Source: Craspedostauros australis (lineage: Eukaryota > Bacillariophyta > Bacillariophyceae > Mastogloiales > Achnanthaceae). Taken from it: DNA of 64,000 nt. The notes beneath the pieces were generated by a model. That model was not told the DNA's origin, made no database searches, and was given only the letters and a program-made list of their open reading frames with translations. The stretch lies in NCBI GenBank assembly GCA_026770025.1, contig JAMXDE010000020.1, forward strand, positions 62,001 through 126,000, written 5' to 3'. Both the position numbers and the translations under genes were made by a program. Positions 1 to 64,000 of this stretch are shown here, piece after piece; the first letter of the stretch is position 1; the number at the start of each line of letters is the position of its first letter.

Positions 1-3000
1 ACGAGTCCGAGAGATGCTGGAACTTGGCCGCGAGGTCTTGAACTGGCGGTGGCGGCTGGGTGGCGATACCTGAGGAGCTTCCTGTAACTGCCAAGTTTGG
101 TCCGCTGGTGTAGCCATCCACTGGTTGCGTGCCCTGGGCGGTGGTGCCGACGGTTCGCGCGTACTCCCTCTTGCGTCCCCTGCGTGGGACTCGTCGGTAA
201 TATACTCCCGCCTGGTCGATGGATGTGACTCTGTCTGCTTCCGGATCATACATGTATTGGGGGGTTTGAGAGCCGTAGTTCCGCCATTCTCCGAGCGGTG
301 GGGACAACGTTCTAGATGGCCCCCTGGTGGATGGGAAGCATCGGCCGACCGCCTGTGACCACTCCTTCCACTGCCGTGGCGATGGTTCTCCGACTCGCGG
401 CCATCTCATGCTGCTATTCCGGAGAGGCGTTGGCCCTGGAGAGACGGAGGCCGCTAGCACTTCGTCGCCTTGGACATTCGCTATGTCGGATACCCACAGC
501 ACCTGTTTCGCCATTCGGCACAGGTTGACTGCTTGGAGCTCCGCCTTGGTCAGGTTGAGAGAGAGTATGCGCTCCATGATGAACGTGTCGCCTTCTCTTG
601 GTGGCTTCAGCGGCGACGTTTCGAACCGAAGGGTGATCTCAACGTGGTTGAGCTCGGCCCATACTGCTTTCATCCACGAGTCTGGCAGTACTCCTTGCCA
701 CTGGCTCAGCGGCCTAGTGAACACTTGGTCCATGCCAGCTTGTAGTTCCAGTGTGCCCATGGCGTTGCGCATCAGCTTTCCTGTGATCGTGCGCTGGTTC
801 CAATGCTTGGTGATTTCCTCGACGTGTCGTGTGACCTGCGTATAATATATGTGCGGTATACCCAATCCGAATTGCCGCCGCGGACCAAATACCAGTGCTC
901 GAGACACGTTTCGTTGGACTCCTGTCGCCGGGAGCGCTGATTGTAGCATGGGTCGCATGATGCTTTCGGACTCTGCTTTCGTAAATGTTGCGCTTGCCAG
1001 GGGATACTCCAGGGTTTTCATGATGGTAGCGTGCAGGGCTACCTTTGCCTGCCCTCGGAGCAGCCCGCCTCGTCGTATTGCGTCAGCCCATTTCCGAGCT
1101 TTCTGTGTGTACATTTCCGCGTTGTCGTGTTGCACTCCGTCATGGCGCACCATTACTCCAAGAGCCTTTCTGGCTTGATCGACTGGCAGTCTGAGCAGTG
1201 TAGATCGCTCCGCGCTGTCTGGATGTCGGATATTGATGCTGCCCGGGACCTCCTCTTCGCCTCGGTGTGTCCATTCCTTCCCGTCCCATTTGAAGGCCAG
1301 AAGATACCAGTAGCTTTTCCGCGGTTCGAGCGCCCCGCCTGTAGCTCGGAGCATACCCTCCCACGTGTCCACCACTTGTTGTATCTCTGCCACGCATGCT
1401 TCCGCGTTGGCTGCGTCCGCCTGGATTGTGTGTATGATGTCGGTGTCGTCTACGAATGAGAAGCAGACTAGTTTCGTGTCCTCGTTCGTCACCGGGTGCT
1501 TCGTGGAGAACCCATAGCCTTTGTTTGCCATTGTCTTCATCAGAGGCGAACTCATGGCTACCCATCCTGCTGGCGATATCCCGAGTCCCTGCAATAAGCC
1601 TTGGAGCTTGGACCCCTTTTTGGGATAGGTGTCCCGTGATATCCCGTATCCTGTAAGTACGTGGTGCTTCATTGCTTCCACTGCAGCTATCACACTCGTT
1701 CCCACCGTTGGTGGCACCCCGACCCCGCGCATGCTTAGCTGGAGGGGCACATGTGCCATACGATCGTAGCAGCTCTTCGCGTCATTGGAGCAGACGAAGC
1801 TCGTTCGCCCGGTGCTTCTGATGATGTCGCCGGTCAGCCGGTTGTTCAGGCTTACTTCGGCTGCACTCCGTTGCTTGCGACTGCCGTATTGTTCCTCTGG
1901 GAGCAGGCTGTTGGCTTCGGCGTGGCTCATCATCTCCCTTCCGATCTTTTTCAAGTTGGCGTTGAAGTCGCCTTCGACCAAGCTGATTGTTCGGAATCGG
2001 TTGACTCTGAAATTGCCTTCCTCCTTCAGCAGGGTTATGTCGGAGCATCTGAGCCATCGCTTCAGGTTGTACCCTGTACGCAAGGATATCTCTCGCATGG
2101 CTGCGTCCGTAGTTGCGACCTCGAGCACTTTTGCGTTTGCTTTCCACGTTCCGAAGTGCAGTCCTGAGGGCCCTGAGGCCGTACGCTCCCGTGCTCGCGC
2201 CCAGGCTTGCTGATGCTCCTTTACCGGCACTTCCAATCGATGCTCTTCCCATAACGGCGCTAGACTGGCGGACTGCAGCTGCTCGAGCAGAGCCTGAGCG
2301 TGCTGGTCCATGGACCGCCTGTGTCGCCTCGCCGCATGGTCGATCCCGCCGTGCTCCAGACTCCGCTTGAAGCTGTCTGTTTGCAGCGGCGTCACGTATG
2401 CCTGCCTGTATTTTTGTTCGTTGGCTTGCATGCATTGGCTGATGACATCTTGTTCCTTGCTGTACGTCCGTTCCTCTCCTGTGCTGTCGGTTGCGATGAC
2501 CATTGTGACTTTGCTTCCGCTGGAGTCTCCCTGGATCGCTCGCTTGATGGAGCGAAATGTTTTGGCAGTCTCCTCCCTTGCGATGAGTACCGCCAGCGCG
2601 GTGCTTGCGGAGGTGTTGCCAACTTCGGCCATCTCGTCAGCTCGTTGTTCCAGGAATGTGCGTCGGTGCTCGAGGACGTCGCGCTTTACTCGTTTCCATT
2701 GTTCATGCGCTATCTTCCGTCTTTGCTGGAGTTCTGCTTGGGTGAGATGCGCTGTCGGTTGTCGTATGCCCGCTTGCTTCTTCACTCGATCGTACCATCG
2801 CGCGCTGACCCTTGCTCCTTGTCTTCGTTTCCACGCAATCTCCCAGAATTTCTTTTTCATGGCTGCTGCTTTGATTGTCGGTGAATACGGCACTCGTCCT
2901 GCGAATACTCGCCGGGATCCTTTCTCTGCTTGTAGCATGATCTCTGTTCGTTCCTTGTCTATGCTTTCGATCTCTTCAATGAGCGCGTCGGTTTGGTCTG

Positions 3001-4183
3001 GTTTGTGTCGTACTGTTGCTAGCACGGTCGCCGCTCGTTGTGGAAGCCTGGCTTTGTCGTATCCTGATTCCACTGCCTTTTGATATTTGAGTAATGTGGT
3101 TGGCTTGTTGGTCTGTAACCGCCTGCCTTCGAACTTCTTCGTTGGCCTGCTGAGGGCTCCGAAGATGGACTCGCCTGATATCTCTATCCACGCCGTGCGG
3201 TGGTCCCAGCTCCCAAACTTGCTATATCCTGCTCGCTGGACCACCACTGAGTCGGAGACCCAGATGCCGTCGATGACTCTGTCCGTCTCTGCGCGTATGT
3301 GAGTTGGGACTGGAGCTTTTTGTGGGTGCTTGCTGAGTACAGCCTCTCTGAGTCCTTGCCTGTGTAGCATGGTCGCCATTTGCGAGTTCGTCACCTTCAT
3401 GTTGATGTCTCCGCCGAGGATAATCGTTTCCCCTTGACCATGCCATTTCTGTATCTCGTTTGCGAGGTCTTCCAGAAGCACCGTGATCGGTGGCGTCTCG
3501 ATTCCCTGGGATTCCAGCCATGCTGCCTGTTGGTTTGCGACTGTGCGCGGCCCTTTCCCTGACTTTGTTGGGATGTAGACGCTTACGATTCGTACCGTCT
3601 TGTCGTTTCGCCCCCGGAGCGTCATGCTGGACCACCTCCCCAACTTTCTTGGGTCGTCCTCTGAGGTTTTGTGTCGTCCTGCTGCGCTGCCGACTAGTAG
3701 GCATCCTGTGCCTCCCCATTGCCGTATGGGCCCCATCTTCTCTTGTTTATTGTGTGCCATGGTTTGGCGCCACGAGTTGAACTGTCCTTTGATTCGTGCG
3801 TGCCACGAGTGGCGTTTGGCTACCTTTGACCAGTTCAACCCAATTTCGGAGAACAGCACCATGTCGAGCTTCATTGTCTTTGTCCACTCCCATGTGTCGC
3901 GGTTCTTCCAGTGACCAGTCTCTTCAGGAAGACATCCCACGTTGAGGGCACCTATTCGTATTGCTTGGCGCCCTTTGTCGCGAGGGTTGTCGCCCCAATG
4001 GGAGACCTGGAGGCCGTGCTCATTCCGACGCACTTCCTCCCCGGTTGCATCCGTTGGGCTTGCGGAGGTGGGTGTTGATGCTTCCCCGCCCTCCAGCCCT
4101 TCGTTAGTCTTGAGATTGGCCCCCTGCCGTGCTTGAGCCGGGGGTCCCGGAGTGGTCAGGCTCTGCTTCAGCGTGCTTCGCCC
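1..4183 (-). CDS. LINE ORF2: endonuclease plus reverse transcriptase (partial)
   Basis: An uninterrupted minus-strand frame from 4183 to the window edge, at least 1,390 codons. The N-terminal part reads as an apurinic-type endonuclease: IGALNVGCL near 3950, LFSEIGLNW near 3850, VRIVSVYIP near 3590, IILGGDINMKV near 3410 and a DRVIDGIWVSD block near 3280. A long basic helical linker follows. The reverse transcriptase then shows NDAKSCYDRMAH (near 1765), QGLLQGLGISPAGW (near 1580) and the catalytic FVDDTD (near 1450). The C-terminal extension continues past base 1. The frame contains no ATG in its first 103 codons; the first, at 3874, falls after the opening endonuclease motif. A separate AUG start would therefore delete part of the domain, so translation through ORF1b is more likely. 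Confidence 0.85.
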
Positions 4184-5675
4184 TTAACTCCTCGATGATC
4201 CGGTCTTTCTCAATGAGCTCTTGTTGTTGCTTCTCCAGCTTCTTTCTGTTGACCTCGGCCTGTTGTGCTTCGCGTGCTTGCCTCATGACTGTTGCTAGCT
4301 CGTCTTGCTTCACTTCCTCCCTGTCATCGACTGACTCCACGACACTGTAGATGGTTGATGCTCGCGACTTCCCGCATTCCGAGCGGAATGTTTGGTAGGA
4401 CTCGTCTTCCAGCCGGGTTTTTTTGGCCACGAGGGATCCTGATGGTGAGTCATCTTGAACCTCCTCCATCCCTTCGATCTCCACTTCTCCCATCTCTTCG
4501 TCCATGATGAAATCGAGTTCGCCTTCAAACTCCACATCTTCGTATCCTTTTCCTGTGGCGTCCTTGGCGTACCCCGCACTCATCTCTAGGATGTTGTCGT
4601 CGAACCAATCGTCTGTGGATTCGTTGATCTCCGTTCTGCATCGGATGGCGATGGAGTTGAGGACGTTTTTGGCTTGATCGTAGCGGTCGTCGAATGCGAC
4701 TATGCTGAGTGCGTCTTCGTCTCCGTCGATCATGTGCGTGGTGCTGACATCATGGATGAACGGATTTCCTTCCGGCGTTTGTTGTTGGCTGAGGAACTCT
4801 CGCAGGGTGGTTGTCCCTGTGCGCCCATCTTTGGTGTCCAGCATTACATCGCCGTCCAGTCGGAACTGTTTGAGCTGCTTGACATAGCGTTGGTGCTTTC
4901 GTGTCATCTTTCTGAGCTTCGTCGCGGTGTCGGCGCCAATGGTAGCTGTTCCTGGGTTCGGTACGAACCTGTAGTTCAGCCCTCCTTGGTCGGCTCCTTT
5001 CGTGTTGAACACCTTGCCCAGAGCTTTCGCCACTTTCCGGGCATGCGTGGTATTCGCATGGAGATGTAAGGCCACCCATGGAGTGTTTATCCATGTGCCT
5101 CCGTTCTTTTTGTGTTCATCTCTTGCTTCGTCTGATACCTGTCCTAGGAATTTGGTCCTTCCTCCTACCTTCAGCTTGGGCTGGATTTTCTCCAGGAGTT
5201 TGTTGATCACCCCGATGGTCTGCTTTGCGTTGGTGAAGTTTCCCGAGTATGCTAGAAAGCCCACGTCGGTGATGTTCTCTGCATCCTTCAGGCCTCTGAT
5301 GTACGCGTATTCCCCAGTTGCGTATCCTCCCTCCATCTCCGCTCGTCGACTGGTGAGTGCATTCAGGTTCTGACTGCCACCCAGTTTCAGTTGCATGTAG
5401 ATGTCTGTCTCTTTTGGGTTGGGTTTCGCTCGGCACACAAACTTCTTGAGTTCGTCCCAGTTCGTGGGAATTGGCTCGCTGTCTGAGATAGTGCCTGCGG
5501 ACTTGTGTCTCTTGTACCATGGGTATATGACCAGCTTTGGTTCGATGGTCAGAGTGTGGTCGAACCAGAGTTCAAACCTGGATTGGAAGTCTCGGATTGG
5601 CGTGGATGAGTTCTTTGGAATGGTCAGCCGGAGGTCGAATCGTTCATTGAACTTCCTTTTTGGGGTTGCCATCAT
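4104..5675 (-). CDS. LINE ORF1b, coiled-coil protein
   Basis: From the first ATG (5675) the product is about 523 residues; the frame stays open slightly further upstream to about 5714. The N-terminal half reads as a compact globular domain starting FDLRLTIPKNSS, a pattern I associate with the second ORF of algal LINEs. It is followed by an acidic stretch (residues about 390-430) and a C-terminal coiled coil rich in Gln, Lys and Glu (residues about 465-510) that could drive multimerisation. No CCHC knuckle is visible. It ends at TAA 4104-4106, while the ORF2 frame is already open from 4183, giving about 78 nt of overlap. Likely role: RNA binding or RNP formation for the element, by analogy only. 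Confidence 0.6.
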   Translation of the reverse strand: MMATPKRKFNERFDLRLTIPKNSSTPIRDFQSRFELWFDHTLTIEPKLVIYPWYKRHKSAGTISDSEPIPTNWDELKKFVCRAKPNPKETDIYMQLKLGGSQNLNALTSRRAEMEGGYATGEYAYIRGLKDAENITDVGFLAYSGNFTNAKQTIGVINKLLEKIQPKLKVGGRTKFLGQVSDEARDEHKKNGGTWINTPWVALHLHANTTHARKVAKALGKVFNTKGADQGGLNYRFVPNPGTATIGADTATKLRKMTRKHQRYVKQLKQFRLDGDVMLDTKDGRTGTTTLREFLSQQQTPEGNPFIHDVSTTHMIDGDEDALSIVAFDDRYDQAKNVLNSIAIRCRTEINESTDDWFDDNILEMSAGYAKDATGKGYEDVEFEGELDFIMDEEMGEVEIEGMEEVQDDSPSGSLVAKKTRLEDESYQTFRSECGKSRASTIYSVVESVDDREEVKQDELATVMRQAREAQQAEVNRKKLEKQQQELIEKDRIIEELRAKHAEAEPDHSGTPGSSTAGGQSQD

Positions 5676-5692
5676 CTGCACAGAGGAAGCTT

Positions 5693-6526
5693 TCACGCGA
5701 ACCAAGGTTCCTTGTTAGTGGGGTCCTTGTCTTCTGGTGCCGCCGTGTTGGATGTTTCATCTGGTGCTATCACCCTCACTTTGTGTTTTGGGGGCGTCTT
5801 GACCACGTGTTGGGTGAGCGATGTCTGCCTTGTTCGTTTGACCAGTATCGATTCCAGTTGGATTCCGTCCATGTCGTCGTCGCTATCTGAAGATGCTTCT
5901 TGTGCCATGACGACATCGGAGAATTGGCATCCCATGTATCGTACCGCCGCTGCCCACGCCAGTGTCATTTGGTTACGCGCCATGGACTTGCCGTCTGTGT
6001 GCATCTCCATCTTGAAGCATTCGGCCGGGTCTGTTTTGGAGAGGTCCGCCACCAATTGCTTGATTTTTACCCGTTGGGGAGCGTCCTGAGCCACTCGGTG
6101 TGTGCCGAATTTGTTCGTTCGCCCGTCCATCACCTTCTGGAAAAATTCCGCGAGTTCCTGCGTGCTTGGCATGTGTGCCGACGCTTTGGCCATGTCCTTC
6201 CCTTCCCACTCCGCTTTCTGGATGTACATCCGTTTGGCTCTGTCGTGCAGGGAGGATGGACCCTCGTCGTAGACGTCGGTCGCTTTGATTGCCTTGGCGT
6301 TCTCTGCCACCCGCTTTGGGAGCTTTTTCCATCGTGATGTCTCCGGTTCATGCCACTGGATGGCTATTCTGTTCTGTTTCTCCATCAGTTCTGCCTCCAC
6401 AACCTTCGGATCTGGCTCTGGAGGTGGCTTAGGTCCTCCTGCTGTTACTGATGCCATGCTTTGGTTCGTAGAGTGCTCCTTATCGTTGGGATGTTGCTTC
6501 AAACTTGTGCTGTTTTTTGATGTCAT
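5693..6526 (-). CDS. LINE ORF1a, unknown acidic-tailed protein
   Basis: A 277-residue frame beginning with ATG at 6526 and ending with TGA at 5693-5695. The N-terminus is Ser/Pro-rich and the middle (residues about 50-190) is basic-acidic mixed and probably helical. An Asp-rich stretch near residue 210 is followed by a basic tail. I see no zinc knuckle, RRM or other named domain. By position it is the first ORF of the LINE, whose product in related elements usually packages the element RNA; that role is inferred. It overlaps the open part of the next frame by about 20 nt, and the first ATG of ORF1b lies 18 nt past its stop codon. This spacing would suit termination-reinitiation or a frame change. 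Confidence 0.6.
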   Translation of the reverse strand: MTSKNSTSLKQHPNDKEHSTNQSMASVTAGGPKPPPEPDPKVVEAELMEKQNRIAIQWHEPETSRWKKLPKRVAENAKAIKATDVYDEGPSSLHDRAKRMYIQKAEWEGKDMAKASAHMPSTQELAEFFQKVMDGRTNKFGTHRVAQDAPQRVKIKQLVADLSKTDPAECFKMEMHTDGKSMARNQMTLAWAAAVRYMGCQFSDVVMAQEASSDSDDDMDGIQLESILVKRTRQTSLTQHVVKTPPKHKVRVIAPDETSNTAAPEDKDPTNKEPWFA

Positions 6527-7125
6527 GGTCGGTTTGTTGCTGTTCTCGTCCTACTTGAGGATTCCGTAGAATCTGTACTGGTGTCAGAGTTTTTGTTTTG
6601 GATTTGGTTTTTGTTAGTGTTATCGTTGGTTTGTGTTTTTTGGGTTCTCGTCATTATTGTTGGTGCTGTTGTTGTTGGTATTGCTTTTGTTCATGTTGCT
6701 GGTGGTGGTGTTATCGATGATGATATTCGTTGCTTTGCTTTGCTAGTTGCTGAGTTGCTTTTCTTAGTTGTTTGCTTTTTAGTTGTTGCTGTTGCTGATT
6801 TGTGAGATGAGGAGTGGCAGATACGAAGACACTTGAGAATCTCACACGATGGAGATGCCACAAGATGAATGAGGATTCATTGTCAATGCAGAGAGTGGCA
6901 CCCTCTTGCAAGTAGAGAGTGGATGCTGCAATCTCTCGCACTCGTAGTTGTACGAGTATGTTACGGTAGTCGACCAAGGATCAGCAAGGAACGACGCACC
7001 ATGCACCATTCACAATCCAAGACACAAGATGCTCCTGATGCACGTGAAGCATGATGCACATGTGCATGATGTATCTGTATATGTATGATAGAATAGATCG
7101 CATTATATGTTCATGGGAGCACCTT
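6527..7125. other. LINE leader and flank, no gene seen
   Basis: The part next to ORF1a (to about 6800) is TG/TTG-rich on the plus strand, meaning A/C-rich on the LINE coding strand, and is probably the LINE 5' UTR. The rest up to the copia LTR shows no supportable gene. It contains one TACGAGTA octamer at 6951-6958 and ends in the 6-nt sequence repeated on the far side of the copia element. Confidence 0.5.
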
Positions 7126-7901
7126 TGTTGGAAATCCGGGGTTATTAGTAGACTAATCTGTTATCAGTCTGTACCGTTTTAGAACTGTGAGCACAACATG
7201 CTCATCTCCTTTCGATTCCAATTTCATAACAAGCATGATCAGCAGTAGCCATCCAAGGTTACACCCTTTAGCTTGGCTCCTTTCGTCTGCATCTCCATCT
7301 TGCGTTCATTGTGGTTCATCGCTTGCTTAGCTGAGGGTTGGAGAGTACCTACATTCGTCAAGTTCATACTCGTAGACCTGTAGGTACCTCTCCTTCGGTC
7401 TCCTGTCACCTCACTGGTCCCACTTCATTTCAGTTCCTCCCTCCGGTCATCTCGATGGTTGCCTTTGGATGCTTGGAACTTATTGTCGTCTGGATCGTGG
7501 TCTTGGGTGAATTGGGATCGCCTCTGTTTCGCTTTCTCACATTAGGTTCTCAGGGACGTGTCGACTTGTTTAGATATATTGGTTGTCGCGCTCATTCGAT
7601 TCACTCAGGGCTGGTGTGTTGCCATCGTCATAGATCTCTCGGTTCCCGACCGTTATCGGGACATGGCCGAGTAGGCCACTGGATGAGGGTGCTTGGATGT
7701 CGCATAAGACAGGTACGGCCATTGGGCTGTCCGAGTGCAACTGGTCGATTGCTAGGTTGCGGTTTGTCTGGGAGATGCTATTGAGGGTTGCGGCAATCAT
7801 GGGTATCTTTGCACTTAATACCATTCCGGTTCCAGTCAGTCCTCATGGGAGCTGCGGTAGAATAGGGTATCTTTGCAAAGTCGTACCCCCGATTCCTGAC
7901 A
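7126..7901 (-). repeat. Copia 3' LTR (left copy)
   Basis: A 776-nt terminal repeat, almost identical to the copy at 13730-14507. The short open frames inside it are the same in both copies and are shared repeat sequence, not genes. A purine-rich run on the element strand (forward complement 7902-7908) abuts it and could be the polypurine tract. It holds a TACTCGTA octamer at 7367-7374. Confidence 0.95.
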
Positions 7902-7997
7902 CCCTTCCATTGTCGCACCACCATACTCACTCACACACACAAATCGTCTCTCGTCTCACTCCCTTGTCTCGCTCTTGCACTCATCTCTTCTGTCCCA

Positions 7998-10900
7998 TTA
8001 ATCCATGGTCGATCTCAATTGAATGATGCTCCCTTTGTGTCTATCGTAGATCTCCTTCTTTGTGTTCTTGGTGAAGCCGTCTGCGATGTTGTCCTCTGAG
8101 CGCACAAATTGAATTCGTGCCTCTCCGTTGTCTATCAGCTCCCGAGTGAAATGATGTCGTATATCGATGTGTCTCGTTCGCGCTGATGTCGACGGATTGG
8201 AGGCAATGAAGATGGCCCCCACATTGTCCACATACACATCCACTGGTTTGGTCATCGTCAAGCCGATGTCCTCCATTAGCTGCGTGAGGAAGCGAATCTC
8301 CTTTCCTGCTTCTGACAGGGCGACGTATTCCGCCTCTGTTGAGCTGAGAGTTACACTTCGTTGTGCCTTCGATCTCCATACGATGGGCACCCCTTGCAGT
8401 AGGACGAGATGTCCCCCGACACTGATCCGGTTATCCTTGTCTCCCGCAAACTCGCTGTCTGCGTAGATCTCGATCTTCCATGCGTCGTTCTCCAGCGGGG
8501 TTGGTTGCATCCGTAGTCCGTAGTCCCTCGTGTCCGATACGAACTTCATTACTCGCAGCATCTCCTTGTATGCTGCAGCTGATGGTCCGTCTAGCACCTT
8601 GGTAAGTTCGCGCACCGCATTCGCAATGTCTGGTCGCGAGTGCTTCACCAAGTATAGCAGCATACCTACTCCGCTTCGGTATCTGCTGTGTCGGTCACTG
8701 TCCACTTTGGGTAGGTCGCTGTTTCTCTGTATACCCTGTCCTGGTGTTCCTGGAGTTCCGTATCGTTGTAGAGTCAACACGTCATCCTTGAATGTATCGA
8801 TGATGTTCTTGATGATGTGTGGCTGGTTCACCCAGCAGTTCGACTGGTCGTTGTTGAAGATGATTTTGCAGCTGAGGTAGTCTTCGAGGTCGTTCTCCAC
8901 CTTGATTCCGAATTGCTCAGCCTTAATGTCGATCGTCAGTTGCTTCAACTCCTCCTTTTCTCCAATGCATAGGCAGTCGTCGACGTAGGTGCCTATCAGC
9001 AGTAGTCTCCCTTCCTGATTCCGAATCAGAAGGCATGGATCCACTTTGCTCTGCCGAAATCCTAACTTGAGTAGAATGTCGACCAGCTTTTTGTTCCATT
9101 GTCTGGCGCTCTGCACTAATCCATAGATGGTCTTCTTGAGCAGCAAGCATTCATCGGCTTCATGCCTCATGCCCTTTGGGCATTGCATGTAGATCTCTTC
9201 ATCGAGTTCTCCATGCAAGAATGCTGTCTCGAAGTCGATGATCATACTATCCATGTGCAGTAGCATCTTCATAGTGAGCATGATGCGGTAGGTTGCATCA
9301 TGAATCACTGGTGCGTGGTGTGCTGAGAAGTCCACTCCTGCGATCTGTGAGTAGCCGCAGGCGACGAGTCTGGCCCGGAAGACTCCGTTCCTCTTCTCCT
9401 TGAATACCCACTTGGTCTTCACGCATCGCCGATCTCTCGGCATTCGGTTCCTCTTGATCTTCTCCCATACTTCTCTTCTGGTCATATCGTTGAACTCCTT
9501 ATTGATGGCCTCTCTCCACTTCTTTCTCTTTTCGGGATCTGCATGGTCCCAGCATTCTTCGAAGGTGGTAGGGTCTAGCATCATAGCTACGCTTGCTTGC
9601 TCGGGTCTGACTCGGTCATTCGTTACTTGGCTCGCAGCGATGAAATCATCCAATCTCATCTTTCCGTGAGTGGTGTCTATCAGCATCCCTGCGACGTCTC
9701 TGTTGAACATCGACCCGTCTGTATGGAAGCTCGGCCCCCCTGTCGCCGCTGTTTCGGCTTCTGTCTCTTGGGCAGTCCCTTGCTTCTCATCGTCAGATTC
9801 CGACGCCTCGCTGGATCCGTAGTCTCTGTCCTCCTTAGGAACGGGCGAGTTGTTATACCCTGCGAGATCTCTGACCATTCTCGGTACGTACGCAACAGGT
9901 GTTGCGACTGGAGTCGAGGGCGGTGCTTTTTCTACCGTTCTTTCCTCACTCCTTCCATCCTCGTCCCTTTTGGATTCATCGCCGACGTCATCGTCTGGTT
10001 CCTGATCCTCCTGGACGGGTAGCAGGTCGTCCTGCTCTAGCGCAGCATCTTCTGAATCTCCTTGTTCTCCGGTTCTGCTGTGCTGTTCATCGTCATCGGT
10101 CTCTATATTACTCATACTGTCCGATTGACGAAGCCAAGTCACTCCTCTCTCTGGAGACGAGTCTCTTGATGAGGAGTCGTCGTCTGCGTTCATCACTCTG
10201 GATACGTTGGCATCCTTGATACCCTTGAACTCTCCATACGACTTATTCAACCATGTTACGTCTCGAGTCATCAGGATTCTCGAGGTAGCAAGGTTCATCA
10301 TGCGGTACACTCCTTTCGCGTGCGACTCTCCGTATCCCACGAACATGGCAGGTTTGGAACGGTCGTCTAGCTTGGCCTTGATAGCCTGTCCACCGATGTG
10401 TACCATCCCCATCTCACCGAACACACGCAGGTCATTTGCATATTTCGGGATTTTTCCGTTTAACAGTATACACGCTGGCTCCCTTGACTTCGTGCCAATG
10501 ATGTTCTCCAGCTGCGTCGCCGTGTGAGCAGCCTCTGCCCACAGCTTCCCTCGCGTTGTTTTTGGTAGATGGGTTTGGTTCAGCATGGCGCGTACTTTGC
10601 CGTAGAGTGTCGCGAATTTCCTTTCGACGCGACCGTTCTGTTGGGGAGTCGATGCCGCAGTGTACTCGAAGGTTGGGGCGAATCCCTCGTTAAGTAAGAG
10701 TTTCTCTGTAGAACGATTCTCTCCTGCGTTGTCACATCTGACATTTTGAACCGTTACTCGCTGATTCGCCTGGAGCCATTGGAACAACAAAAGCATCTTC
10801 GACCCCACGTCGCTTTTCTCTGTGATGAAGTAACTCCAGCAGTAGTCACTGTAATCGTCGATCACAAGAAGCCAGTATTTGCCCCTTCCCAGGCTGTGTG

Positions 10901-12542
10901 TCTGAACACTTGATGTATCCATGAACAATCGATCCCCGACTCCTTTCGCTCGTTGTTGAGTCGCTTTCGACATCGGTCTCTGTCGCGATTTCCCAATCGC
11001 GCAGTCAACACACACGCTCAGTTTTCCTGTCACGTTCCAACCGTACCTCCCTGCTGTTCGAGAGATGGTGTACGCGTCAACGTGGCCTAACTTTTTATGG
11101 ATTGTGTTGATGTCGACTGGTGCGTCGGTTGACACACCAACATGAGCTTGGTCGTCGGCCTTGGCGTTGTTCACCATGGTCACTCCGCAGACGAAGCCGC
11201 TATGAGTCGCCATGATGCGATCAAAGCTGATGCGCGCCTTGCCTTTCTTTAGAGTCATGATGACGCCGAGGTTGCTGATGTTGAATCCGCTCTCGAGAGC
11301 CTTGTTGATGCTCATTAGATTAATCCAAAGCTTGGGCACGTACTTCACCGACTTGAGCACCACGTTGTACTTCCTTCCGTTCCTTTGCATGACGGTCATG
11401 TGCTTGTCCCCCACCTTGGTCACCTTGAGGAAGCGTCCGCTCCCGATCTTCACGTTCTGATCGGAGACGCGAACGTTGGTCATCCCTTCATCGTTGTTGG
11501 TGAGATGGCACGATGCTCCCGAATCGCCCAACCAGGTGTTGGACTCGTAATTGTCCGGTGCGACGGAGGAGCGCCTTGCGCTGACGTTGTCGGTGTTGCC
11601 GACCACCATTGCCACTTCGTGTTGCTCTGACTGTTCAGAGTAGATCGGTAGCACCCAGTGCTCTGGACTTGGGTTTCGGACTCCGCCGTCACCTTGATGA
11701 TAGGTCCAATGGATGGAGTTCGCGGCATGGTGGGTCATGCGCGTAATCAGATCGCTGGGGAGGGGGTCGAAGCGACGAGATTCCAAACTGTTGTTGATGT
11801 TGCACGGGTTGCGACACACACTCAATGTGGTGATCATCCCGATCTCGTGTAGCTTGTAGTACACTGTGCGCGGCTCGATCAGTGGAGTGCGGTCCCCGCT
11901 GTGGGTGGCCACAGCGTCGTAGCACAGTAAGGCGAGCTCACAACGCACATCATCGGCTTTGAGCACGTTGCTCAGCGATGCTCGAACTGCATTGCGGAGG
12001 GAGCCAGCTCTTTCGAGTCTGGTACGTCGTTCCGCGCGCTCTTCGTCGTTGGTTGGTACATTCCCTCTTGGCTCATTGTGGAGCTGGATGAAGAAAGGAA
12101 CTTGGGGGCATTCCACGCACCATGCGTAGAGTGGTCCTCGCTTGAGGCACAAAGGGCACCAAGCCGTGTTGGTGGTGAGCCCTGTTGAGTTCCCGATCAT
12201 GCGGTCCACACGAGAGAGCTCTGGGGCGAAGTTGAAGATAGGGCGACGTGCCGCTTCTCCTCGGTTGGCATCGCCCATGTCGTCATCCACGTCTTCGGTG
12301 TCGGTGGCCCCTTCGTTGGTGAGGCTTGCGTCGTAGTAGGATTCTTGTCCTTGGTTGGAGTTGCTCATCTTGTTGTTGATGTTGTGTGGTCTTAAGGAAA
12401 CAATGGGAGATGTGTCAGTCTGTTCGACGATGGCTGCAAAGGCGACGTCCTCCATTACGTTGGAGTCGGATTGATTGTTGCTTCCGATGTCGCGTGTTTT
12501 TCCCTCGTCTGTGTTCACACATAAGTTGGTCACATTTTCCAA
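7998..12542 (-). CDS. pol: Copia pol: protease, integrase, RT, RNase H
   Basis: A 1,514-residue open frame. In order it shows an aspartic protease (LGDSGASCHLT, near residue 340), an integrase HHCC zinc region followed by a DDE core (residues about 480-720), an acidic Ser-rich spacer (about 830-980), a reverse transcriptase with YVDDCLCIG (near residue 1190) and a C-terminal RNase H with SSTEAEYVALSEA (near residue 1400). The long acidic spacer between integrase and RT is normal for copia elements. The N-terminal 300 residues, including a CPLCLKRGPLYAWC cysteine cluster, are not part of the usual domain set. Confidence 0.95.
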   Translation of the reverse strand: MENVTNLCVNTDEGKTRDIGSNNQSDSNVMEDVAFAAIVEQTDTSPIVSLRPHNINNKMSNSNQGQESYYDASLTNEGATDTEDVDDDMGDANRGEAARRPIFNFAPELSRVDRMIGNSTGLTTNTAWCPLCLKRGPLYAWCVECPQVPFFIQLHNEPRGNVPTNDEERAERRTRLERAGSLRNAVRASLSNVLKADDVRCELALLCYDAVATHSGDRTPLIEPRTVYYKLHEIGMITTLSVCRNPCNINNSLESRRFDPLPSDLITRMTHHAANSIHWTYHQGDGGVRNPSPEHWVLPIYSEQSEQHEVAMVVGNTDNVSARRSSVAPDNYESNTWLGDSGASCHLTNNDEGMTNVRVSDQNVKIGSGRFLKVTKVGDKHMTVMQRNGRKYNVVLKSVKYVPKLWINLMSINKALESGFNISNLGVIMTLKKGKARISFDRIMATHSGFVCGVTMVNNAKADDQAHVGVSTDAPVDINTIHKKLGHVDAYTISRTAGRYGWNVTGKLSVCVDCAIGKSRQRPMSKATQQRAKGVGDRLFMDTSSVQTHSLGRGKYWLLVIDDYSDYCWSYFITEKSDVGSKMLLLFQWLQANQRVTVQNVRCDNAGENRSTEKLLLNEGFAPTFEYTAASTPQQNGRVERKFATLYGKVRAMLNQTHLPKTTRGKLWAEAAHTATQLENIIGTKSREPACILLNGKIPKYANDLRVFGEMGMVHIGGQAIKAKLDDRSKPAMFVGYGESHAKGVYRMMNLATSRILMTRDVTWLNKSYGEFKGIKDANVSRVMNADDDSSSRDSSPERGVTWLRQSDSMSNIETDDDEQHSRTGEQGDSEDAALEQDDLLPVQEDQEPDDDVGDESKRDEDGRSEERTVEKAPPSTPVATPVAYVPRMVRDLAGYNNSPVPKEDRDYGSSEASESDDEKQGTAQETEAETAATGGPSFHTDGSMFNRDVAGMLIDTTHGKMRLDDFIAASQVTNDRVRPEQASVAMMLDPTTFEECWDHADPEKRKKWREAINKEFNDMTRREVWEKIKRNRMPRDRRCVKTKWVFKEKRNGVFRARLVACGYSQIAGVDFSAHHAPVIHDATYRIMLTMKMLLHMDSMIIDFETAFLHGELDEEIYMQCPKGMRHEADECLLLKKTIYGLVQSARQWNKKLVDILLKLGFRQSKVDPCLLIRNQEGRLLLIGTYVDDCLCIGEKEELKQLTIDIKAEQFGIKVENDLEDYLSCKIIFNNDQSNCWVNQPHIIKNIIDTFKDDVLTLQRYGTPGTPGQGIQRNSDLPKVDSDRHSRYRSGVGMLLYLVKHSRPDIANAVRELTKVLDGPSAAAYKEMLRVMKFVSDTRDYGLRMQPTPLENDAWKIEIYADSEFAGDKDNRISVGGHLVLLQGVPIVWRSKAQRSVTLSSTEAEYVALSEAGKEIRFLTQLMEDIGLTMTKPVDVYVDNVGAIFIASNPSTSARTRHIDIRHHFTRELIDNGEARIQFVRSEDNIADGFTKNTKKEIYDRHKGSIIQLRSTMD

Positions 12543-13711
12543 TTCGTTCGTGTTTCCCGAGGTGGGGACACAATTAGCTCATCTGTCATCATAAGAGCCA
12601 CGTCGTTGTTTCCCTCCATTCCATCAGTTGCCACGTTGGCCGAGTCTGCCTCCTTCATGGCTGCCTTCAGCTTGAAGCACTGCAGGATCTTATGTCCCTT
12701 CTTACCGCAGTACTTACACTCCCCATTGAACCTGGGCTTGCTGTTGTTGTCTCCTTGGCCACTCTTCTTGTTCTTGCCGTTGCCTTTCTTGGGGGCGGAG
12801 CGGCAGTCTGCCTTCTTGTGGCCGTAGGCGCCACAGTTGCGGCAGTGACCTTTGAAGCCTCCTACTGCAGCGAATGCAGTCTCTTCCTTATTACTGTTGC
12901 TCTCACGTCTGTTGCCGTTGAGTTTGAGGTGTCGGCCGTCGTAGGTGGCACTGACAGCCTCGCGGATGTCTTCGAGGGTCATGGTATCCTCCATACCGTC
13001 GAACTTGAGCTCCAAGAGCTTCACGTCCGTCTCGTATTCCCTTCCGAGGGCGTTGAGTACGAGCATGTGGTACTGTTGTATATCTATCTTGATACCAGTA
13101 CTACCGAGGCGATTACGCAGCACTTCCATCTCGGTCAGGAACATGTCTGGGTGCTCGCCTTTCTTCAACCGCATCCCGTTGAGTTGAGCCAACAACTTTG
13201 CCTTGATAGGCGCAGTACGTTGCTCGTAGATGCGTTCAAGGGCCTTCCACGCCTTGCGTGGGTCTCCACTCTCAGTGGGCCCGCCCTTGGTTCCCACCAC
13301 AGCCATGAAGGCGACATTGCCTTCCGTAGTTTCATGGTTGATCGCCATGGTCAGTTCTTCAAACGCGCACTTAGCCAGCCCATTCTTGTATACTTCCTTC
13401 TCCTCAGCAGTCATCGAGGCTATCTTCTTCGCGATAGACTCACCCTCTTCGATCTTCACATCGGAGATGAGGGCGCTGGGGCCGAAGGGAGCTGGCTTCA
13501 CCTCCACCTTGTCTAGATCCATGAGATACAGGTCCTCAAGGCCCCTGCCCGCGGCGTGAGCTAGGAACTTGATGCTCCAACCTGTCCAGCTGGAACGCTT
13601 GCCGTCGAAGATAACGACGCGGTCGTTCTTGCGGAGATAGGAGCTCATGGTGGTGTGGTGGTGGTGTTGTTTGTTGCTGTGTTGGTGGGTGATGGAAACG
13701 TTGGATTTCAA
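12530..13711 (-). CDS. gag: Copia gag
   Basis: A capsid/nucleocapsid frame of up to 393 residues; a better start is probably the internal ATG near 13648, which opens MSSYLRKNDRVVIFDG. The middle matches the copia gag (UBN2-like) region with a KAWKALERIYEQ stretch. Two CCHC zinc knuckles follow, CRNCGAYGHKKADC and CKYCGKKGHKILQC, which bind the element RNA. It slightly overlaps the pol frame, an arrangement known from Ty1-like elements that reach pol by a ribosomal frame change. It is treated here as part of a virus-like element that looks whole. Confidence 0.9.
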   Translation of the reverse strand: MKSNVSITHQHSNKQHHHHTTMSSYLRKNDRVVIFDGKRSSWTGWSIKFLAHAAGRGLEDLYLMDLDKVEVKPAPFGPSALISDVKIEEGESIAKKIASMTAEEKEVYKNGLAKCAFEELTMAINHETTEGNVAFMAVVGTKGGPTESGDPRKAWKALERIYEQRTAPIKAKLLAQLNGMRLKKGEHPDMFLTEMEVLRNRLGSTGIKIDIQQYHMLVLNALGREYETDVKLLELKFDGMEDTMTLEDIREAVSATYDGRHLKLNGNRRESNSNKEETAFAAVGGFKGHCRNCGAYGHKKADCRSAPKKGNGKNKKSGQGDNNSKPRFNGECKYCGKKGHKILQCFKLKAAMKEADSANVATDGMEGNNDVALMMTDELIVSPPRETRTNWKM

Positions 13712-13729
13712 TCGTAACGTTTCGAAACG

Positions 13730-14507
13730 TGTTGGAAATCCGGGGTTATAGTAGTAGACTAATCTGTTATCAGTCTGTACCGTTTTAGAACTGTGAGCAC
13801 AACATGCTCATCTCCTTTCGATTCCAATTTCATAACAAGCATGATCAGCAGTAGCCATCCAAGGTTACACCCTTTAGCTTGGCTCCTTTCGTCTGCATCT
13901 CCATCTTGCGTTCATTGTGGTTCATCGCTTGCTTAGCTGAGGGTTGGAGAGTACCTACATTCGTCAAGTTCATACTCGTAGACCTGTAGGTACCTCTCCT
14001 TCGGTCTCCTGTCACCTCACTGGTCCCACTTCATTTCAGTTCCTCCCTCCGGTCATCTCGATGGTTGCCTTTGGATGCTTGGAACTTATTGTCGTCTGGA
14101 TCGTGGTCTTGGGTGAATTGGGATCGCCTCTGTTTCGCTTTCTCACATTAGGTTCTCAGGGACGTGTCGACTTGTTTAGATATATTGGTTGTCGCGCTCA
14201 TTCGATTCACTCAGGGCTGGTGTGTTGCCATCGTCATAGATCTCTCGGTTCCCGACCGTTATCGGGACATGGCCGAGTAGGCCACTGGATGAGGGTGCTT
14301 GGATGTCGCATAAGACAGGTACGGCCATTGGGCTGTCCGAGTGCAACTGGTCGATTGCTAGGTTGCGGTTTGTCTGGGAGATGCTATTGAGGGTTGCGGC
14401 AATCATGGGTATCTTTGCACTTAATACCATTCCGGTTCCAGTCAGTCCTCATGGGAGCTGCGGTAGAATAGGGTATCTTTGCAAAGTCGTACCCCCGATT
14501 CCTGACA
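13730..14507 (-). repeat. Copia 5' LTR (right copy)
   Basis: A 778-nt terminal repeat that would carry the element's promoter, since the element reads leftwards. It matches the left copy along its full length apart from a 2-nt length difference near the tgttgg end. The TACTCGTA octamer recurs at 13973-13980. The sequence just inside (before 13730) is where the primer-binding site should be, but I could not match it to a tRNA. Confidence 0.95.
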
Positions 14508-15399
14508 CACCTTGGCACGATCGTTTTTGATACTGCGCAGGCATTCGACAAGAGGGATCGGCTTTGTTCGGCATCTTCAGGGATGTCGTGGGTTCTCAAA
14601 TCGCCGTTTCCCTTTGGCGGGGTCATTCATGGTCTTCGAAGTATCCACAGGTATTGGTCCTCTCGTTCATCGATGATTCATGGTGCAACCATCGCGGCCA
14701 TGATGATGGCGATGGCCAAGAGGGAGAATCGGAGTTGGCCCGAGCATGATGGCGATGTGTGTGTGGCGATGTGCGTGCGGCGATGTTGTTGTTGATGACA
14801 TCTTGCCCTCTTCCTGCTTCTCTCTGTTGTTCTTGGTCTGTTGTGGCGACACTTTTGTTCTGTGAATATTAGCGTGTTCTAATTGAGGCAATATGAAGCG
14901 GTTCAAAGAGTGTTCCGATATGACAAATCAACCTCTGTTGTTGTTGTTCGTGTTCGAGTCTGTCGAAATCGAACAATCTGTGATATGCGGTAAATACATA
15001 CATGTCAACATTCATATTGAAACAATTCTCAACAGAGTGTCCGATTGCAAACAAACAAACAAGAAGCAGACGCCAGTTTGACCCATTCGATCAAGTTTGA
15101 GAACATCACAGAAACGGCGGGAATGAATCCTTTCGCCCAACAACAACGCAACAGCGCAACAACACATGGAAGCCGCCCGCGGAATTCCCAAGACCAACAC
15201 AACAAGCACATCGAACAGAAGCTGCTGATCTCATCCGTGTTCGTGGGTGGACAACTCGCCCTCTGCTTGTTCATCGGCTCCGGATCAACCACCCTCACGC
15301 ACACACCAATGCCGCTCCAACGCAGCAACTGTTTTCAACCCTCCAAGAGAGGAAGAGACGGCAACGCGACATCTTCGGCGTCAGTGTTATCATCGACAA
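14508..15399. other. Intergenic, upstream of ankyrin gene
   Basis: Apart from the target-site repeat at 14508-14513 I see no gene. Several AAC/CAA-rich stretches near 15040-15200 probably belong to the 5' region of the ankyrin gene that starts at 15400. Confidence 0.4.
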
Positions 15400-16986
15400 A
15401 TGAGCAGCAGCAGCAGCAGCGAAGATGGAGGCTCGGTCCTCCCAGCAACCTCTTGGATGTATCCGAAGGGAACATCAGAATCTGTCCGGGCCTTGTGCGA
15501 GGCCTGCCGAAAGGGGAACGTTGAGGCAGTCCGATCCATGCTGGAATCAGCCCAACGGGATGACCTTATCGCTGCGCGAGAAGGACCGGTTGGCACAGCT
15601 CTTCGTAGTGCTTGTCGAGGCAACTCCATCGCTGTTATCAAGTACTTGATCGAGTCACATCACAGCAGCATCGATGTGAATGCAAAAGACGAATACGGGA
15701 CGACACCGCTGATGGTCGCCTGCTGTAGGGGAAATGCGATTGCGGTGAAGGATTTGATCAATTCCAGTCACAGACAGGCAGATGTCAACATACAGGACAG
15801 CTATGGAAGAACGCTTTTGCACCACGCATGTTCGCGCAGGTGTGTCGATGTGGCCGAGTACTTGCTGCAAATGGAGCATCTTCACGCTGACCAGCTCATC
15901 CCAAACTGTCATGGGGATCTGCCGATCCACATTGCGTGCACTGAACAAGATCTTGCAATGGCGAAGCTCTTGCTGGACGCCGATCAAAACGGAACCATTT
16001 GCAACTTAGCGGGTCGGCACGGCTTTACGCCGCTTCATCTCGCTTGCCAGTCCCACAATACAAGCATCTTGGAGCACATGATCAACTCGAAAAGCCTCGA
16101 GATTGATGCAAATATTCAGGACAACTTCGGAAATACGCCGTTGCACCATGCTTGCCGTAGCACAGACAACGGCTCGATGAAGCTTTTGCTTGCAACAGAC
16201 CAGGTAGACGTCAATCCCAACATCCAAAACCACGAAGGCAACACACAATTTCATCTGGCTTGCAAGCGTTCTCGAAGGCGCCAGGTTGAGCTCATGGCGA
16301 AGGCAGATAGAGTGCATGTAGATCTCAAAAGCATCAATAAGGACGGCCAAACGCCATTCCATCTTGCATGTATGAATAGCGACCAAGACGTGGCACTCTA
16401 TCTGGCTGAAATGAACCCAACCGTCATTGACTACAACGTACTCATGCAAGACGAGGAAGGCAACACGCCGATTCACTACGTGTGTGAAAGAGGATTTGTT
16501 GATTTGATGAAGGCCTTGATGGCACTCGCATTGGGCCAAGTCAACGGCGCGTTCAGCATCCAGAACAATCACGGCGAGACACCGTTTCACTATGCGTGCA
16601 GCGACGATGATAGAATGGATTTCATCCGATACCTCATGGAATCAAATCAAATCAACATTGATTTCGACATCCAGGACACAAACGGTCACACACCATTTCA
16701 TTCCGCCTGCGAACAAGGGCATGTAGATGTCGTGAAGTATTTCATTGAATCGAATCAGATGGACGTGGGTGTTTACACAAGAGACAGTGCCGGCAATACG
16801 CCACTGCATATCGCATGCGCCGAAAGCAACGGAGACTTGGTGGAGTACCTGCTCGGGTTGGACGAAGCCAACATCGGCATGACCTTGCGAAATGACGATG
16901 GCAACACGCCTCTTGATCTGACGACAACGAACCCGCAGGATTCTTTCCTTTGGCGCATCAACGAGGATACAGAGGCCGATTTCTAG
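15400..16986 (+). CDS. Ankyrin-repeat protein, 528 residues
   Basis: A single open frame whose best start is MSSSSSSEDGG at 15400; the frame is open further upstream, but that part lacks domain features. From about residue 25 nearly the whole protein is ankyrin repeats, each slightly longer than the usual 33 residues, with cores such as GTTPLMVACCRGN, GNTPLHHACRS, GHTPFHSACEQGH and GNTPLHIACAE. I count about a dozen. There is no kinase, F-box, SOCS or membrane segment, so it is probably a cytosolic or nuclear scaffold with unknown partners. It ends NEDTEADF. An AAC microsatellite and further decayed ankyrin units follow directly, suggesting that the present C-terminus is a shortened version of a once longer protein. 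Confidence 0.85.
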   Translation: MSSSSSSEDGGSVLPATSWMYPKGTSESVRALCEACRKGNVEAVRSMLESAQRDDLIAAREGPVGTALRSACRGNSIAVIKYLIESHHSSIDVNAKDEYGTTPLMVACCRGNAIAVKDLINSSHRQADVNIQDSYGRTLLHHACSRRCVDVAEYLLQMEHLHADQLIPNCHGDLPIHIACTEQDLAMAKLLLDADQNGTICNLAGRHGFTPLHLACQSHNTSILEHMINSKSLEIDANIQDNFGNTPLHHACRSTDNGSMKLLLATDQVDVNPNIQNHEGNTQFHLACKRSRRRQVELMAKADRVHVDLKSINKDGQTPFHLACMNSDQDVALYLAEMNPTVIDYNVLMQDEEGNTPIHYVCERGFVDLMKALMALALGQVNGAFSIQNNHGETPFHYACSDDDRMDFIRYLMESNQINIDFDIQDTNGHTPFHSACEQGHVDVVKYFIESNQMDVGVYTRDSAGNTPLHIACAESNGDLVEYLLGLDEANIGMTLRNDDGNTPLDLTTTNPQDSFLWRINEDTEADF

Positions 16987-17012
16987 AGGACGCTCTAGAA
17001 CACTGATACCAG

Positions 17013-17013
17013 C

Positions 17014-17066
<53 letters not shown>

Positions 17067-17067
17067 C
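17013..17067 (+). repeat. (CAA)n microsatellite
   Basis: About 55 nt of uninterrupted CAA/AAC triplets between the stop of the ankyrin gene and the decayed ankyrin units downstream. Repeat slippage here is a plausible cause of the change in gene structure. Confidence 0.95.
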
Positions 17068-17068
17068 G

Positions 17069-17849
17069 CGGCGCTTCATCTGCCGGTGAGATCTGGCTGT
17101 GACAAGAATGCGGATTGTCTGGTTGGGACAATTCCCGGCGACATCGATGGTACCGTTCAAAACAAAGATGGAAATACACCACTCCATCTCACGTGTATGA
17201 ACGAAAGCGTTGCATGCTCGACAGTCTGCGTGAGTTGTGCAAACTGAGCCAATGCATCTCTTCGAGGGTGAGGAGGTGTATGGATTTGGCGAAGATCGGT
17301 TCAATTTCAGCATTCAAAACAACAAAGGAGACAGCACAGTCCACTGTGTTGGGAAGGATCGCATAGTGCCCGCCGTTGACCAAGAGATGAAGCTCACAAA
17401 ACTCTACGGTCTTATCCGAAAGGAGATCGTTCCGACGTGCAATATGGACCAAGGTTGCACCATCGAGAGCGGAGATGCGATGGATCGTTTGATCACATCA
17501 GCACAGCCATTGGCGGGCATGCAGAACAAGAACGGCGACACACCAATGCACCACGTGGCCAGACAAGGGTTTCTCAACATAGTAGAGTCGCTGATTGAAA
17601 CAGACGGAGGAGCCGATGTGAGAATTCAGAATCGTGATGGCGATACGTCATTGCATGTGGCGAGTAGGAATGCTGAGAGGGGAGTGAGTGATGGTGGTAC
17701 TGCTCGATAGTACGGGCGTGACAATTGATTTGGATATCAAGCACAACGCCGGCGAAGTTGCCATGGGCATTGTGGAACAGAAGGGGCAGAGCGGCATCGT
17801 TGCGTTGTTGGCAAGACGAAGGCGGAGACAGCGCATCAAATTGAGGTAA
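17069..17849 (+). pseudogene. Decayed 3' part of the ankyrin gene
   Basis: Ankyrin-like units continue past the microsatellite but in broken frames. One frame gives DGTVQNKDGNTPLHLTCMNE and then a TGA near 17248. A second, open at 17237-17710, gives FSIQNNKGDSTVHCV, NKNGDTPMHHVARQGFLN and NRDGDTSLHVASRNAE. Near 17690 the sense frame shifts again and continues as STGVTIDLDIKHNAGE to a TAA at 17847-17849. These look like remnants of the same gene interrupted by a stop and at least two frame changes. The alternative is unrecognised introns, but I found no convincing splice pairs joining the pieces. Confidence 0.6.
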
Positions 17850-19053
17850 ACATAGCGATTGGTAAAGCAACCTTCCGTGTTACTCTTATGCTACTATTCA
17901 TGATTGTAGGTGGACTCAAATCCAATATTCTGCTGCTGACGTGGCTCTCGCGTGGTCGGCAAACGCGGTTCCTGTTGCCACTGGTCGAGAAAGCGAGGGA
18001 TGCAAGGGGATGGTCTGTAGCGCGACGCATGGCTCCGTAGGTAGAGCAGCAGCATTCATTTCTTTGGTCGACGACTGTTCAAGGATAGAGTGTGACGGCA
18101 TGGTGTCGCAATGATCGACACGGAATTGTAGAAACCACGATGTGTCCTTTATTGTTGATGTTCCTGCTGCGGTTGTCAGTGTTGGTGCAAGCCGAGCACG
18201 GTCCATTCGGTGACTGGGCTGACGCAATGATTGCAGCAGTGGGCGCTTCAAACGAGCCCCAGCTTTTCCGAATCCGAGGTGTCCTTTTCCATTTCAGCAC
18301 ATGTGCACGCAAATGGAATACATTTTTCGTGTGGAGCTTCGTTTCGAAGTACATACTGTATTGGTAGAGTGCATTGACGAAGACAGGCGTTGCTGGAGGG
18401 AGCGACCAAGTGAGGTACCATATAGTGCGCTGTTCCTTTGGCAGGAATCCATCCGCATGAAAGTGATAGTGCTTGCCACGATGTAGCATGTCTCCTTCCG
18501 ACTGAGAGCAGAGAGAGAGAGAGTGCGTGCCGTGCGCGCACATACTCGTAGCAGTGCGGATATATCTGCAAGGAGGTTGCCCTGATTATCGGGATGATGC
18601 CGTAGCAAGGAAACGTGCTCGCATTCTTCTGTGGGAGCGCGAATTTAGCCCTGATGGTAGTCATGCGCTTCTCCCTCCACGTTGTTCGTGCATAGTATTC
18701 TCTTCTGTCTGAGGAAAAGGGAGCGAATGATGAAGCGATTCGTCTGCGATCTATGTCTCATCGAATGGAATCTTCAGCAGCATCCAAGCAAGGCGCCGCG
18801 ACTGCATGCCGACAGCGAATATTGTGTGATATGTCTGTCACCAGCAATCTCACGCCAAACGGAGACGAGGTATTCACCATATGGTAGCCTGCTGCCGGCA
18901 TATCGGCATGTTCCATCTCTCCCTTCCACACACACTACCAGCATTTCGCCTTCTCTGTCTTCCCTCCACGATTCTCCCTGTCGCGTCCACGTTTCAAACA
19001 AATGCGACGCAACGCGATGCGATGCGACGTGATGCGTCGTTGTCGATGCTGCA
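17850..19053. other. Intergenic, no gene seen
   Basis: About 1.2 kb between two genes that converge on it. Open frames here are short, mutually overlapping and without domain-like sequence. It holds a TACTCGTA octamer at 18543-18550 and small GA and GATGC runs. Confidence 0.5.
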
Positions 19054-19816
19054 TCATTGAAGTCTCCCCGCGGAAGGCAATTCGTATACCTTGATCAGCT
19101 TTCCACCTCTTCTAAATCGGAATGAACCGTACGCTGCTGAAAGGATGAGCAGGACGACCATTGCGATCCAGTTGACGTAGTTCGGTCTCTCAGTGAATTG
19201 TGCCCGAATGACGGATATTGCCTGCAGGATGTAGCAGACGAAGAGGCCCTCGCAGACGTGCTTTCGGAACTTCCCATCATCCACAAATCTGGCATTCCAT
19301 AGAATCCAACCGCAGGCGATTCGCAAGCAGCCATAGAGCCTTTTTTATCGAGTGGGTATTCATTCGGATGAGTGCACCAGTGCAGTTGCGCGTTTGTGGG
19401 AAGAAAGATGTGTGTGCCGTGGGAAAAGGTGTGGTTTGAGCAAGCAGTTGTGACTTGGAGTCGATGAGTCAATGAACCGATCGAAGATGGGAGTTTGTGC
19501 CATTGCTGTTGTGTGGTAGGCACAACGAATGGAGCATGCCAAGATCCTGAATCTGTTTGGTTTGGTCTGTCCCACAATGTCAGGCACAGAATAGGCAAGA
19601 CGCCCTGCTCGATGTCCACTCAGCGCATGCAAGTGAGCCACAATCCCATCTCATCTCATCTCACCTGAGAGCTTCATGAAGCGAGTGGTTGTACTCTCCA
19701 CCTCCGAGCTGGGCTATGGCATGATGGGGTGATAGCAAAGCCAGCGTCCCAAACATCAGCGATGCCGCTGCATCAAACGCAAACAGCCGATCAAGTTGTT
19801 CTCTTGCGTTGTTCAT
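19054..19816 (-). CDS. Small four-pass membrane protein, two exons
   Basis: I assembled this gene from two exons. Exon 1 (19816-19665) starts MNNAREQLDRLFAFDAAASL and ends at a CAG|GTGAGA donor. Exon 2 (19339-19054) begins after an AAAAAAG acceptor. The join completes an AGG codon and gives HEALRLYGCLRIACGWILW without a break; the intron is 325 nt. The 145-residue product has four hydrophobic segments (residues about 10-30, 53-70, 85-103 and 112-130) and ends GGKLIKVYELPSAGRLQ. It resembles a conserved family of short membrane proteins in algae whose function I do not know. The next gene (PLK) is divergent, 1.15 kb away. Confidence 0.7.
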
Positions 19817-20968
19817 CTTGCTTCTCCAGCTCCTTCTGTGTGCGAGTGAGAGGGGGAGGCACAACAGAGGCTGCCTTTTCATTGCTGCCTTCGCTCGTCC
19901 ACATTGTTCGGCGTACCAAACGGCCAAGGGTGGTGGCAAGCCACATCGTGTCATGTGATGGAGATGGGTCATCCTCCAACCAACACCACATCACGCACGC
20001 CCAAGAACGTTCCGTGGTCGTGTTGCGTGTTCTCCTTTTCCAGTTTCGATGTCGACGTGGTCGAATGAGTCCATACTCGTGTCGCCAACCCGTGAATCAA
20101 TCCAATCCCATGGGACTCTTTGAATTCAAACTGACAATGAACTTTATGCGTTATTCATACCCTTATACTTGTAAATATACAAGGACATCAACCGACATAA
20201 CGGTATTGCGTCAACTGTGTCGTTTTCTTTGTCGGTTTGTTGCGGTTGATTTCCCGGAAGGGAGCATGACCCTCGCGCGGCAACAATTTGAACCGCCTCG
20301 TTCACCAAAAGCAAACCACCATTCCCGACCAGCAACAACAGGAACAACAACGAAGATAGCGACAGCAAAAACGAAAGCAGCAGCAGCCACACGAGTGGCA
20401 AGTGGTGACAACGTCGCAACAACCGCCACAACAATCGCCGCAACGACTACAACAGCATCAACAAAGGTGGACACAGCCATACCTACATGCCGCCAGCAAG
20501 TCCTTCGGCTGACTTCAGACAAAGGGAACATCGCTTCGTCTCCTCCACGCCAGAGTGTGCAATCGTGTCTTACTCATACTCGTAAACTGCAACTGTCCAC
20601 CAGCACGGTTGTCATCTGCAGCTCTTGCGTACATCCACACATCCAATTGCCTCCTGCCTCTGCACCCGCACAAAGCAGCGAACTGGGCATTGAGAAAAGA
20701 GTTGAACTGCATTGCTGCGTCCAACGGAGAAGGACTCGTTTCATCACTAAGTGTCACACAACTTGGAGACGCGTATCCAGCTCCCCAACCCAACATACTT
20801 CATATCCGCATCGCCGTCGAAAGAGGTATCCCAAAGAAGAAGCACATTCTCAAAACACTGCGGACACCAGCGAGGAGGCGAGTCGAAAAGCAAACGAACA
20901 ACATATACATAGACAACAGAAGACAGAAGATAGACGATAGACGACAGACGACAGACATCACCATCATC
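19817..20968. promoter_or_regulatory. Shared divergent upstream region (membrane protein / PLK)
   Basis: 1.15 kb between divergently transcribed starts. It contains a long plus-strand open frame of low complexity (Thr, Ala and Ser-rich, CAA/ACA-rich DNA) that I take for 5' UTR of the kinase gene rather than coding sequence. A TACTCGTA octamer lies at 20577-20584. Confidence 0.4.
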
Positions 20969-23900
20969 ATGACACTCAACTTCGAGCCCATCAGCACAGC
21001 CCATCATCAGTATGGAGCTGACTCGGTCGCCGTGAGAAAGAGTTCACATGCAACATCATCGTCGTCAAGACGGGCTCCTCTCCAGTCGCACAATCCGAAC
21101 ATTCAACTCGCAAGCGATGGAATCACGAAGAACGGTTACGGAAAAAGCGGTGGCAACGTGTTTAGCGGCAGCCGGTACATGAGCAGCAAGGGAGGCACTT
21201 CATCTTCTGCAACATCGAGCAAGTCGGGAAGCGCATCAGCATCCAACAAATACTCTTCAAATATGTTTCAACGGACATCGTCATCATCATCCGCCTCGAA
21301 CGTAGCCTCATCATCAAAGGCTGTGTCAGATGAGGCGACAGTGATCATCGAAGAGAAACGTCGCAAACTCAACGGGGAGGGGTACACGTTGCATCGCTAC
21401 TTGCGCGGTCGCATGCTGGGCAAGGGTGGATTCGCGAAGGTCTATCTGTGCACAGCACTTGACACCAACAAGAATTACGCCATCAAGATCGTGCCCAAGG
21501 CCAACCTCGTGAAGGCCCGCGCACGTCAAAAGGTAAGTTCTGTCGATGCCGCGGCTGTCGAGCTCTCGCCGTATGTGACATCGCCCCCTTCAAACCCATC
21601 TGCATTGCAACAGTCGTGTGTGCATCTGGCCTTTCGTCATCTTGCAAAATTGGAATTCAATTCACCCAATCTCACGTCCGCTGCTTTTTGCACCCCCTGC
21701 TGATCTCGGAATGATGGTTGACCTGCCCCTGCATGCACCCTGCACCCCGCACGCTACGCCCACCATCCCACATATTAATTCTGCTTTCACAGCTTCAAGC
21801 CGAGATCAAGATCCACCGCAGCCTGAAGCACAAGCACATTTGCGAGTACAAGCACTTCTTCGAGGATAAGCAGAACTGCTACATCTTGCTGGAGCTTTGC
21901 CACAACCACAGCGTGAATGAAATGATCAAGCGTCGCAAGCGCCTGACCGAACCTGAAAGCGCGCTTTTCATGAAGCAAATGCTGAATGCAGTCCAGCACC
22001 TTCACGACAACCTCGTTATCCATCGCGATCTTAAGCTCGGAAACCTGTTCCTGGATCGCAACATGAATATCAAGGTCGGCGATTTCGGCCTCGCGACGCA
22101 GCTCGATAGTGAGGATGAGAAGCGCAAGACCATCTGCGGTACACCAAACTACATCGCACCGGAGGTGATCAACGAGGACCGAAAAACGCGCGGTCATTCC
22201 TTCGAGGTTGATGTTTGGTCCATGGGGGTGATCTTGTTCACCACTGTGGTTGGCAAACCCCCGTACGAAGCCAAGGATGTCAAATCCACCTACAAACGCA
22301 TCCTGGCGAACGAGTACGCATTCCCAAGCCACCTTGACATCTCGGACAATGCCAAGGACATCATCCGTTCCATGCTGAAGTCGAAACCATCAGATCGTCC
22401 ATCTCTCGATGAATTGGCGGCGCATCCTTTCATCACCGACGCAAGCATACCTCTTTCGTTGCCATCCAGCGCCACCCACAGCGCACCGGAATGGAAGGAC
22501 AACGGCTTCGGTCAACTCGTCCTCGCAAGCGAGGTGGAGAATTACAGAGCCATGTCAGGTTTGGCGAGCACGAAGAAGTCGTGCCTACCCATCACGAATG
22601 CGCTGCGACGCCACCCCTTGGGCCAGCGCGATTTGAACGCCAACAGCGAACGCATCCAGCCTGATCGGTCAACCAAGCGGCTTGGCAGCGGCGATGCGTC
22701 TGACGTGATGCCGAAGCAATCGTCCGCATCTTCAATGAAGAACTTGAGCTCGAAAAGCTCTCAGTTCCAGCATCGGCAACCACCACATCAGCCACCGAAA
22801 TTCTCCAGCGCTCCAGCGCTGCGCGTTCAGAAGGCACCGGCATCCACCGGCTTCGAGGTGTTTGATGAGTCTGGGACGGCCAACCGGTACTGCGACACCA
22901 AGCCGGCTGTTTCGAAGGCCACGGACGGAATCGAAGACGATCTCGCAGCACGCATGACCACTTCGCTCTCAATACAACAGAAGGACAAGCCTGCGTCAGT
23001 GCGCTCGTCTGTTGATGCAGCATCGCAAGCAGCTTCGCAGGTAGCAGCAACGCCATCCGCGGATTCACCGTACGACATGGTCAGTCCACACCCACCAACC
23101 AACGGCGATGTCGCCACTCCGTCCACTGCGGCATTGGCAGGAAGCGCTGCGGCCTCATCTTCCAAACCAGTGTCATCCACCGAGGTGGATTGCGCCATCC
23201 TGCAGGGCATGATCGATCGTGTTGGCAACGTCTTGGATGCTTCTTCCCGAGTGAAGAAGTCTACAGTCTCATTGTTCGACAACGTGGCCCTGGCACCATT
23301 GAACCATGGATGCCCTTCCAAATGGGTGAACCGATATGTGGACTACACCGCGAAGTACGGGCTGGGGTACCTGTTGAGCGATGGAAGGTAAGCCAGTGAA
23401 AGGTTGCTACTGTCGGATTGTATCATACATCAGTTAACCACTTGGATGAGGGGTACTGGGGTGTCCCTCACTCGATCTCGTGCGTCTCACATCAAGCTCT
23501 TCTCATTGTTTCATTGCATCGTCAACATGTTCATCAATGCAGTTCCGGAGTGTACTTCAACGACTCCACCAAGACGGTTCTGGAGGCAGAGGGGGAGGCA
23601 TTCGTCTACGTCGAACGCAAACGAATTGCGGGAGACGGCATCACGGCATCTCGCAAGCTGGATCCGGTGCTTGCCACGCACACTTTGTCCGAGTACCCGG
23701 AAGAGTTGCAGAAGAAGGTTACTCTACTGAAGCACTTTCGCAGCTATCTCGTGGAGCAGCAGAAGAAGTCCGACAACGACCAGGCCATCATCCATGCCAG
23801 CGACTCCTCCGAGGGCGATGGATTGGTGTACCTGAAGAAGTGGGTGCGCACCAAGCACGCCATCTTCTTCCGGCTGAGCGACCAGACTGTGCAGATCGTT

Positions 23901-24086
23901 TTCTACGATCACACGGAGGTGCTGCTGACACCTGATGAACGCCACATCACGTACGTGGACAAACAGCGCAATCGCAACACTTATTACCTCACGGAGGACC
24001 TGGTGGCCAACAACGGAGAGATCTCGAAGCGCCTGAAGTACACGAAGGAGATTCTTCAGCAGCTCCTCGACAGTCACAAACGTTAA
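20969..24086 (+). CDS. PLK: Polo-like kinase, three exons, 900 residues
   Basis: A cell-cycle serine/threonine kinase. Exons are 20969-21532, 21793-23387 and 23543-24086. Introns of 260 and 155 nt have GTAAGT/CACAG and GTAAGC/TGCAG borders and keep phase. A Ser-rich N-terminus (residues 1-130) precedes the kinase domain: GKGGFAKVYL loop, YAIKIV lysine, HRDLKLGN, DFGLAT, and an activation loop KTICGTPNYIAPEV with the Thr that Aurora-type kinases phosphorylate in PLK1. A long Ser/Ala-rich linker leads to two polo boxes: WVNRYVDYTAKYGLGYLLSDG (about 697 on, crossing intron 2) and HAIFFRLSDQTVQIVFYDH (about 825 on). Polo boxes recruit the kinase to phosphorylated sites on centrosomes, kinetochores or the cleavage plane. 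The full polo-box pair supports a PLK1-like rather than PLK4-like assignment. Confidence 0.92.
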
Positions 24087-24427
24087 GAGCAACGCCAACG
24101 CCAGCGCCAACAACATGATTCATAACCGTAACAGCTGCAGCGACAGCAGCAGCCACAACAACAACAATGATACTACTCTAATGATAACGATAATAACGAT
24201 AACAATCCAACATTGACATCAAATGGAGGAGTGCTCTACATGACAACGAGTAGGTCGCAGTCGCAGATGTGTTGCATTCCAGGGAGGGCGCTAGTTTCTG
24301 TCATAGGCCAGCACAGTCGTTACAGGATTGAGCTGCGCTGAAAGCACGTTCTCTACTCTGGAGTCGTCCAGGTTGGGGTATGGTAACAGTGGAATCGCCC
24401 TGCCCTACTCGTAACTTCGGAGCTTGC
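24087..24427. other. Convergent intergenic gap
   Basis: Short gap between the stops of PLK and RPN10, serving as 3' UTR of both. AAC/CAG-rich stretches lie near 24130-24200. A TACTCGTA octamer lies at 24406-24413, 15 nt past the RPN10 stop. Confidence 0.5.
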
Positions 24428-25702
24428 TTACGCGTCATCCTTCTTGTCCTTGTCCTCGTCGTCCTTCTTGTCGGCAGACTTGTTGAGTTTGTCGAGCGCC
24501 GCCTTGACGGCAGGGTCGTTCTGGTCAACGCCAGGTCCCAGCGACGACAGCAATTCGCTTGCCAAGTTCTGCGTGTCATCGGCCGGTTTGGCGGCAGTCT
24601 CAGCCTGCATGGACATCTGCAGCGCCATCTGCATGGCGGCCTCCTCGTCATCGTCGTCATCCTCTTCCGTCTCCATGGCGGTCGGCTTCGCGTCGTCGGC
24701 GGCGTCATCCTTCTTCGGTTCGTTCTCATTCATGGACATCGCCAAGGCCTGCTGCAAGAGCGCGTCGTCCTCGCTGAGGCCCATGTCCATCGCGGCTGCT
24801 GCCATCGCAGCGGGTGGTGGCGCGGCATCTCCAGATTCCTCGGTCGCCGCAGGTTGGCCGGAGGCGGTCGCGCCGCCTTCCGTCGGATTGGTGACCTCCG
24901 CCTGCGCGTCGGCGCTCTGCTGCGCTGCCATCCGTTCCTGCCGCGCACGTTCCTCCTCCATGCTGACGCGCAGGGCCATGGCGAGCTCTGGGTCCATGCT
25001 GGGGTCCACGCCGCCGAAGTCGGCAAAGCCACCGGCACCGCCGCCACCGGCCGCGAATTCGTTGCCTCCGATGGCTGCTGCTGCGGCAGCGGATGCGGCG
25101 AAGGCGGAGCCGCCGCTGCCGCCGTGCACCACGGGCGAGGACGCCAGGACGTCGCTGGGCAGGACGCCCGGTGGGACGGTGACGAGGTGACACGTGCGCT
25201 CGGCGCCCTCATCGGAGCGGCCGTTGGCGGCATCCACGAGCTCCTGCAGCTTCTCCTCGTTGCCCTCCAGCTCGCCCATGGCGACCACATCGATGGCCAC
25301 GTTGTTCTTCTTGAGCTGCCGCCCGGCCTTGGCCAGCGCGCGGTTCTCGACGTTGCCGAGCGGCGAGCCCACGAAGAGGATGATCCGCTGAGCGCCGTTC
25401 TTGTTCTTGCGGTGCTTGAGGGCCAGCGAGGCCACCTGCACTGATGCCGTGACGTCCGGCTGCGTGGACTTCATGGGCACGCCGTGCAGCGCGCTGAGGA
25501 TCTTCCCCACGTCCTCCGTCGGGCTCACCAGCAGATCGGTCCCCGCCGTCACCCCCACGGTGGATTCGGGATGCGACTGCGTCTTGGCACCCACCAGCAG
25601 GTTGGCGGCATCCTGCTGGGCCTCCAGACGAGTCGGGATGTAATCCCCATTCCGCATGAACTCGGAGTTGTCCAGCAGGATCATGCAACTTTCCAACGGC
25701 AT
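24428..25702 (-). CDS. RPN10: 26S proteasome regulatory subunit RPN10 (PSMD4)
   Basis: The ubiquitin receptor of the proteasome regulatory particle, 424 residues in one exon. Residues 1-190 are the von Willebrand A domain, opening SCMILLDNSEFMRNGDY and including the conserved IILFVGSPLGN strand and KKNNVAIDVVAMGE. Three ubiquitin-interacting motifs follow: DPELAMALRVSMEEE (about 234), DDALLQQALAMSMNE (about 311) and EAAMQMALQMSMQAE (about 355). They are separated by Gly/Ala-rich linkers and a run of acidic residues near 340. Animal PSMD4 usually has two functional UIMs and yeast one, so three is at the high end. The tail is very rich in Lys and Asp. It converges with PLK and diverges from the FAR1-like gene. 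Confidence 0.95.
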   Translation of the reverse strand: MPLESCMILLDNSEFMRNGDYIPTRLEAQQDAANLLVGAKTQSHPESTVGVTAGTDLLVSPTEDVGKILSALHGVPMKSTQPDVTASVQVASLALKHRKNKNGAQRIILFVGSPLGNVENRALAKAGRQLKKNNVAIDVVAMGELEGNEEKLQELVDAANGRSDEGAERTCHLVTVPPGVLPSDVLASSPVVHGGSGGSAFAASAAAAAAIGGNEFAAGGGGAGGFADFGGVDPSMDPELAMALRVSMEEERARQERMAAQQSADAQAEVTNPTEGGATASGQPAATEESGDAAPPPAAMAAAAMDMGLSEDDALLQQALAMSMNENEPKKDDAADDAKPTAMETEEDDDDDEEAAMQMALQMSMQAETAAKPADDTQNLASELLSSLGPGVDQNDPAVKAALDKLNKSADKKDDEDKDKKDDA

Positions 25703-26291
25703 CTTGGAACAGCAGGTGATGCAGAGAGCTCAGAGAGTGTTCGTTTCCTTTTCGTTGCTCCTTGCCTTGCCTTTGCTTTGCTTTGCTTCGTGTCAATCTG
25801 GGCTGTGTTGTCGTCTCTTCAGTTGCCTTGTCGGTGATGATTTGTCGATGGGGTTTGGTGGATGCCTCTTCTGTTCGTGCGAACTGCTCTGCTCGTCTCT
25901 GCTTCGAGGAGCTCGTCTGATGCCGCGGAGGCGGGACGACGCTGTCGTTCTGCTGTTGGCGCCTGTTGCCATCTTCAGTCTCGGGATGCCATGGTCGATC
26001 TAATCTTCGGCAAGGTTCTGAGGACATCTTCGGGATTTTGGTGGTATCACGACTCAATGGACTCTTCATCCATCGTGCTTTCGAGACATGGTTGTGTCAT
26101 CCAGCTTCGTTCCGACGTCGTGCAGACCAATTTTCACAGCTTTGACAATCGGCGATTGATTGGTACTGTGTCCTTCGTTGACTGTTGTGTTGTAGTGTAC
26201 GCCGGCTCGCCAAAAAAACAAAGAAGGGCACCTCTAATAATTTTGTGAGCCAGCCACATCCGCCACAATTCTCCCTCCGACACCAAGCAAG
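25703..26291. promoter_or_regulatory. Divergent upstream region of RPN10 and FAR1-like gene
   Basis: 589 nt between two start codons facing away from each other, so it should hold both promoters. It is T-rich near RPN10. I see no clear TATA box or repeated element. Confidence 0.4.
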
Positions 26292-27902
26292 ATGCCAAAA
26301 CGGTCTGCGGTTCCCGTCACCAACAACGACGATGGCGACAACGACAACGACGATGACGCCCACGGCAACATCCATCATGGCCGAGCCGCGGACGCTGGTG
26401 CAGGTGTAGGTGGAGCGCATCTGGAGGGAGCAGCGGGACTGGGCCACCAGCAAGTTCTGCCGACTGGAGTGTTTCGACGCAACGAGACCGAGGACCCCTT
26501 GCGCGCTCCTGGCTTTGATGCATGGCCAAACGTGGCCAATGAAGGTGGCGCAAATGAAGGTGCGGACATTGCCACCGACACCACAACGACTACGAATGCG
26601 TATGCACATGGGGTCGCAGCTGCCCAAGGGGCCAGGGATGAAGGCATTCATACCCCAGCCAGCAACATCATAAGAGAGCATGCCAACCAGCAACAACATG
26701 GCAATCCCACAGGAACTTCCGCCCACTCAGACTTCGCCGGTCACAATGACAACAACAAGTACCACTGGAATTCGACTCTCATGTTCGAGACGTCCTTCCC
26801 AAACGACGACAATCAGATCTACCCGTTGGAGCAGCATGATATCATGACGTTCATCAACCGCGATCAGTTCCGTCGCAGATTCAAGGCGTACTGCTCCCCC
26901 TTGAAGTACCCGCCCAACGACATGGGGTTGCTGCAGCTTCGCACGGACTTGCAAAACAAGGCGCTGGAGTATGGATATTTGCTCAAGGGGAATGGCAAGT
27001 CACCCAACAAGGACCCGGGCTTGAGACTGTGCTGCGTGCACAATCGCAAGCGCGGCAAAGCGTTCGAACGCTATGTGCAGGCGAACAGTTCCATGGGCTA
27101 TCCGATTCGTGCATCTGCGGGTGCGATGATCGGCGCAGCACGAAAGCGCACCCATGAGGAGATCGCGGTGGACGCCCTCACGGAACTGGAAGGGTCGTTG
27201 TCACAGCGCCATCTGCGACATCTGCAGGAGGGCAAAATGCCGCAGGCGGAAAAGCTACCCAAGAGTGCCACGCACTGCCGCATGAACTTTGCCATCGCTA
27301 GGGACTCCCACGGCTGCTACATCAAGTGCGGCCAAGGCATCTCCCAGCATTCCTTCCACGAGAGACGACCGGCAGTCCCAGTGCCACCACCATCACAGCA
27401 GCAGCAACGTTACTCCTCGCAACGAGCACCCGACATGCCTGGAGAGATCAATGCGCACACGATGACGATGGATGATGACAACTTCTCCTTCGATGGCTAC
27501 TCCACACTGCTGGGAGATGACAACACGCGCGAATCCAACCGCTGGAGCCGAACTGCAGGTGGAGGCTACGGCAGGGATACCATCCCCACGGAACAAGGCA
27601 CTCGCAACACCATCCTGGCGGTCGACGCCACATTCGAACGGTTCCGACCCAAGTTTTGGGAGATAGCCTCAATCATGTGCACGTACGGCGGATTGGACGA
27701 CGCGCAAGAAGTGACGCAGAAACTGGACGCCATCATTTCCGATCTCAAATTCAAATTCGACATATCAACTCATAACGCAGACGACGACAACAACGACAAC
27801 AACGACGGGACCAACAACAACGATAATGATGATCGTGCCGAGGGTGAGAATGCAGGGGCGACCGATTCGAACGCATCGGCCAACAACCAAGGCGGTGTCT
27901 GA
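26292..27902 (+). CDS. FAR1-like DNA-binding-domain protein without transposase
   Basis: A 536-residue single-exon protein. The N-terminus is Asp/Asn-rich. Residues about 185-355 resemble the FAR1/WRKY-GCM1 zinc domain of Mutator-type transposases and FHY3/FAR1 factors: FRRRFKAYCSPLKY, then LRLCCVHNRKRGKAFER, then a long basic spacer, THCRMNFAIARDSHGCYIKC and a closing QHSFH that would supply the last two zinc ligands. No transposase DDE core or SWIM finger follows; the rest is a disordered linker and a helical end (FWEIASIMCTYGGLDD, residues about 453-490) before an Asp/Asn tail. Likely a domesticated transcription factor. The family match is by pattern memory, and the ligand spacing is longer than in plant FAR1. 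Confidence 0.6.
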   Translation: MPKRSAVPVTNNDDGDNDNDDDAHGNIHHGRAADAGAGVGGAHLEGAAGLGHQQVLPTGVFRRNETEDPLRAPGFDAWPNVANEGGANEGADIATDTTTTTNAYAHGVAAAQGARDEGIHTPASNIIREHANQQQHGNPTGTSAHSDFAGHNDNNKYHWNSTLMFETSFPNDDNQIYPLEQHDIMTFINRDQFRRRFKAYCSPLKYPPNDMGLLQLRTDLQNKALEYGYLLKGNGKSPNKDPGLRLCCVHNRKRGKAFERYVQANSSMGYPIRASAGAMIGAARKRTHEEIAVDALTELEGSLSQRHLRHLQEGKMPQAEKLPKSATHCRMNFAIARDSHGCYIKCGQGISQHSFHERRPAVPVPPPSQQQQRYSSQRAPDMPGEINAHTMTMDDDNFSFDGYSTLLGDDNTRESNRWSRTAGGGYGRDTIPTEQGTRNTILAVDATFERFRPKFWEIASIMCTYGGLDDAQEVTQKLDAIISDLKFKFDISTHNADDDNNDNNDGTNNNDNDDRAEGENAGATDSNASANNQGGV

Positions 27903-28700
27903 GGAGATTCCCAGGGGGTGCATTTGGGATGAATACCATCATGGATATATCAACAGCACTCCAGGCCGAACTGCAACGCTTGAGTCCTATCGAAGAACGA
28001 CATTGTGCTCGCAGAAACCCGTGCCGGTACCAACCCATGAACACTGACATCAGCAGCATCATCACCACGACGACATGATCATCGTCATCATCGTATCTAT
28101 AAATCATATCAACACACTCCTCCTCTCGAAACCAAACTCGGGTGAGAGCAGGGCAACATTAGGACAGACTATTGTACTTGACAGCAGGCAGAGCACTGTG
28201 GAGTCGAGTAATCTATTGTATTATATAAAAGGTCCTAGTCTACCATACCTCACACCACCATGAAGTGGAACGCTCAGAGTCGTCTTGCTCTCTCTTGTTG
28301 CCTCGTTTCCGGTTACACTTCTGGAGAGACCACCACCAGTGCGCGCGGTCCCGCAAAAGCGTTGAATCCCATTCCGCGCCAAAAACTCATCCCTGTTTCT
28401 TGGTTGACGAACAGCGGTGATGATTCTGTTCGTTTCTTTCGCTTACTGTTGCACGACACAGCGCAACGCCTCGCAAACAAAAGAAGGAACACAAATCTTC
28501 GCACCCCCCTGTTTCGAGAGCGTTTGTGTTACTCGCCAACCAAGCATCGCATTCCATTTCACCAAGTGTTACACCAACCAAGCACCAACCGTGCCATCAT
28601 ATCATATCATATCGCAGCATATCACACTGCTCTGCCTTGATCACCATCGCACATCGGTGTACTCTACGCACTACGAGCATATTGGGACAGCACAAGCAAG
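27903..28700. other. Intergenic with a TATA-type promoter
   Basis: About 800 nt. A 126-codon frame at 28260-28640 has no domain-like content and I do not call it. A clear TATA box lies at 28222-28232. Confidence 0.4.
28222..28232 (+). promoter_or_regulatory. TATA box
   Basis: The sequence TATATAAAAGG is a near-perfect TATA box. On the plus strand it would start a transcript near 28255, leading to the single-pass protein gene at 28701 with a leader of about 450 nt or a leader intron. Confidence 0.5.
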
Positions 28701-29189
28701 ATGGTCATTTCCGACAGCAGCTTCGCCACAGATGAATCCGGAGTGAGCTCCACCATCAACATCGACATCGACGTGAACCATCTGTCCGGGCGCACGATCA
28801 CCATCCTCGTCCTGATCCTGCTGCTGACGCCCTTCCTCCTGCTGGTCTTCGTGCACATCGCGCGACGATGCTGCTGCCCCAACGGCCTGTGCTGCAATCG
28901 ATCGCAGGAACCACCGCGCGAACGCACCAACACGCAGGACACGACGGGCAACCCGTACGCCTCGCTGAACGAATTCATTCTGGAATCGGAATCCGATCAG
29001 GAACGCGGTTGGGTGTTGTTCGGCAACGATGGCTTCCGCGTGTGCTTTGACAATCTGTTCTTCGATTTGGTGGGCAGCAAACGCCCGCCGATCAACAACG
29101 CAGCGGCGCGCAGACAGCAGGCAGGCATCATCGAGGAGGGTGCTCATCCTTCCAACTCTTCGCAGCAGTTCTCGGAGCCTCTACTATGA
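28701..29189 (+). CDS. Small single-pass membrane protein with Cys cluster
   Basis: A 162-residue frame. A short extracytoplasmic or lumenal N-terminus precedes one strong hydrophobic helix (residues about 34-54, ITILVLILLLTPFLLLVF). This is followed at once by basic residues and a cysteine cluster, RRCCCPNGLCCN, typical of a palmitoylated juxtamembrane segment. The rest is hydrophilic, with an FGNDGFRVCFDNLFFDLVG stretch that may form a small fold. No signal peptide ahead of the helix, so it is probably a signal-anchor protein. I do not recognise the family. It converges with the ankyrin-type gene at 29639. Confidence 0.55.
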   Translation: MVISDSSFATDESGVSSTINIDIDVNHLSGRTITILVLILLLTPFLLLVFVHIARRCCCPNGLCCNRSQEPPRERTNTQDTTGNPYASLNEFILESESDQERGWVLFGNDGFRVCFDNLFFDLVGSKRPPINNAAARRQQAGIIEEGAHPSNSSQQFSEPLL

Positions 29190-29638
29190 CACAGTATCGC
29201 GCAAAGAGAGACAGAGATGCGTGGGCGAAGATGTAGATGCACATGCACAAGTACATGCACAAGTACATGCAGATACAGATGGGTGCAGTCTGGGATCGGC
29301 ATCACTTCTCTGAGCCACCCTACTCTCCGAGGATGCAAACTTTCACAGAACTGTTGCCGTCACCGCCGCCCACCCTTTGAATGCATGCAGAACATGCCAT
29401 CGAGCTCAAATGGCGTCGAGCAACGCTGTCATCACCAGGGGGTATCCCACCGCAGCTTGCCCAGAATGACTGTACACAACAGTACGGTTGAATAACACAG
29501 GCGAACTCCGAAGCCGAGGATGGTTCTTGTGTCTGCTCGTACGGTACTCTGAACACTTAGCGCGCTTCCTCGGCTAGCATCTCTATTGATCCACTAGAGT
29601 AATCGACAATAGCACTCCGTCAATCATCCAAGGAAACT
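29190..29638. other. Convergent intergenic gap with a short tandem repeat
   Basis: Between two stop codons. A 12-nt unit acatgcacaagt is repeated in tandem from 29241 to about 29270. No gene seen. Confidence 0.5.
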
Positions 29639-30448
29639 TCACCTGTTGGCCAGAAGTGCCTGTTCTTTGAGCGTAGCAATGACCTCGTGCGCATTCTCGA
29701 TTTCATCCCCTCTCGCCTTCACGATATCCATCAACGTCTCCCCGACGTTATCCGTCATGGACAGCACTTGGGGACATTTGGCGATCATGGCATTGAGAAG
29801 TTGCAGGGGTATCCTCGGATTCCGCGCCACCAAGTAATGTGCCGGAGTGCGCTGCTCGATGTCCACCAACCGTATCGATTCCGGAAACTGCTGCAGAAGC
29901 ATGAATGGGATGGATCGTTCCGTTTGCAGAGCATCGCCATCGCACGACAGCGCCGCCACGATGCAGCAGTTGCTCTCCAGATCCATGCAGGCCCAATGCA
30001 ATGGCGTGCGTGCGAAGGTGTCGCGGATGGTGCAGCAAGACGACGTCTTTGCGCACAGTATGGCCTTGACAGCGTTCTGGCGGTATTCGTAAATCTGGGC
30101 CTTCGTGTCGAGATCGCAGTCCTCGCAGCTGCTCGTGCGCACCAGTCTATGCAACGCGGTGTCCTGCGGCGGGTAGGTGTGCACGAAGTTGATCTCCTTG
30201 GGATGGGATTGGCAGCGTTGGGGGATCAAGTCCCATTCTCCCTCCACGGCGTACCGGTACAGCTTGGGCTCGCGGAACTTCTTGTAGAACGCGTACTTGT
30301 ACTGATCCCAGACGCAGCACTGGTGCTGCTTCAGGGCGTTGAAGGAGGACGAAGATCCGGTGGAAGAAAAGGATGGCCGTGGCATGATCCTCTGAATGTG
30401 GTCGTTGCTATCGCACCCGATGTACTCGTTTGGTATTGATGTTGTCAC
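29639..30448 (-). CDS. Ankyrin-type protein of a family seen in diatoms
   Basis: A 269-residue frame; the start could also be the internal MPRPSFSST (near residue 22). The Ser-rich N-terminus is followed by WDLIPQRCQSHPKEINFVHTY and PPQDTALHRLVR, then RDTFARTPLHWACMDLE and DIEQRTPAHYLVARNP, which are degenerate ankyrin units. The end, NVGETLMDIVKARGDE, is a further unit. The motif about a residue facing 'pupils' of a TYPPQDTALHR type is one I associate with a large multigene family in diatom genomes, of unknown function. It has no membrane segment. It diverges from GPN3, 640 nt away. Confidence 0.75.
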   Translation of the reverse strand: MTTSIPNEYIGCDSNDHIQRIMPRPSFSSTGSSSSFNALKQHQCCVWDQYKYAFYKKFREPKLYRYAVEGEWDLIPQRCQSHPKEINFVHTYPPQDTALHRLVRTSSCEDCDLDTKAQIYEYRQNAVKAILCAKTSSCCTIRDTFARTPLHWACMDLESNCCIVAALSCDGDALQTERSIPFMLLQQFPESIRLVDIEQRTPAHYLVARNPRIPLQLLNAMIAKCPQVLSMTDNVGETLMDIVKARGDEIENAHEVIATLKEQALLANR

Positions 30449-31091
30449 GTACGACTATGATATGAGCTATGATCTTCAATGTATTGTGTATTAGCAGAAT
30501 AGGATGCAGTTGTATTGCTCGGAAGCGGTACCGTACTCAATGGCAACAGCAGAAGCGAGGAAAGAGGCCGATCGGTGTCGCTGTTGTCATTATCCGTTGC
30601 TCTCTGTTGCAGAATCACGCTTTGATTGAACGCTCCGGATGCAGAATAATGAACAACACCGCCAACCTTCATCGTCAGCGCACATTGTCACGTCACGAGT
30701 ATCAACAACGCTCCAAATGTCACGACGTTGCGGTGGGTTAAAAACAAAACAAGGTGAGAAAAAACACGAAGAAACGTCAGAGAAGGTTGTCACACGTCCG
30801 TGACAATTTGCAAAGTGGAACATCGCCGATCAGATCTCGCTGTTGACTCATTCGATCAAACCAGCGCCAGTCAAGGAACCATCACGAACAGCATCTTTCC
30901 CGCCACCCTCCCGCGAGAAAATGTGGAACGATCAGATCCCAAACACATCAATCGCTTGGTCCGTCGGTACACACCGTGAACACCTCAAGGGAGTCACCAA
31001 GCACCAATGCAAACCAAACGAAAGCTCGAACTCAAACAGAAACACACACAATCTGACACCACAGCAAAAGTGCATACTCTGGAACAAAAGG
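30449..31091. promoter_or_regulatory. Divergent upstream region (ankyrin-type / GPN3)
   Basis: 640 nt between divergent starts. The GPN3 frame is open back to 30843, but that part has no family similarity, so I treat it as leader. No clear TATA box. Confidence 0.4.
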
Positions 31092-32003
31092 ATGGGACGC
31101 TGCGCAATCCAGATCGTCATGGGACCGGCCGGGAGCGGCAAGTCCACCTACTGCCAGGCGATGCAGCAGCACGCCGAATCACTGACGGGGCCACGACGGC
31201 GGACCATCCACGTTGGCAATCTCGATCCCGCCGCAGATAACTTCGGCTACCAACTGGCATTCGACATCCGAGATCTGATATCCGTGGAGGAGGTCATGGA
31301 CGAGCTGGGCCTCGGCCCCAACGGCGGCCTGGTGTACTGCATGGAGTACCTGCTCAACAACCTCGACTGGCTCAAGGACCACCTCGACGAGTTTGGAGAC
31401 GACGAGTACCTCATCCTGGATTGCCCAGGACAGCTAGAGCTCTACACCCACATCCCGCTCATGCGCAGCGTCATTGACAGCATGCGTCTGTGGGGATACG
31501 AGTCCACCATGGCGGGCGTCTTCCTCCTCGACACGACCTTCGTCTGCGATGCCTCCAAGTTCATCTCCGGGTCCCTCCTCAGCCTCAGCGCCATGATCGC
31601 CCTCGAGCTACCGCACGTCAACGTCCTGTCCAAATGCGATCTCATCAGCGAGGAGGAAATCGACAACCTCCTGGAGATCACCAGCGCATCCGAAGTCTGG
31701 TCGCGCGAGCAGCATCGCAACAGCCTCCTCCCGACCAACTTTGAGGACGGCACGCCGGAGCAACGCCGGTTGGAGAAGCGCCGGCGGTCACGGCAGCGGC
31801 TCACGGATTCCATCTGCCAGCTTCTCGACGATTACACCATGGTCAGCTACTGCTCCCTCAACATCCAGGACGAAGATAGCATGGACAATCTCCTGGGCAT
31901 CATCGACAACATGATCCAGTACGGCGAAGACCTCGATGTGCGAGGGGCGGAGCAAGACGATGATGTTGGTGAGAATCCCTACGACAGCATCTTCAATTCG
32001 TGA
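31092..32003 (+). CDS. GPN3: GPN-loop GTPase 3
   Basis: A 303-residue GTPase needed for assembly and nuclear import of RNA polymerase II, acting with GPN1. The start chosen is MGRCAIQIVMGPAGSGKST, because family members begin just before the P-loop; the frame is open 83 codons further upstream without similarity. Visible motifs are P-loop GPAGSGKST (residues about 11-19), NLDPAADNFGYQLAFDIRDL, the diagnostic Gly-Pro-Asn in LGLGPNGGLVYCMEYL, the G3 motif DCPGQLELYTH, and NVLSKCDL as the guanine-specificity motif. Length fits the family (about 280). The C-terminal YGEDLDVRGAEQDDDVGE is an ordinary acidic tail. Single exon. Confidence 0.93.
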   Translation: MGRCAIQIVMGPAGSGKSTYCQAMQQHAESLTGPRRRTIHVGNLDPAADNFGYQLAFDIRDLISVEEVMDELGLGPNGGLVYCMEYLLNNLDWLKDHLDEFGDDEYLILDCPGQLELYTHIPLMRSVIDSMRLWGYESTMAGVFLLDTTFVCDASKFISGSLLSLSAMIALELPHVNVLSKCDLISEEEIDNLLEITSASEVWSREQHRNSLLPTNFEDGTPEQRRLEKRRRSRQRLTDSICQLLDDYTMVSYCSLNIQDEDSMDNLLGIIDNMIQYGEDLDVRGAEQDDDVGENPYDSIFNS

Positions 32004-32916
32004 TATGTCCATTGGTGTACTCGTACGACTACGACTACGAGACGCGACAGAACGAACGCCTACAAGATGAAGAAAAGTACTGGACAGAACAGTACAGAAC
32101 AGAACAAAACAGTACGAGTGAGTGAGTGGGCGATAATGTTCAGAGAAGAGACGAAGAGCACGTACCTGCACGTGCACACATGGAGGGCAGCTGCGATGCA
32201 GCACAACACGAGCTACTTTGCAGGGTAGAGTGGAGCAGTCAACTCTGCGGCGCTTGCCATCCATGCGCTGCGAAGGAATTGCACCATCTGCCTTTGGTTC
32301 CACGATGGTAATTCTACAACACTGCAGCCAGTACATATGTTGGAATAGTCGTACAGATACCAATATACGTGCCATTGTTCGATGGCATACTCCCTGCACA
32401 ACGATCCAACACCTTCAGAAGAGCCACACATGGAAAGCGGTAGTTCCTGCCATTGGAGTTGGAAGCCAACGCAACGCAACACAACGCAACCCATTTTGGA
32501 GATTCTGAAACCAGGCCAGCACATCCCGGCGTGCAAGAGAACGGGTGATGGAATCAACGAACGCCCGGAAGGCTTCGAGCGTTGCAGAATTTCCAGGCCC
32601 ATGACAACTCATACAAAAACAAGGAACGAGAAGCGGCATTGCATTGCATCATGGCAGCCATCACCGTAGGAATAGCGAACACACATGTCACATACATGAT
32701 GCAACACTCACGATGATCCAAATACTACCATGTTCATACAATAGCATGATCTTCCAACAGAACTCCACTTGCGCTCTACCATACTTTTACTTATACTTGT
32801 TCACCTACAAGTACATCCCCACCACATCTTTGAAGCTGCAATTGCCTTCACTTGCACACAACCCATCAAGACCTGTTCTTGCTTCGTTTGCTCAGCTCAT
32901 ATCTTTTCATTTCATT
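32004..32916. other. Convergent intergenic gap
   Basis: 913 nt between the stops of GPN3 and the aspartic protease. A TACTCGTA octamer lies at 32018-32025, 15 nt past the GPN3 stop, followed by a run of ACGACT and ACAGAACAG imperfect repeats. No gene seen; a large plus-strand frame starting at 32644 is the antisense of the protease. Confidence 0.5.
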
Positions 32917-34323
32917 TCATTCCATGGCATTCGATGGATCGATTTTGAAAGTGGATGCGTAAGAGGAGCAATCAGCCTTCGCAATGCCCACCTGATGTCC
33001 CTGGGTGTCGTACAGTATCTCATACCCAAACATCGCATTACCACCCAACACGGCACCTTCCTTCTCATCCACGTAGAGCCGATTCGTGAGTCTCTTGGTG
33101 GACCTCCATGGCACCACCTTACCTGTCGACCCGTCCACTGGCACGTGTTCCAAGAAGTTGGCAGGCTCCATCACGATCCTCACTCCATTGACAAGGTGGA
33201 TGGTCACTGTGGGGACCATCCGAAAGTCGTTGTACGTGAAGCTCTGCGTCTTGTCCTTGCCGAACAGTGCCCGCGCACGGATGTCCGTTTTCGCCATGGC
33301 CCGTGCCATCGCCGCCTTGATAACGGCGGCAACGGCCATGGGCAAGTAGGTGTCGGTCGTGCCCGTGTCCAAGATGGTGCCCTTACCCTGATTGAAGACA
33401 TCCAGTTTGGAAGCCGAGGCTTTATCGTCCTTCGCAAGCACCCTCTCATTGCCAACATCCACAGCTACGACCTCGATGGAGAAGAAGCCATGCTCGCGGT
33501 ACAACGGAACAAACCTCATCGGCTCCTTGTGTTGAGCATTGGGATGGGTTCCGCCGAGCGATATTTGCCCACTCTCCTTGGTCAAGCACAGGCTGAACGC
33601 GTCCTTGGCAATCACGCCCTCCTTCGCCATGTTCTTCAGCAGAGACGTGTCGTGCCTCGCCAACCCGAAGATGCCATCCGCGTACTGATTCCGGAACAGA
33701 CCGGTCGTTATGGTTTGACAACCGAACGAGTGCGGAACGGCGGTCTGCATGTAATCCTCCAGGCTCGCTACGACGTCATCCGTCCCGATCCACACCATGT
33801 CTTCCATCTCGTATGCGGTCCAGCTGCTTCCCTCCGTGTACTTTTGCTTGATGGTGCAGTGCTGATCGTACATCCCGCACGAGGAGATCCCCGCCAGCCT
33901 GCATGCGCCACAATCCGCAATGTCCACCGACGACGACAGCTGCGGGTCGAAGCGAGGGTTGGCATGCTTGCCGCACATGCCGCAATCCTTGCAGGAAAAC
34001 GACATCAGCCGCGAACCAGTGTCGACGATCAGCGTTTGCTTCTGCGGCGGGCTGCCAACGTAGATGTTCACGTGATGCACGCCCGAGTGGGCGAAGAGCG
34101 GCGCCGTGACATTGGACGTCGTCACGTCGCTCCGGATGACGGCCGGCCGCGGGTGATGTTCGTGGAGATCATGGGAGTTGCGTGCGCTGCGCAACTGCGA
34201 CAGATGCCGGTGCGATGACTGCTCGGCACGACGCAGATCACTCTCCTCGTGCCGGTCATCGCTCTGCGCATTCGCCAGCACCGGCGCAATCACGATCAAG
34301 ACCAGCAGTGGCAGGAGTCGCAT
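32917..34323 (-). CDS. Secreted pepsin-type aspartic protease
   Basis: A 468-residue A1-family endopeptidase. The chosen start MRLLPLLVLIVIAPVLANA gives a clean signal peptide; the upstream in-frame extension does not. A charged His/Arg-rich propeptide follows. The mature domain shows HHVNIYVGSPPQKQTLIVDTGS (first catalytic Asp, near residue 109) and GTILDTGTTDTYLP (second Asp, near 325), with LGGNAMFGYEILYD near the end. Right after the first Asp comes a cysteine-rich insert (CKDCGMCGKH..., eight Cys in about 55 residues), like that of nepenthesin and stramenopile proteases. There is no C-terminal membrane anchor, so it is secreted or vacuolar. Adjacent genes do not suggest a specific substrate. 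Confidence 0.9.
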   Translation of the reverse strand: MRLLPLLVLIVIAPVLANAQSDDRHEESDLRRAEQSSHRHLSQLRSARNSHDLHEHHPRPAVIRSDVTTSNVTAPLFAHSGVHHVNIYVGSPPQKQTLIVDTGSRLMSFSCKDCGMCGKHANPRFDPQLSSSVDIADCGACRLAGISSCGMYDQHCTIKQKYTEGSSWTAYEMEDMVWIGTDDVVASLEDYMQTAVPHSFGCQTITTGLFRNQYADGIFGLARHDTSLLKNMAKEGVIAKDAFSLCLTKESGQISLGGTHPNAQHKEPMRFVPLYREHGFFSIEVVAVDVGNERVLAKDDKASASKLDVFNQGKGTILDTGTTDTYLPMAVAAVIKAAMARAMAKTDIRARALFGKDKTQSFTYNDFRMVPTVTIHLVNGVRIVMEPANFLEHVPVDGSTGKVVPWRSTKRLTNRLYVDEKEGAVLGGNAMFGYEILYDTQGHQVGIAKADCSSYASTFKIDPSNAME

Positions 34324-34918
34324 TGGTGATGTGCGGGTACGAGGACGAGTGTGGATGGTGCAGGTTGTGCCACCAACAACGAGTTCTCTGCTATTATGCA
34401 CGAGTACGTGCAAGCATGGTGCCAATACGTGCAACTACGACTACACGCTGTGCTGATTCCCACCACCCCAACCAGATTTCGCCAAGGCGGCTGATTCGGG
34501 AAAAGTAACCGAGACTCGACTCATGCGAATGCATCCATTGCTTGTTCAAAACTCGACTGAAACAAGGAAAAAATGAAGAACGGAAGAAACGGGTGGAAAA
34601 TGGTCGTGAATGAATCGACATAACTATATGAGAATGAAGGACAGCCTATTTCGAAGCCTAACTTCTACCTACGCCTACCATGCACACAAGCCATCAAGCA
34701 TCAACCACACGCCACATGCCACCGCCCACAATACTAAATATTCACAGGCGCAGTAGAAGACTCATGGCTGACCATTCATTATTGCTTGGTGGCCGTCCTT
34801 CAACCGCCAGCCTCCGCATGCTCTCTCTCTCTCTCTCTCTCTGTCTGTTTCTTTCTGCTGAGTTTGTGAACGGGGCACCATCAAAATGCTGCTACACTCT
34901 ATCTGCAATTGTATGGTA
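34324..34918. other. Intergenic, protease promoter side
   Basis: 595 nt upstream of the protease and downstream of the polytopic membrane gene. A CT microsatellite lies near 34820-34845. No gene seen. Confidence 0.45.
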
Positions 34919-36390
34919 TCACCCGTGGTAGGAATCTGCGGAGCAGTTGTGCCAATTCGGAGGTATCATGGGCGCCACCGGAGGATGCGGCGTTGATTCC
35001 GCGAGGTCCTTAGGTTGATTGATGGCATCGATGTAGCATTGCATGTACGGGCAGGATTGGTCGACGCTCACGAAGTACGCATACTGGCAGGTCAAGACGG
35101 GATCTCTGCCGTACACGGAAATGCCGTTGATGTAGGCTCCCCAAGCCCAAGCCATGACCGCCCTGGACCACCAGACGTCGAAATTGGCGTGCATTCCGAA
35201 GAGCCATCCAGCGTACCAATGATGCATGTGGAAATAGGTGGATGTCGTTAATGGCAGGAGGAAGAAGAAGAAGCACATCGCCATCTCCGTGAGCTTGAGC
35301 AGGATGATGCCTCTCATGTATGCTCGTTTGATGTGGAGGTAAATGATGATGAGAGCCAGCGGCACCATCGTGAAAACGAACAGCCAAAGCTGCCATGGCC
35401 AAACTGAATGGTAGAGAGAATGGTACAGGCGGCAGGAAGAATGTACGCACGCACAAAACACGCACACACATTTATTCAGTTGTGGAGAGTTGGAAATGAG
35501 AGTGGTGAGTCAAGATAATGATGTTTGCCAACGCCCAACGAACGCCGATGCACTCGGGAGCTTCCATGATCTCAGCATGCAGAGATCTGAGCCCGCATTG
35601 AATCGGTCACACAGCGTTTGCCATTCCATGCCATTCGATTCAAACGCACGCGTAGCAAGGTGCGAGTACTGCAGAGCAGAGTACAGGAGTACGTACCGCA
35701 ATGCATCTCGTAGAGCGTAACGGAGTGCTGCAGCCATGTGAAGTACTGCTGACATTCAAAGTACAGATTGCACAGCAGCACCCAGCCAATCCATGCCAGA
35801 TTATCGATGCCACGTTGCTTGTGCAGACGTCCCACAAGGAAGAAGATGACGGTATCCGCGATGATGGAGTTTCCTTCGAACACGATGAGCTGCCACAGCT
35901 CCAAGCTCTTGTCGCGATCGTCTACCCATCTCGACACCGCGGCATGCGTGATCGCGATGCTGCCAAAGGTGAATATGACGAATTTCAGCAGCTTGACTGC
36001 GAACGTTCCGTCCATGATCGCGATGCCGCAGATGGAGAATCGGTCGTCGGGGAACAGATTCGTGTGCAAAACTCGGATCGTTCTTTGGATGATGAGAGAT
36101 GCAGCGCCCTCGTTGTCGTGGACTGCATTTGATGGCGATAGCTGATCATCGTCAGCATCGTCGTTGCCGCCACTGCTTCCATTGCCACCAACGGTGCCGA
36201 AACCGTCATCACCATCACCATCACCATGATCGTCGTCGTGGTAGTCACATGCAGGAATCTCCCCTGCCTCTGCGGTCGACGCAAGCCTTTCCTGGTGCTC
36301 ATCTTCGAAGAAGTCCTCATCTGTCGCTAGCGTTGCGTACTTCTGGTCCCTCCGGGCACCCTCCACTTTCAGCAAGTCCTGTGTGTCCAT
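34919..36390 (-). CDS. Polytopic membrane protein, two exons, 392 residues
   Basis: Exon 1 (36390-35697) starts MDTQDLLKVEGARRD and exon 2 (35403-34919) ends NCSADSYHG. The 293-nt intron has GCG|GTACGT and ATTCAG borders, and the join reads YEMHCVWPWQLWLF in phase. A hydrophilic acidic N-terminus (about 120 residues, Asp/Gly-rich) precedes about seven hydrophobic segments: FVIFTFGSIAITH, IIADTVIFFLVGRL, AWIGWVLLCNLYF, WLFVFTMVPLALIII, MAMCFFFFLLPL, HWYAGWLFGM and AVMAWAWGAYINGIS. Between the last two sits FHMHHWYAGWLFGMHANFD, rich in conserved-looking His and Asp. I know this as a widespread algal and plant membrane family without an assigned function. The in-frame extension upstream of 36390 looks non-coding. 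Confidence 0.7.
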
Positions 36391-36847
36391 TCTCAATGCT
36401 ATCTTGTGCGCGTCTGCGTCGCTCTGCCGTTGGCCTGAGTGCTTGTGCCAGTGAGCTTGTGCTAGTGATCTCTCCTGGTGGCGTGTTGGGGTTCGCCATG
36501 CACAGGCAACAAAGAAGGGATGAATATAGTACGTAGCTCGTCGGCGAATCCTCAGAAGATGTTCCGTTTCATTGTGTTGTGATGTGATGTGCTGTTTGGT
36601 CTTTCGCAGTGTTTGTGGCGCGAGTGTGGAATCTGGCGCGAAGACAAGATCTCCAATCGTGACAAAGTTCTCCGGTTGGACCAACACGACTGCAACGGCA
36701 ACACGTCTGCACCTGAAGCTCGTACTCGCAGAGAGTGAGAATGGCCAAAGAGGCTGTCATTACATACGAGCTACCTTCAAGTACAAGCTATACATGCTTC
36801 GCAGGATCTACACAACCTACATGCGCGTGCGATTCTGATACTCTACT
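36391..36847. other. Intergenic, no gene seen
   Basis: 457 nt between the start of the polytopic membrane gene and the stop of the BRAP2-type gene, both on the minus strand. Open frames here are short. Confidence 0.45.
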
Positions 36848-39052
36848 CTACGTCGAGACGCTCTCCTCCAGCTGGAGCATGAGCTTCGAGAGTTTCTCCT
36901 CCAGCGGAGGAAGAGACTGCTGGATCACATCCCTCGCCTCCATCCGCTGTCGTTGCGCATCAGCAATCTTTCGGCGCAAAGGATCCTTGTTCTTCTCGAG
37001 GCTCTCGTTCATGCTTTTGAGGAACGCGGAGTCATCGGACACCTTCTTGTGACGTCGCTTCATGGAGACCAACTTCTGCGAAAGCTGCTTGCGCTCTTGT
37101 CGCAAGGCCGCGATGTGCCCCTGCGTGCCGGACCGTGCCTTGCCGCCACGGTAACCATTAGTGGACGCCACGTGCTCCCTCCGGATCTCTTGCAACCGGC
37201 TCTCGTAGTAGATGCGTTGCTGTTCCAGTTGGCTCTTGAGAAGGGTGTAGTACTGAGACGCGAAGCCCTCCAGCTTGCGATGCATGACCTCTCCCTCCTG
37301 CGTGTCGGACAGGCCAGGATTCAGCGACCGTTCTGCCGAGGTCGTGTTGTTCGGATCGTTGGCTTCGACGATCTTGCCATCCTCCTTGTTCTGGAGCAAG
37401 CGATGCACGTACCCCTGGCCTGCGAAATCCCAAACATGTTGCGTTTCCGTGTCCAATGCGTACGCATGCAGCGTGTTGTCGTAGTGCTGACGCGCGTGCG
37501 ACATCAACAGCTGCTGATGATTCTGGGCCGCAGCATTTGCATTGGGGAAGGCATCCGGAGACGACGAGGAAGCGGATGGTGGGACTGCCGATGCCGACGA
37601 ACTGCGGCAAGCGACGTCGTCCGTGTTTCCACCCATGTTCCCGTGGTATGATGGGTTTGCCTGGTTTGCCGCAGACGAAACACCTGCGCATGATACGACC
37701 CCGCAAATCAAGCACACGTAGTTGCGTTCCGTTGTGCCGCAGACGTGGCATTGGCTCAAGGCTTCGTTGAGTCCGGAGTGGTCGTACCGGCAGACCGGGC
37801 ATGGTGAATCCTGGCAACGAAAGAGACAGTCCAAATGGAACGTGTGATTGCAGACCGTCGTCAGGATGGAGGACGGTTCTTTGGTATCATCAAATCCGTG
37901 CCTTGGTTCAATGAACATGTGATCCAGACAAACGGCGCAGTTGTGGTTCTCCTCTGAGATGTTGTGCGGAGAAGCGGCTTTCTTGTCGCGCTGCCTCTTG
38001 TCATGCTGCTTCTTCCCGCCATCGCCATCAATCGATGAAGAAGACGAGAGGATCTCCAACACGCCCGTCGCCGTGCTCTTTGTGGACGGGGCGAAGATCG
38101 GTGACATCAGCGAGACATTGTCGTGACCTCGCAGCGCCAGCACGTGTCGGATGTTGCAGACGACCGACTCATCCAGGATGGTGTAGGGTTGACCATCAAG
38201 GTCATTGACGAAATTTACCGCATCGTCTGGCGTCCAAAGCTGCACCAAGACCAAGTAGTTTCGTTCCGTCTGCCTTTTCTCCGGCATGGTGCTGTCCGCG
38301 TAGTTGTACTGATAACTGTCGCTGTACTTGGCCTCGTCGTCTCCAACTTGTTGGCTGTGAATACGGTCGAAGTCGTAGCCTCTCGCAGAATGTTTGGAAT
38401 CGGTATCGCCCGAAAGGCTTGCCATTTTTATGCTGCGGCTCGATGAGTGCAGCTCATCTTCCGAGGCTCGCAAGGATAGCGCTGACGCAGCGCTCTCCAT
38501 GGACGGTATATGCGGCAAGGATGCGACGCTGAGGTTGTGGTCAGGGTCCTGACTGTGACTTTGGCTGTGATTGTGATCGTGATGCAAAGATGCCTTGGTC
38601 GTTCCGGATGGCGAAGTCAGCTCCATGCCATCATGTTTCGACGATGATGGAGCCAGTTCGTCTGGATCATTGTCATCTTCAGCAATTACGATGCGCACAT
38701 GCTGAATGGATGGCAGGTGAGCTCTTGCCAGGTTGAGCACTCCCTCTGGAACTTGCTCCGGTGGCACACCCACCATGGCAACAATGCGTTCTGTTGCCAC
38801 CGCTCCTTCAATGATGGGACGATCCTTCAGCTGGCTCGCAGGCGCGTGCGCGGCGCCATCATTATCGCCGTCACCAACATCGCTATCATCATTACGCTGC
38901 CCATCATGGCCATAGCCGTGCGACGCCCCGTGCGATGCACCCTCAAGGGTGTACACATTGCCCTTGTAGGTTCCCAAGGCAGGGTTTCCGAAGCTGACGA
39001 TCCGCCTTCGGAACTTGGCTCGTTCTGCTGTCTCTGTTCCCGTTTGCTGCAT
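36848..39052 (-). CDS. BRAP: BRAP2-type RING E3 ubiquitin ligase
   Basis: A 734-residue protein with the architecture of BRCA1-associated protein 2. Residues about 100-330 contain the BRAP2 domain: RIVAMVGVPPEQVPEG, HVRIVIAEDD and YLVLVQLWTPDDAVNFVNDLDG, split by a Ser/His/Asp-rich insert. A RING finger (CAVCLDHM...CNHTFHLDCLFRCQDSPCPVC, residues about 375-425) confers E3 activity. A UBP-type zinc finger follows, CHVCGTTERNYVCLICGVVSC...HARQHYDNTLHAYALD. Then HVWDFAGQGYVHRLLQNKEDG and a long C-terminal coiled coil (about 590-734). In animals BRAP tunes Ras-MAPK signalling and binds import signals. About 60 Ser/Ala/Asn-rich residues interrupt the UBP finger between the SC and HARQHY blocks, where other family members have only a few. 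Confidence 0.88.
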   Translation of the reverse strand: MQQTGTETAERAKFRRRIVSFGNPALGTYKGNVYTLEGASHGASHGYGHDGQRNDDSDVGDGDNDGAAHAPASQLKDRPIIEGAVATERIVAMVGVPPEQVPEGVLNLARAHLPSIQHVRIVIAEDDNDPDELAPSSSKHDGMELTSPSGTTKASLHHDHNHSQSHSQDPDHNLSVASLPHIPSMESAASALSLRASEDELHSSSRSIKMASLSGDTDSKHSARGYDFDRIHSQQVGDDEAKYSDSYQYNYADSTMPEKRQTERNYLVLVQLWTPDDAVNFVNDLDGQPYTILDESVVCNIRHVLALRGHDNVSLMSPIFAPSTKSTATGVLEILSSSSSIDGDGGKKQHDKRQRDKKAASPHNISEENHNCAVCLDHMFIEPRHGFDDTKEPSSILTTVCNHTFHLDCLFRCQDSPCPVCRYDHSGLNEALSQCHVCGTTERNYVCLICGVVSCAGVSSAANQANPSYHGNMGGNTDDVACRSSSASAVPPSASSSSPDAFPNANAAAQNHQQLLMSHARQHYDNTLHAYALDTETQHVWDFAGQGYVHRLLQNKEDGKIVEANDPNNTTSAERSLNPGLSDTQEGEVMHRKLEGFASQYYTLLKSQLEQQRIYYESRLQEIRREHVASTNGYRGGKARSGTQGHIAALRQERKQLSQKLVSMKRRHKKVSDDSAFLKSMNESLEKNKDPLRRKIADAQRQRMEARDVIQQSLPPLEEKLSKLMLQLEESVST

Positions 39053-39825
39053 CTTCTCGGCTCAATGGATGAGAAAGATTGCAAGTATGTCTGCAAAGAT
39101 GTTCTTTCCTGATGATACTCTGCTCTGCGCTTCTGTAGTCGTACTGTTGGAATACTCTCCCTCTTCCCCTCTCTCAAGAGATTACATGCATCATGTGACA
39201 GGTATCAGTGCTCCTGTATTACATTGATCGGGTGAGCGCGTGTCCTTCTCCTTCTGTTTGTGTGTCCATTGGGTGATTGGCGATGTTTCGATCATGTTCT
39301 GTTGGTGTCTGTTCACGTGTGCCTTCGACGAAATCGTTGGAAATCAAGTCGAGTCGTGGGTACTCAGGAACGAAACGCGACATCACAGCCTCCATTTGAT
39401 TCATTTGATTCATTTGATGCATTTGACCTCATTTCCGCCCCCCACGCTCCAACAGCGAGCGTGTCTCCCTTGGTTGTTGTTGGTGATGTATCCTTCCTTG
39501 CACAATCTGTTGCTTCTTGGATTCTTGTTCTCAGAGGAGGGGAAGAAGAACAAAGAATCAAACCTGAATCTCGGAGGAGTTCGCATCCGCTCTCGTGGCT
39601 TTGGCCGCACGCATGCGCTGCAATGCCTGGGGTCCAAGCGTCAGGACGCACAAAGCCTGTACCCACCGCGTCGGCCATCTCGTTTGGGATATGCTCAAAA
39701 AAACGCTGAGCGATCCCAAGAAGAGCAACTCCAACTGCAGAACATCGATGACGACGACGATGGCGGTGGAGACAGCGATGACAACCAACACCCACAACGT
39801 GAACGATGACAGCCAAAGGAGAACG
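39053..39825. promoter_or_regulatory. Divergent upstream region
   Basis: 773 nt between the BRAP2-type start and the propeller-like gene. The plus-strand frame of the latter stays open back to 39595 but without recognisable protein features. A short ATTTGATTC tandem array lies near 39395-39422. Confidence 0.4.
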
Positions 39826-40950
39826 ATGGTAGATGAACATCTGGGCGTCTGGTCATTACGATGGAACCGAGAAGAGAGCACGGCGTGCGTGGCACAGGGC
39901 ATCATCGTCAAGGGCGACAATGTGTGGCTTTCCTGCACCACATACCTGCTCAAGGGTACGATTGGATATGCGAATGAAAGCAGCGCTGATGGCAAACCCC
40001 GTGGTGGGCCGACGCAGATTACGATCACGGACTCCGACATGAATGCCTTGTCCGAACCACGTGGGATTCACCAAGACTACGGTCACATCGGTGATGGATC
40101 TTACATGGAGCTTGCGAACGGAGACGAGGAGATTTGGTTTGGATTGGAAGATGGAGAATGGCCGCGCCGCCAGAATGCTGCAATCGTGCGGTATGATGCG
40201 AAGACGTTGCAATTCCGAGGTTTCCATGCACACCCCAGCTTGCTGCACATGCCGTGGTTGGCCTGCGACAGCGATCGACACGTGGCGTACACCTCAGATT
40301 TTAGCGGAGTGACTGAGTTGACGGTCTTCGACATTGATCGTATGGAGTGGATGAACGCGACCATGGATGGGGGTGCCGCTGTGCCCTCCATCAAGAATAT
40401 GCCACCATTCTTCATTGCGAATGGCGGCATCAACTACATCCAAGGAGGCCAGGTGATGGATGACAAACTTTTCATTATTTCGGACGACTACAAAGGCTCT
40501 GTGATCGCCTTGAGTCTGGATGGCCAAAACGCAGGCGAAATTCTCTCGATCTGGCAACCAGGTCTGGGCAACGAGAGGGAGGGCATGGCAATGACTCACG
40601 AGTATCTCTTTTCGCTCGGGAACCGATGGACGACTTGGGAGAACCAAAGCTTCGCTGAGGTGCTTTGTTTGCCGATCATTCGTCACGACGATGAAGACTC
40701 CGACGGTACATCACACGACGGCGCCAATTTTCCCTTCCGTGATGGGAAAGGCAGTTTCTTGACCGGGGTGCTCACGGGGATGGGAGTTGCACTTTTTCTG
40801 TACAAAGTCGTTCAGCGCGTATCCTCGGTTGCTCAGTCAGGAAGAAGCATTGATACCCGTAGAAGTCCAACCACCGACGGTGATGCCTCAACGTATGATT
40901 TGGGATACAGAGATGAGCCTACGCCAGGCACTGAGATAGAGCTATCTTAG
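39826..40950 (+). CDS. Propeller-like protein with C-terminal membrane anchor
   Basis: From MVDEHLGVWSLRW the product has 374 residues; the frame is open 77 codons further back. The body shows short repeated beta-rich blocks of the kind ending in D-R-type turns: NVWLSCTTYLL, NAAIVRYDAKTLQFRG, HVAYTSDFSGVTELTVFDIDRMEW and GSVIALSLDGQNAGE. This suggests a beta-propeller, perhaps six-bladed. Two N-glycosylation sequons (NESS, NATM) and a single hydrophobic helix near the end (FLTGVLTGMGVALFLYKVV, about 306-324) suggest a lumenal or extracellular domain anchored by a C-terminal helix. No signal peptide is visible, so a 5' exon may be missing. I do not recognise the family. Confidence 0.55.
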   Translation: MVDEHLGVWSLRWNREESTACVAQGIIVKGDNVWLSCTTYLLKGTIGYANESSADGKPRGGPTQITITDSDMNALSEPRGIHQDYGHIGDGSYMELANGDEEIWFGLEDGEWPRRQNAAIVRYDAKTLQFRGFHAHPSLLHMPWLACDSDRHVAYTSDFSGVTELTVFDIDRMEWMNATMDGGAAVPSIKNMPPFFIANGGINYIQGGQVMDDKLFIISDDYKGSVIALSLDGQNAGEILSIWQPGLGNEREGMAMTHEYLFSLGNRWTTWENQSFAEVLCLPIIRHDDEDSDGTSHDGANFPFRDGKGSFLTGVLTGMGVALFLYKVVQRVSSVAQSGRSIDTRRSPTTDGDASTYDLGYRDEPTPGTEIELS

Positions 40951-41410
40951 TAGAGAAAGGAATCAGTGTATCCATACTCAGCTTGTACACTATTTTCCAT
41001 GGTGACGCTAATGCAGATACGGATTGGGCTGAGAAGAAAAACTTACTACTACCGCTCGCACGAGTACGCCATGGAATACGACCTGAACTAGTGCGAGCCA
41101 TTATGTGGAGTGGAGAATTGATGGCGCTGCACAGCGCTGGATTCAGGCCGGAGTCAACGATCAGATGTACGAGTAGAGTGTTGCCGACGACTGATGCCTA
41201 GACTGACAAGGATGCGACCAACACCAGTGTGTTCCATGCTCTTATCAAATTTCCACCTCCATCATGCTGTTGCTGTTGCAGCAAGTTTCCCTTTTCGTGT
41301 GGCGAGAGGAGTGCACAGGGGAGCCAAACACGAGAGATACCCGCGCCCGAATGGTCAGAGGAGAGTTGCGCAAGAGAGTTTTGCATTGGGCAATCGACAA
41401 CAACAAGCTC
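40951..41410. other. Convergent intergenic gap
   Basis: 460 nt between two stop codons. A TACGAGTA octamer lies at 41168-41175. No gene seen. Confidence 0.5.
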
Positions 41411-44400
41411 TCACCGATGATACATCTGATCCAACTCACGACGCAGAACACCGGTCAAATAAGCAGTGCGATTTCTCATGGAACCCTTGTCCATGGCGAC
41501 GAAGCGGTTGATGGTATTGAGAGAGATATGCTCGGGGAGTTGAGTGAATATCCCAAGCATGCCTTCATCCAGGTACTGTCCAATCTGTCCCGATGACTGG
41601 AGATTGCGGAGAAGCTGTTGGATGCCGATCGGGATTTCGTGAAATCGGGCGGAAACGCGATGAGGATCATTTGCATTTGCATGCCCATTTGCGTTTCCGT
41701 TTGCGTACCCATTCATATGCCCATCGTTGCGGTTGCCATGGCCTCCATGGCGATTTTGCATCGCTTGCTGGTTCATCTGGGGCTGGTAGCGATTCTGCTG
41801 CGGGGCCATCATATTCGTATTGGGCTGGAAGTTCTGATGCATTGGAGGAGGTGGAGGTTGTTGCTGCTGTTGCGGTCGATATGGCTGTTGCTGTTGTTGT
41901 TGCTGCTGCTGCATGGCAGGGTTTTGGAAAGCACGCTGATTTGGATTTGTGGGATGGACGGCATTGCGCTGAGGGGGGTAGGCAGGGGCAGGAACCGGGT
42001 TAGCGGCAAGAGCGCGAACAGCAGATGCAGCCTTGTCAGCAAGTCCGAGGATATCAACAGAACCAGCACCGCTCGTGCCCTGTCGTTGTTGCTGTTGTTG
42101 CATTTGGACCTGTTGCTGCTGCTGCTGTTGTTGGTTCTGCCACGTAGGCTGAGACATTGCAGGCATGCCCATTGCCATGGCCGGCGCGGGGGCTGGAACT
42201 TGCTGGTACTGTTGTGGCTGATGCTGAAGCTGTTGTTGTTGCTGCTGCGGAGCATACTGGTTTTGGAATTGGGCTTGCTGAGGAGGAGCACCTTGCTGCA
42301 TCGCCTGGAAAGGTGCAGGAGCAAACGGTGCAGGCGCAGCTACATTGGGATTCATCAAGGGAACTTGCTGTATTTGAGGCTGGCGCTGTTGCTGCTGCGA
42401 TTGCTGATTTTGAGGCATCTGGTAGGCAAGCTGCTGCTGTTGCTGTATTTGCTGCTGGCCCATTTGCTGTTGCTGCGGCTGGGAGATCTGGCCTGGCTCC
42501 ATCTGTGACATCTGCGGCGTCATTTGGACTTGCTGTCTCATTTGCTGCTGACCCATTTGCGGTTGGCCAATCTGTTGCTGTCCCATTTGTTGTTGCTGCG
42601 GGATTTGCTGCTGTGGCATCATTCCTGGTGCCACTTGGGTCATCTGCTGTGGTGGCTGCTGTCGCATCATCCCTGGAACCATCTGGGTCATCTGTTGGGG
42701 TGCTTGCTGCGACATATGTTGGGGAGGCTGCTGAGGAACGCCCTGTGCAATGTGCTGGGGGGCCTGCTGAGGAACCATCTGCTGATGTGGCATTTGCTGA
42801 ACCATTTGCTGCTGTGGCTGACCAATGGCAGCGGGAGCAACTTGGGGAGCTGCGTAATAGGATCCCATCTGCTGCTGTGCGGGTGCTGGAGGAACACGTG
42901 GTGGCGTTGGTGCTGATGGGGGAGGTGGTGGTGGAGGTGGCGGCGGGCCACGCATCGAGTTCTGCGGTTGTTTCGGCGGGTATTGATAGTTGCCGCCCAT
43001 CTGGTGTTGTCCTTGATGCTGCTGGCGTTGCCCTTGATGCTGCTGGTGTTGGCGTTGCTGTTGCTGATTGTGTTGGTGGCGGAAATCGCGATTGTTGCCG
43101 AACTGGTTGTGATGATGAACAGCGTTGTTCGGACTACCGCCGTTTGGTCCGTAGGGAGGACCGTGCGTGTTGTCAAACTTCGACCTCTTGTTTGAACGGT
43201 TTTCGTTGTGGTGGCCATGCTTGCGGCCGTGATCATAGCCGCTGTGGTGGCCTTTGCTGTGATTCTGGTTGAACCCATGGTTTGGGGCCTGTCCGTGCCC
43301 ATAGTTTTGATGTGGCTGTGCCTGTTTCATGGCATTCATGCAAGCGTGACATCACATTACGAGCAGAGCCGAGGACAAGAATGTTGGGAGCAGGAAGATG
43401 GGTGAGTTTACTCTTGAGAGGCAATACTCTTCTCGTTGCAGGGTATGACGACTGCATCAGCACAATACATAGAAGGTGGACAAGATGTGGCAACATGCAC
43501 ACACAGTCTGCCCTCTGCTGCCTGCCCCTACACCCGCACAACAACACGCATGACACTTACCGGTGCTACATTGGGGTGCCGACCGTCTTTCCTCTTGCTT
43601 CCGACTCCGATTGCAGAATTGCCGTCAGTCCGGCCTTCGCCTCGCATGTAACGATTCAGAATGCCCATGAAGTAGCTCCCGAAGTTCCTGATGGAAGATC
43701 GGTTGACGGTGTTGAGCTCCTCGATGGCCAAACAGGCGTCCTTCTCGCTGAGCATGCGTAGCTTGCTAGTCACTTTGTCACTGAGCTGCGCCTTTGTGCA
43801 GTAGCCGTTTGATACCAACTTGGCGAGCATGGCGTGGATGTGGGGTGTGAGGCCTGCGCCCATGGGAACACCAGCATTGCCTCCGTTCTTTGCAAACCTC
43901 TCGTGGACTGCTACGTAACGCTTCATGACGCCGAAGAGATAGGCGCCCTTGTTGCGGATTGATTCCGGCTTGGTTTGCATCGCATCTTCATACTCCACCA
44001 GAGCGTCATGAAGCAGATCGACAGGTAGGCCCTTCATTGCGTCAAGCAGCCGGCCATTCAAGACGTTGGAGGGGACTGTTGCGGGTATCTTCAGATCAGC
44101 AGGGAGTCCGTACTTGGTGGGGTTGACGGTCGATACTCGATACTTGGGGGGCGTAGCTTTCGATCCTCTCTGTGATGATGCTGACGCTGCCTTGCTGGAT
44201 TTCTTTGGGATGGCCGCGATCTTCGGGGTCTTGTTGGCAGTGACGATGCACGAGACGGGTCCGTCAGGCATCGGCGGCAGCCCTGGAATGGTTGTGGGCG
44301 GTTTCTTCGGTACAGTGCGCGCTGCCTTGGCTGCTTTCTTCGGGGATTCCACCTTCACAGCAAGTGGAACAGGAGCGGCAGCGAGAGTGGGGACTTCCCC

Positions 44401-44946
44401 AGATTCGGTTGAACTGGTTTCATCTTCGGTCTGTTCGCGTTTGATACCAGGATTGCTGACGGATGTTGCGGTGCTTGGTGCTGCGGAAGCGACGGCGGAG
44501 GGTTCCGGAGCGGGAGTTGCATCGGCAGGAGGGTCAGGAGCAGAGGTAACAACAGCAGGGGCTACGGTAGGAGTGACAGATGGCGCATTGGAGGCAGGGT
44601 CGCCGCCGCCGTCGCCGGAGGGAGCAGCAGCGGGTGAAGCAGAGGAAGCAACGACAATTCCAGCAGGGGGCGTTCCCGAGGAGGCAGTCAAATCCGGGGT
44701 TGCCTCCTGCTCATCCTTGCTATCACCCGAGCAGAAGAGATCTTCGTCGTCATCGTCGTCACCGCCATTTTCAGGTGAGTTGTCATTCACGGCACCGTTT
44801 GGAGCAGACGCGTCGCTCAGCGCAGGTGGCGGCACAGGATCTGACTTGATTTGGCCTTCATCGTGTTTTTCTTCGCTTGGCTCTGTCTTCACCACGACCT
44901 CGTCCGAGGCTGCGGCTGCGGCCACCGCGGTGTCAACAGTCGCCAT
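41411..44946 (-). CDS. Triple acidic-domain-like, Gln-rich protein, two exons
   Basis: Exon 1 (44946-43561) and exon 2 (43321-41411) are joined across a 239-nt intron with CCG|GTAAGT and GAAACAG borders, phase 0, giving 1,098 residues. The N-terminal 280 residues are acidic and Ala/Pro/Ser-rich. Three modules resemble the acidic domain of hnRNP Q/R (a helical fold ending in IRNKxAYLxGVxRR): [15 protein letters not shown] (near 340), [15 protein letters not shown] (near 430) and [15 protein letters not shown] (near 1085, the extreme C-terminus). Between the second and third lies about 570 residues of Gly/His/Asn, then Gln/Pro/Met-rich low complexity, a prion-like composition. There is no RRM, although hnRNP Q has three. 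It probably acts in RNA metabolism, possibly as a condensate scaffold; that role is inference. Confidence 0.7.
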
Positions 44947-45846
44947 TTGGTTGTCTTTGTACTAATCGTATGCCAGTATACTATGCAAGGAATCACTTCT
45001 TCTACTCGAGTCTGTTGCGTGTCTGTGGGGTATGATAGATCGTGCTCCAAGCACCTGTGCTCTCCTCCACCCTTGTTCAAGTCGCGTCCTCCCTTGCTGT
45101 TGACGCAAACGGATTCCTTGCGGATGGTTGCTTGTGGGCGCAAACGCGTTCAGACAGCTCCCTCGCTGTTTTCTGTTGTGCCTGCCAACGCCAAGAATCG
45201 TTTTCTTCTCGTACTGTTGACGCAGTGACCGTGGAACCGGCGTACAGACGAACAGACGGCGCGCGGAGAAGAACTCCCACGAAGATTCACGAATTCGACA
45301 CGATCACGGTTTCTTCCGTAGATTCCACTGTAGATCGTACTCCACACCCAAGTGCAGAGAATTGTAGGAGGTTGAAAGTAGAGTACTTGTAGCGTACATA
45401 GCCGTACGCGCGAGCATCTGTAGCCCGCATCGTGGTGATCGATCTTGAAACACTCCCCACCAGTATCCACCTTTTTCGTAATTGTATGAAAGGAGCCAGT
45501 TCTGCAGTCCTAATTCTCTGGACTTCCTCTCTCTCTGCTGGTATGCGAACAGATGGCAACAGAGAAGATGAATGCTCTGGAGTATCCTACGGATGATGGT
45601 CGTCTACAATAACTGCCGTCGTGCATGCGAATGATACCAGTGATGCAGAGATAGAGTGCTCTCTCTCTCTCTCTCTCTCTCCTCTCTAGATTAGAGCTGA
45701 GTGGGATGTCCTTGGCGCTTTTTTGTTGCTGCTCCTGTTGCTGTTGCTGTTGCTGTTGATGGAAATGACCATGTTTTCTCACGCCTCCACCAACTACCCA
45801 TCATGCTGCGCTGGCAGTTCCTCTACTCTATTCTATGCTCTGCCTG
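44947..45846. other. Intergenic, no gene seen
   Basis: 900 nt upstream of the acidic-domain gene. A (CT)n run lies at about 45658-45685 and CTGTTG repeats near 45725-45755. Open frames overlap on both strands without domain-like content. Confidence 0.45.
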
Positions 45847-46779
45847 CTATGAGAATCTGAATCGTTGGATCTTCGAACCTCCCTTGCTGCCCAAAGTGTC
45901 GGCGTGCACGATTCGCTCCAAACCAAGCTTGGCGGACATGAGATCGATCTGCTGCTCCGTTTCCTCGTCGTATGCGAAGCTCTGCGATAGCAGGAAGACA
46001 CCTTGACCACGATCGAGGAGCTTTGAGACTGTGAGAAGCAACGGGTCGACATTCTCAAAGCAGTAGATCAAGTCGCTGCCGACGATCATGTCCACTTGTG
46101 GCGTCTCCAAACGACCATGGATCTTGTGCTGGAGTCGCTTTATTTCAGCCTCCACGCCCCATTTGAGTTCCTCGAAATAGAACGGAACGGCGCTGATCTC
46201 ATTGAGAACGACGGACTGATCCTCCTCTGTCGTCGCCTGGTCGTACAGTTCCTCCATCGTCGTTTCATGGTTGTTCTTGGCCTTCTCCAAAGTCCCAGGA
46301 TCGTGATCTGTCACGAATACGCAGTCCAAATCCTTCCAAAACATCTGCAATGCGACGATGGCAACCAACGCCGTGCCTGCTCCCAGTTCGACAACCGATC
46401 GCAACTTTCCGTTGCCCGATGCTAGGAGATCTTCTTCAGCGCCATCCAATTTCGCAGGCGTGCGTATCGTTGCTGCGTTCTTCACCAGGTATTCGCACAA
46501 GGCCGGGGCTGCTGGCCACAAGTAATGGCCCGATTGGACCGCCCCCGGTTCATCGTCCACGACGTGCAGAGCGACATGCACGCTCTTGCCTGCGTGCTCT
46601 GTGGTTGCGGCAACTGCACCATCGCCATCATCTGGTTCGGAGGGAAACGCGTAGTGCTTCAACACGGAGGCATGGCTGCCTTCGAACATGAACCCGATAT
46701 CACTATAGATCTCATCTTCATGATCGCTTTCGTCGTCGCTGTTTGATGTCATGACAGCAGATCTCCGTTTCGGTGGCAA
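45847..46779 (-). CDS. Class I methyltransferase (METTL21/Methyltransf_16 type)
   Basis: A 310-residue single-exon protein. SHYLWPAAPALCEYL-like sequence (GHYLWPAAPALCEYL, near 85) precedes the SAM-binding motif I VVELGAGTALVAIVAL (about 128-143). VFVTDHDPGTLEKAKNN forms motif II, and QVDMIVGSDLIYCFEN (near 230) corresponds to the post-II acidic motif. This order is typical of the family that methylates lysines on chaperones, elongation factors or other proteins. In METTL21 members the post-II motif is usually DxxY; here it is DLIY. The likely substrate cannot be told from the sequence. The N-terminus is acidic (Ser/Asp/Glu) and probably disordered. It diverges from the CAP-D2 gene. Confidence 0.8.
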   Translation of the reverse strand: MPPKRRSAVMTSNSDDESDHEDEIYSDIGFMFEGSHASVLKHYAFPSEPDDGDGAVAATTEHAGKSVHVALHVVDDEPGAVQSGHYLWPAAPALCEYLVKNAATIRTPAKLDGAEEDLLASGNGKLRSVVELGAGTALVAIVALQMFWKDLDCVFVTDHDPGTLEKAKNNHETTMEELYDQATTEEDQSVVLNEISAVPFYFEELKWGVEAEIKRLQHKIHGRLETPQVDMIVGSDLIYCFENVDPLLLTVSKLLDRGQGVFLLSQSFAYDEETEQQIDLMSAKLGLERIVHADTLGSKGGSKIQRFRFS

Positions 46780-47450
46780 AGTGCGGTCTGGAATGTGAAT
46801 GCGTACTCCCGAATGTTTAGTCGCCGTCGCCGTCGTTGTCGTCCTTCAGTTACAAAGCTTTGAGCAAGAACACCTCTTGTCTGCATCGAGGCGGAGGGAG
46901 ATGCTGTGACGGTGGGATCGCGCACACATCACCCCCCTCGATGTTGAATGTGTTTGGTTGGTGCTCTTGGTGGCGAACGAACAAAGGTTGGCGCGGCTCC
47001 AATCACGAATATGTTGAATCACGAACCATCATGTTTGACACATGCGTACGACTCGTACGACTAAAATCGAAATTCAAATTTTGAATTCTTGTGTGTCGGA
47101 CATCCATGATTTCTTCCCTGTTTGGTGGCTTTTTCGCTCCGACATCCCCGCCAACAATCACGCGCAATCGGAAAGCAACAAATGCACCATCGCTCGTACT
47201 CCATCATTATTGTCATCGTTGTCGTCGTTGTCATCGTTGTCATCGTTGCCATCATCATCATTATCGTCACATTCATTTCACCATCAACACAGTTGCTGTC
47301 ACATTGCAATCATCATCTTCTTCACAACCATCTTGTTCATAGCAAACAAAGAAGTACAGAGTTCATCACAAGTCGTGGCCTGCGAGAGATCATCTGCGAC
47401 GCAAGTTGACGTTGACTGGCTGATACGCAAGAGAAGGAAAGAGCGCAACA
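46780..47450. promoter_or_regulatory. Divergent upstream region (methyltransferase / CAP-D2)
   Basis: 671 nt between divergent starts. Runs of TCATCGTTG/GTCGTCGTT lie near 47210-47270. No TATA box recognised. Confidence 0.4.
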
Positions 47451-50400
47451 ATGGCAACACCAAGTGCAATCGCAAGAACGACCACCTTCCCGGTCCCATC
47501 GTCCTTGCAACACCTCGAAAGCGAGCCTCACAACCTATTTCCGTATCCTCCCGACTTCCAAAACCGAAACGAAGCAGCCAGAGCAGCGTCCTTCAATGAG
47601 TTGGTGGAATTGATCGAGGACGGCAACCGAAAATTGGTCAACTTTGGCGTCGGCATCCTGGAAGATCCCACAACGGATGTTATCAATCGCTCTGACCGTC
47701 GACAGGCGCTCTACACTTTGGTCAGGTGCGTTTCTTCTATGTCCAAACCTTGCTGCTGTATATGACAAGAGCAATATCGAGCCATGCAACGTATTCTTGT
47801 TTTTGTGTTTTATTATTGTTTACGTTTTGTGTGGGCATACTATTCCAGAGAATGGTGCATCGCAGCTCGCTCACTTCTTTTGTTATTGCCTTCCATCCTT
47901 CAATTTCCACTACAAACTTGTTCATCACGCACCATTGGCGCACCGCTTGGCACATCTTGGACATCGCAGAAAGTCAACATCATTGGCGGCAAAGACAAGG
48001 AGAAGACTCGTAGAAGGCATCTGCGAGTGTTTGTCCATTCTGTCATCGTTGTTGCATGATGAAGAATGCGTCAATGAAGAATCGGCGGGACAAGACAGCC
48101 AATTGACGATGGGTTTGGCCTCAAGGCCAGCATCTTCTTCTTCGAGAGTAATGCCGCAGGCGTTCCGCGATGCGTACGCCTGTCATCTCTACATGCTCTT
48201 CTCCATCATGTTCTTCACGGAATCGGAAGCCAAGGGTCTCAAGAATTTTGGCAACCCCAAACGCGGCGACAAGAGCAAAGAAGCAACCGACGCTGCTGCC
48301 AGCCGCGATTTGTGCGCACGCACCATGCTCATGGCAGCGCAATGCATGTCGAACAACCGTGCGAAGCTTTGGAAGCGGGGCGTGGCCAACGAAGCTGTCA
48401 TCTTCCTGCCGTGCCGAATCGCATATCAAATGCTCGAAAGCGCTACCGGTGTTGTGGCATCCAAAGCAGCCTGTGCCGACGAAGCCTTGGGGATGATCGC
48501 AGCCACAATCGACACGAGCGATTCGGTCAGAAGCACCATCGTCGCAGCATTGATGGACTTGATGCATTCCTACGAACACATTGCGGGACTTTGCGTCAAG
48601 CTGTGCAACATATCCACCAATCGTGCGTTGGAGCAATTGGCCATGGAGCTCATTCGGGAGATCGGTCGATTGGACACCAGCGGCATGCTGGGTGCCGCAG
48701 ACAACGGCAAAGCCAGCGGAATCAAGTACGTCGCGCCATTCATCAGCGAATTGGCGCAGGCCAACCCAAGGCTCATGATGCAGCATATTTCGCACTTGCT
48801 GCCACACCTAGAGTCGGAACCATACAACTTGAGGTCATCAATCGTTGCAGCATCTGGGCACATTGTCTCGTTCCTCGCGAAGGAGACTACAGCTGCAACC
48901 GCAACAGATCACGCCGCTATTTCCAGCAGCGACGGTTCCGGGCACGACCACGAGCATGAGGAACTCACCGAAGAAGAAAACACGACGAAGCAGAATTTGC
49001 AGCCTCAGCAAAAGACCAAGGAGAAGCTGCTGGGAATTCTGATGGAGCGGTGCACGGATGTCAGCTCGTACACAAGATCGACGGCGCTGAAGACCTGGAT
49101 TGGATTGATGAAGGAAGGAGTTCTTCCCTTGCAGTGGTTGACATCAATCACAACCATCGCCATCGATCGGTTGCAGGATAAGACCGTGCTCGTCCGAAAG
49201 CAGGCCATTCAGGTGCGTTTGACGGATACGCTCGAGGGGTCTCCCGCCAGTTGGAAAGTCTTGTCCAGTTGTGGCATCACACTTTGTTGGTTGGCAATTG
49301 CTGCTATCTTGATCCTCGCTTTTCTTCTTCTCCTCCTCCTCCTCCTCCTCCTCCTTCTTTCCTCACAACAACATCACTCCGTCTTGCTTGACTTCCACGC
49401 TCCGCTTCCTTATATTCCACTTTGTTGCATCTTGCTGCATTGACCTACTTCTTGTATCTCTTCCATCCTTTCGTTTTTGCATTGTACGTGTACAGCTCAT
49501 GACTGTGTTGCTAGAGAACAATCCATTCTTGGGAGATCTGGACCCCGAGCCGTACCACATGAAGCTGATCGAACTCAGGGTGTACGTGCTGCACCATCTG
49601 CCGGAAAACATCAAGGAGGCGCATGATCTTGCCGTTCAACAGGATGACGCAGACAGCACCGAAGATCCCAACAACATCGCGAATGACGCTCACGATCGGC
49701 GTCAACAGTTGGAAAATGCCGCCCTTGCTGCGACAATGTCGGAGGTATCGTCGTGGACGGATGCAGAACTGGACGATGCCAAGCGCGAACTGAAGGCACG
49801 CATTGATGCGTTCCAATTTGCTGAGGCTGCGTTGCGGCTGATCATGCAAATTGAGAGCGCAAGCACCGCGTTGCACAACATGCTTCTGTCATCCAACTCC
49901 AGCGACGTATCTGAGGCGCTTCGGTTCTTCGTCAAGGCACGGCACTTCAAGCTGCCGTGTTCCGTGCGTGGGATGAAGCAAGCGCTTTCGCTCATGTGGT
50001 CGACAGAGCAAAGTGTCAAGGATGAGGTCCTGAAGGCATTCAACGAGGTCTTCCTTGCTGAACCAGGATCGCAGGGCAGCGAGTGCCTGCCGGATGAAAA
50101 GATTGCACAGAATCTGCTTTCGCTGGTATATGAAGCGTCGGCGAGCGAGTTGGTGTCGATCGAAGAAGGCCTTGGGCGGTTGGTTGAGGAGGAGATGATC
50201 CCATCGAACGTCTTCAACATTCTCTGGTCGGCAGTCGCCAGAGGTGGGGGTCACGTCAAGGCGACAGCGATCCTAGTGTTGGGCATGGCCGCCACGAAGG
50301 ACAAGAGCATCGTGGACAGCAAGAGCCGTCTGAAGGTTTTGCTCGACGCTGCATTCGAGGAGACGATCGGTCGGCGCCAATCATGGGAGACCATCAGGGC

Positions 50401-52231
50401 TGCGTGCATCGCACTTCAGCGCATCGACCGCGTGCAAGAGAACGGTGCTTGTGCCAAGTATCTGATCATGGAACGCGTCATCGACCAGTTGTCCATCGTG
50501 GCACGAGGCGATTGGTGCAATGACGCAGATGGAGATGACGGCAACTGTGGCAATGGCGCTAAGGCAGGCAATCAAACGAGAGGCTCCAATGCGCTGGGTT
50601 GGTTTGCTGCTTCGGAACAGGCAATCAGCGCTTTGTTCGTCATCAGTCCAGCACCGGAGGCCGCGTGCGCCGACATCATCGTTGGAATGCATGCGCTGAC
50701 GTTCTCGTCCGAGTCGCACAAGGTGCAGCCAATGCGTCTAGCCCGTTTCTGCCATGTGCTGGGACACATCGCGTTGAGGCTCCTGGTGTACACGGAAGAC
50801 ATCAGCAGCAGTGTGCGACGAGCGAACGCGAAGAGATCGTTAAAGCGGCAAGAAGAGGCTAGCCAAGCCAAGGCCGCGGCAGCCTCCAGTACCTCCAACT
50901 CCAAAAAGTTCGATGGCGGAGACGATGACATCGAGGCGGAGCTCGGAATGGCAGCAGAAGTCGAGGCCGAAAACGAACGAAAAGTTGCGGAGATCGCGGA
51001 ACAGGAGATCGTAGGACGCGGTCTCGTGAGTGCCTTCGGGCAGTTGCTGGTGCGCATCGTTTCGGATGAGACGAACTGGGCGAAGTCGACGATTCTGATG
51101 GAATCTGCCGTTCTGGCCCTGTGCAAGTTCATGTGCGTGTCGACAGCGTTCTGCGAGAAGCACATGCCCGTCCTCTTCTCTTGCATCGAGAAGGCCCCGA
51201 AGGACAACGTGACGATGCGGGCGAACACTGTCGTGGCGCTCGGAGATCTGGCCTTCAGATTCCCCAACGAGGTCGAACCGTACACGCCGAGACTCTACGC
51301 ATGCCTCCGGGATACGTCCAAGAAGGTTCGCCGGCACACGTTGATGGTCCTGACGCATCTCATCCTGAATGATATGATCAAGGTGAAGGGCCAGGTGTGT
51401 GAGATCGCGCTGTGCTTGCGCGACGATGACCCGCGCATCCGCGACATGTCAAGACTGCTCTTCCACGAGCTGAGCAAACGCAGCAACAACCCGGTGTACA
51501 ACCTCCTGCCGGACATCATCAGCCAGCTAAGCACGGACTCCGTGGCGAAGGAGGATTTCCGCATGATCATGTCATTCTTGCTGGGCTACATCAAGAAGGA
51601 TCGGCAGAATGAGATGCTGATTGAGAAGCTGGTGCTGAGGTTCCCGAAGTGCGTGTCCATCACGCAGAGCGCAAACGTGGCCTACTGCATGTCCCAGCTG
51701 AAGGTGAACGAGAAGGCTCTGAAGCACCTAATCGACAACTTCAAGCTGTACAAGCACTTCTTGCACGATGCGGAGGTGAAGAAGCAGTTCATGTCGATCC
51801 TGGGCAAGATCCGCAAGACCGGCAAGGCGGAATGGAAGCAGACGTTGGACGAATGGAGCGACAAGCTGAATGAAGAGGCTGAGCTGGGCGCTGAAAACGA
51901 ACGCGCCCAGGTCAAGGCGGCGAATGCGCGCGGCGGCAGAGGTCTTCGCGAGTTGTCATCTTCATCCCTCAACGTCAATGGTCTTGATTCTGTCGCACCC
52001 GGAGGCTCCAGGCTCATGCGCAAAGGCGCGTCCACCAAACTGGGGTCGATTGGGGCAATCGCTGAGGAAGATGAGGAGGACGATTACGAAGGTGAATCTG
52101 ATGAAACTGAAAATGGATACGATTCCGAGGATGAGAGCGATGACGACGACATGGAATTCAACGAACCAAACAAGGTGAATGATTACGAAATGGCCTCCCG
52201 CCAACTCGCTTCGATGACATTGGAGGAGTAG
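47451..52231 (+). CDS. NCAPD2: Condensin complex subunit 1 (CAP-D2), three exons
   Basis: A HEAT-repeat subunit of condensin that compacts mitotic chromosomes. Exons are 47451-47725, 47970-49212 and 49496-52231, joined in phase to 1,417 residues, the usual size for the family. The second join reads RKQAIQLMTVLLENNPFLGDL, a conserved CAP-D2 stretch crossing the intron. The conserved C-terminal Cnd1 region is clear: DLAFRFPNEVEPYTPRLY, VRRHTLMVLTHLILNDMIKV and RDMSRLLFHELSKRSNNPVYN. The tail is acidic. Introns are 244 and 283 nt; the second ends in a long CTC/CTT pyrimidine tract. In the first intron two nearby AG sites exist, but only the one before 47970 keeps the frame open. Large helical repeats bind the kleisin and CAP-H subunit. 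Confidence 0.93.
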
Positions 52232-54345
52232 AGGACGCGCAGAGTACTAGCAGAATGTGATGCCACGCGAGCATGTATACCGGGACACAAGTAAAATAGT
52301 ATGCAATGGAACAAAATGTGACCGTAGTGGGGGAATCGCACGGGGAAGAAGTTCACATTAACTCACAACGTAGCTTGTGATGCATAGTGATGCCATGCCA
52401 TACAAGAGAGCACGAATGCTCATTTGCAACTCTCCTCTCTAGGCCGTACTCATGTGCTGGCACGAGAGAGCAGGTACACTCTCTCGCAGACATGAAGCTG
52501 TTCATTGCCGCGTCTCTTTGCATCTGTTTTGTCTTGTATCATCATGATTTGGGGGAAGTAAAGACATTGTTTGTCGCCTTGTGCATTGTTCGCAGACATG
52601 GCATCAAATGTGACGTATAGTACATCTCTCTCTCTCTCTGCGTGTTCGTGGCGCCGTTGTTGCATGCGGTGGCAGAGAGTCGGAGGAAAGGAGAGCAACT
52701 GAGGAAGCAATCTGACGTCCAGGGAAGGCCGCAAGGGCGCGGAGGTTCGCGCGTCGCATGAAACGGTGGTGGGAATCGAGGACATGCGAGACAAGGAAAC
52801 GACACAAGAGACACAGGAGGAACCTGTTCGAAGCAAGTATTCTCCGCCACAGAGCGCAACGCGATGCGATGTGTTGACCCAAAAAGGGAGAGTTTTCGTG
52901 ATCGGAACCGACACCGCAACACATGGCCCCGCGAACGTTTCCCCATGATTGGCTTGGCAGGTGTTGCGTGTTCGTATGGTGCGATCCGATGTCGTGTGGG
53001 GTGGTGTACCGTACCATGGCTACGGGTACGAGTCGTGAATCCCCGTACAAACCGATGTTGGCCTCACAAAGTGACGATAGTGTTACGGGTCTGCAGGCGC
53101 GAGGAACACATGATTTCATAAATACGTCCGATCTACGACATGACGATGCGACATGACTAATTATCGAGGCCCCCACAATTTTTGCAAATGGGAAGCCACG
53201 GATTGCTCGGAAATGTGGGGGCAAGAGCACTTACAAGATTGTTTGGGGGTTTGTGGTGACAGCAGTGACCAACGACAACACAGAGAGCGATTCGTCTTCT
53301 TTCTGCGGTTTGGTGAAATTGCTGCCACCACAAAGGAGCTCGCGAGGAAACAAGAGCAGAAAACAGCACGAAACAGCGACAACAACCACAACGACAGCAA
53401 CAGCGCCACACAAACAGTTTCCCTTTTTCTGTCACTTTTCACGAACATCATCACAAAACCAGAAGGCTCCGAGAGAGAAAGGCAGACACACACGCAATCA
53501 CCAACACCAACAGACCAAACGATTGACCCAACAGGACAGAGTCTGTACACGTACACGTTTACCGCATCCATCGTTGGCATCGAAGATACCGAGGTAAGCA
53601 CATCATCAAGTGTTGATGGCATGGGAGTATCCTTGACCGCAAGAGGAAAGGCCTCGCCTGTGTGACTGGGACCAACCATGAAGGGAAAGAATCGACACGG
53701 CGGCATACGCCCGTCACGCACAAAAGATGTGAGCGCAGCAAGACCCTCCGTAGCGCTCAGTACATGTTCTACGTGATCGCTGCTACGTGGATTTTCGTTC
53801 ACAATTTCACATCCCCCCTTCTTGTGATTTTTCTTGGTCTCGACCTGTCCCGCCTTGCCTGATTTCCTGGTTGGTACTCGCGCGCACAAACACACACACA
53901 CACACACACACGCTGGATTCCGCTTTCGACACAATCCACCATGTGGCTGCACTTTCTGCTCTTGCTTTGGATTTTTGGTTGTTGGACACAATTTGCGATC
54001 CTGCATCTGTCGTTCTCGTTCTCCACACCATCCTCATCACCCTCGCTGTTGTGGCCACCTTCCTCTCTCTCTCCCTCTGTGTGTGTGTGTACTCTACACC
54101 TCCGTCTGTGCAGACGCAACAGCCTATTTGACGCGAGGCACACAGAACGCGCAGAGGTGAACACTCTTTTGTCAGAACGAGGCGAACCGTCAACAGCAGA
54201 GCAACCACTCCCGCCACATCTGAGAAGCCAAACACAACGATAGCCGCAACTGCAAAATCCAAACTACGGTCAATACTCATCACCAACAGCAACAGTCAAC
54301 AGCAATAGCCAACAACCAAACAACCAATTCAAAGGCGACTCAACC
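52232..54345. other. Intergenic and probable 5' UTR of the zinc-module gene
   Basis: 2.1 kb. The left part is 3' region of CAP-D2 with no gene seen. From about 53250 on, ACA/CAA-rich sequence probably belongs to the leader of the gene at 54346. A (CA)n run lies at about 53888-53911 and a (TC)n/(TG)n run at about 54062-54090. A 281-codon minus-strand frame at 53161-54006 consists of low-complexity Cys/Val and I do not call it. Confidence 0.45.
53594..54113 (+). other. Possible 5' UTR intron
   Basis: A strong donor, GAG|GTAAGC, at 53593/53594 is followed by a pyrimidine-rich tract and a TGTGCAG| acceptor ending at 54113. It lies just upstream of the zinc-module gene start. Joining the flanks does not produce a longer coding frame, so this would be a leader intron. 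Confidence 0.35.
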
Positions 54346-57300
54346 ATGTCGGGCTATCCACCTGGCGGCCAGTTCGAGGAGAATGAAAACAGCGCCATCG
54401 AGAGGCGGCTGCAGGAGGAGTTCCGCGTGCGACAGGCCAACTCTGGCAGGGTGCCTGGGGCCTTGGCCTTTGCACCAAGGGCGGCGGATCAGAACTTCAT
54501 GACATCGCTGATGGCAGAATCAGCAGCCACCTCCTCCAATCCCTACTACGCTCGTCAGGTTTCGGCGGCAGCTGCCGGGGCTGCATCAAGTCCTTACTAC
54601 TCGCACCCAGGTGCGCTGGCTCAGCCACCGGGCGCGCCCGTGGGGTACGGCGCCAGCGATGCCGTCACAGCCACTCTCTACGCTCACCGCACAGCCGCGC
54701 AGTACGGATACGCCACGGCAGCATCCGCAGCGAATGCGGCTGCCGTGGAGCGGGCGTATGGGTACGGTGCCGTGCCCTCGGCGCGTGATCTTTACTCACA
54801 GCACTTCGCTCACCCTTCCCAGGAGATGTCAGTCCTGGATCGAGCGGCTGCCTACAACGCTCAGCAACGTCAGGCGGAGCAGCAAAGTCTGATGCAGCAA
54901 CAGCAGCAGCAACAACAACAACAACAGGCGCAGGCACAACAAGCGCAGCAGCAACAACAACAACAACAATCAGGTGTTGGCGCGAAACCACCCGCGGCTG
55001 GGCAGGGGCAGGCCATGTCCTTCGTCCAAAATCAGACATCGCCTCCGCCAAAGCAATCGCCCCGATCGCAGCAGCCGGCAGGTGGCACCCCCAAGCCGGT
55101 TGTTCGGTTGGCACCGACCATCAAGTCGACGAAGAAGTCCACGCCGTCCAAAACGACTCCAAAGAAGCCGGCGCCGACGGTCACGGCAGTCAGCGCGAGG
55201 AGAAAGAAAGAGCAGGAAGATCTGGACAACAAGCGATGGTTCTCTGGATGCGTCCCGCTGGGATTGGACGATGACAAGTACTGGCTGTCAGAGCTGCAGG
55301 TGTACTTGCGTTCCAGCTTCGCGGAGTCATTCGGCGCGACGGAGGAAGATATCGCAGCTCCCATGCACGGAAGGAACAAGCCCATCGCCCTGGGACAGGT
55401 CGGCATACGCTGCATGCATTGCAAACGTAAGTTGCCATCCTCTGTAGCGTTGCTTTGTGTCTGGTATACACCATCTTGTTCGCTTGCGATTCCAATGCAT
55501 TGCAACGGTCATCTCGCCATCCTCTTCTTCTCGATCCATCGCTCGTCTTGGTACTGCTCGTTGCTCAATTGTTATGCGTGTTTGATGTCACCCTCTCTCA
55601 CCCCCAACCCTATTCCATGCAACGCTCAATTCAATCCAATACAATCCAATACAATCCCGCTCTTACCTCAATTCACCTTAAATTTCATTCCTCGTCACGC
55701 AACCGCAGACGAAAACCCCGCAGAGCGTGGACAGCAGGCAACTAGCTACCCGAGCCTGATCAGTGGCATCTACAACTCGGTCCAGCAGATGCTTCGTCTT
55801 CACTTGGATTGCTGCCAATCCATGCCGCCAGACGTCCGCCTGAAGATCGAGCAGCTCAAGCTCTCCAGCTCAAGCCGTGGTGGTCGCAAGCAGTACTGGA
55901 TCGATTCGGCGAAGCGTCTTGGGCTCGTCGACACTCCGCACGGCATCCACTTCGGCCGCGACCCGCATGGTCCCCTACCACCACTCTCGGGTCCATCCGT
56001 TAACTCGAAGGAAGGCCGCAAGAAGAAGGAAAACGAAACCAAGGGCGCGTCGCCAGGCACGATCCCAGAGACTAGCCCGAGTAGCCCGGAAGAAAAGGCG
56101 GAAGCCGAGGCGGACACCCTGCCACCGATACCGCAAGTTGAGGAGCGCCCGCTGGTCTTTCCGGAGGACAAGCCGCTCATTTCGGACTACCTGTACCTCA
56201 CCCTGGAGCAAATGAGCCCGTGCGTCCTCATGGAGGCTGATCGTGTTGGGTGCTACAAAACGAGAAAGGTTGGATTTCCTGGACTGGCATGCAAGCACTG
56301 CGTCGGCCAGGCAGGCTGTGGGCGGTACTTCCCAGCCTCGGAAGCCTCATTGTCCCAAACAACGACATCGCAAACCATCATGAATCACGTGCGCAACTGC
56401 AGACGCTGCCCCATCGAGATCAGAGAGAACCTCGAGATCATGAAGCGAGCCCGCATGGGACCTGACGGCAAGCGAGCCGACAAGCCGAAGCATGGAGGCC
56501 GCAAAGTCTTCTTCCACCGCCTTTGGTGCAGAATCCAGGGCCTCCCCATGGAGGACGGCAAGGGCGAACCGAAGGAGAAGAAGAAGCGCAAGATCAAGAC
56601 ACCCACGAAGAAGAGCCCCAAGAAGAAGGCAGTCCCTGTTGACAAGAACAAGGCCAAGGCGGAGGAGAGCAGCAGCCCGCCGAAGAAGCAGAAGGTTGTC
56701 GCGAAACCAGCCCGAGTGGAATCGAGTGATGATACCTCCGACAGTGAACGAGCCTCAGGCGATAGCAGTGAAGAAGACGCCGATCGCAAGTCGAAATCCA
56801 AGTCGGCAACATCGAAAGCGTCGTCTGTCTCGGCTGCTGCTGCAGCGGCCGCAAAACCCAGCCAGCGCCCGTGGTGCGAAGGATGCGTCACGCTCACGAA
56901 GACCGACGATTCAGCCTGGTTGTCGGAGATGCAGAGATTTGCGCGAAGTGAATTGGTCGAGGTTTTCAGCTTTTCGGAGACTGACACGCTGCATGGATAC
57001 AACAGTCGCAAGGAACCGGCCATCGGTCAGGTTGGAATTCGATGTGCGTATTGCAAGACGTTGCCGCCAGAACAACGATCATCGGGCGGTCTGGTCTTCC
57101 CGGACTCCTTGTCTGCCATCAACAGCAAGCTCGTGGACATGATACGCCTGCATTTCCCATCCTGTCCAGGCATGCCCGCTGACAAGAAGGAGACCTTCAA
57201 GTCGCTGCGAAACTTCGGAAGCAAGGCCCTGGATGATAGGTACCAGTACTGGATTGACTCTGCCCGAGACATCGGACTGAGTGCAGTTCCGCCTGGAGGG

Positions 57301-58185
57301 CAGGGTGTCGGCTGGGGCATCTCCTTCCGACGCGATCCGTTGGAGCCGAGTCCCAGCGACGATCTCGAGAGGGAGAAGGAGACAGGCGAATACCCGGAGC
57401 TCGACAAAAATTGCCTCGTGCGTCCGGAAGATAGAGACACATGCACGGACGAAGTTCTGCTCCTGATGCGTCAGGTCCAGCCGTGCACGTTCCAAAAGCG
57501 AGATCGTCGCGTCGGCCCCGGACCACGCGGTCGCGATCGCGTCATCGGATTCCCAGGGTTGTGCTGCAAGTGGTGCGCGAACAAAACCAACATCGGCCGT
57601 TACTTCCCCGTCTCGACGAAAAACTTGACAGTCAACACGTCGAATTCTTTGCTGACGCATCTCACCACATGTAGCCGCTGCCCGGAGACCATCAAGGCAT
57701 CATTGGCGTTCCTTGCCCATCGCAGCATCCTGCAGAAGGCAAAGATCAGCGGCTGCTGGAAGACCACATTCTTCAAGAAGATCTGGGAACGCCTCCACGT
57801 CGAACGGACATGGAGCGAGGATAAGGGTAAGGGCAAAGACGGCAAGGCCAAAGACGGCAAGGCCAAAACCAAGGACGATGCATCTGCGACAGCTTCCAAC
57901 AAAACGGGCGCCAACGGTACGCCAACCAAAGATGGCAAGGCCGATGGAAAGGCCAAGGGCGATCCCAATGACGAAGATATGGGTGAGGGGATGAATGCGC
58001 TCATCAAGGCCGCTGCCATCTGGCTCACCGAGGAAGATCAGGCGACTGATGCAACACGAGGCGTCACTCGATCACGCAGTCGCCCTACAAGTGCCAGCGC
58101 GAAACGATCGGCCACTGTGACGCCAAGATCCAAATCGAGGGGCTCCAGCCTCACGTCCGGAAAGCGAAGGCGTGTGCATTTTTAA
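54346..58185 (+). CDS. Duplicated zinc-module protein (BED-like CCHC), two exons
   Basis: Exons 54346-55426 and 55709-58185 give 1,185 residues. The N-terminus is Ala/Tyr-rich with a long Gln run (near 185-205). Two copies of a paired module follow. Module A has QVGIRCxxC...SGIYN/SAINS...LHxxC, then QYWIDSA and GIHFGRDP/GISFRRDP. Module B has an LVxPEDxxL opening, GFPGLxCKxC, GRYFP and HxxxCxRCP. The CxxC...HxxxC spacing of B resembles BED-type DNA-binding fingers. Between the copies lies a Lys/Ser-rich basic linker with nuclear-signal-like clusters, and a Lys-rich KAKDGKAK tail ends in Arg/Ser. This module pair recurs in diatom predicted proteins as I remember them, without known function. 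The intron (282 nt) has no in-frame stop. Confidence 0.8.
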   Translation: MSGYPPGGQFEENENSAIERRLQEEFRVRQANSGRVPGALAFAPRAADQNFMTSLMAESAATSSNPYYARQVSAAAAGAASSPYYSHPGALAQPPGAPVGYGASDAVTATLYAHRTAAQYGYATAASAANAAAVERAYGYGAVPSARDLYSQHFAHPSQEMSVLDRAAAYNAQQRQAEQQSLMQQQQQQQQQQQAQAQQAQQQQQQQQSGVGAKPPAAGQGQAMSFVQNQTSPPPKQSPRSQQPAGGTPKPVVRLAPTIKSTKKSTPSKTTPKKPAPTVTAVSARRKKEQEDLDNKRWFSGCVPLGLDDDKYWLSELQVYLRSSFAESFGATEEDIAAPMHGRNKPIALGQVGIRCMHCKRKLPSSVALLCVWYTPSCSLAIPMHCNGHLAILFFSIHRSSWYCSLLNCYACLMSPSLTPNPIPCNAQFNPIQSNTIPLLPQFTLNFIPRHATADENPAERGQQATSYPSLISGIYNSVQQMLRLHLDCCQSMPPDVRLKIEQLKLSSSSRGGRKQYWIDSAKRLGLVDTPHGIHFGRDPHGPLPPLSGPSVNSKEGRKKKENETKGASPGTIPETSPSSPEEKAEAEADTLPPIPQVEERPLVFPEDKPLISDYLYLTLEQMSPCVLMEADRVGCYKTRKVGFPGLACKHCVGQAGCGRYFPASEASLSQTTTSQTIMNHVRNCRRCPIEIRENLEIMKRARMGPDGKRADKPKHGGRKVFFHRLWCRIQGLPMEDGKGEPKEKKKRKIKTPTKKSPKKKAVPVDKNKAKAEESSSPPKKQKVVAKPARVESSDDTSDSERASGDSSEEDADRKSKSKSATSKASSVSAAAAAAAKPSQRPWCEGCVTLTKTDDSAWLSEMQRFARSELVEVFSFSETDTLHGYNSRKEPAIGQVGIRCAYCKTLPPEQRSSGGLVFPDSLSAINSKLVDMIRLHFPSCPGMPADKKETFKSLRNFGSKALDDRYQYWIDSARDIGLSAVPPGGQGVGWGISFRRDPLEPSPSDDLEREKETGEYPELDKNCLVRPEDRDTCTDEVLLLMRQVQPCTFQKRDRRVGPGPRGRDRVIGFPGLCCKWCANKTNIGRYFPVSTKNLTVNTSNSLLTHLTTCSRCPETIKASLAFLAHRSILQKAKISGCWKTTFFKKIWERLHVERTWSEDKGKGKDGKAKDGKAKTKDDASATASNKTGANGTPTKDGKADGKAKGDPNDEDMGEGMNALIKAAAIWLTEEDQATDATRGVTRSRSRPTSASAKRSATVTPRSKSRGSSLTSGKRRRVHF
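55427..55708 (+). other. Stop-free intron of length divisible by three
   Basis: Donor AAAC|GTAAGT and acceptor AACCGCAG|ACG. Splicing restores a module A sequence (RCMHCKHENPAERG) parallel to that of the second copy (RCAYCKTLPPEQRS). Retention would keep the frame open and insert 94 residues right behind the CxxC pair. Confidence 0.8.
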
Positions 58186-58862
58186 GCTTAGCAAGCGAGA
58201 GCACTTTGCGATTCGTACTTGTATGTGTGGCAGGGGGCAAGGAACGCACACCAAGGGCAATGCAATTCTATGCTACACATAGGTTCATGGGTACATACGA
58301 GTACGGATGAAGAAGATGGGAGACGGGAGAACAGAGCACAACGGCACAACGGCACGATGTACGAGTAGGCAAGGCTTCAATGCCTCACATACATGCGAGA
58401 TGCAATGTTTTACGCAAGATCAGAGATGGGGCGCCAGGGGGAGGGAGGGAGATGGCATCGGGAACTTTTGCATCCAGAATACACCGGGAAGACATGCATA
58501 TCAGCACAGCAGTGCTACTCGTAGTAGGAGTACCAATTAATAGGCTGCAACAAACAGCAACAGCAACAACTACAGGAAGGAAAGTGCTCGGGTAAAGACG
58601 CTAATGTTAGCGGCCATTTTCACTACTCCCACTCTCTGACTTTTTGTTCATGCATCCAATTAAATTCAGCATCAAAAGCCGTGGTCAGGGTAGAGATGCA
58701 TGGCAATTTGAGTTCTTGACAGATTCGATGTTATTACTCCATGTTTTGCGCCCCGTTGCGTTGCGTACAGAGTGTAGAGTTCTACCGTTCCAGTAGCACG
58801 TGTCCTGATGCTGCTGTTGCCTCTTCGCTCTGCGCGTTTCCGTGTTCCGAAATGCTGCGCAG
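58186..58862. other. Convergent intergenic gap with three octamers
   Basis: 677 nt between two stop codons. TACGAGTA at 58296-58303 and 58360-58367 and TACTCGTA at 58516-58523 cluster here. No gene seen. Confidence 0.5.
58296..58523. repeat. Cluster of TACTCGTA/TACGAGTA octamers
   Basis: Three exact copies within 228 nt. Exact copies elsewhere in the window are at 6951, 7367, 13973, 18543, 20577, 24406, 32018 and 41168. All are outside predicted host coding sequence. Confidence 0.6.
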
Positions 58863-61800
58863 TCAAGTTGCATGTTGGAGATCGATGGAGATCTCTTGAG
58901 TCAATCGTTGCAAGGCTCTGTTGCGGGTAGTTTCCTTGATGATACTGCGGACAAGTTCGGTGCGATCCAATTGCAAGATGTCAGGCGCTGGATTCAACCA
59001 CCAGCAAAGATAGTCAGAGCTGATCGTCGGCCGCGTGCCACTGCCACTGCCACTGCCACCGCGACCACCGACGCCCTCTTTGGTCTCCGTTTGCATCGCT
59101 TCGTCATCATTATCATCATCATCACCGCCATCGTCGCTGACGCGAGTACGACCGAGCAACATATCCGCCAGCACACGAATCTGCGTTTCATGGCTCCCCG
59201 CAGCCAGAATCTTCGAATACATCCCCAACCAGAACTGGAACTCCGTCTTGGATCCCAGGCAAACAGCACATGCCATGCGATCTTCGCAGTGTGCACGCGT
59301 CACATAGTCCGACAAGGATGCATCCATCACACGGCCGAATCCAGGCTGCTGCTGCTGCTGTTGTTCGCGTCGGTTCTTTCGCTTCATGCCCCGCATCATG
59401 GATGTCAGCGTGCCTGTGCGCACGGCATGTTCGTAGCTCGCCAATTCGTCCATGCCCTGCTGCTGTTGTTGATGTTCCTGAATGTTGCTGGTCATCTTCT
59501 TCGTCTTCCGTGGGACTGTGGTGTAAAAGTCGGACAGCACGAATCGACCATCTGCAGCACGAATCCAGAGCTCGGCATCTTCCAAATACACGAAGGCTTG
59601 CACAGACCCACCAGCACCAGCGTTTGCTGCGTTGGAAGAGCTGTTGTTTGCGCCGATCGTTCCCCCCATTCGGTTTTGATGCATGCTTCCATTGGGACCT
59701 GGCTTGCGCTTCGTTGGACCAAGCGAGAGCAGCAAGAGCAAGCGTCCTGTGGTGGTGATCTGGATGCGCGCGAGCTTGGGCAGAACGTTGGGTGGCAAAC
59801 CTGCTGAGAGCGTGACGTGATTCATCGGTGTGCGAAGACTGCCCTTGAACAGTCGTTTGAGCTTGGGCAGAATCTGATGCACCACGAAATCTCCATCCGC
59901 TGTCACCACAAGAATGTCTGAGGATTTGGCACGCTTGTCACCTTCACCATTGGCTCCAACAAGAGCTCCAGCTGCTGTTGGCGTTATTGAGTCGCGATCA
60001 ATCTCTGTTTGTCTGATCTGCAACGACACGACGGGTGCGCCGTAAATGAATGGTGGGTGAGATCGAAAGGCGACGCCGCTGCACCATCCCGTGGATGGAG
60101 ACGTGCCATACAGCTGGACAGAGCCATCGGTCGTTCCAACTGCCAGAAAATCGTGACAAGCTGCAACAGCAGAGCATGAGGCGCCGACCATTTGATCCTT
60201 CCATTTGGCCTTGCCGTCTTGCGTGATGGCCACGGTGGTGCATGAGATTGAAGCGTTGGATGACGGCAATGCCGCACTGGAGGATGACCCCGTCATGGAT
60301 TGAAGTGCGTTGGTGCACTCCACCACAAATCGTGATTCTGAGTTGCGAACGGGGAGGTCGATGGAATGCACGCGGCTCGTGCTGATTGGGATCTGCGGCG
60401 CCGCAACGTACTCAGCAGGACCTCCCACCACAGTTCGCGCTGGCATCGCATTCGCATTGGCGTTGGCTGTTGCATGGGCTGCTGCAGCTGCAGCCGCAGC
60501 CGACTGCGTATGTGCTGCGGATTCATGCTGCTGTTGCTGCTGCGTGCTGGTTGGATCGGTCGCCGCCGATGAAAGTTTGTTGTTGCGTTGCTTGGTGGCC
60601 GCATCAGCGCTGTTGGCAGCCTCCTGCACAGCATCCATGGCTGCGTGCAGAGGGTCCTTGCGGGCCTTCTTTGCGGCTGAATTGCCAATAGCGTCCGCAT
60701 CGCTGTTGGTGCCTCCCGGCGCACCTGAACCATCATTGGATTGTTGCTGTTGCTGAATGTCCCCATCCAGGACTTCGTCTTCGATGCCAATGAGGACAGG
60801 TCGAATGCGCTTCTTGCCACCCTGCGATTGACTCACGTGCTGGTTGGCCACGACTTGATCCGTTGTCATGGGTACGTTGTTGGTTCTGCTGGGCGAGACT
60901 GGTCTCATCGGCACCTGATCCAGGTCTCCATCGCCATCATCGTCACGCGCGTCGTTCTCCATGGTCATTTGGAAGGGATTCTCGATCAACCGCGGGGCCG
61001 CATTTTCGCCCACGAAGAGACGTCGGCCGTTGGACTCGATCGGGTTGATACCGTAACGCAATTCGAAGATGCGTCCGCGATCGGTGTCGTTGAGGATGGG
61101 CCCAATTTCATCCGGCACCTCGAAGCGCAGTGCGACGACCTGTCCGTCCAGCATGGAGACAATGAGAGCCAGCGCATTGTCTTGCAACCGTCCCCACGCG
61201 ATGTCGGTGATGGTCGATCTGGTCTTGGAGCATTTGAGCTTGAACACTGGTCTGGTTCGTTTCGTGCTCCAAACCGTGAGGAATCCGCTCCTGTCACCGA
61301 GTGCCAGCAGCGTGGCGTATTCAGGTTCGTCGTCGATGCCCTTGTCATCCGACTGCCCCTTCTTGCGTGCGTCGAGCAGATGGGGACAGTGCCGACTGGC
61401 GACGACGGGCTGCTTGTGTCCAACCAGGCTGGCGGCTCCCGACGCGCCCGATTTGGATCCGCTGACGGCCCAGCCATCGCGCGAAATCATGGATGCGACG
61501 TGCTTGTTCTTGACGACGGCATTGGTGGTGCAGATGTAGGATCCGTCCGTGCACCAGGACAGCCGTCGGAAGAGCGTTTGGCTAGAGAGACCGTAGGTGC
61601 TGCTGTCCTCGCCCCATCGCCGGAATATTCCGGAGTTGGCATCGATGCGTCGTTCCAGACCCCAGTCATCGTGCGCTCTCCAAATGCAGACGCAGGGATC
61701 GTCGCCGCTGCTGGCCAGGTAGGTGCCCGCTGGATCGAAGGTGACACCTTTGACGGTGGAGGAGTGTATCTGATGGCCGAGGATCTTGTACGGACTGCAG

Positions 61801-63179
61801 AGGATATTGTCGTGCGTGACGCGTCCCGTTTGGGTGGCAAGATCGGTGAGCTTCCAAACGATGATGGGCGCGTTGGAGTCGAGGGAGCAGCTGACCAGGT
61901 GAGAATCGTCGGGTGCCCATGCCAGGCCGACGACATCGAGGGAATGGCCACGACAAAGCTTGATGCGCGTCCAGTGTTCGACGTGATTTTGGTCGGTCAT
62001 GTTGCCAGAGATGGATGAGGAGTGCTTGGCCTGCGTGTAGATGCAGACCACGGAATCATCGCCCGCGCTTGCAAGGAACTTTCCGTTGTTGGAAAATCTG
62101 ACAGACAACACGGAGGATCCAGTGTGGGCCGACAGGGTGCAGAGCAAACGATGCCGACGGTAGCGATCGTTGGCATTGTTGGTGCTGTGACTTCTGGAAG
62201 TGCGCTTGCTGGAGGCCTGTGACGGGGATTGGCTGTTCGGTTGCTGATCCTTGGTGGGTGTTGACTTGGACGGTGATACGTCCATGCTGTCATCTGTTGC
62301 TGCGCTGGCGTTGGTGCCGGCATTCGCCTTGCCGTCTGCATTTGGCTTCTTTTTGCTTCGAACCAAACTGGTCAGATCATGCACGCCATCATCTTCCTGC
62401 TGACTGGAACTGTCCCTGGTAACGCTGTTGCGTGGTTCCTTGTCACCACCGTTGCCATTGCTGTGGCTGTGACTGTGACTGTTGTTGCTGTTGTCGCTGT
62501 CACTGTCCGCACTGCTGCTGCCATCACTGGATCCGCTGCCGTTGTCGCTGATGCTGGCATCTTCGCCTGACTGATTGCTTTCATCGGAGGCCGATTCGCC
62601 GCTGCTTTCGTACTTCCCATCTTCGTCGTACCATGATCCGCGTTGCTTTCTCCTGCGCGATGCCAGTTGTTTGTTGCCGTTGTTTTTGTTACTGTTGCTG
62701 TCTTTGTCCTTTTGCTGCCGTGATTGTTGCTGAGAGGTCGAGGGGGCATCAACATCAACATCAGCCTTCGCAGCTTGGCGCTTCGAGCGGCGCGTCTGCA
62801 AGGGAAAGAGCTGACTTGAGTTCCACAGACGGACCTTGCCGTCACCTCCACCAGTGGCGAACTTGGAGCCATCGGGATGGAAGTCGATGCTGTACATGGC
62901 GCACTTCTGCGTGGATGCTCCTGCTCCTGCTCCGCCGCCGTTGAAGCCACCACCTCCAAGACCTTCCAACAGAGACAGGGATTCTCTCGCTCGCAACGCG
63001 CTGCTGTGTCTGTGAGACGATGAGGCACCATTGCCGTTTCCGTTGCTTCCGCCATTCGCATTGCCTGAAGCCGATCCAGACGATCCGTCCGTGCCAATGA
63101 GGTTGCTGGTTTGGGATGACCCTGACGGACCATCATTGTTGTAATGGGCAACCCATAAAGGTACCTCCGCGACCACCAT
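58863..63179 (-). CDS. HIRA: Histone chaperone HIRA
   Basis: The replication-independent H3.3-H4 chaperone, 1,438 residues in one exon. The N-terminal WD40 propeller is recognisable: SIDFHPDGSKFATGGGDGKV (near 95), VRFSNNGKFLASAGDDSVV (near 360), GLAWAPDDSHLVSCSLDS and VTFDPAGTYLASSGDDPCV. A low-complexity insert of about 200 residues (Ser, Asn, Asp) separates blades 1 and 2. The B-domain that docks ASF1 is present as GGKKRIRPVLIG (near 790). A Gln/Ala linker leads to the Hira domain (near 990 on), HDFLAVGTTDGSVQLYG, and the C-terminus has TRAHCEDRMACAVCLGSKTE and FWLGMYSKILAAG. It is longer than the animal protein (about 1,000) because of disordered inserts. Confidence 0.92.
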   Translation of the reverse strand: MVVAEVPLWVAHYNNDGPSGSSQTSNLIGTDGSSGSASGNANGGSNGNGNGASSSHRHSSALRARESLSLLEGLGGGGFNGGGAGAGASTQKCAMYSIDFHPDGSKFATGGGDGKVRLWNSSQLFPLQTRRSKRQAAKADVDVDAPSTSQQQSRQQKDKDSNSNKNNGNKQLASRRRKQRGSWYDEDGKYESSGESASDESNQSGEDASISDNGSGSSDGSSSADSDSDNSNNSHSHSHSNGNGGDKEPRNSVTRDSSSQQEDDGVHDLTSLVRSKKKPNADGKANAGTNASAATDDSMDVSPSKSTPTKDQQPNSQSPSQASSKRTSRSHSTNNANDRYRRHRLLCTLSAHTGSSVLSVRFSNNGKFLASAGDDSVVCIYTQAKHSSSISGNMTDQNHVEHWTRIKLCRGHSLDVVGLAWAPDDSHLVSCSLDSNAPIIVWKLTDLATQTGRVTHDNILCSPYKILGHQIHSSTVKGVTFDPAGTYLASSGDDPCVCIWRAHDDWGLERRIDANSGIFRRWGEDSSTYGLSSQTLFRRLSWCTDGSYICTTNAVVKNKHVASMISRDGWAVSGSKSGASGAASLVGHKQPVVASRHCPHLLDARKKGQSDDKGIDDEPEYATLLALGDRSGFLTVWSTKRTRPVFKLKCSKTRSTITDIAWGRLQDNALALIVSMLDGQVVALRFEVPDEIGPILNDTDRGRIFELRYGINPIESNGRRLFVGENAAPRLIENPFQMTMENDARDDDGDGDLDQVPMRPVSPSRTNNVPMTTDQVVANQHVSQSQGGKKRIRPVLIGIEDEVLDGDIQQQQQSNDGSGAPGGTNSDADAIGNSAAKKARKDPLHAAMDAVQEAANSADAATKQRNNKLSSAATDPTSTQQQQQHESAAHTQSAAAAAAAAHATANANANAMPARTVVGGPAEYVAAPQIPISTSRVHSIDLPVRNSESRFVVECTNALQSMTGSSSSAALPSSNASISCTTVAITQDGKAKWKDQMVGASCSAVAACHDFLAVGTTDGSVQLYGTSPSTGWCSGVAFRSHPPFIYGAPVVSLQIRQTEIDRDSITPTAAGALVGANGEGDKRAKSSDILVVTADGDFVVHQILPKLKRLFKGSLRTPMNHVTLSAGLPPNVLPKLARIQITTTGRLLLLLSLGPTKRKPGPNGSMHQNRMGGTIGANNSSSNAANAGAGGSVQAFVYLEDAELWIRAADGRFVLSDFYTTVPRKTKKMTSNIQEHQQQQQGMDELASYEHAVRTGTLTSMMRGMKRKNRREQQQQQQPGFGRVMDASLSDYVTRAHCEDRMACAVCLGSKTEFQFWLGMYSKILAAGSHETQIRVLADMLLGRTRVSDDGGDDDDNDDEAMQTETKEGVGGRGGSGSGSGTRPTISSDYLCWWLNPAPDILQLDRTELVRSIIKETTRNRALQRLTQEISIDLQHAT

Positions 63180-64000
63180 CTTTCCTGTGCTGTGCTGCTG
63201 CTGTTGCTAGAGTGTTGATGCAAGTGCTGCTGCAAGCGCTGCTACTGCGCATGAAGAAGATGATAGCAACGATAGCAACGATTGATAACTTGACTGCTTC
63301 TTTTCTTGACGAGGCCTCTTGTTCCAATGCTTCTTCGCTTCAATGCAATGGTCGTTTGTTTGGTTACCTCCCTTGTTGCTCTTACCCTTGCTCTCGCTCT
63401 CGCTCTTGCTCTCGGATCGTTCTCTCTTGGTGTCTTGGCGATCGAGGAGACATCATTCATGGCCACGCTCTCCACAGACTTTCCACCACAATTTTGCTTC
63501 GTGATTCGTTCGCGTGTTTTTGGTGTTGTTGTTGGCGATCCAATCTTGTCCGCTTCGTTTTTCCTCTCTTCCATTCCCGCCACGAGCTCCGAAGTAGTTG
63601 GCGTACGAGGTCGAACCGTCTCATCCACTGTTTCCATTCGACACTTTCGACTCCAAGGCAGAGAGTAGTCCGTTGGAATCGATGGAGCAGATCGCACCGT
63701 TTCATTTTTTGCCGCAGCGAAAAGGAGCACAACCAAAATCCGGGTCTTCGTGACACAGCGACAGGCAACGACGCATCGTGTTCACTGCCGGCGGAGTCAT
63801 CTTGACACGGACGCAACGCGGAAGACAACTTCTTGTTCGTGGTGGCGGGAAAACCAAGCAACACGGAACAGAGAGGAGTTGACAGACCGCACACAAACAC
63901 ACACGCACATGCACACCCTTGTACCGTTTCATGATCCTTTGCGCAGAACAAAGAAAGAGAGAGAGAGGAACGAGGAACACACAAGAGAGATCGACAACCT
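63180..64000. promoter_or_regulatory. HIRA upstream region, no gene seen
   Basis: 821 nt upstream of HIRA to the window edge. It holds CTTGCTCTCG-type imperfect repeats near 63375-63420 and a (GA)n run near 63952-63966. Open frames on both strands overlap and show no domain-like content. The next gene may begin beyond the window. Confidence 0.4.

Follow-up and report, generated by a model that had tools for sequence, protein, structure and literature searches.

A gene on the minus strand of a contig of the diatom Craspedostauros australis is predicted to encode a protein that carries the hnRNP Q acidic domain (PF18360, hnRNP_Q_AcD, alias NURR) three times, and in which no RRM was found. Two copies stand in tandem and the third forms the extreme C terminus, on either side of a Gln-rich core. 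The gene occupies positions 41411-44946 of the window (the whole stretch of 64,000 nucleotides that was analysed) and is read across one proposed 239-nt intron; the spliced frame, 44946..43561 joined to 43321..41411, holds 1098 open codons followed by a stop. Its parts are as follows.

43561..44946, minus strand: exon 1, residues 1-462; ATG at 44946, ends at the donor CCG/GTAAGT
43322..43560, minus strand: proposed intron of 239 nt, GTAAGT...AAACAG (GT-AG), joining the frames without a stop
41411..43321, minus strand: exon 2, residues 463-1098 and the stop codon
44113..44946, minus strand: acidic Ala/Pro/Ser-rich N-terminal region, residues 1-278, pI 4.5
43897..44112, minus strand: AcD/NURR module 1, residues about 279-350, partial on its N-terminal side
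43636..43854, minus strand: AcD/NURR module 2, residues about 365-437, full length, 44.7 bits
43561..43635, minus strand: short basic linker with GSKRKDGRH, a candidate NLS, residues 438-462, pI 10.9
41651..43321, minus strand: low-complexity core, His/Asn-rich and then Gln/Pro/Met-rich, residues 463-1019
41414..41650, minus strand: AcD/NURR module 3, residues about 1020-1098, extreme C terminus; its first helix is modelled from about residue 1015

A sequence-only reading of this DNA had noted a family signature three times in one protein, the last copy at the very C-terminal end. The signature does occur three times, its (I/M)RN beginning at residues 330, 419 and 1077, and the assignment to the hnRNP Q acidic domain is backed by Pfam, by a search of PDB sequences and by a fold search. 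Against PF18360 (Pfam cut-off 26 bits), the whole exon-1 frame matched in two stretches, above the cut-off (E=2.5e-15, 56.8 bits). Each module also matched when taken as a separate piece, as had been anticipated, with just module 2 above the cut-off: module 2 (residues 365-445) scored 44.7 bits, module 1 (285-360) 21.2 bits (E=3.3e-4) and module 3 (1002-1098) 21.7 bits (E=2.3e-4, profile positions 6-68; E=0.0062 within the whole exon-2 frame). One correction applies: of the three matches, that of module 1 is partial, starting about a third of the way into the profile (positions 24-69 of 70, as also in the genome search described below).

When the three modules were combined into a profile and compared with 177635 PDB sequences, three Syncrip sequences came first (E 4.3e-4, 6.4e-4 and 6.9e-4; next match 1.1). 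Used singly, module 1 found fly Syncrip as its best match (6es4, E=0.0015), and module 2 gave two matches only at E<=10, both hnRNP Q (E=1.4 and 1.5). With module 3 alone, the Tm-1 protein headed the list (three sequences, best E=0.021) and fly Syncrip came fourth (0.31); the Tm-1 protein was missing from both the fold search and the profile search, and this match was rejected. Two weak Pfam matches, IcmF_helical (E=0.073, module 3 piece) and P1 (E=0.15, module 1 piece), were dropped, as was one weak NCBIfam match (E=0.01, 15.9 bits for a cut-off of 130).

Structure prediction agrees with this assignment. For module 1, AlphaFold2 worked from a three-row alignment. The module 3 model (aligned with modules 1 and 2) has five helices, a mean pLDDT of 80.4 and a pTM of 0.66; in a Foldseek search of 350,542 PDB chains, its top four matches were four Syncrip chains bearing the domain (E 0.02-0.10, probability 0.98-1.00; next match E=3.8). 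Modules 1 and 2 in tandem were modelled with moderate confidence (pLDDT 71.5, pTM 0.45; the five models range from 71.5 to 37.8), and for this model the same four chains came out on top (E 0.05-0.16, next 2.2). It superposes on 2mxt with an rmsd of 1.5 over 72 columns, a value for a half of the tandem that the output does not name. Helices of at least eight residues are seen three times in module 1, in keeping with its missing Pfam positions 1-23, and four times in module 2. In these models, the five-helix Syncrip NURR fold is thus predicted for module 3, and the full fold is not established for module 1. Structure prediction, which had been suggested as a check, did recover the Syncrip domain, with weak E-values.

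The word 'acidic' is, for the modules described here, a name and not a property. Computed pI values are 6.9, 9.4 and 9.5 for modules 1, 2 and 3, that is, neutral to basic, whereas the corresponding human and fly Syncrip stretches have pI 4.9 and 6.1. Of the earlier description, in which copies lay at the end of an acidic region, the acidic region stands (residues 1-278, pI 4.5), but the modules themselves are not acidic.

The absence of RRMs, also proposed from sequence, held in all of the searches made. In the exon frames, no Pfam family besides PF18360 was found at E<=1, RRM included; ten other minus-strand ORFs within the gene or near it, scanned with Pfam, had none either (eight more lay outside that scan). 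When all six frames of the genome were searched, 93 RRM matches were listed at E<=0.01, none of them on the gene's contig; the search method does, therefore, see small RNA-binding domains in this genome. An AcD followed by three RRMs, the order that defines hnRNP Q/R (SYNCRIP), is not what is found here. The same kind of search with PF18360 over the 74.8-Mb genome gave, at E<=10, three matches from three first-look candidates, all in this gene (module 2 1.6e-9, module 3 0.0148, module 1 0.0579), a count from which intron-interrupted domains, or ones that had diverged beyond the reach of the first look, may be missing. All three AcD copies detected in the genome are thus RRM-free and in one gene. 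Protein searches of the genome with the tandem and with module 3 retrieved nothing at E<=10 beyond the queries themselves, and so no paralogue. The three-module alignment drew 35 pattern matches in one scan of viral contigs, and the tandem drew 23 in one scan of bacterial and archaeal contigs; no relative was among them, and neither scan bears on how common the architecture is in eukaryotes.

The gene is flanked by two ORFs.

45847-46845, minus strand: upstream ORF with a Methyltransf_16 match (Pfam)
39568-40950, plus strand: downstream ORF with no Pfam match at E<=0.01

Other parts of the window may be mentioned in passing. A minus-strand ORF at 36848-39061 is BRAP2-like, with BRAP2 and zf-UBP above the Pfam cut-offs and RING-like matches below theirs. 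The plus-strand ORF at 54244-58185 (1313 residues, no Pfam match at E<=0.01) has Gln runs of 11 and 8 and, as read from its translation, contains a Cys-containing block twice (GQVGIRCMHCK and GQVGIRCAYCK). Two long overlapping ORFs at 7998-13807 (minus strand) carry motifs resembling those of gag and pol in copia-type retrotransposons.

What the modules might bind can be approached from the animal proteins. The domain had been pictured as an acidic, sticky module; this does not agree with human and fly Syncrip, where it binds RNA sequence-specifically (PMC5827114). RNA reading is therefore the first hypothesis for the modules. An R60A/G97L double mutant of the human NURR is impaired in RNA binding with its structure unchanged, and the RNA-induced shifts in the human domain fall in helices 3 and 5 of five (PMC5827114). 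The two residues were located on the PDB chain from its entry title ('24-140') and its length of 118, a placement that assumes one extra start residue; Arg and Gly do occupy those places. By alignment, the equivalents are R299/G339 in module 1, K391/G428 in module 2 and G1049/G1086 in module 3. A basic residue is thus present at the R60 position in two of the three modules and Gly at the G97 position in all three, and module 2 is the only one in which a full profile match goes with retention of both positions (with Lys replacing Arg). The G97 position sits in the family signature, and packing may explain the retention of its Gly. Since the sequence preference of the domain is not the same in human and fly (PMC5827114), no RNA motif can be predicted for the modules described here.

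The N-terminal region contains three short motifs of interest.

44881..44892, minus strand: SUMO-consensus-like VKTE, residues 19-22
44434..44445, minus strand: SUMO-consensus-like IKRE, residues 168-171
44347..44358, minus strand: SUMO-consensus-like VKVE, residues 197-200

These are the three matches in residues 1-278 to [VILMF]KxE, the pattern of the SUMO consensus, and all are of the form [VI]KxE. Shuffled versions of the region gave a mean of 0.16 matches, and at least three in 3 of 20000 shuffles. Among ten other ORFs of the window, [VI]KxE occurred once in each of two and not at all in eight. On the C-terminal side of the tandem, the linker of residues 438-462 with its GSKRKDGRH is a candidate nuclear localisation signal.

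Between modules 2 and 3, the low-complexity middle that had been described as rich in Gln, Pro and Met is as stated: in residues 463-1018, Gln accounts for 29%, Pro for 14.6% and Met for 6.5%, and the core is basic by computed pI. Gln plus Asn reaches up to 56% per 80 residues, and 423 stretches of that length are at 30% or more. By composition, the core is a Q/N-rich low-complexity region that may be prion-like, with Pro at 14.6%. Elsewhere in the window, one of the ten other ORFs reaches 45% Gln plus Asn per 80 residues, and three have runs of four or more Gln. The core is interrupted by one short segment, read from the sequence, that could form an amphipathic-like helix and possibly serve as a docking motif.

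41996..42079, minus strand: non-Gln island in the core, residues 877-904, without a Pfam match

A recent, pure CAG expansion was considered as the origin of the core. The gene uses 106 CAG and 68 CAA codons for Gln (CAA 39%), the ten other ORFs together 217 and 129 (CAA 37%), and none of the ten stretches of at least four Gln is built from one codon only. With a CAA share close to that of the other ORFs, such an expansion is not supported.

We propose that the gene encodes one nuclear protein acting as an RNA-binding scaffold, with tandem readers, a sticky core and a third module, a reading that we hold to be evenly balanced between right and wrong. A common mRNA for both exons, residence in the nucleus, disorder, binding of RNA, modification by SUMO and condensation are all inferred. 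The earlier notion of a multivalent scaffold with sticky ends and a core inclined to condense is conjectural in the same way. The acidic, disordered N terminus, probably a SUMO target, would lead into modules 1 and 2, which in tandem would recognise short motifs in single-stranded RNA, weakly one by one and more strongly together. The core, of about 550 residues rich in Gln, Pro and Met, would supply weak multivalent contacts with itself or with partners, and the diverged C-terminal module would add a further contact, with RNA of another specificity or with protein. By itself, the human NURR has a Kd of about 29 uM for its miRNA target, the RRMs being needed for about 2 nM, and it is described as a cryptic RNA-binding domain that in Syncrip needs the adjoining RRMs for high affinity (PMC5827114). 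Several copies per chain could, therefore, regain by avidity the affinity that a lone domain lacks. The scaffold reading is favoured by the three PF18360 matches and the first rank of the Syncrip NURR in both fold searches; by the retention, in modules 1 and 2, of Arg or Lys and of Gly where Syncrip was mutated; and by the predicted charge (modules 2 and 3 and the core basic, module 1 neutral) and the three N-terminal [VI]KxE motifs. Speaking against it are the lack of a basic side chain at the R60 position of module 3, the partial module 1, the weak Foldseek E-values (best 0.02 and 0.05) with a tandem model at pLDDT 71.5 and pTM 0.45, and the precedence of the Tm-1 protein over Syncrip when module 3 is searched alone in PDB sequences. 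The Gln-rich core, moreover, need not be special, with Gln runs in three of ten other ORFs of the window.

The main rival, which we regard as rather unlikely, is that the modules are protein-protein docking domains, the protein being a Gln-rich transcription or chromatin adaptor and not an RNA reader; its Gln/Pro/Met core would then work like an activation or coactivator low-complexity region. Exon frames without an RRM or any other Pfam family would suit such an adaptor, as would the missing basic residue in module 3. The cluster of SUMO-like motifs points the same way, such clusters being common in transcription regulators. There is also precedent for docking in animals: the Syncrip N-terminal domain is reported to mediate interaction with an Apobec protein (PMC5827114), and the hnRNP R N terminus contributes to association with Yb1 (PMC8643683). 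The latter association, however, is only slightly reduced without the N terminus and more so without the RRMs (PMC8643683), and the presence in modules 1 and 2 of Arg or Lys and of Gly at both Syncrip-tested positions speaks against this rival.

The RNA-scaffold reading also depends on the two exons forming one gene, which is supported by the splice signals and by the presence of modules on both sides of the intron. Should the intron not be spliced, exon 1 would run ten codons past the donor to a stop at 43528, giving a product of 472 residues with two modules, and exon 2 could belong to a separate Gln-rich gene with its ATG within the proposed intron. For such a pair of adjacent genes, one can cite this ten-codon continuation, the upstream ATGs in the frame of exon 2 (for example, MNAMKQ) and the absence of marked pyrimidine richness ahead of the acceptor. 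The GTAAGT donor and the CAG acceptor nevertheless join the frames in phase. The length of 239 nt is close to the 260 and 283 nt of two apparent introns that were chosen by visual inspection in the window's kinase and condensin genes; the ends of these introns (GTAAGT..CACAG and GTGCGT..TACAG) are similar to those proposed here. The three domain matches of the genome, moreover, are divided over both exons, for which a single gene is the simpler account and a tandem pair a possible one. We consider the two-gene arrangement improbable. Opposite the gene, two long antisense frames are open on the plus strand (42148-43272 and 44012-44965, 374 and 317 residues); they are probably shadows of its biased composition.

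The modules share 23-26% pairwise identity, and chance resemblance was considered as an explanation. HMMs were built from two modules and used to score the third. Module 3 obtained 14.3 bits, module 2 22.9 and module 1 20.0, compared to 9.1, 11.0 and 5.1 for the best of 5000 shuffles, and to 4.7, 5.2 and 3.8 for the best of the other ORFs (the 945 stop-to-stop ORFs of the window minus the two that bear modules). Three tests with single-module HMMs also beat all 5000 shuffles, with small margins for module 3 (10.0 against a best shuffle of 8.1, and 12.0 against 11.4). That the domain matches are artefacts of chance or composition is therefore very improbable: modules 1 and 3 do fall under the Pfam cut-off, with the genome-wide E-values given above, and module 3 alone does rank the Tm-1 protein first, but no shuffle reached the score in any of the three leave-one-out tests, Syncrip leads both the profile search and the fold searches of the two models, all three genome matches lie in one gene and on one strand, and for module 2 the Pfam cut-off contradicts this explanation.

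Compared with SYNCRIP / hnRNP Q, which is built of an AcD (NURR), an extended RRM1 and two more RRMs, the protein has the same small helical domain by all three kinds of search, and Arg or Lys and Gly at the tested RNA-binding positions in two of its three copies. It differs in having three copies and not one, in the C-terminal placement of one of them and in the lack of a detected RRM, and so of any RRM-linked extension. DND1, RBM46, RBM47 and A1CF are AcD-RRM proteins with a related N-terminal domain; being RRM proteins, they are unlike the RRM-less protein described here. hnRNP R combines an acidic domain, three RRMs, an NLS, RGG and a C-terminal Q/N cluster (PMC8643683). An AcD, a candidate NLS and Gln/Asn-rich low complexity are likewise united in the protein described here, whereas the RRMs are missing, the AcD is triplicated and a Gln-rich stretch of about 550 residues occupies the middle. 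As hnRNP R ends in a Gln/Asn cluster (PMC8643683), the pairing of an AcD with a Q/N-rich region has a precedent. No description of an RRM-less, triple-AcD arrangement was found in searches of an open-licence library that leaves out most subscription journals. The pairing of the domain with a Q/N-rich region is thus known, and what appears new is the triplication together with the absence of RRMs.

A broader and doubtful possibility is that NURR/AcD is an older, self-sufficient RNA-recognition module, arrayed around a prion-like core in some protists, and that the animal arrangement of one copy with RRM1 is a later fusion. The protein would also show that the domain can exist apart from the animal hnRNP Q/R architecture. 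It would amount to a natural experiment that asks if avidity is enough for NURR to function unaided, and may offer a compact test case for valency-driven RNP assembly.
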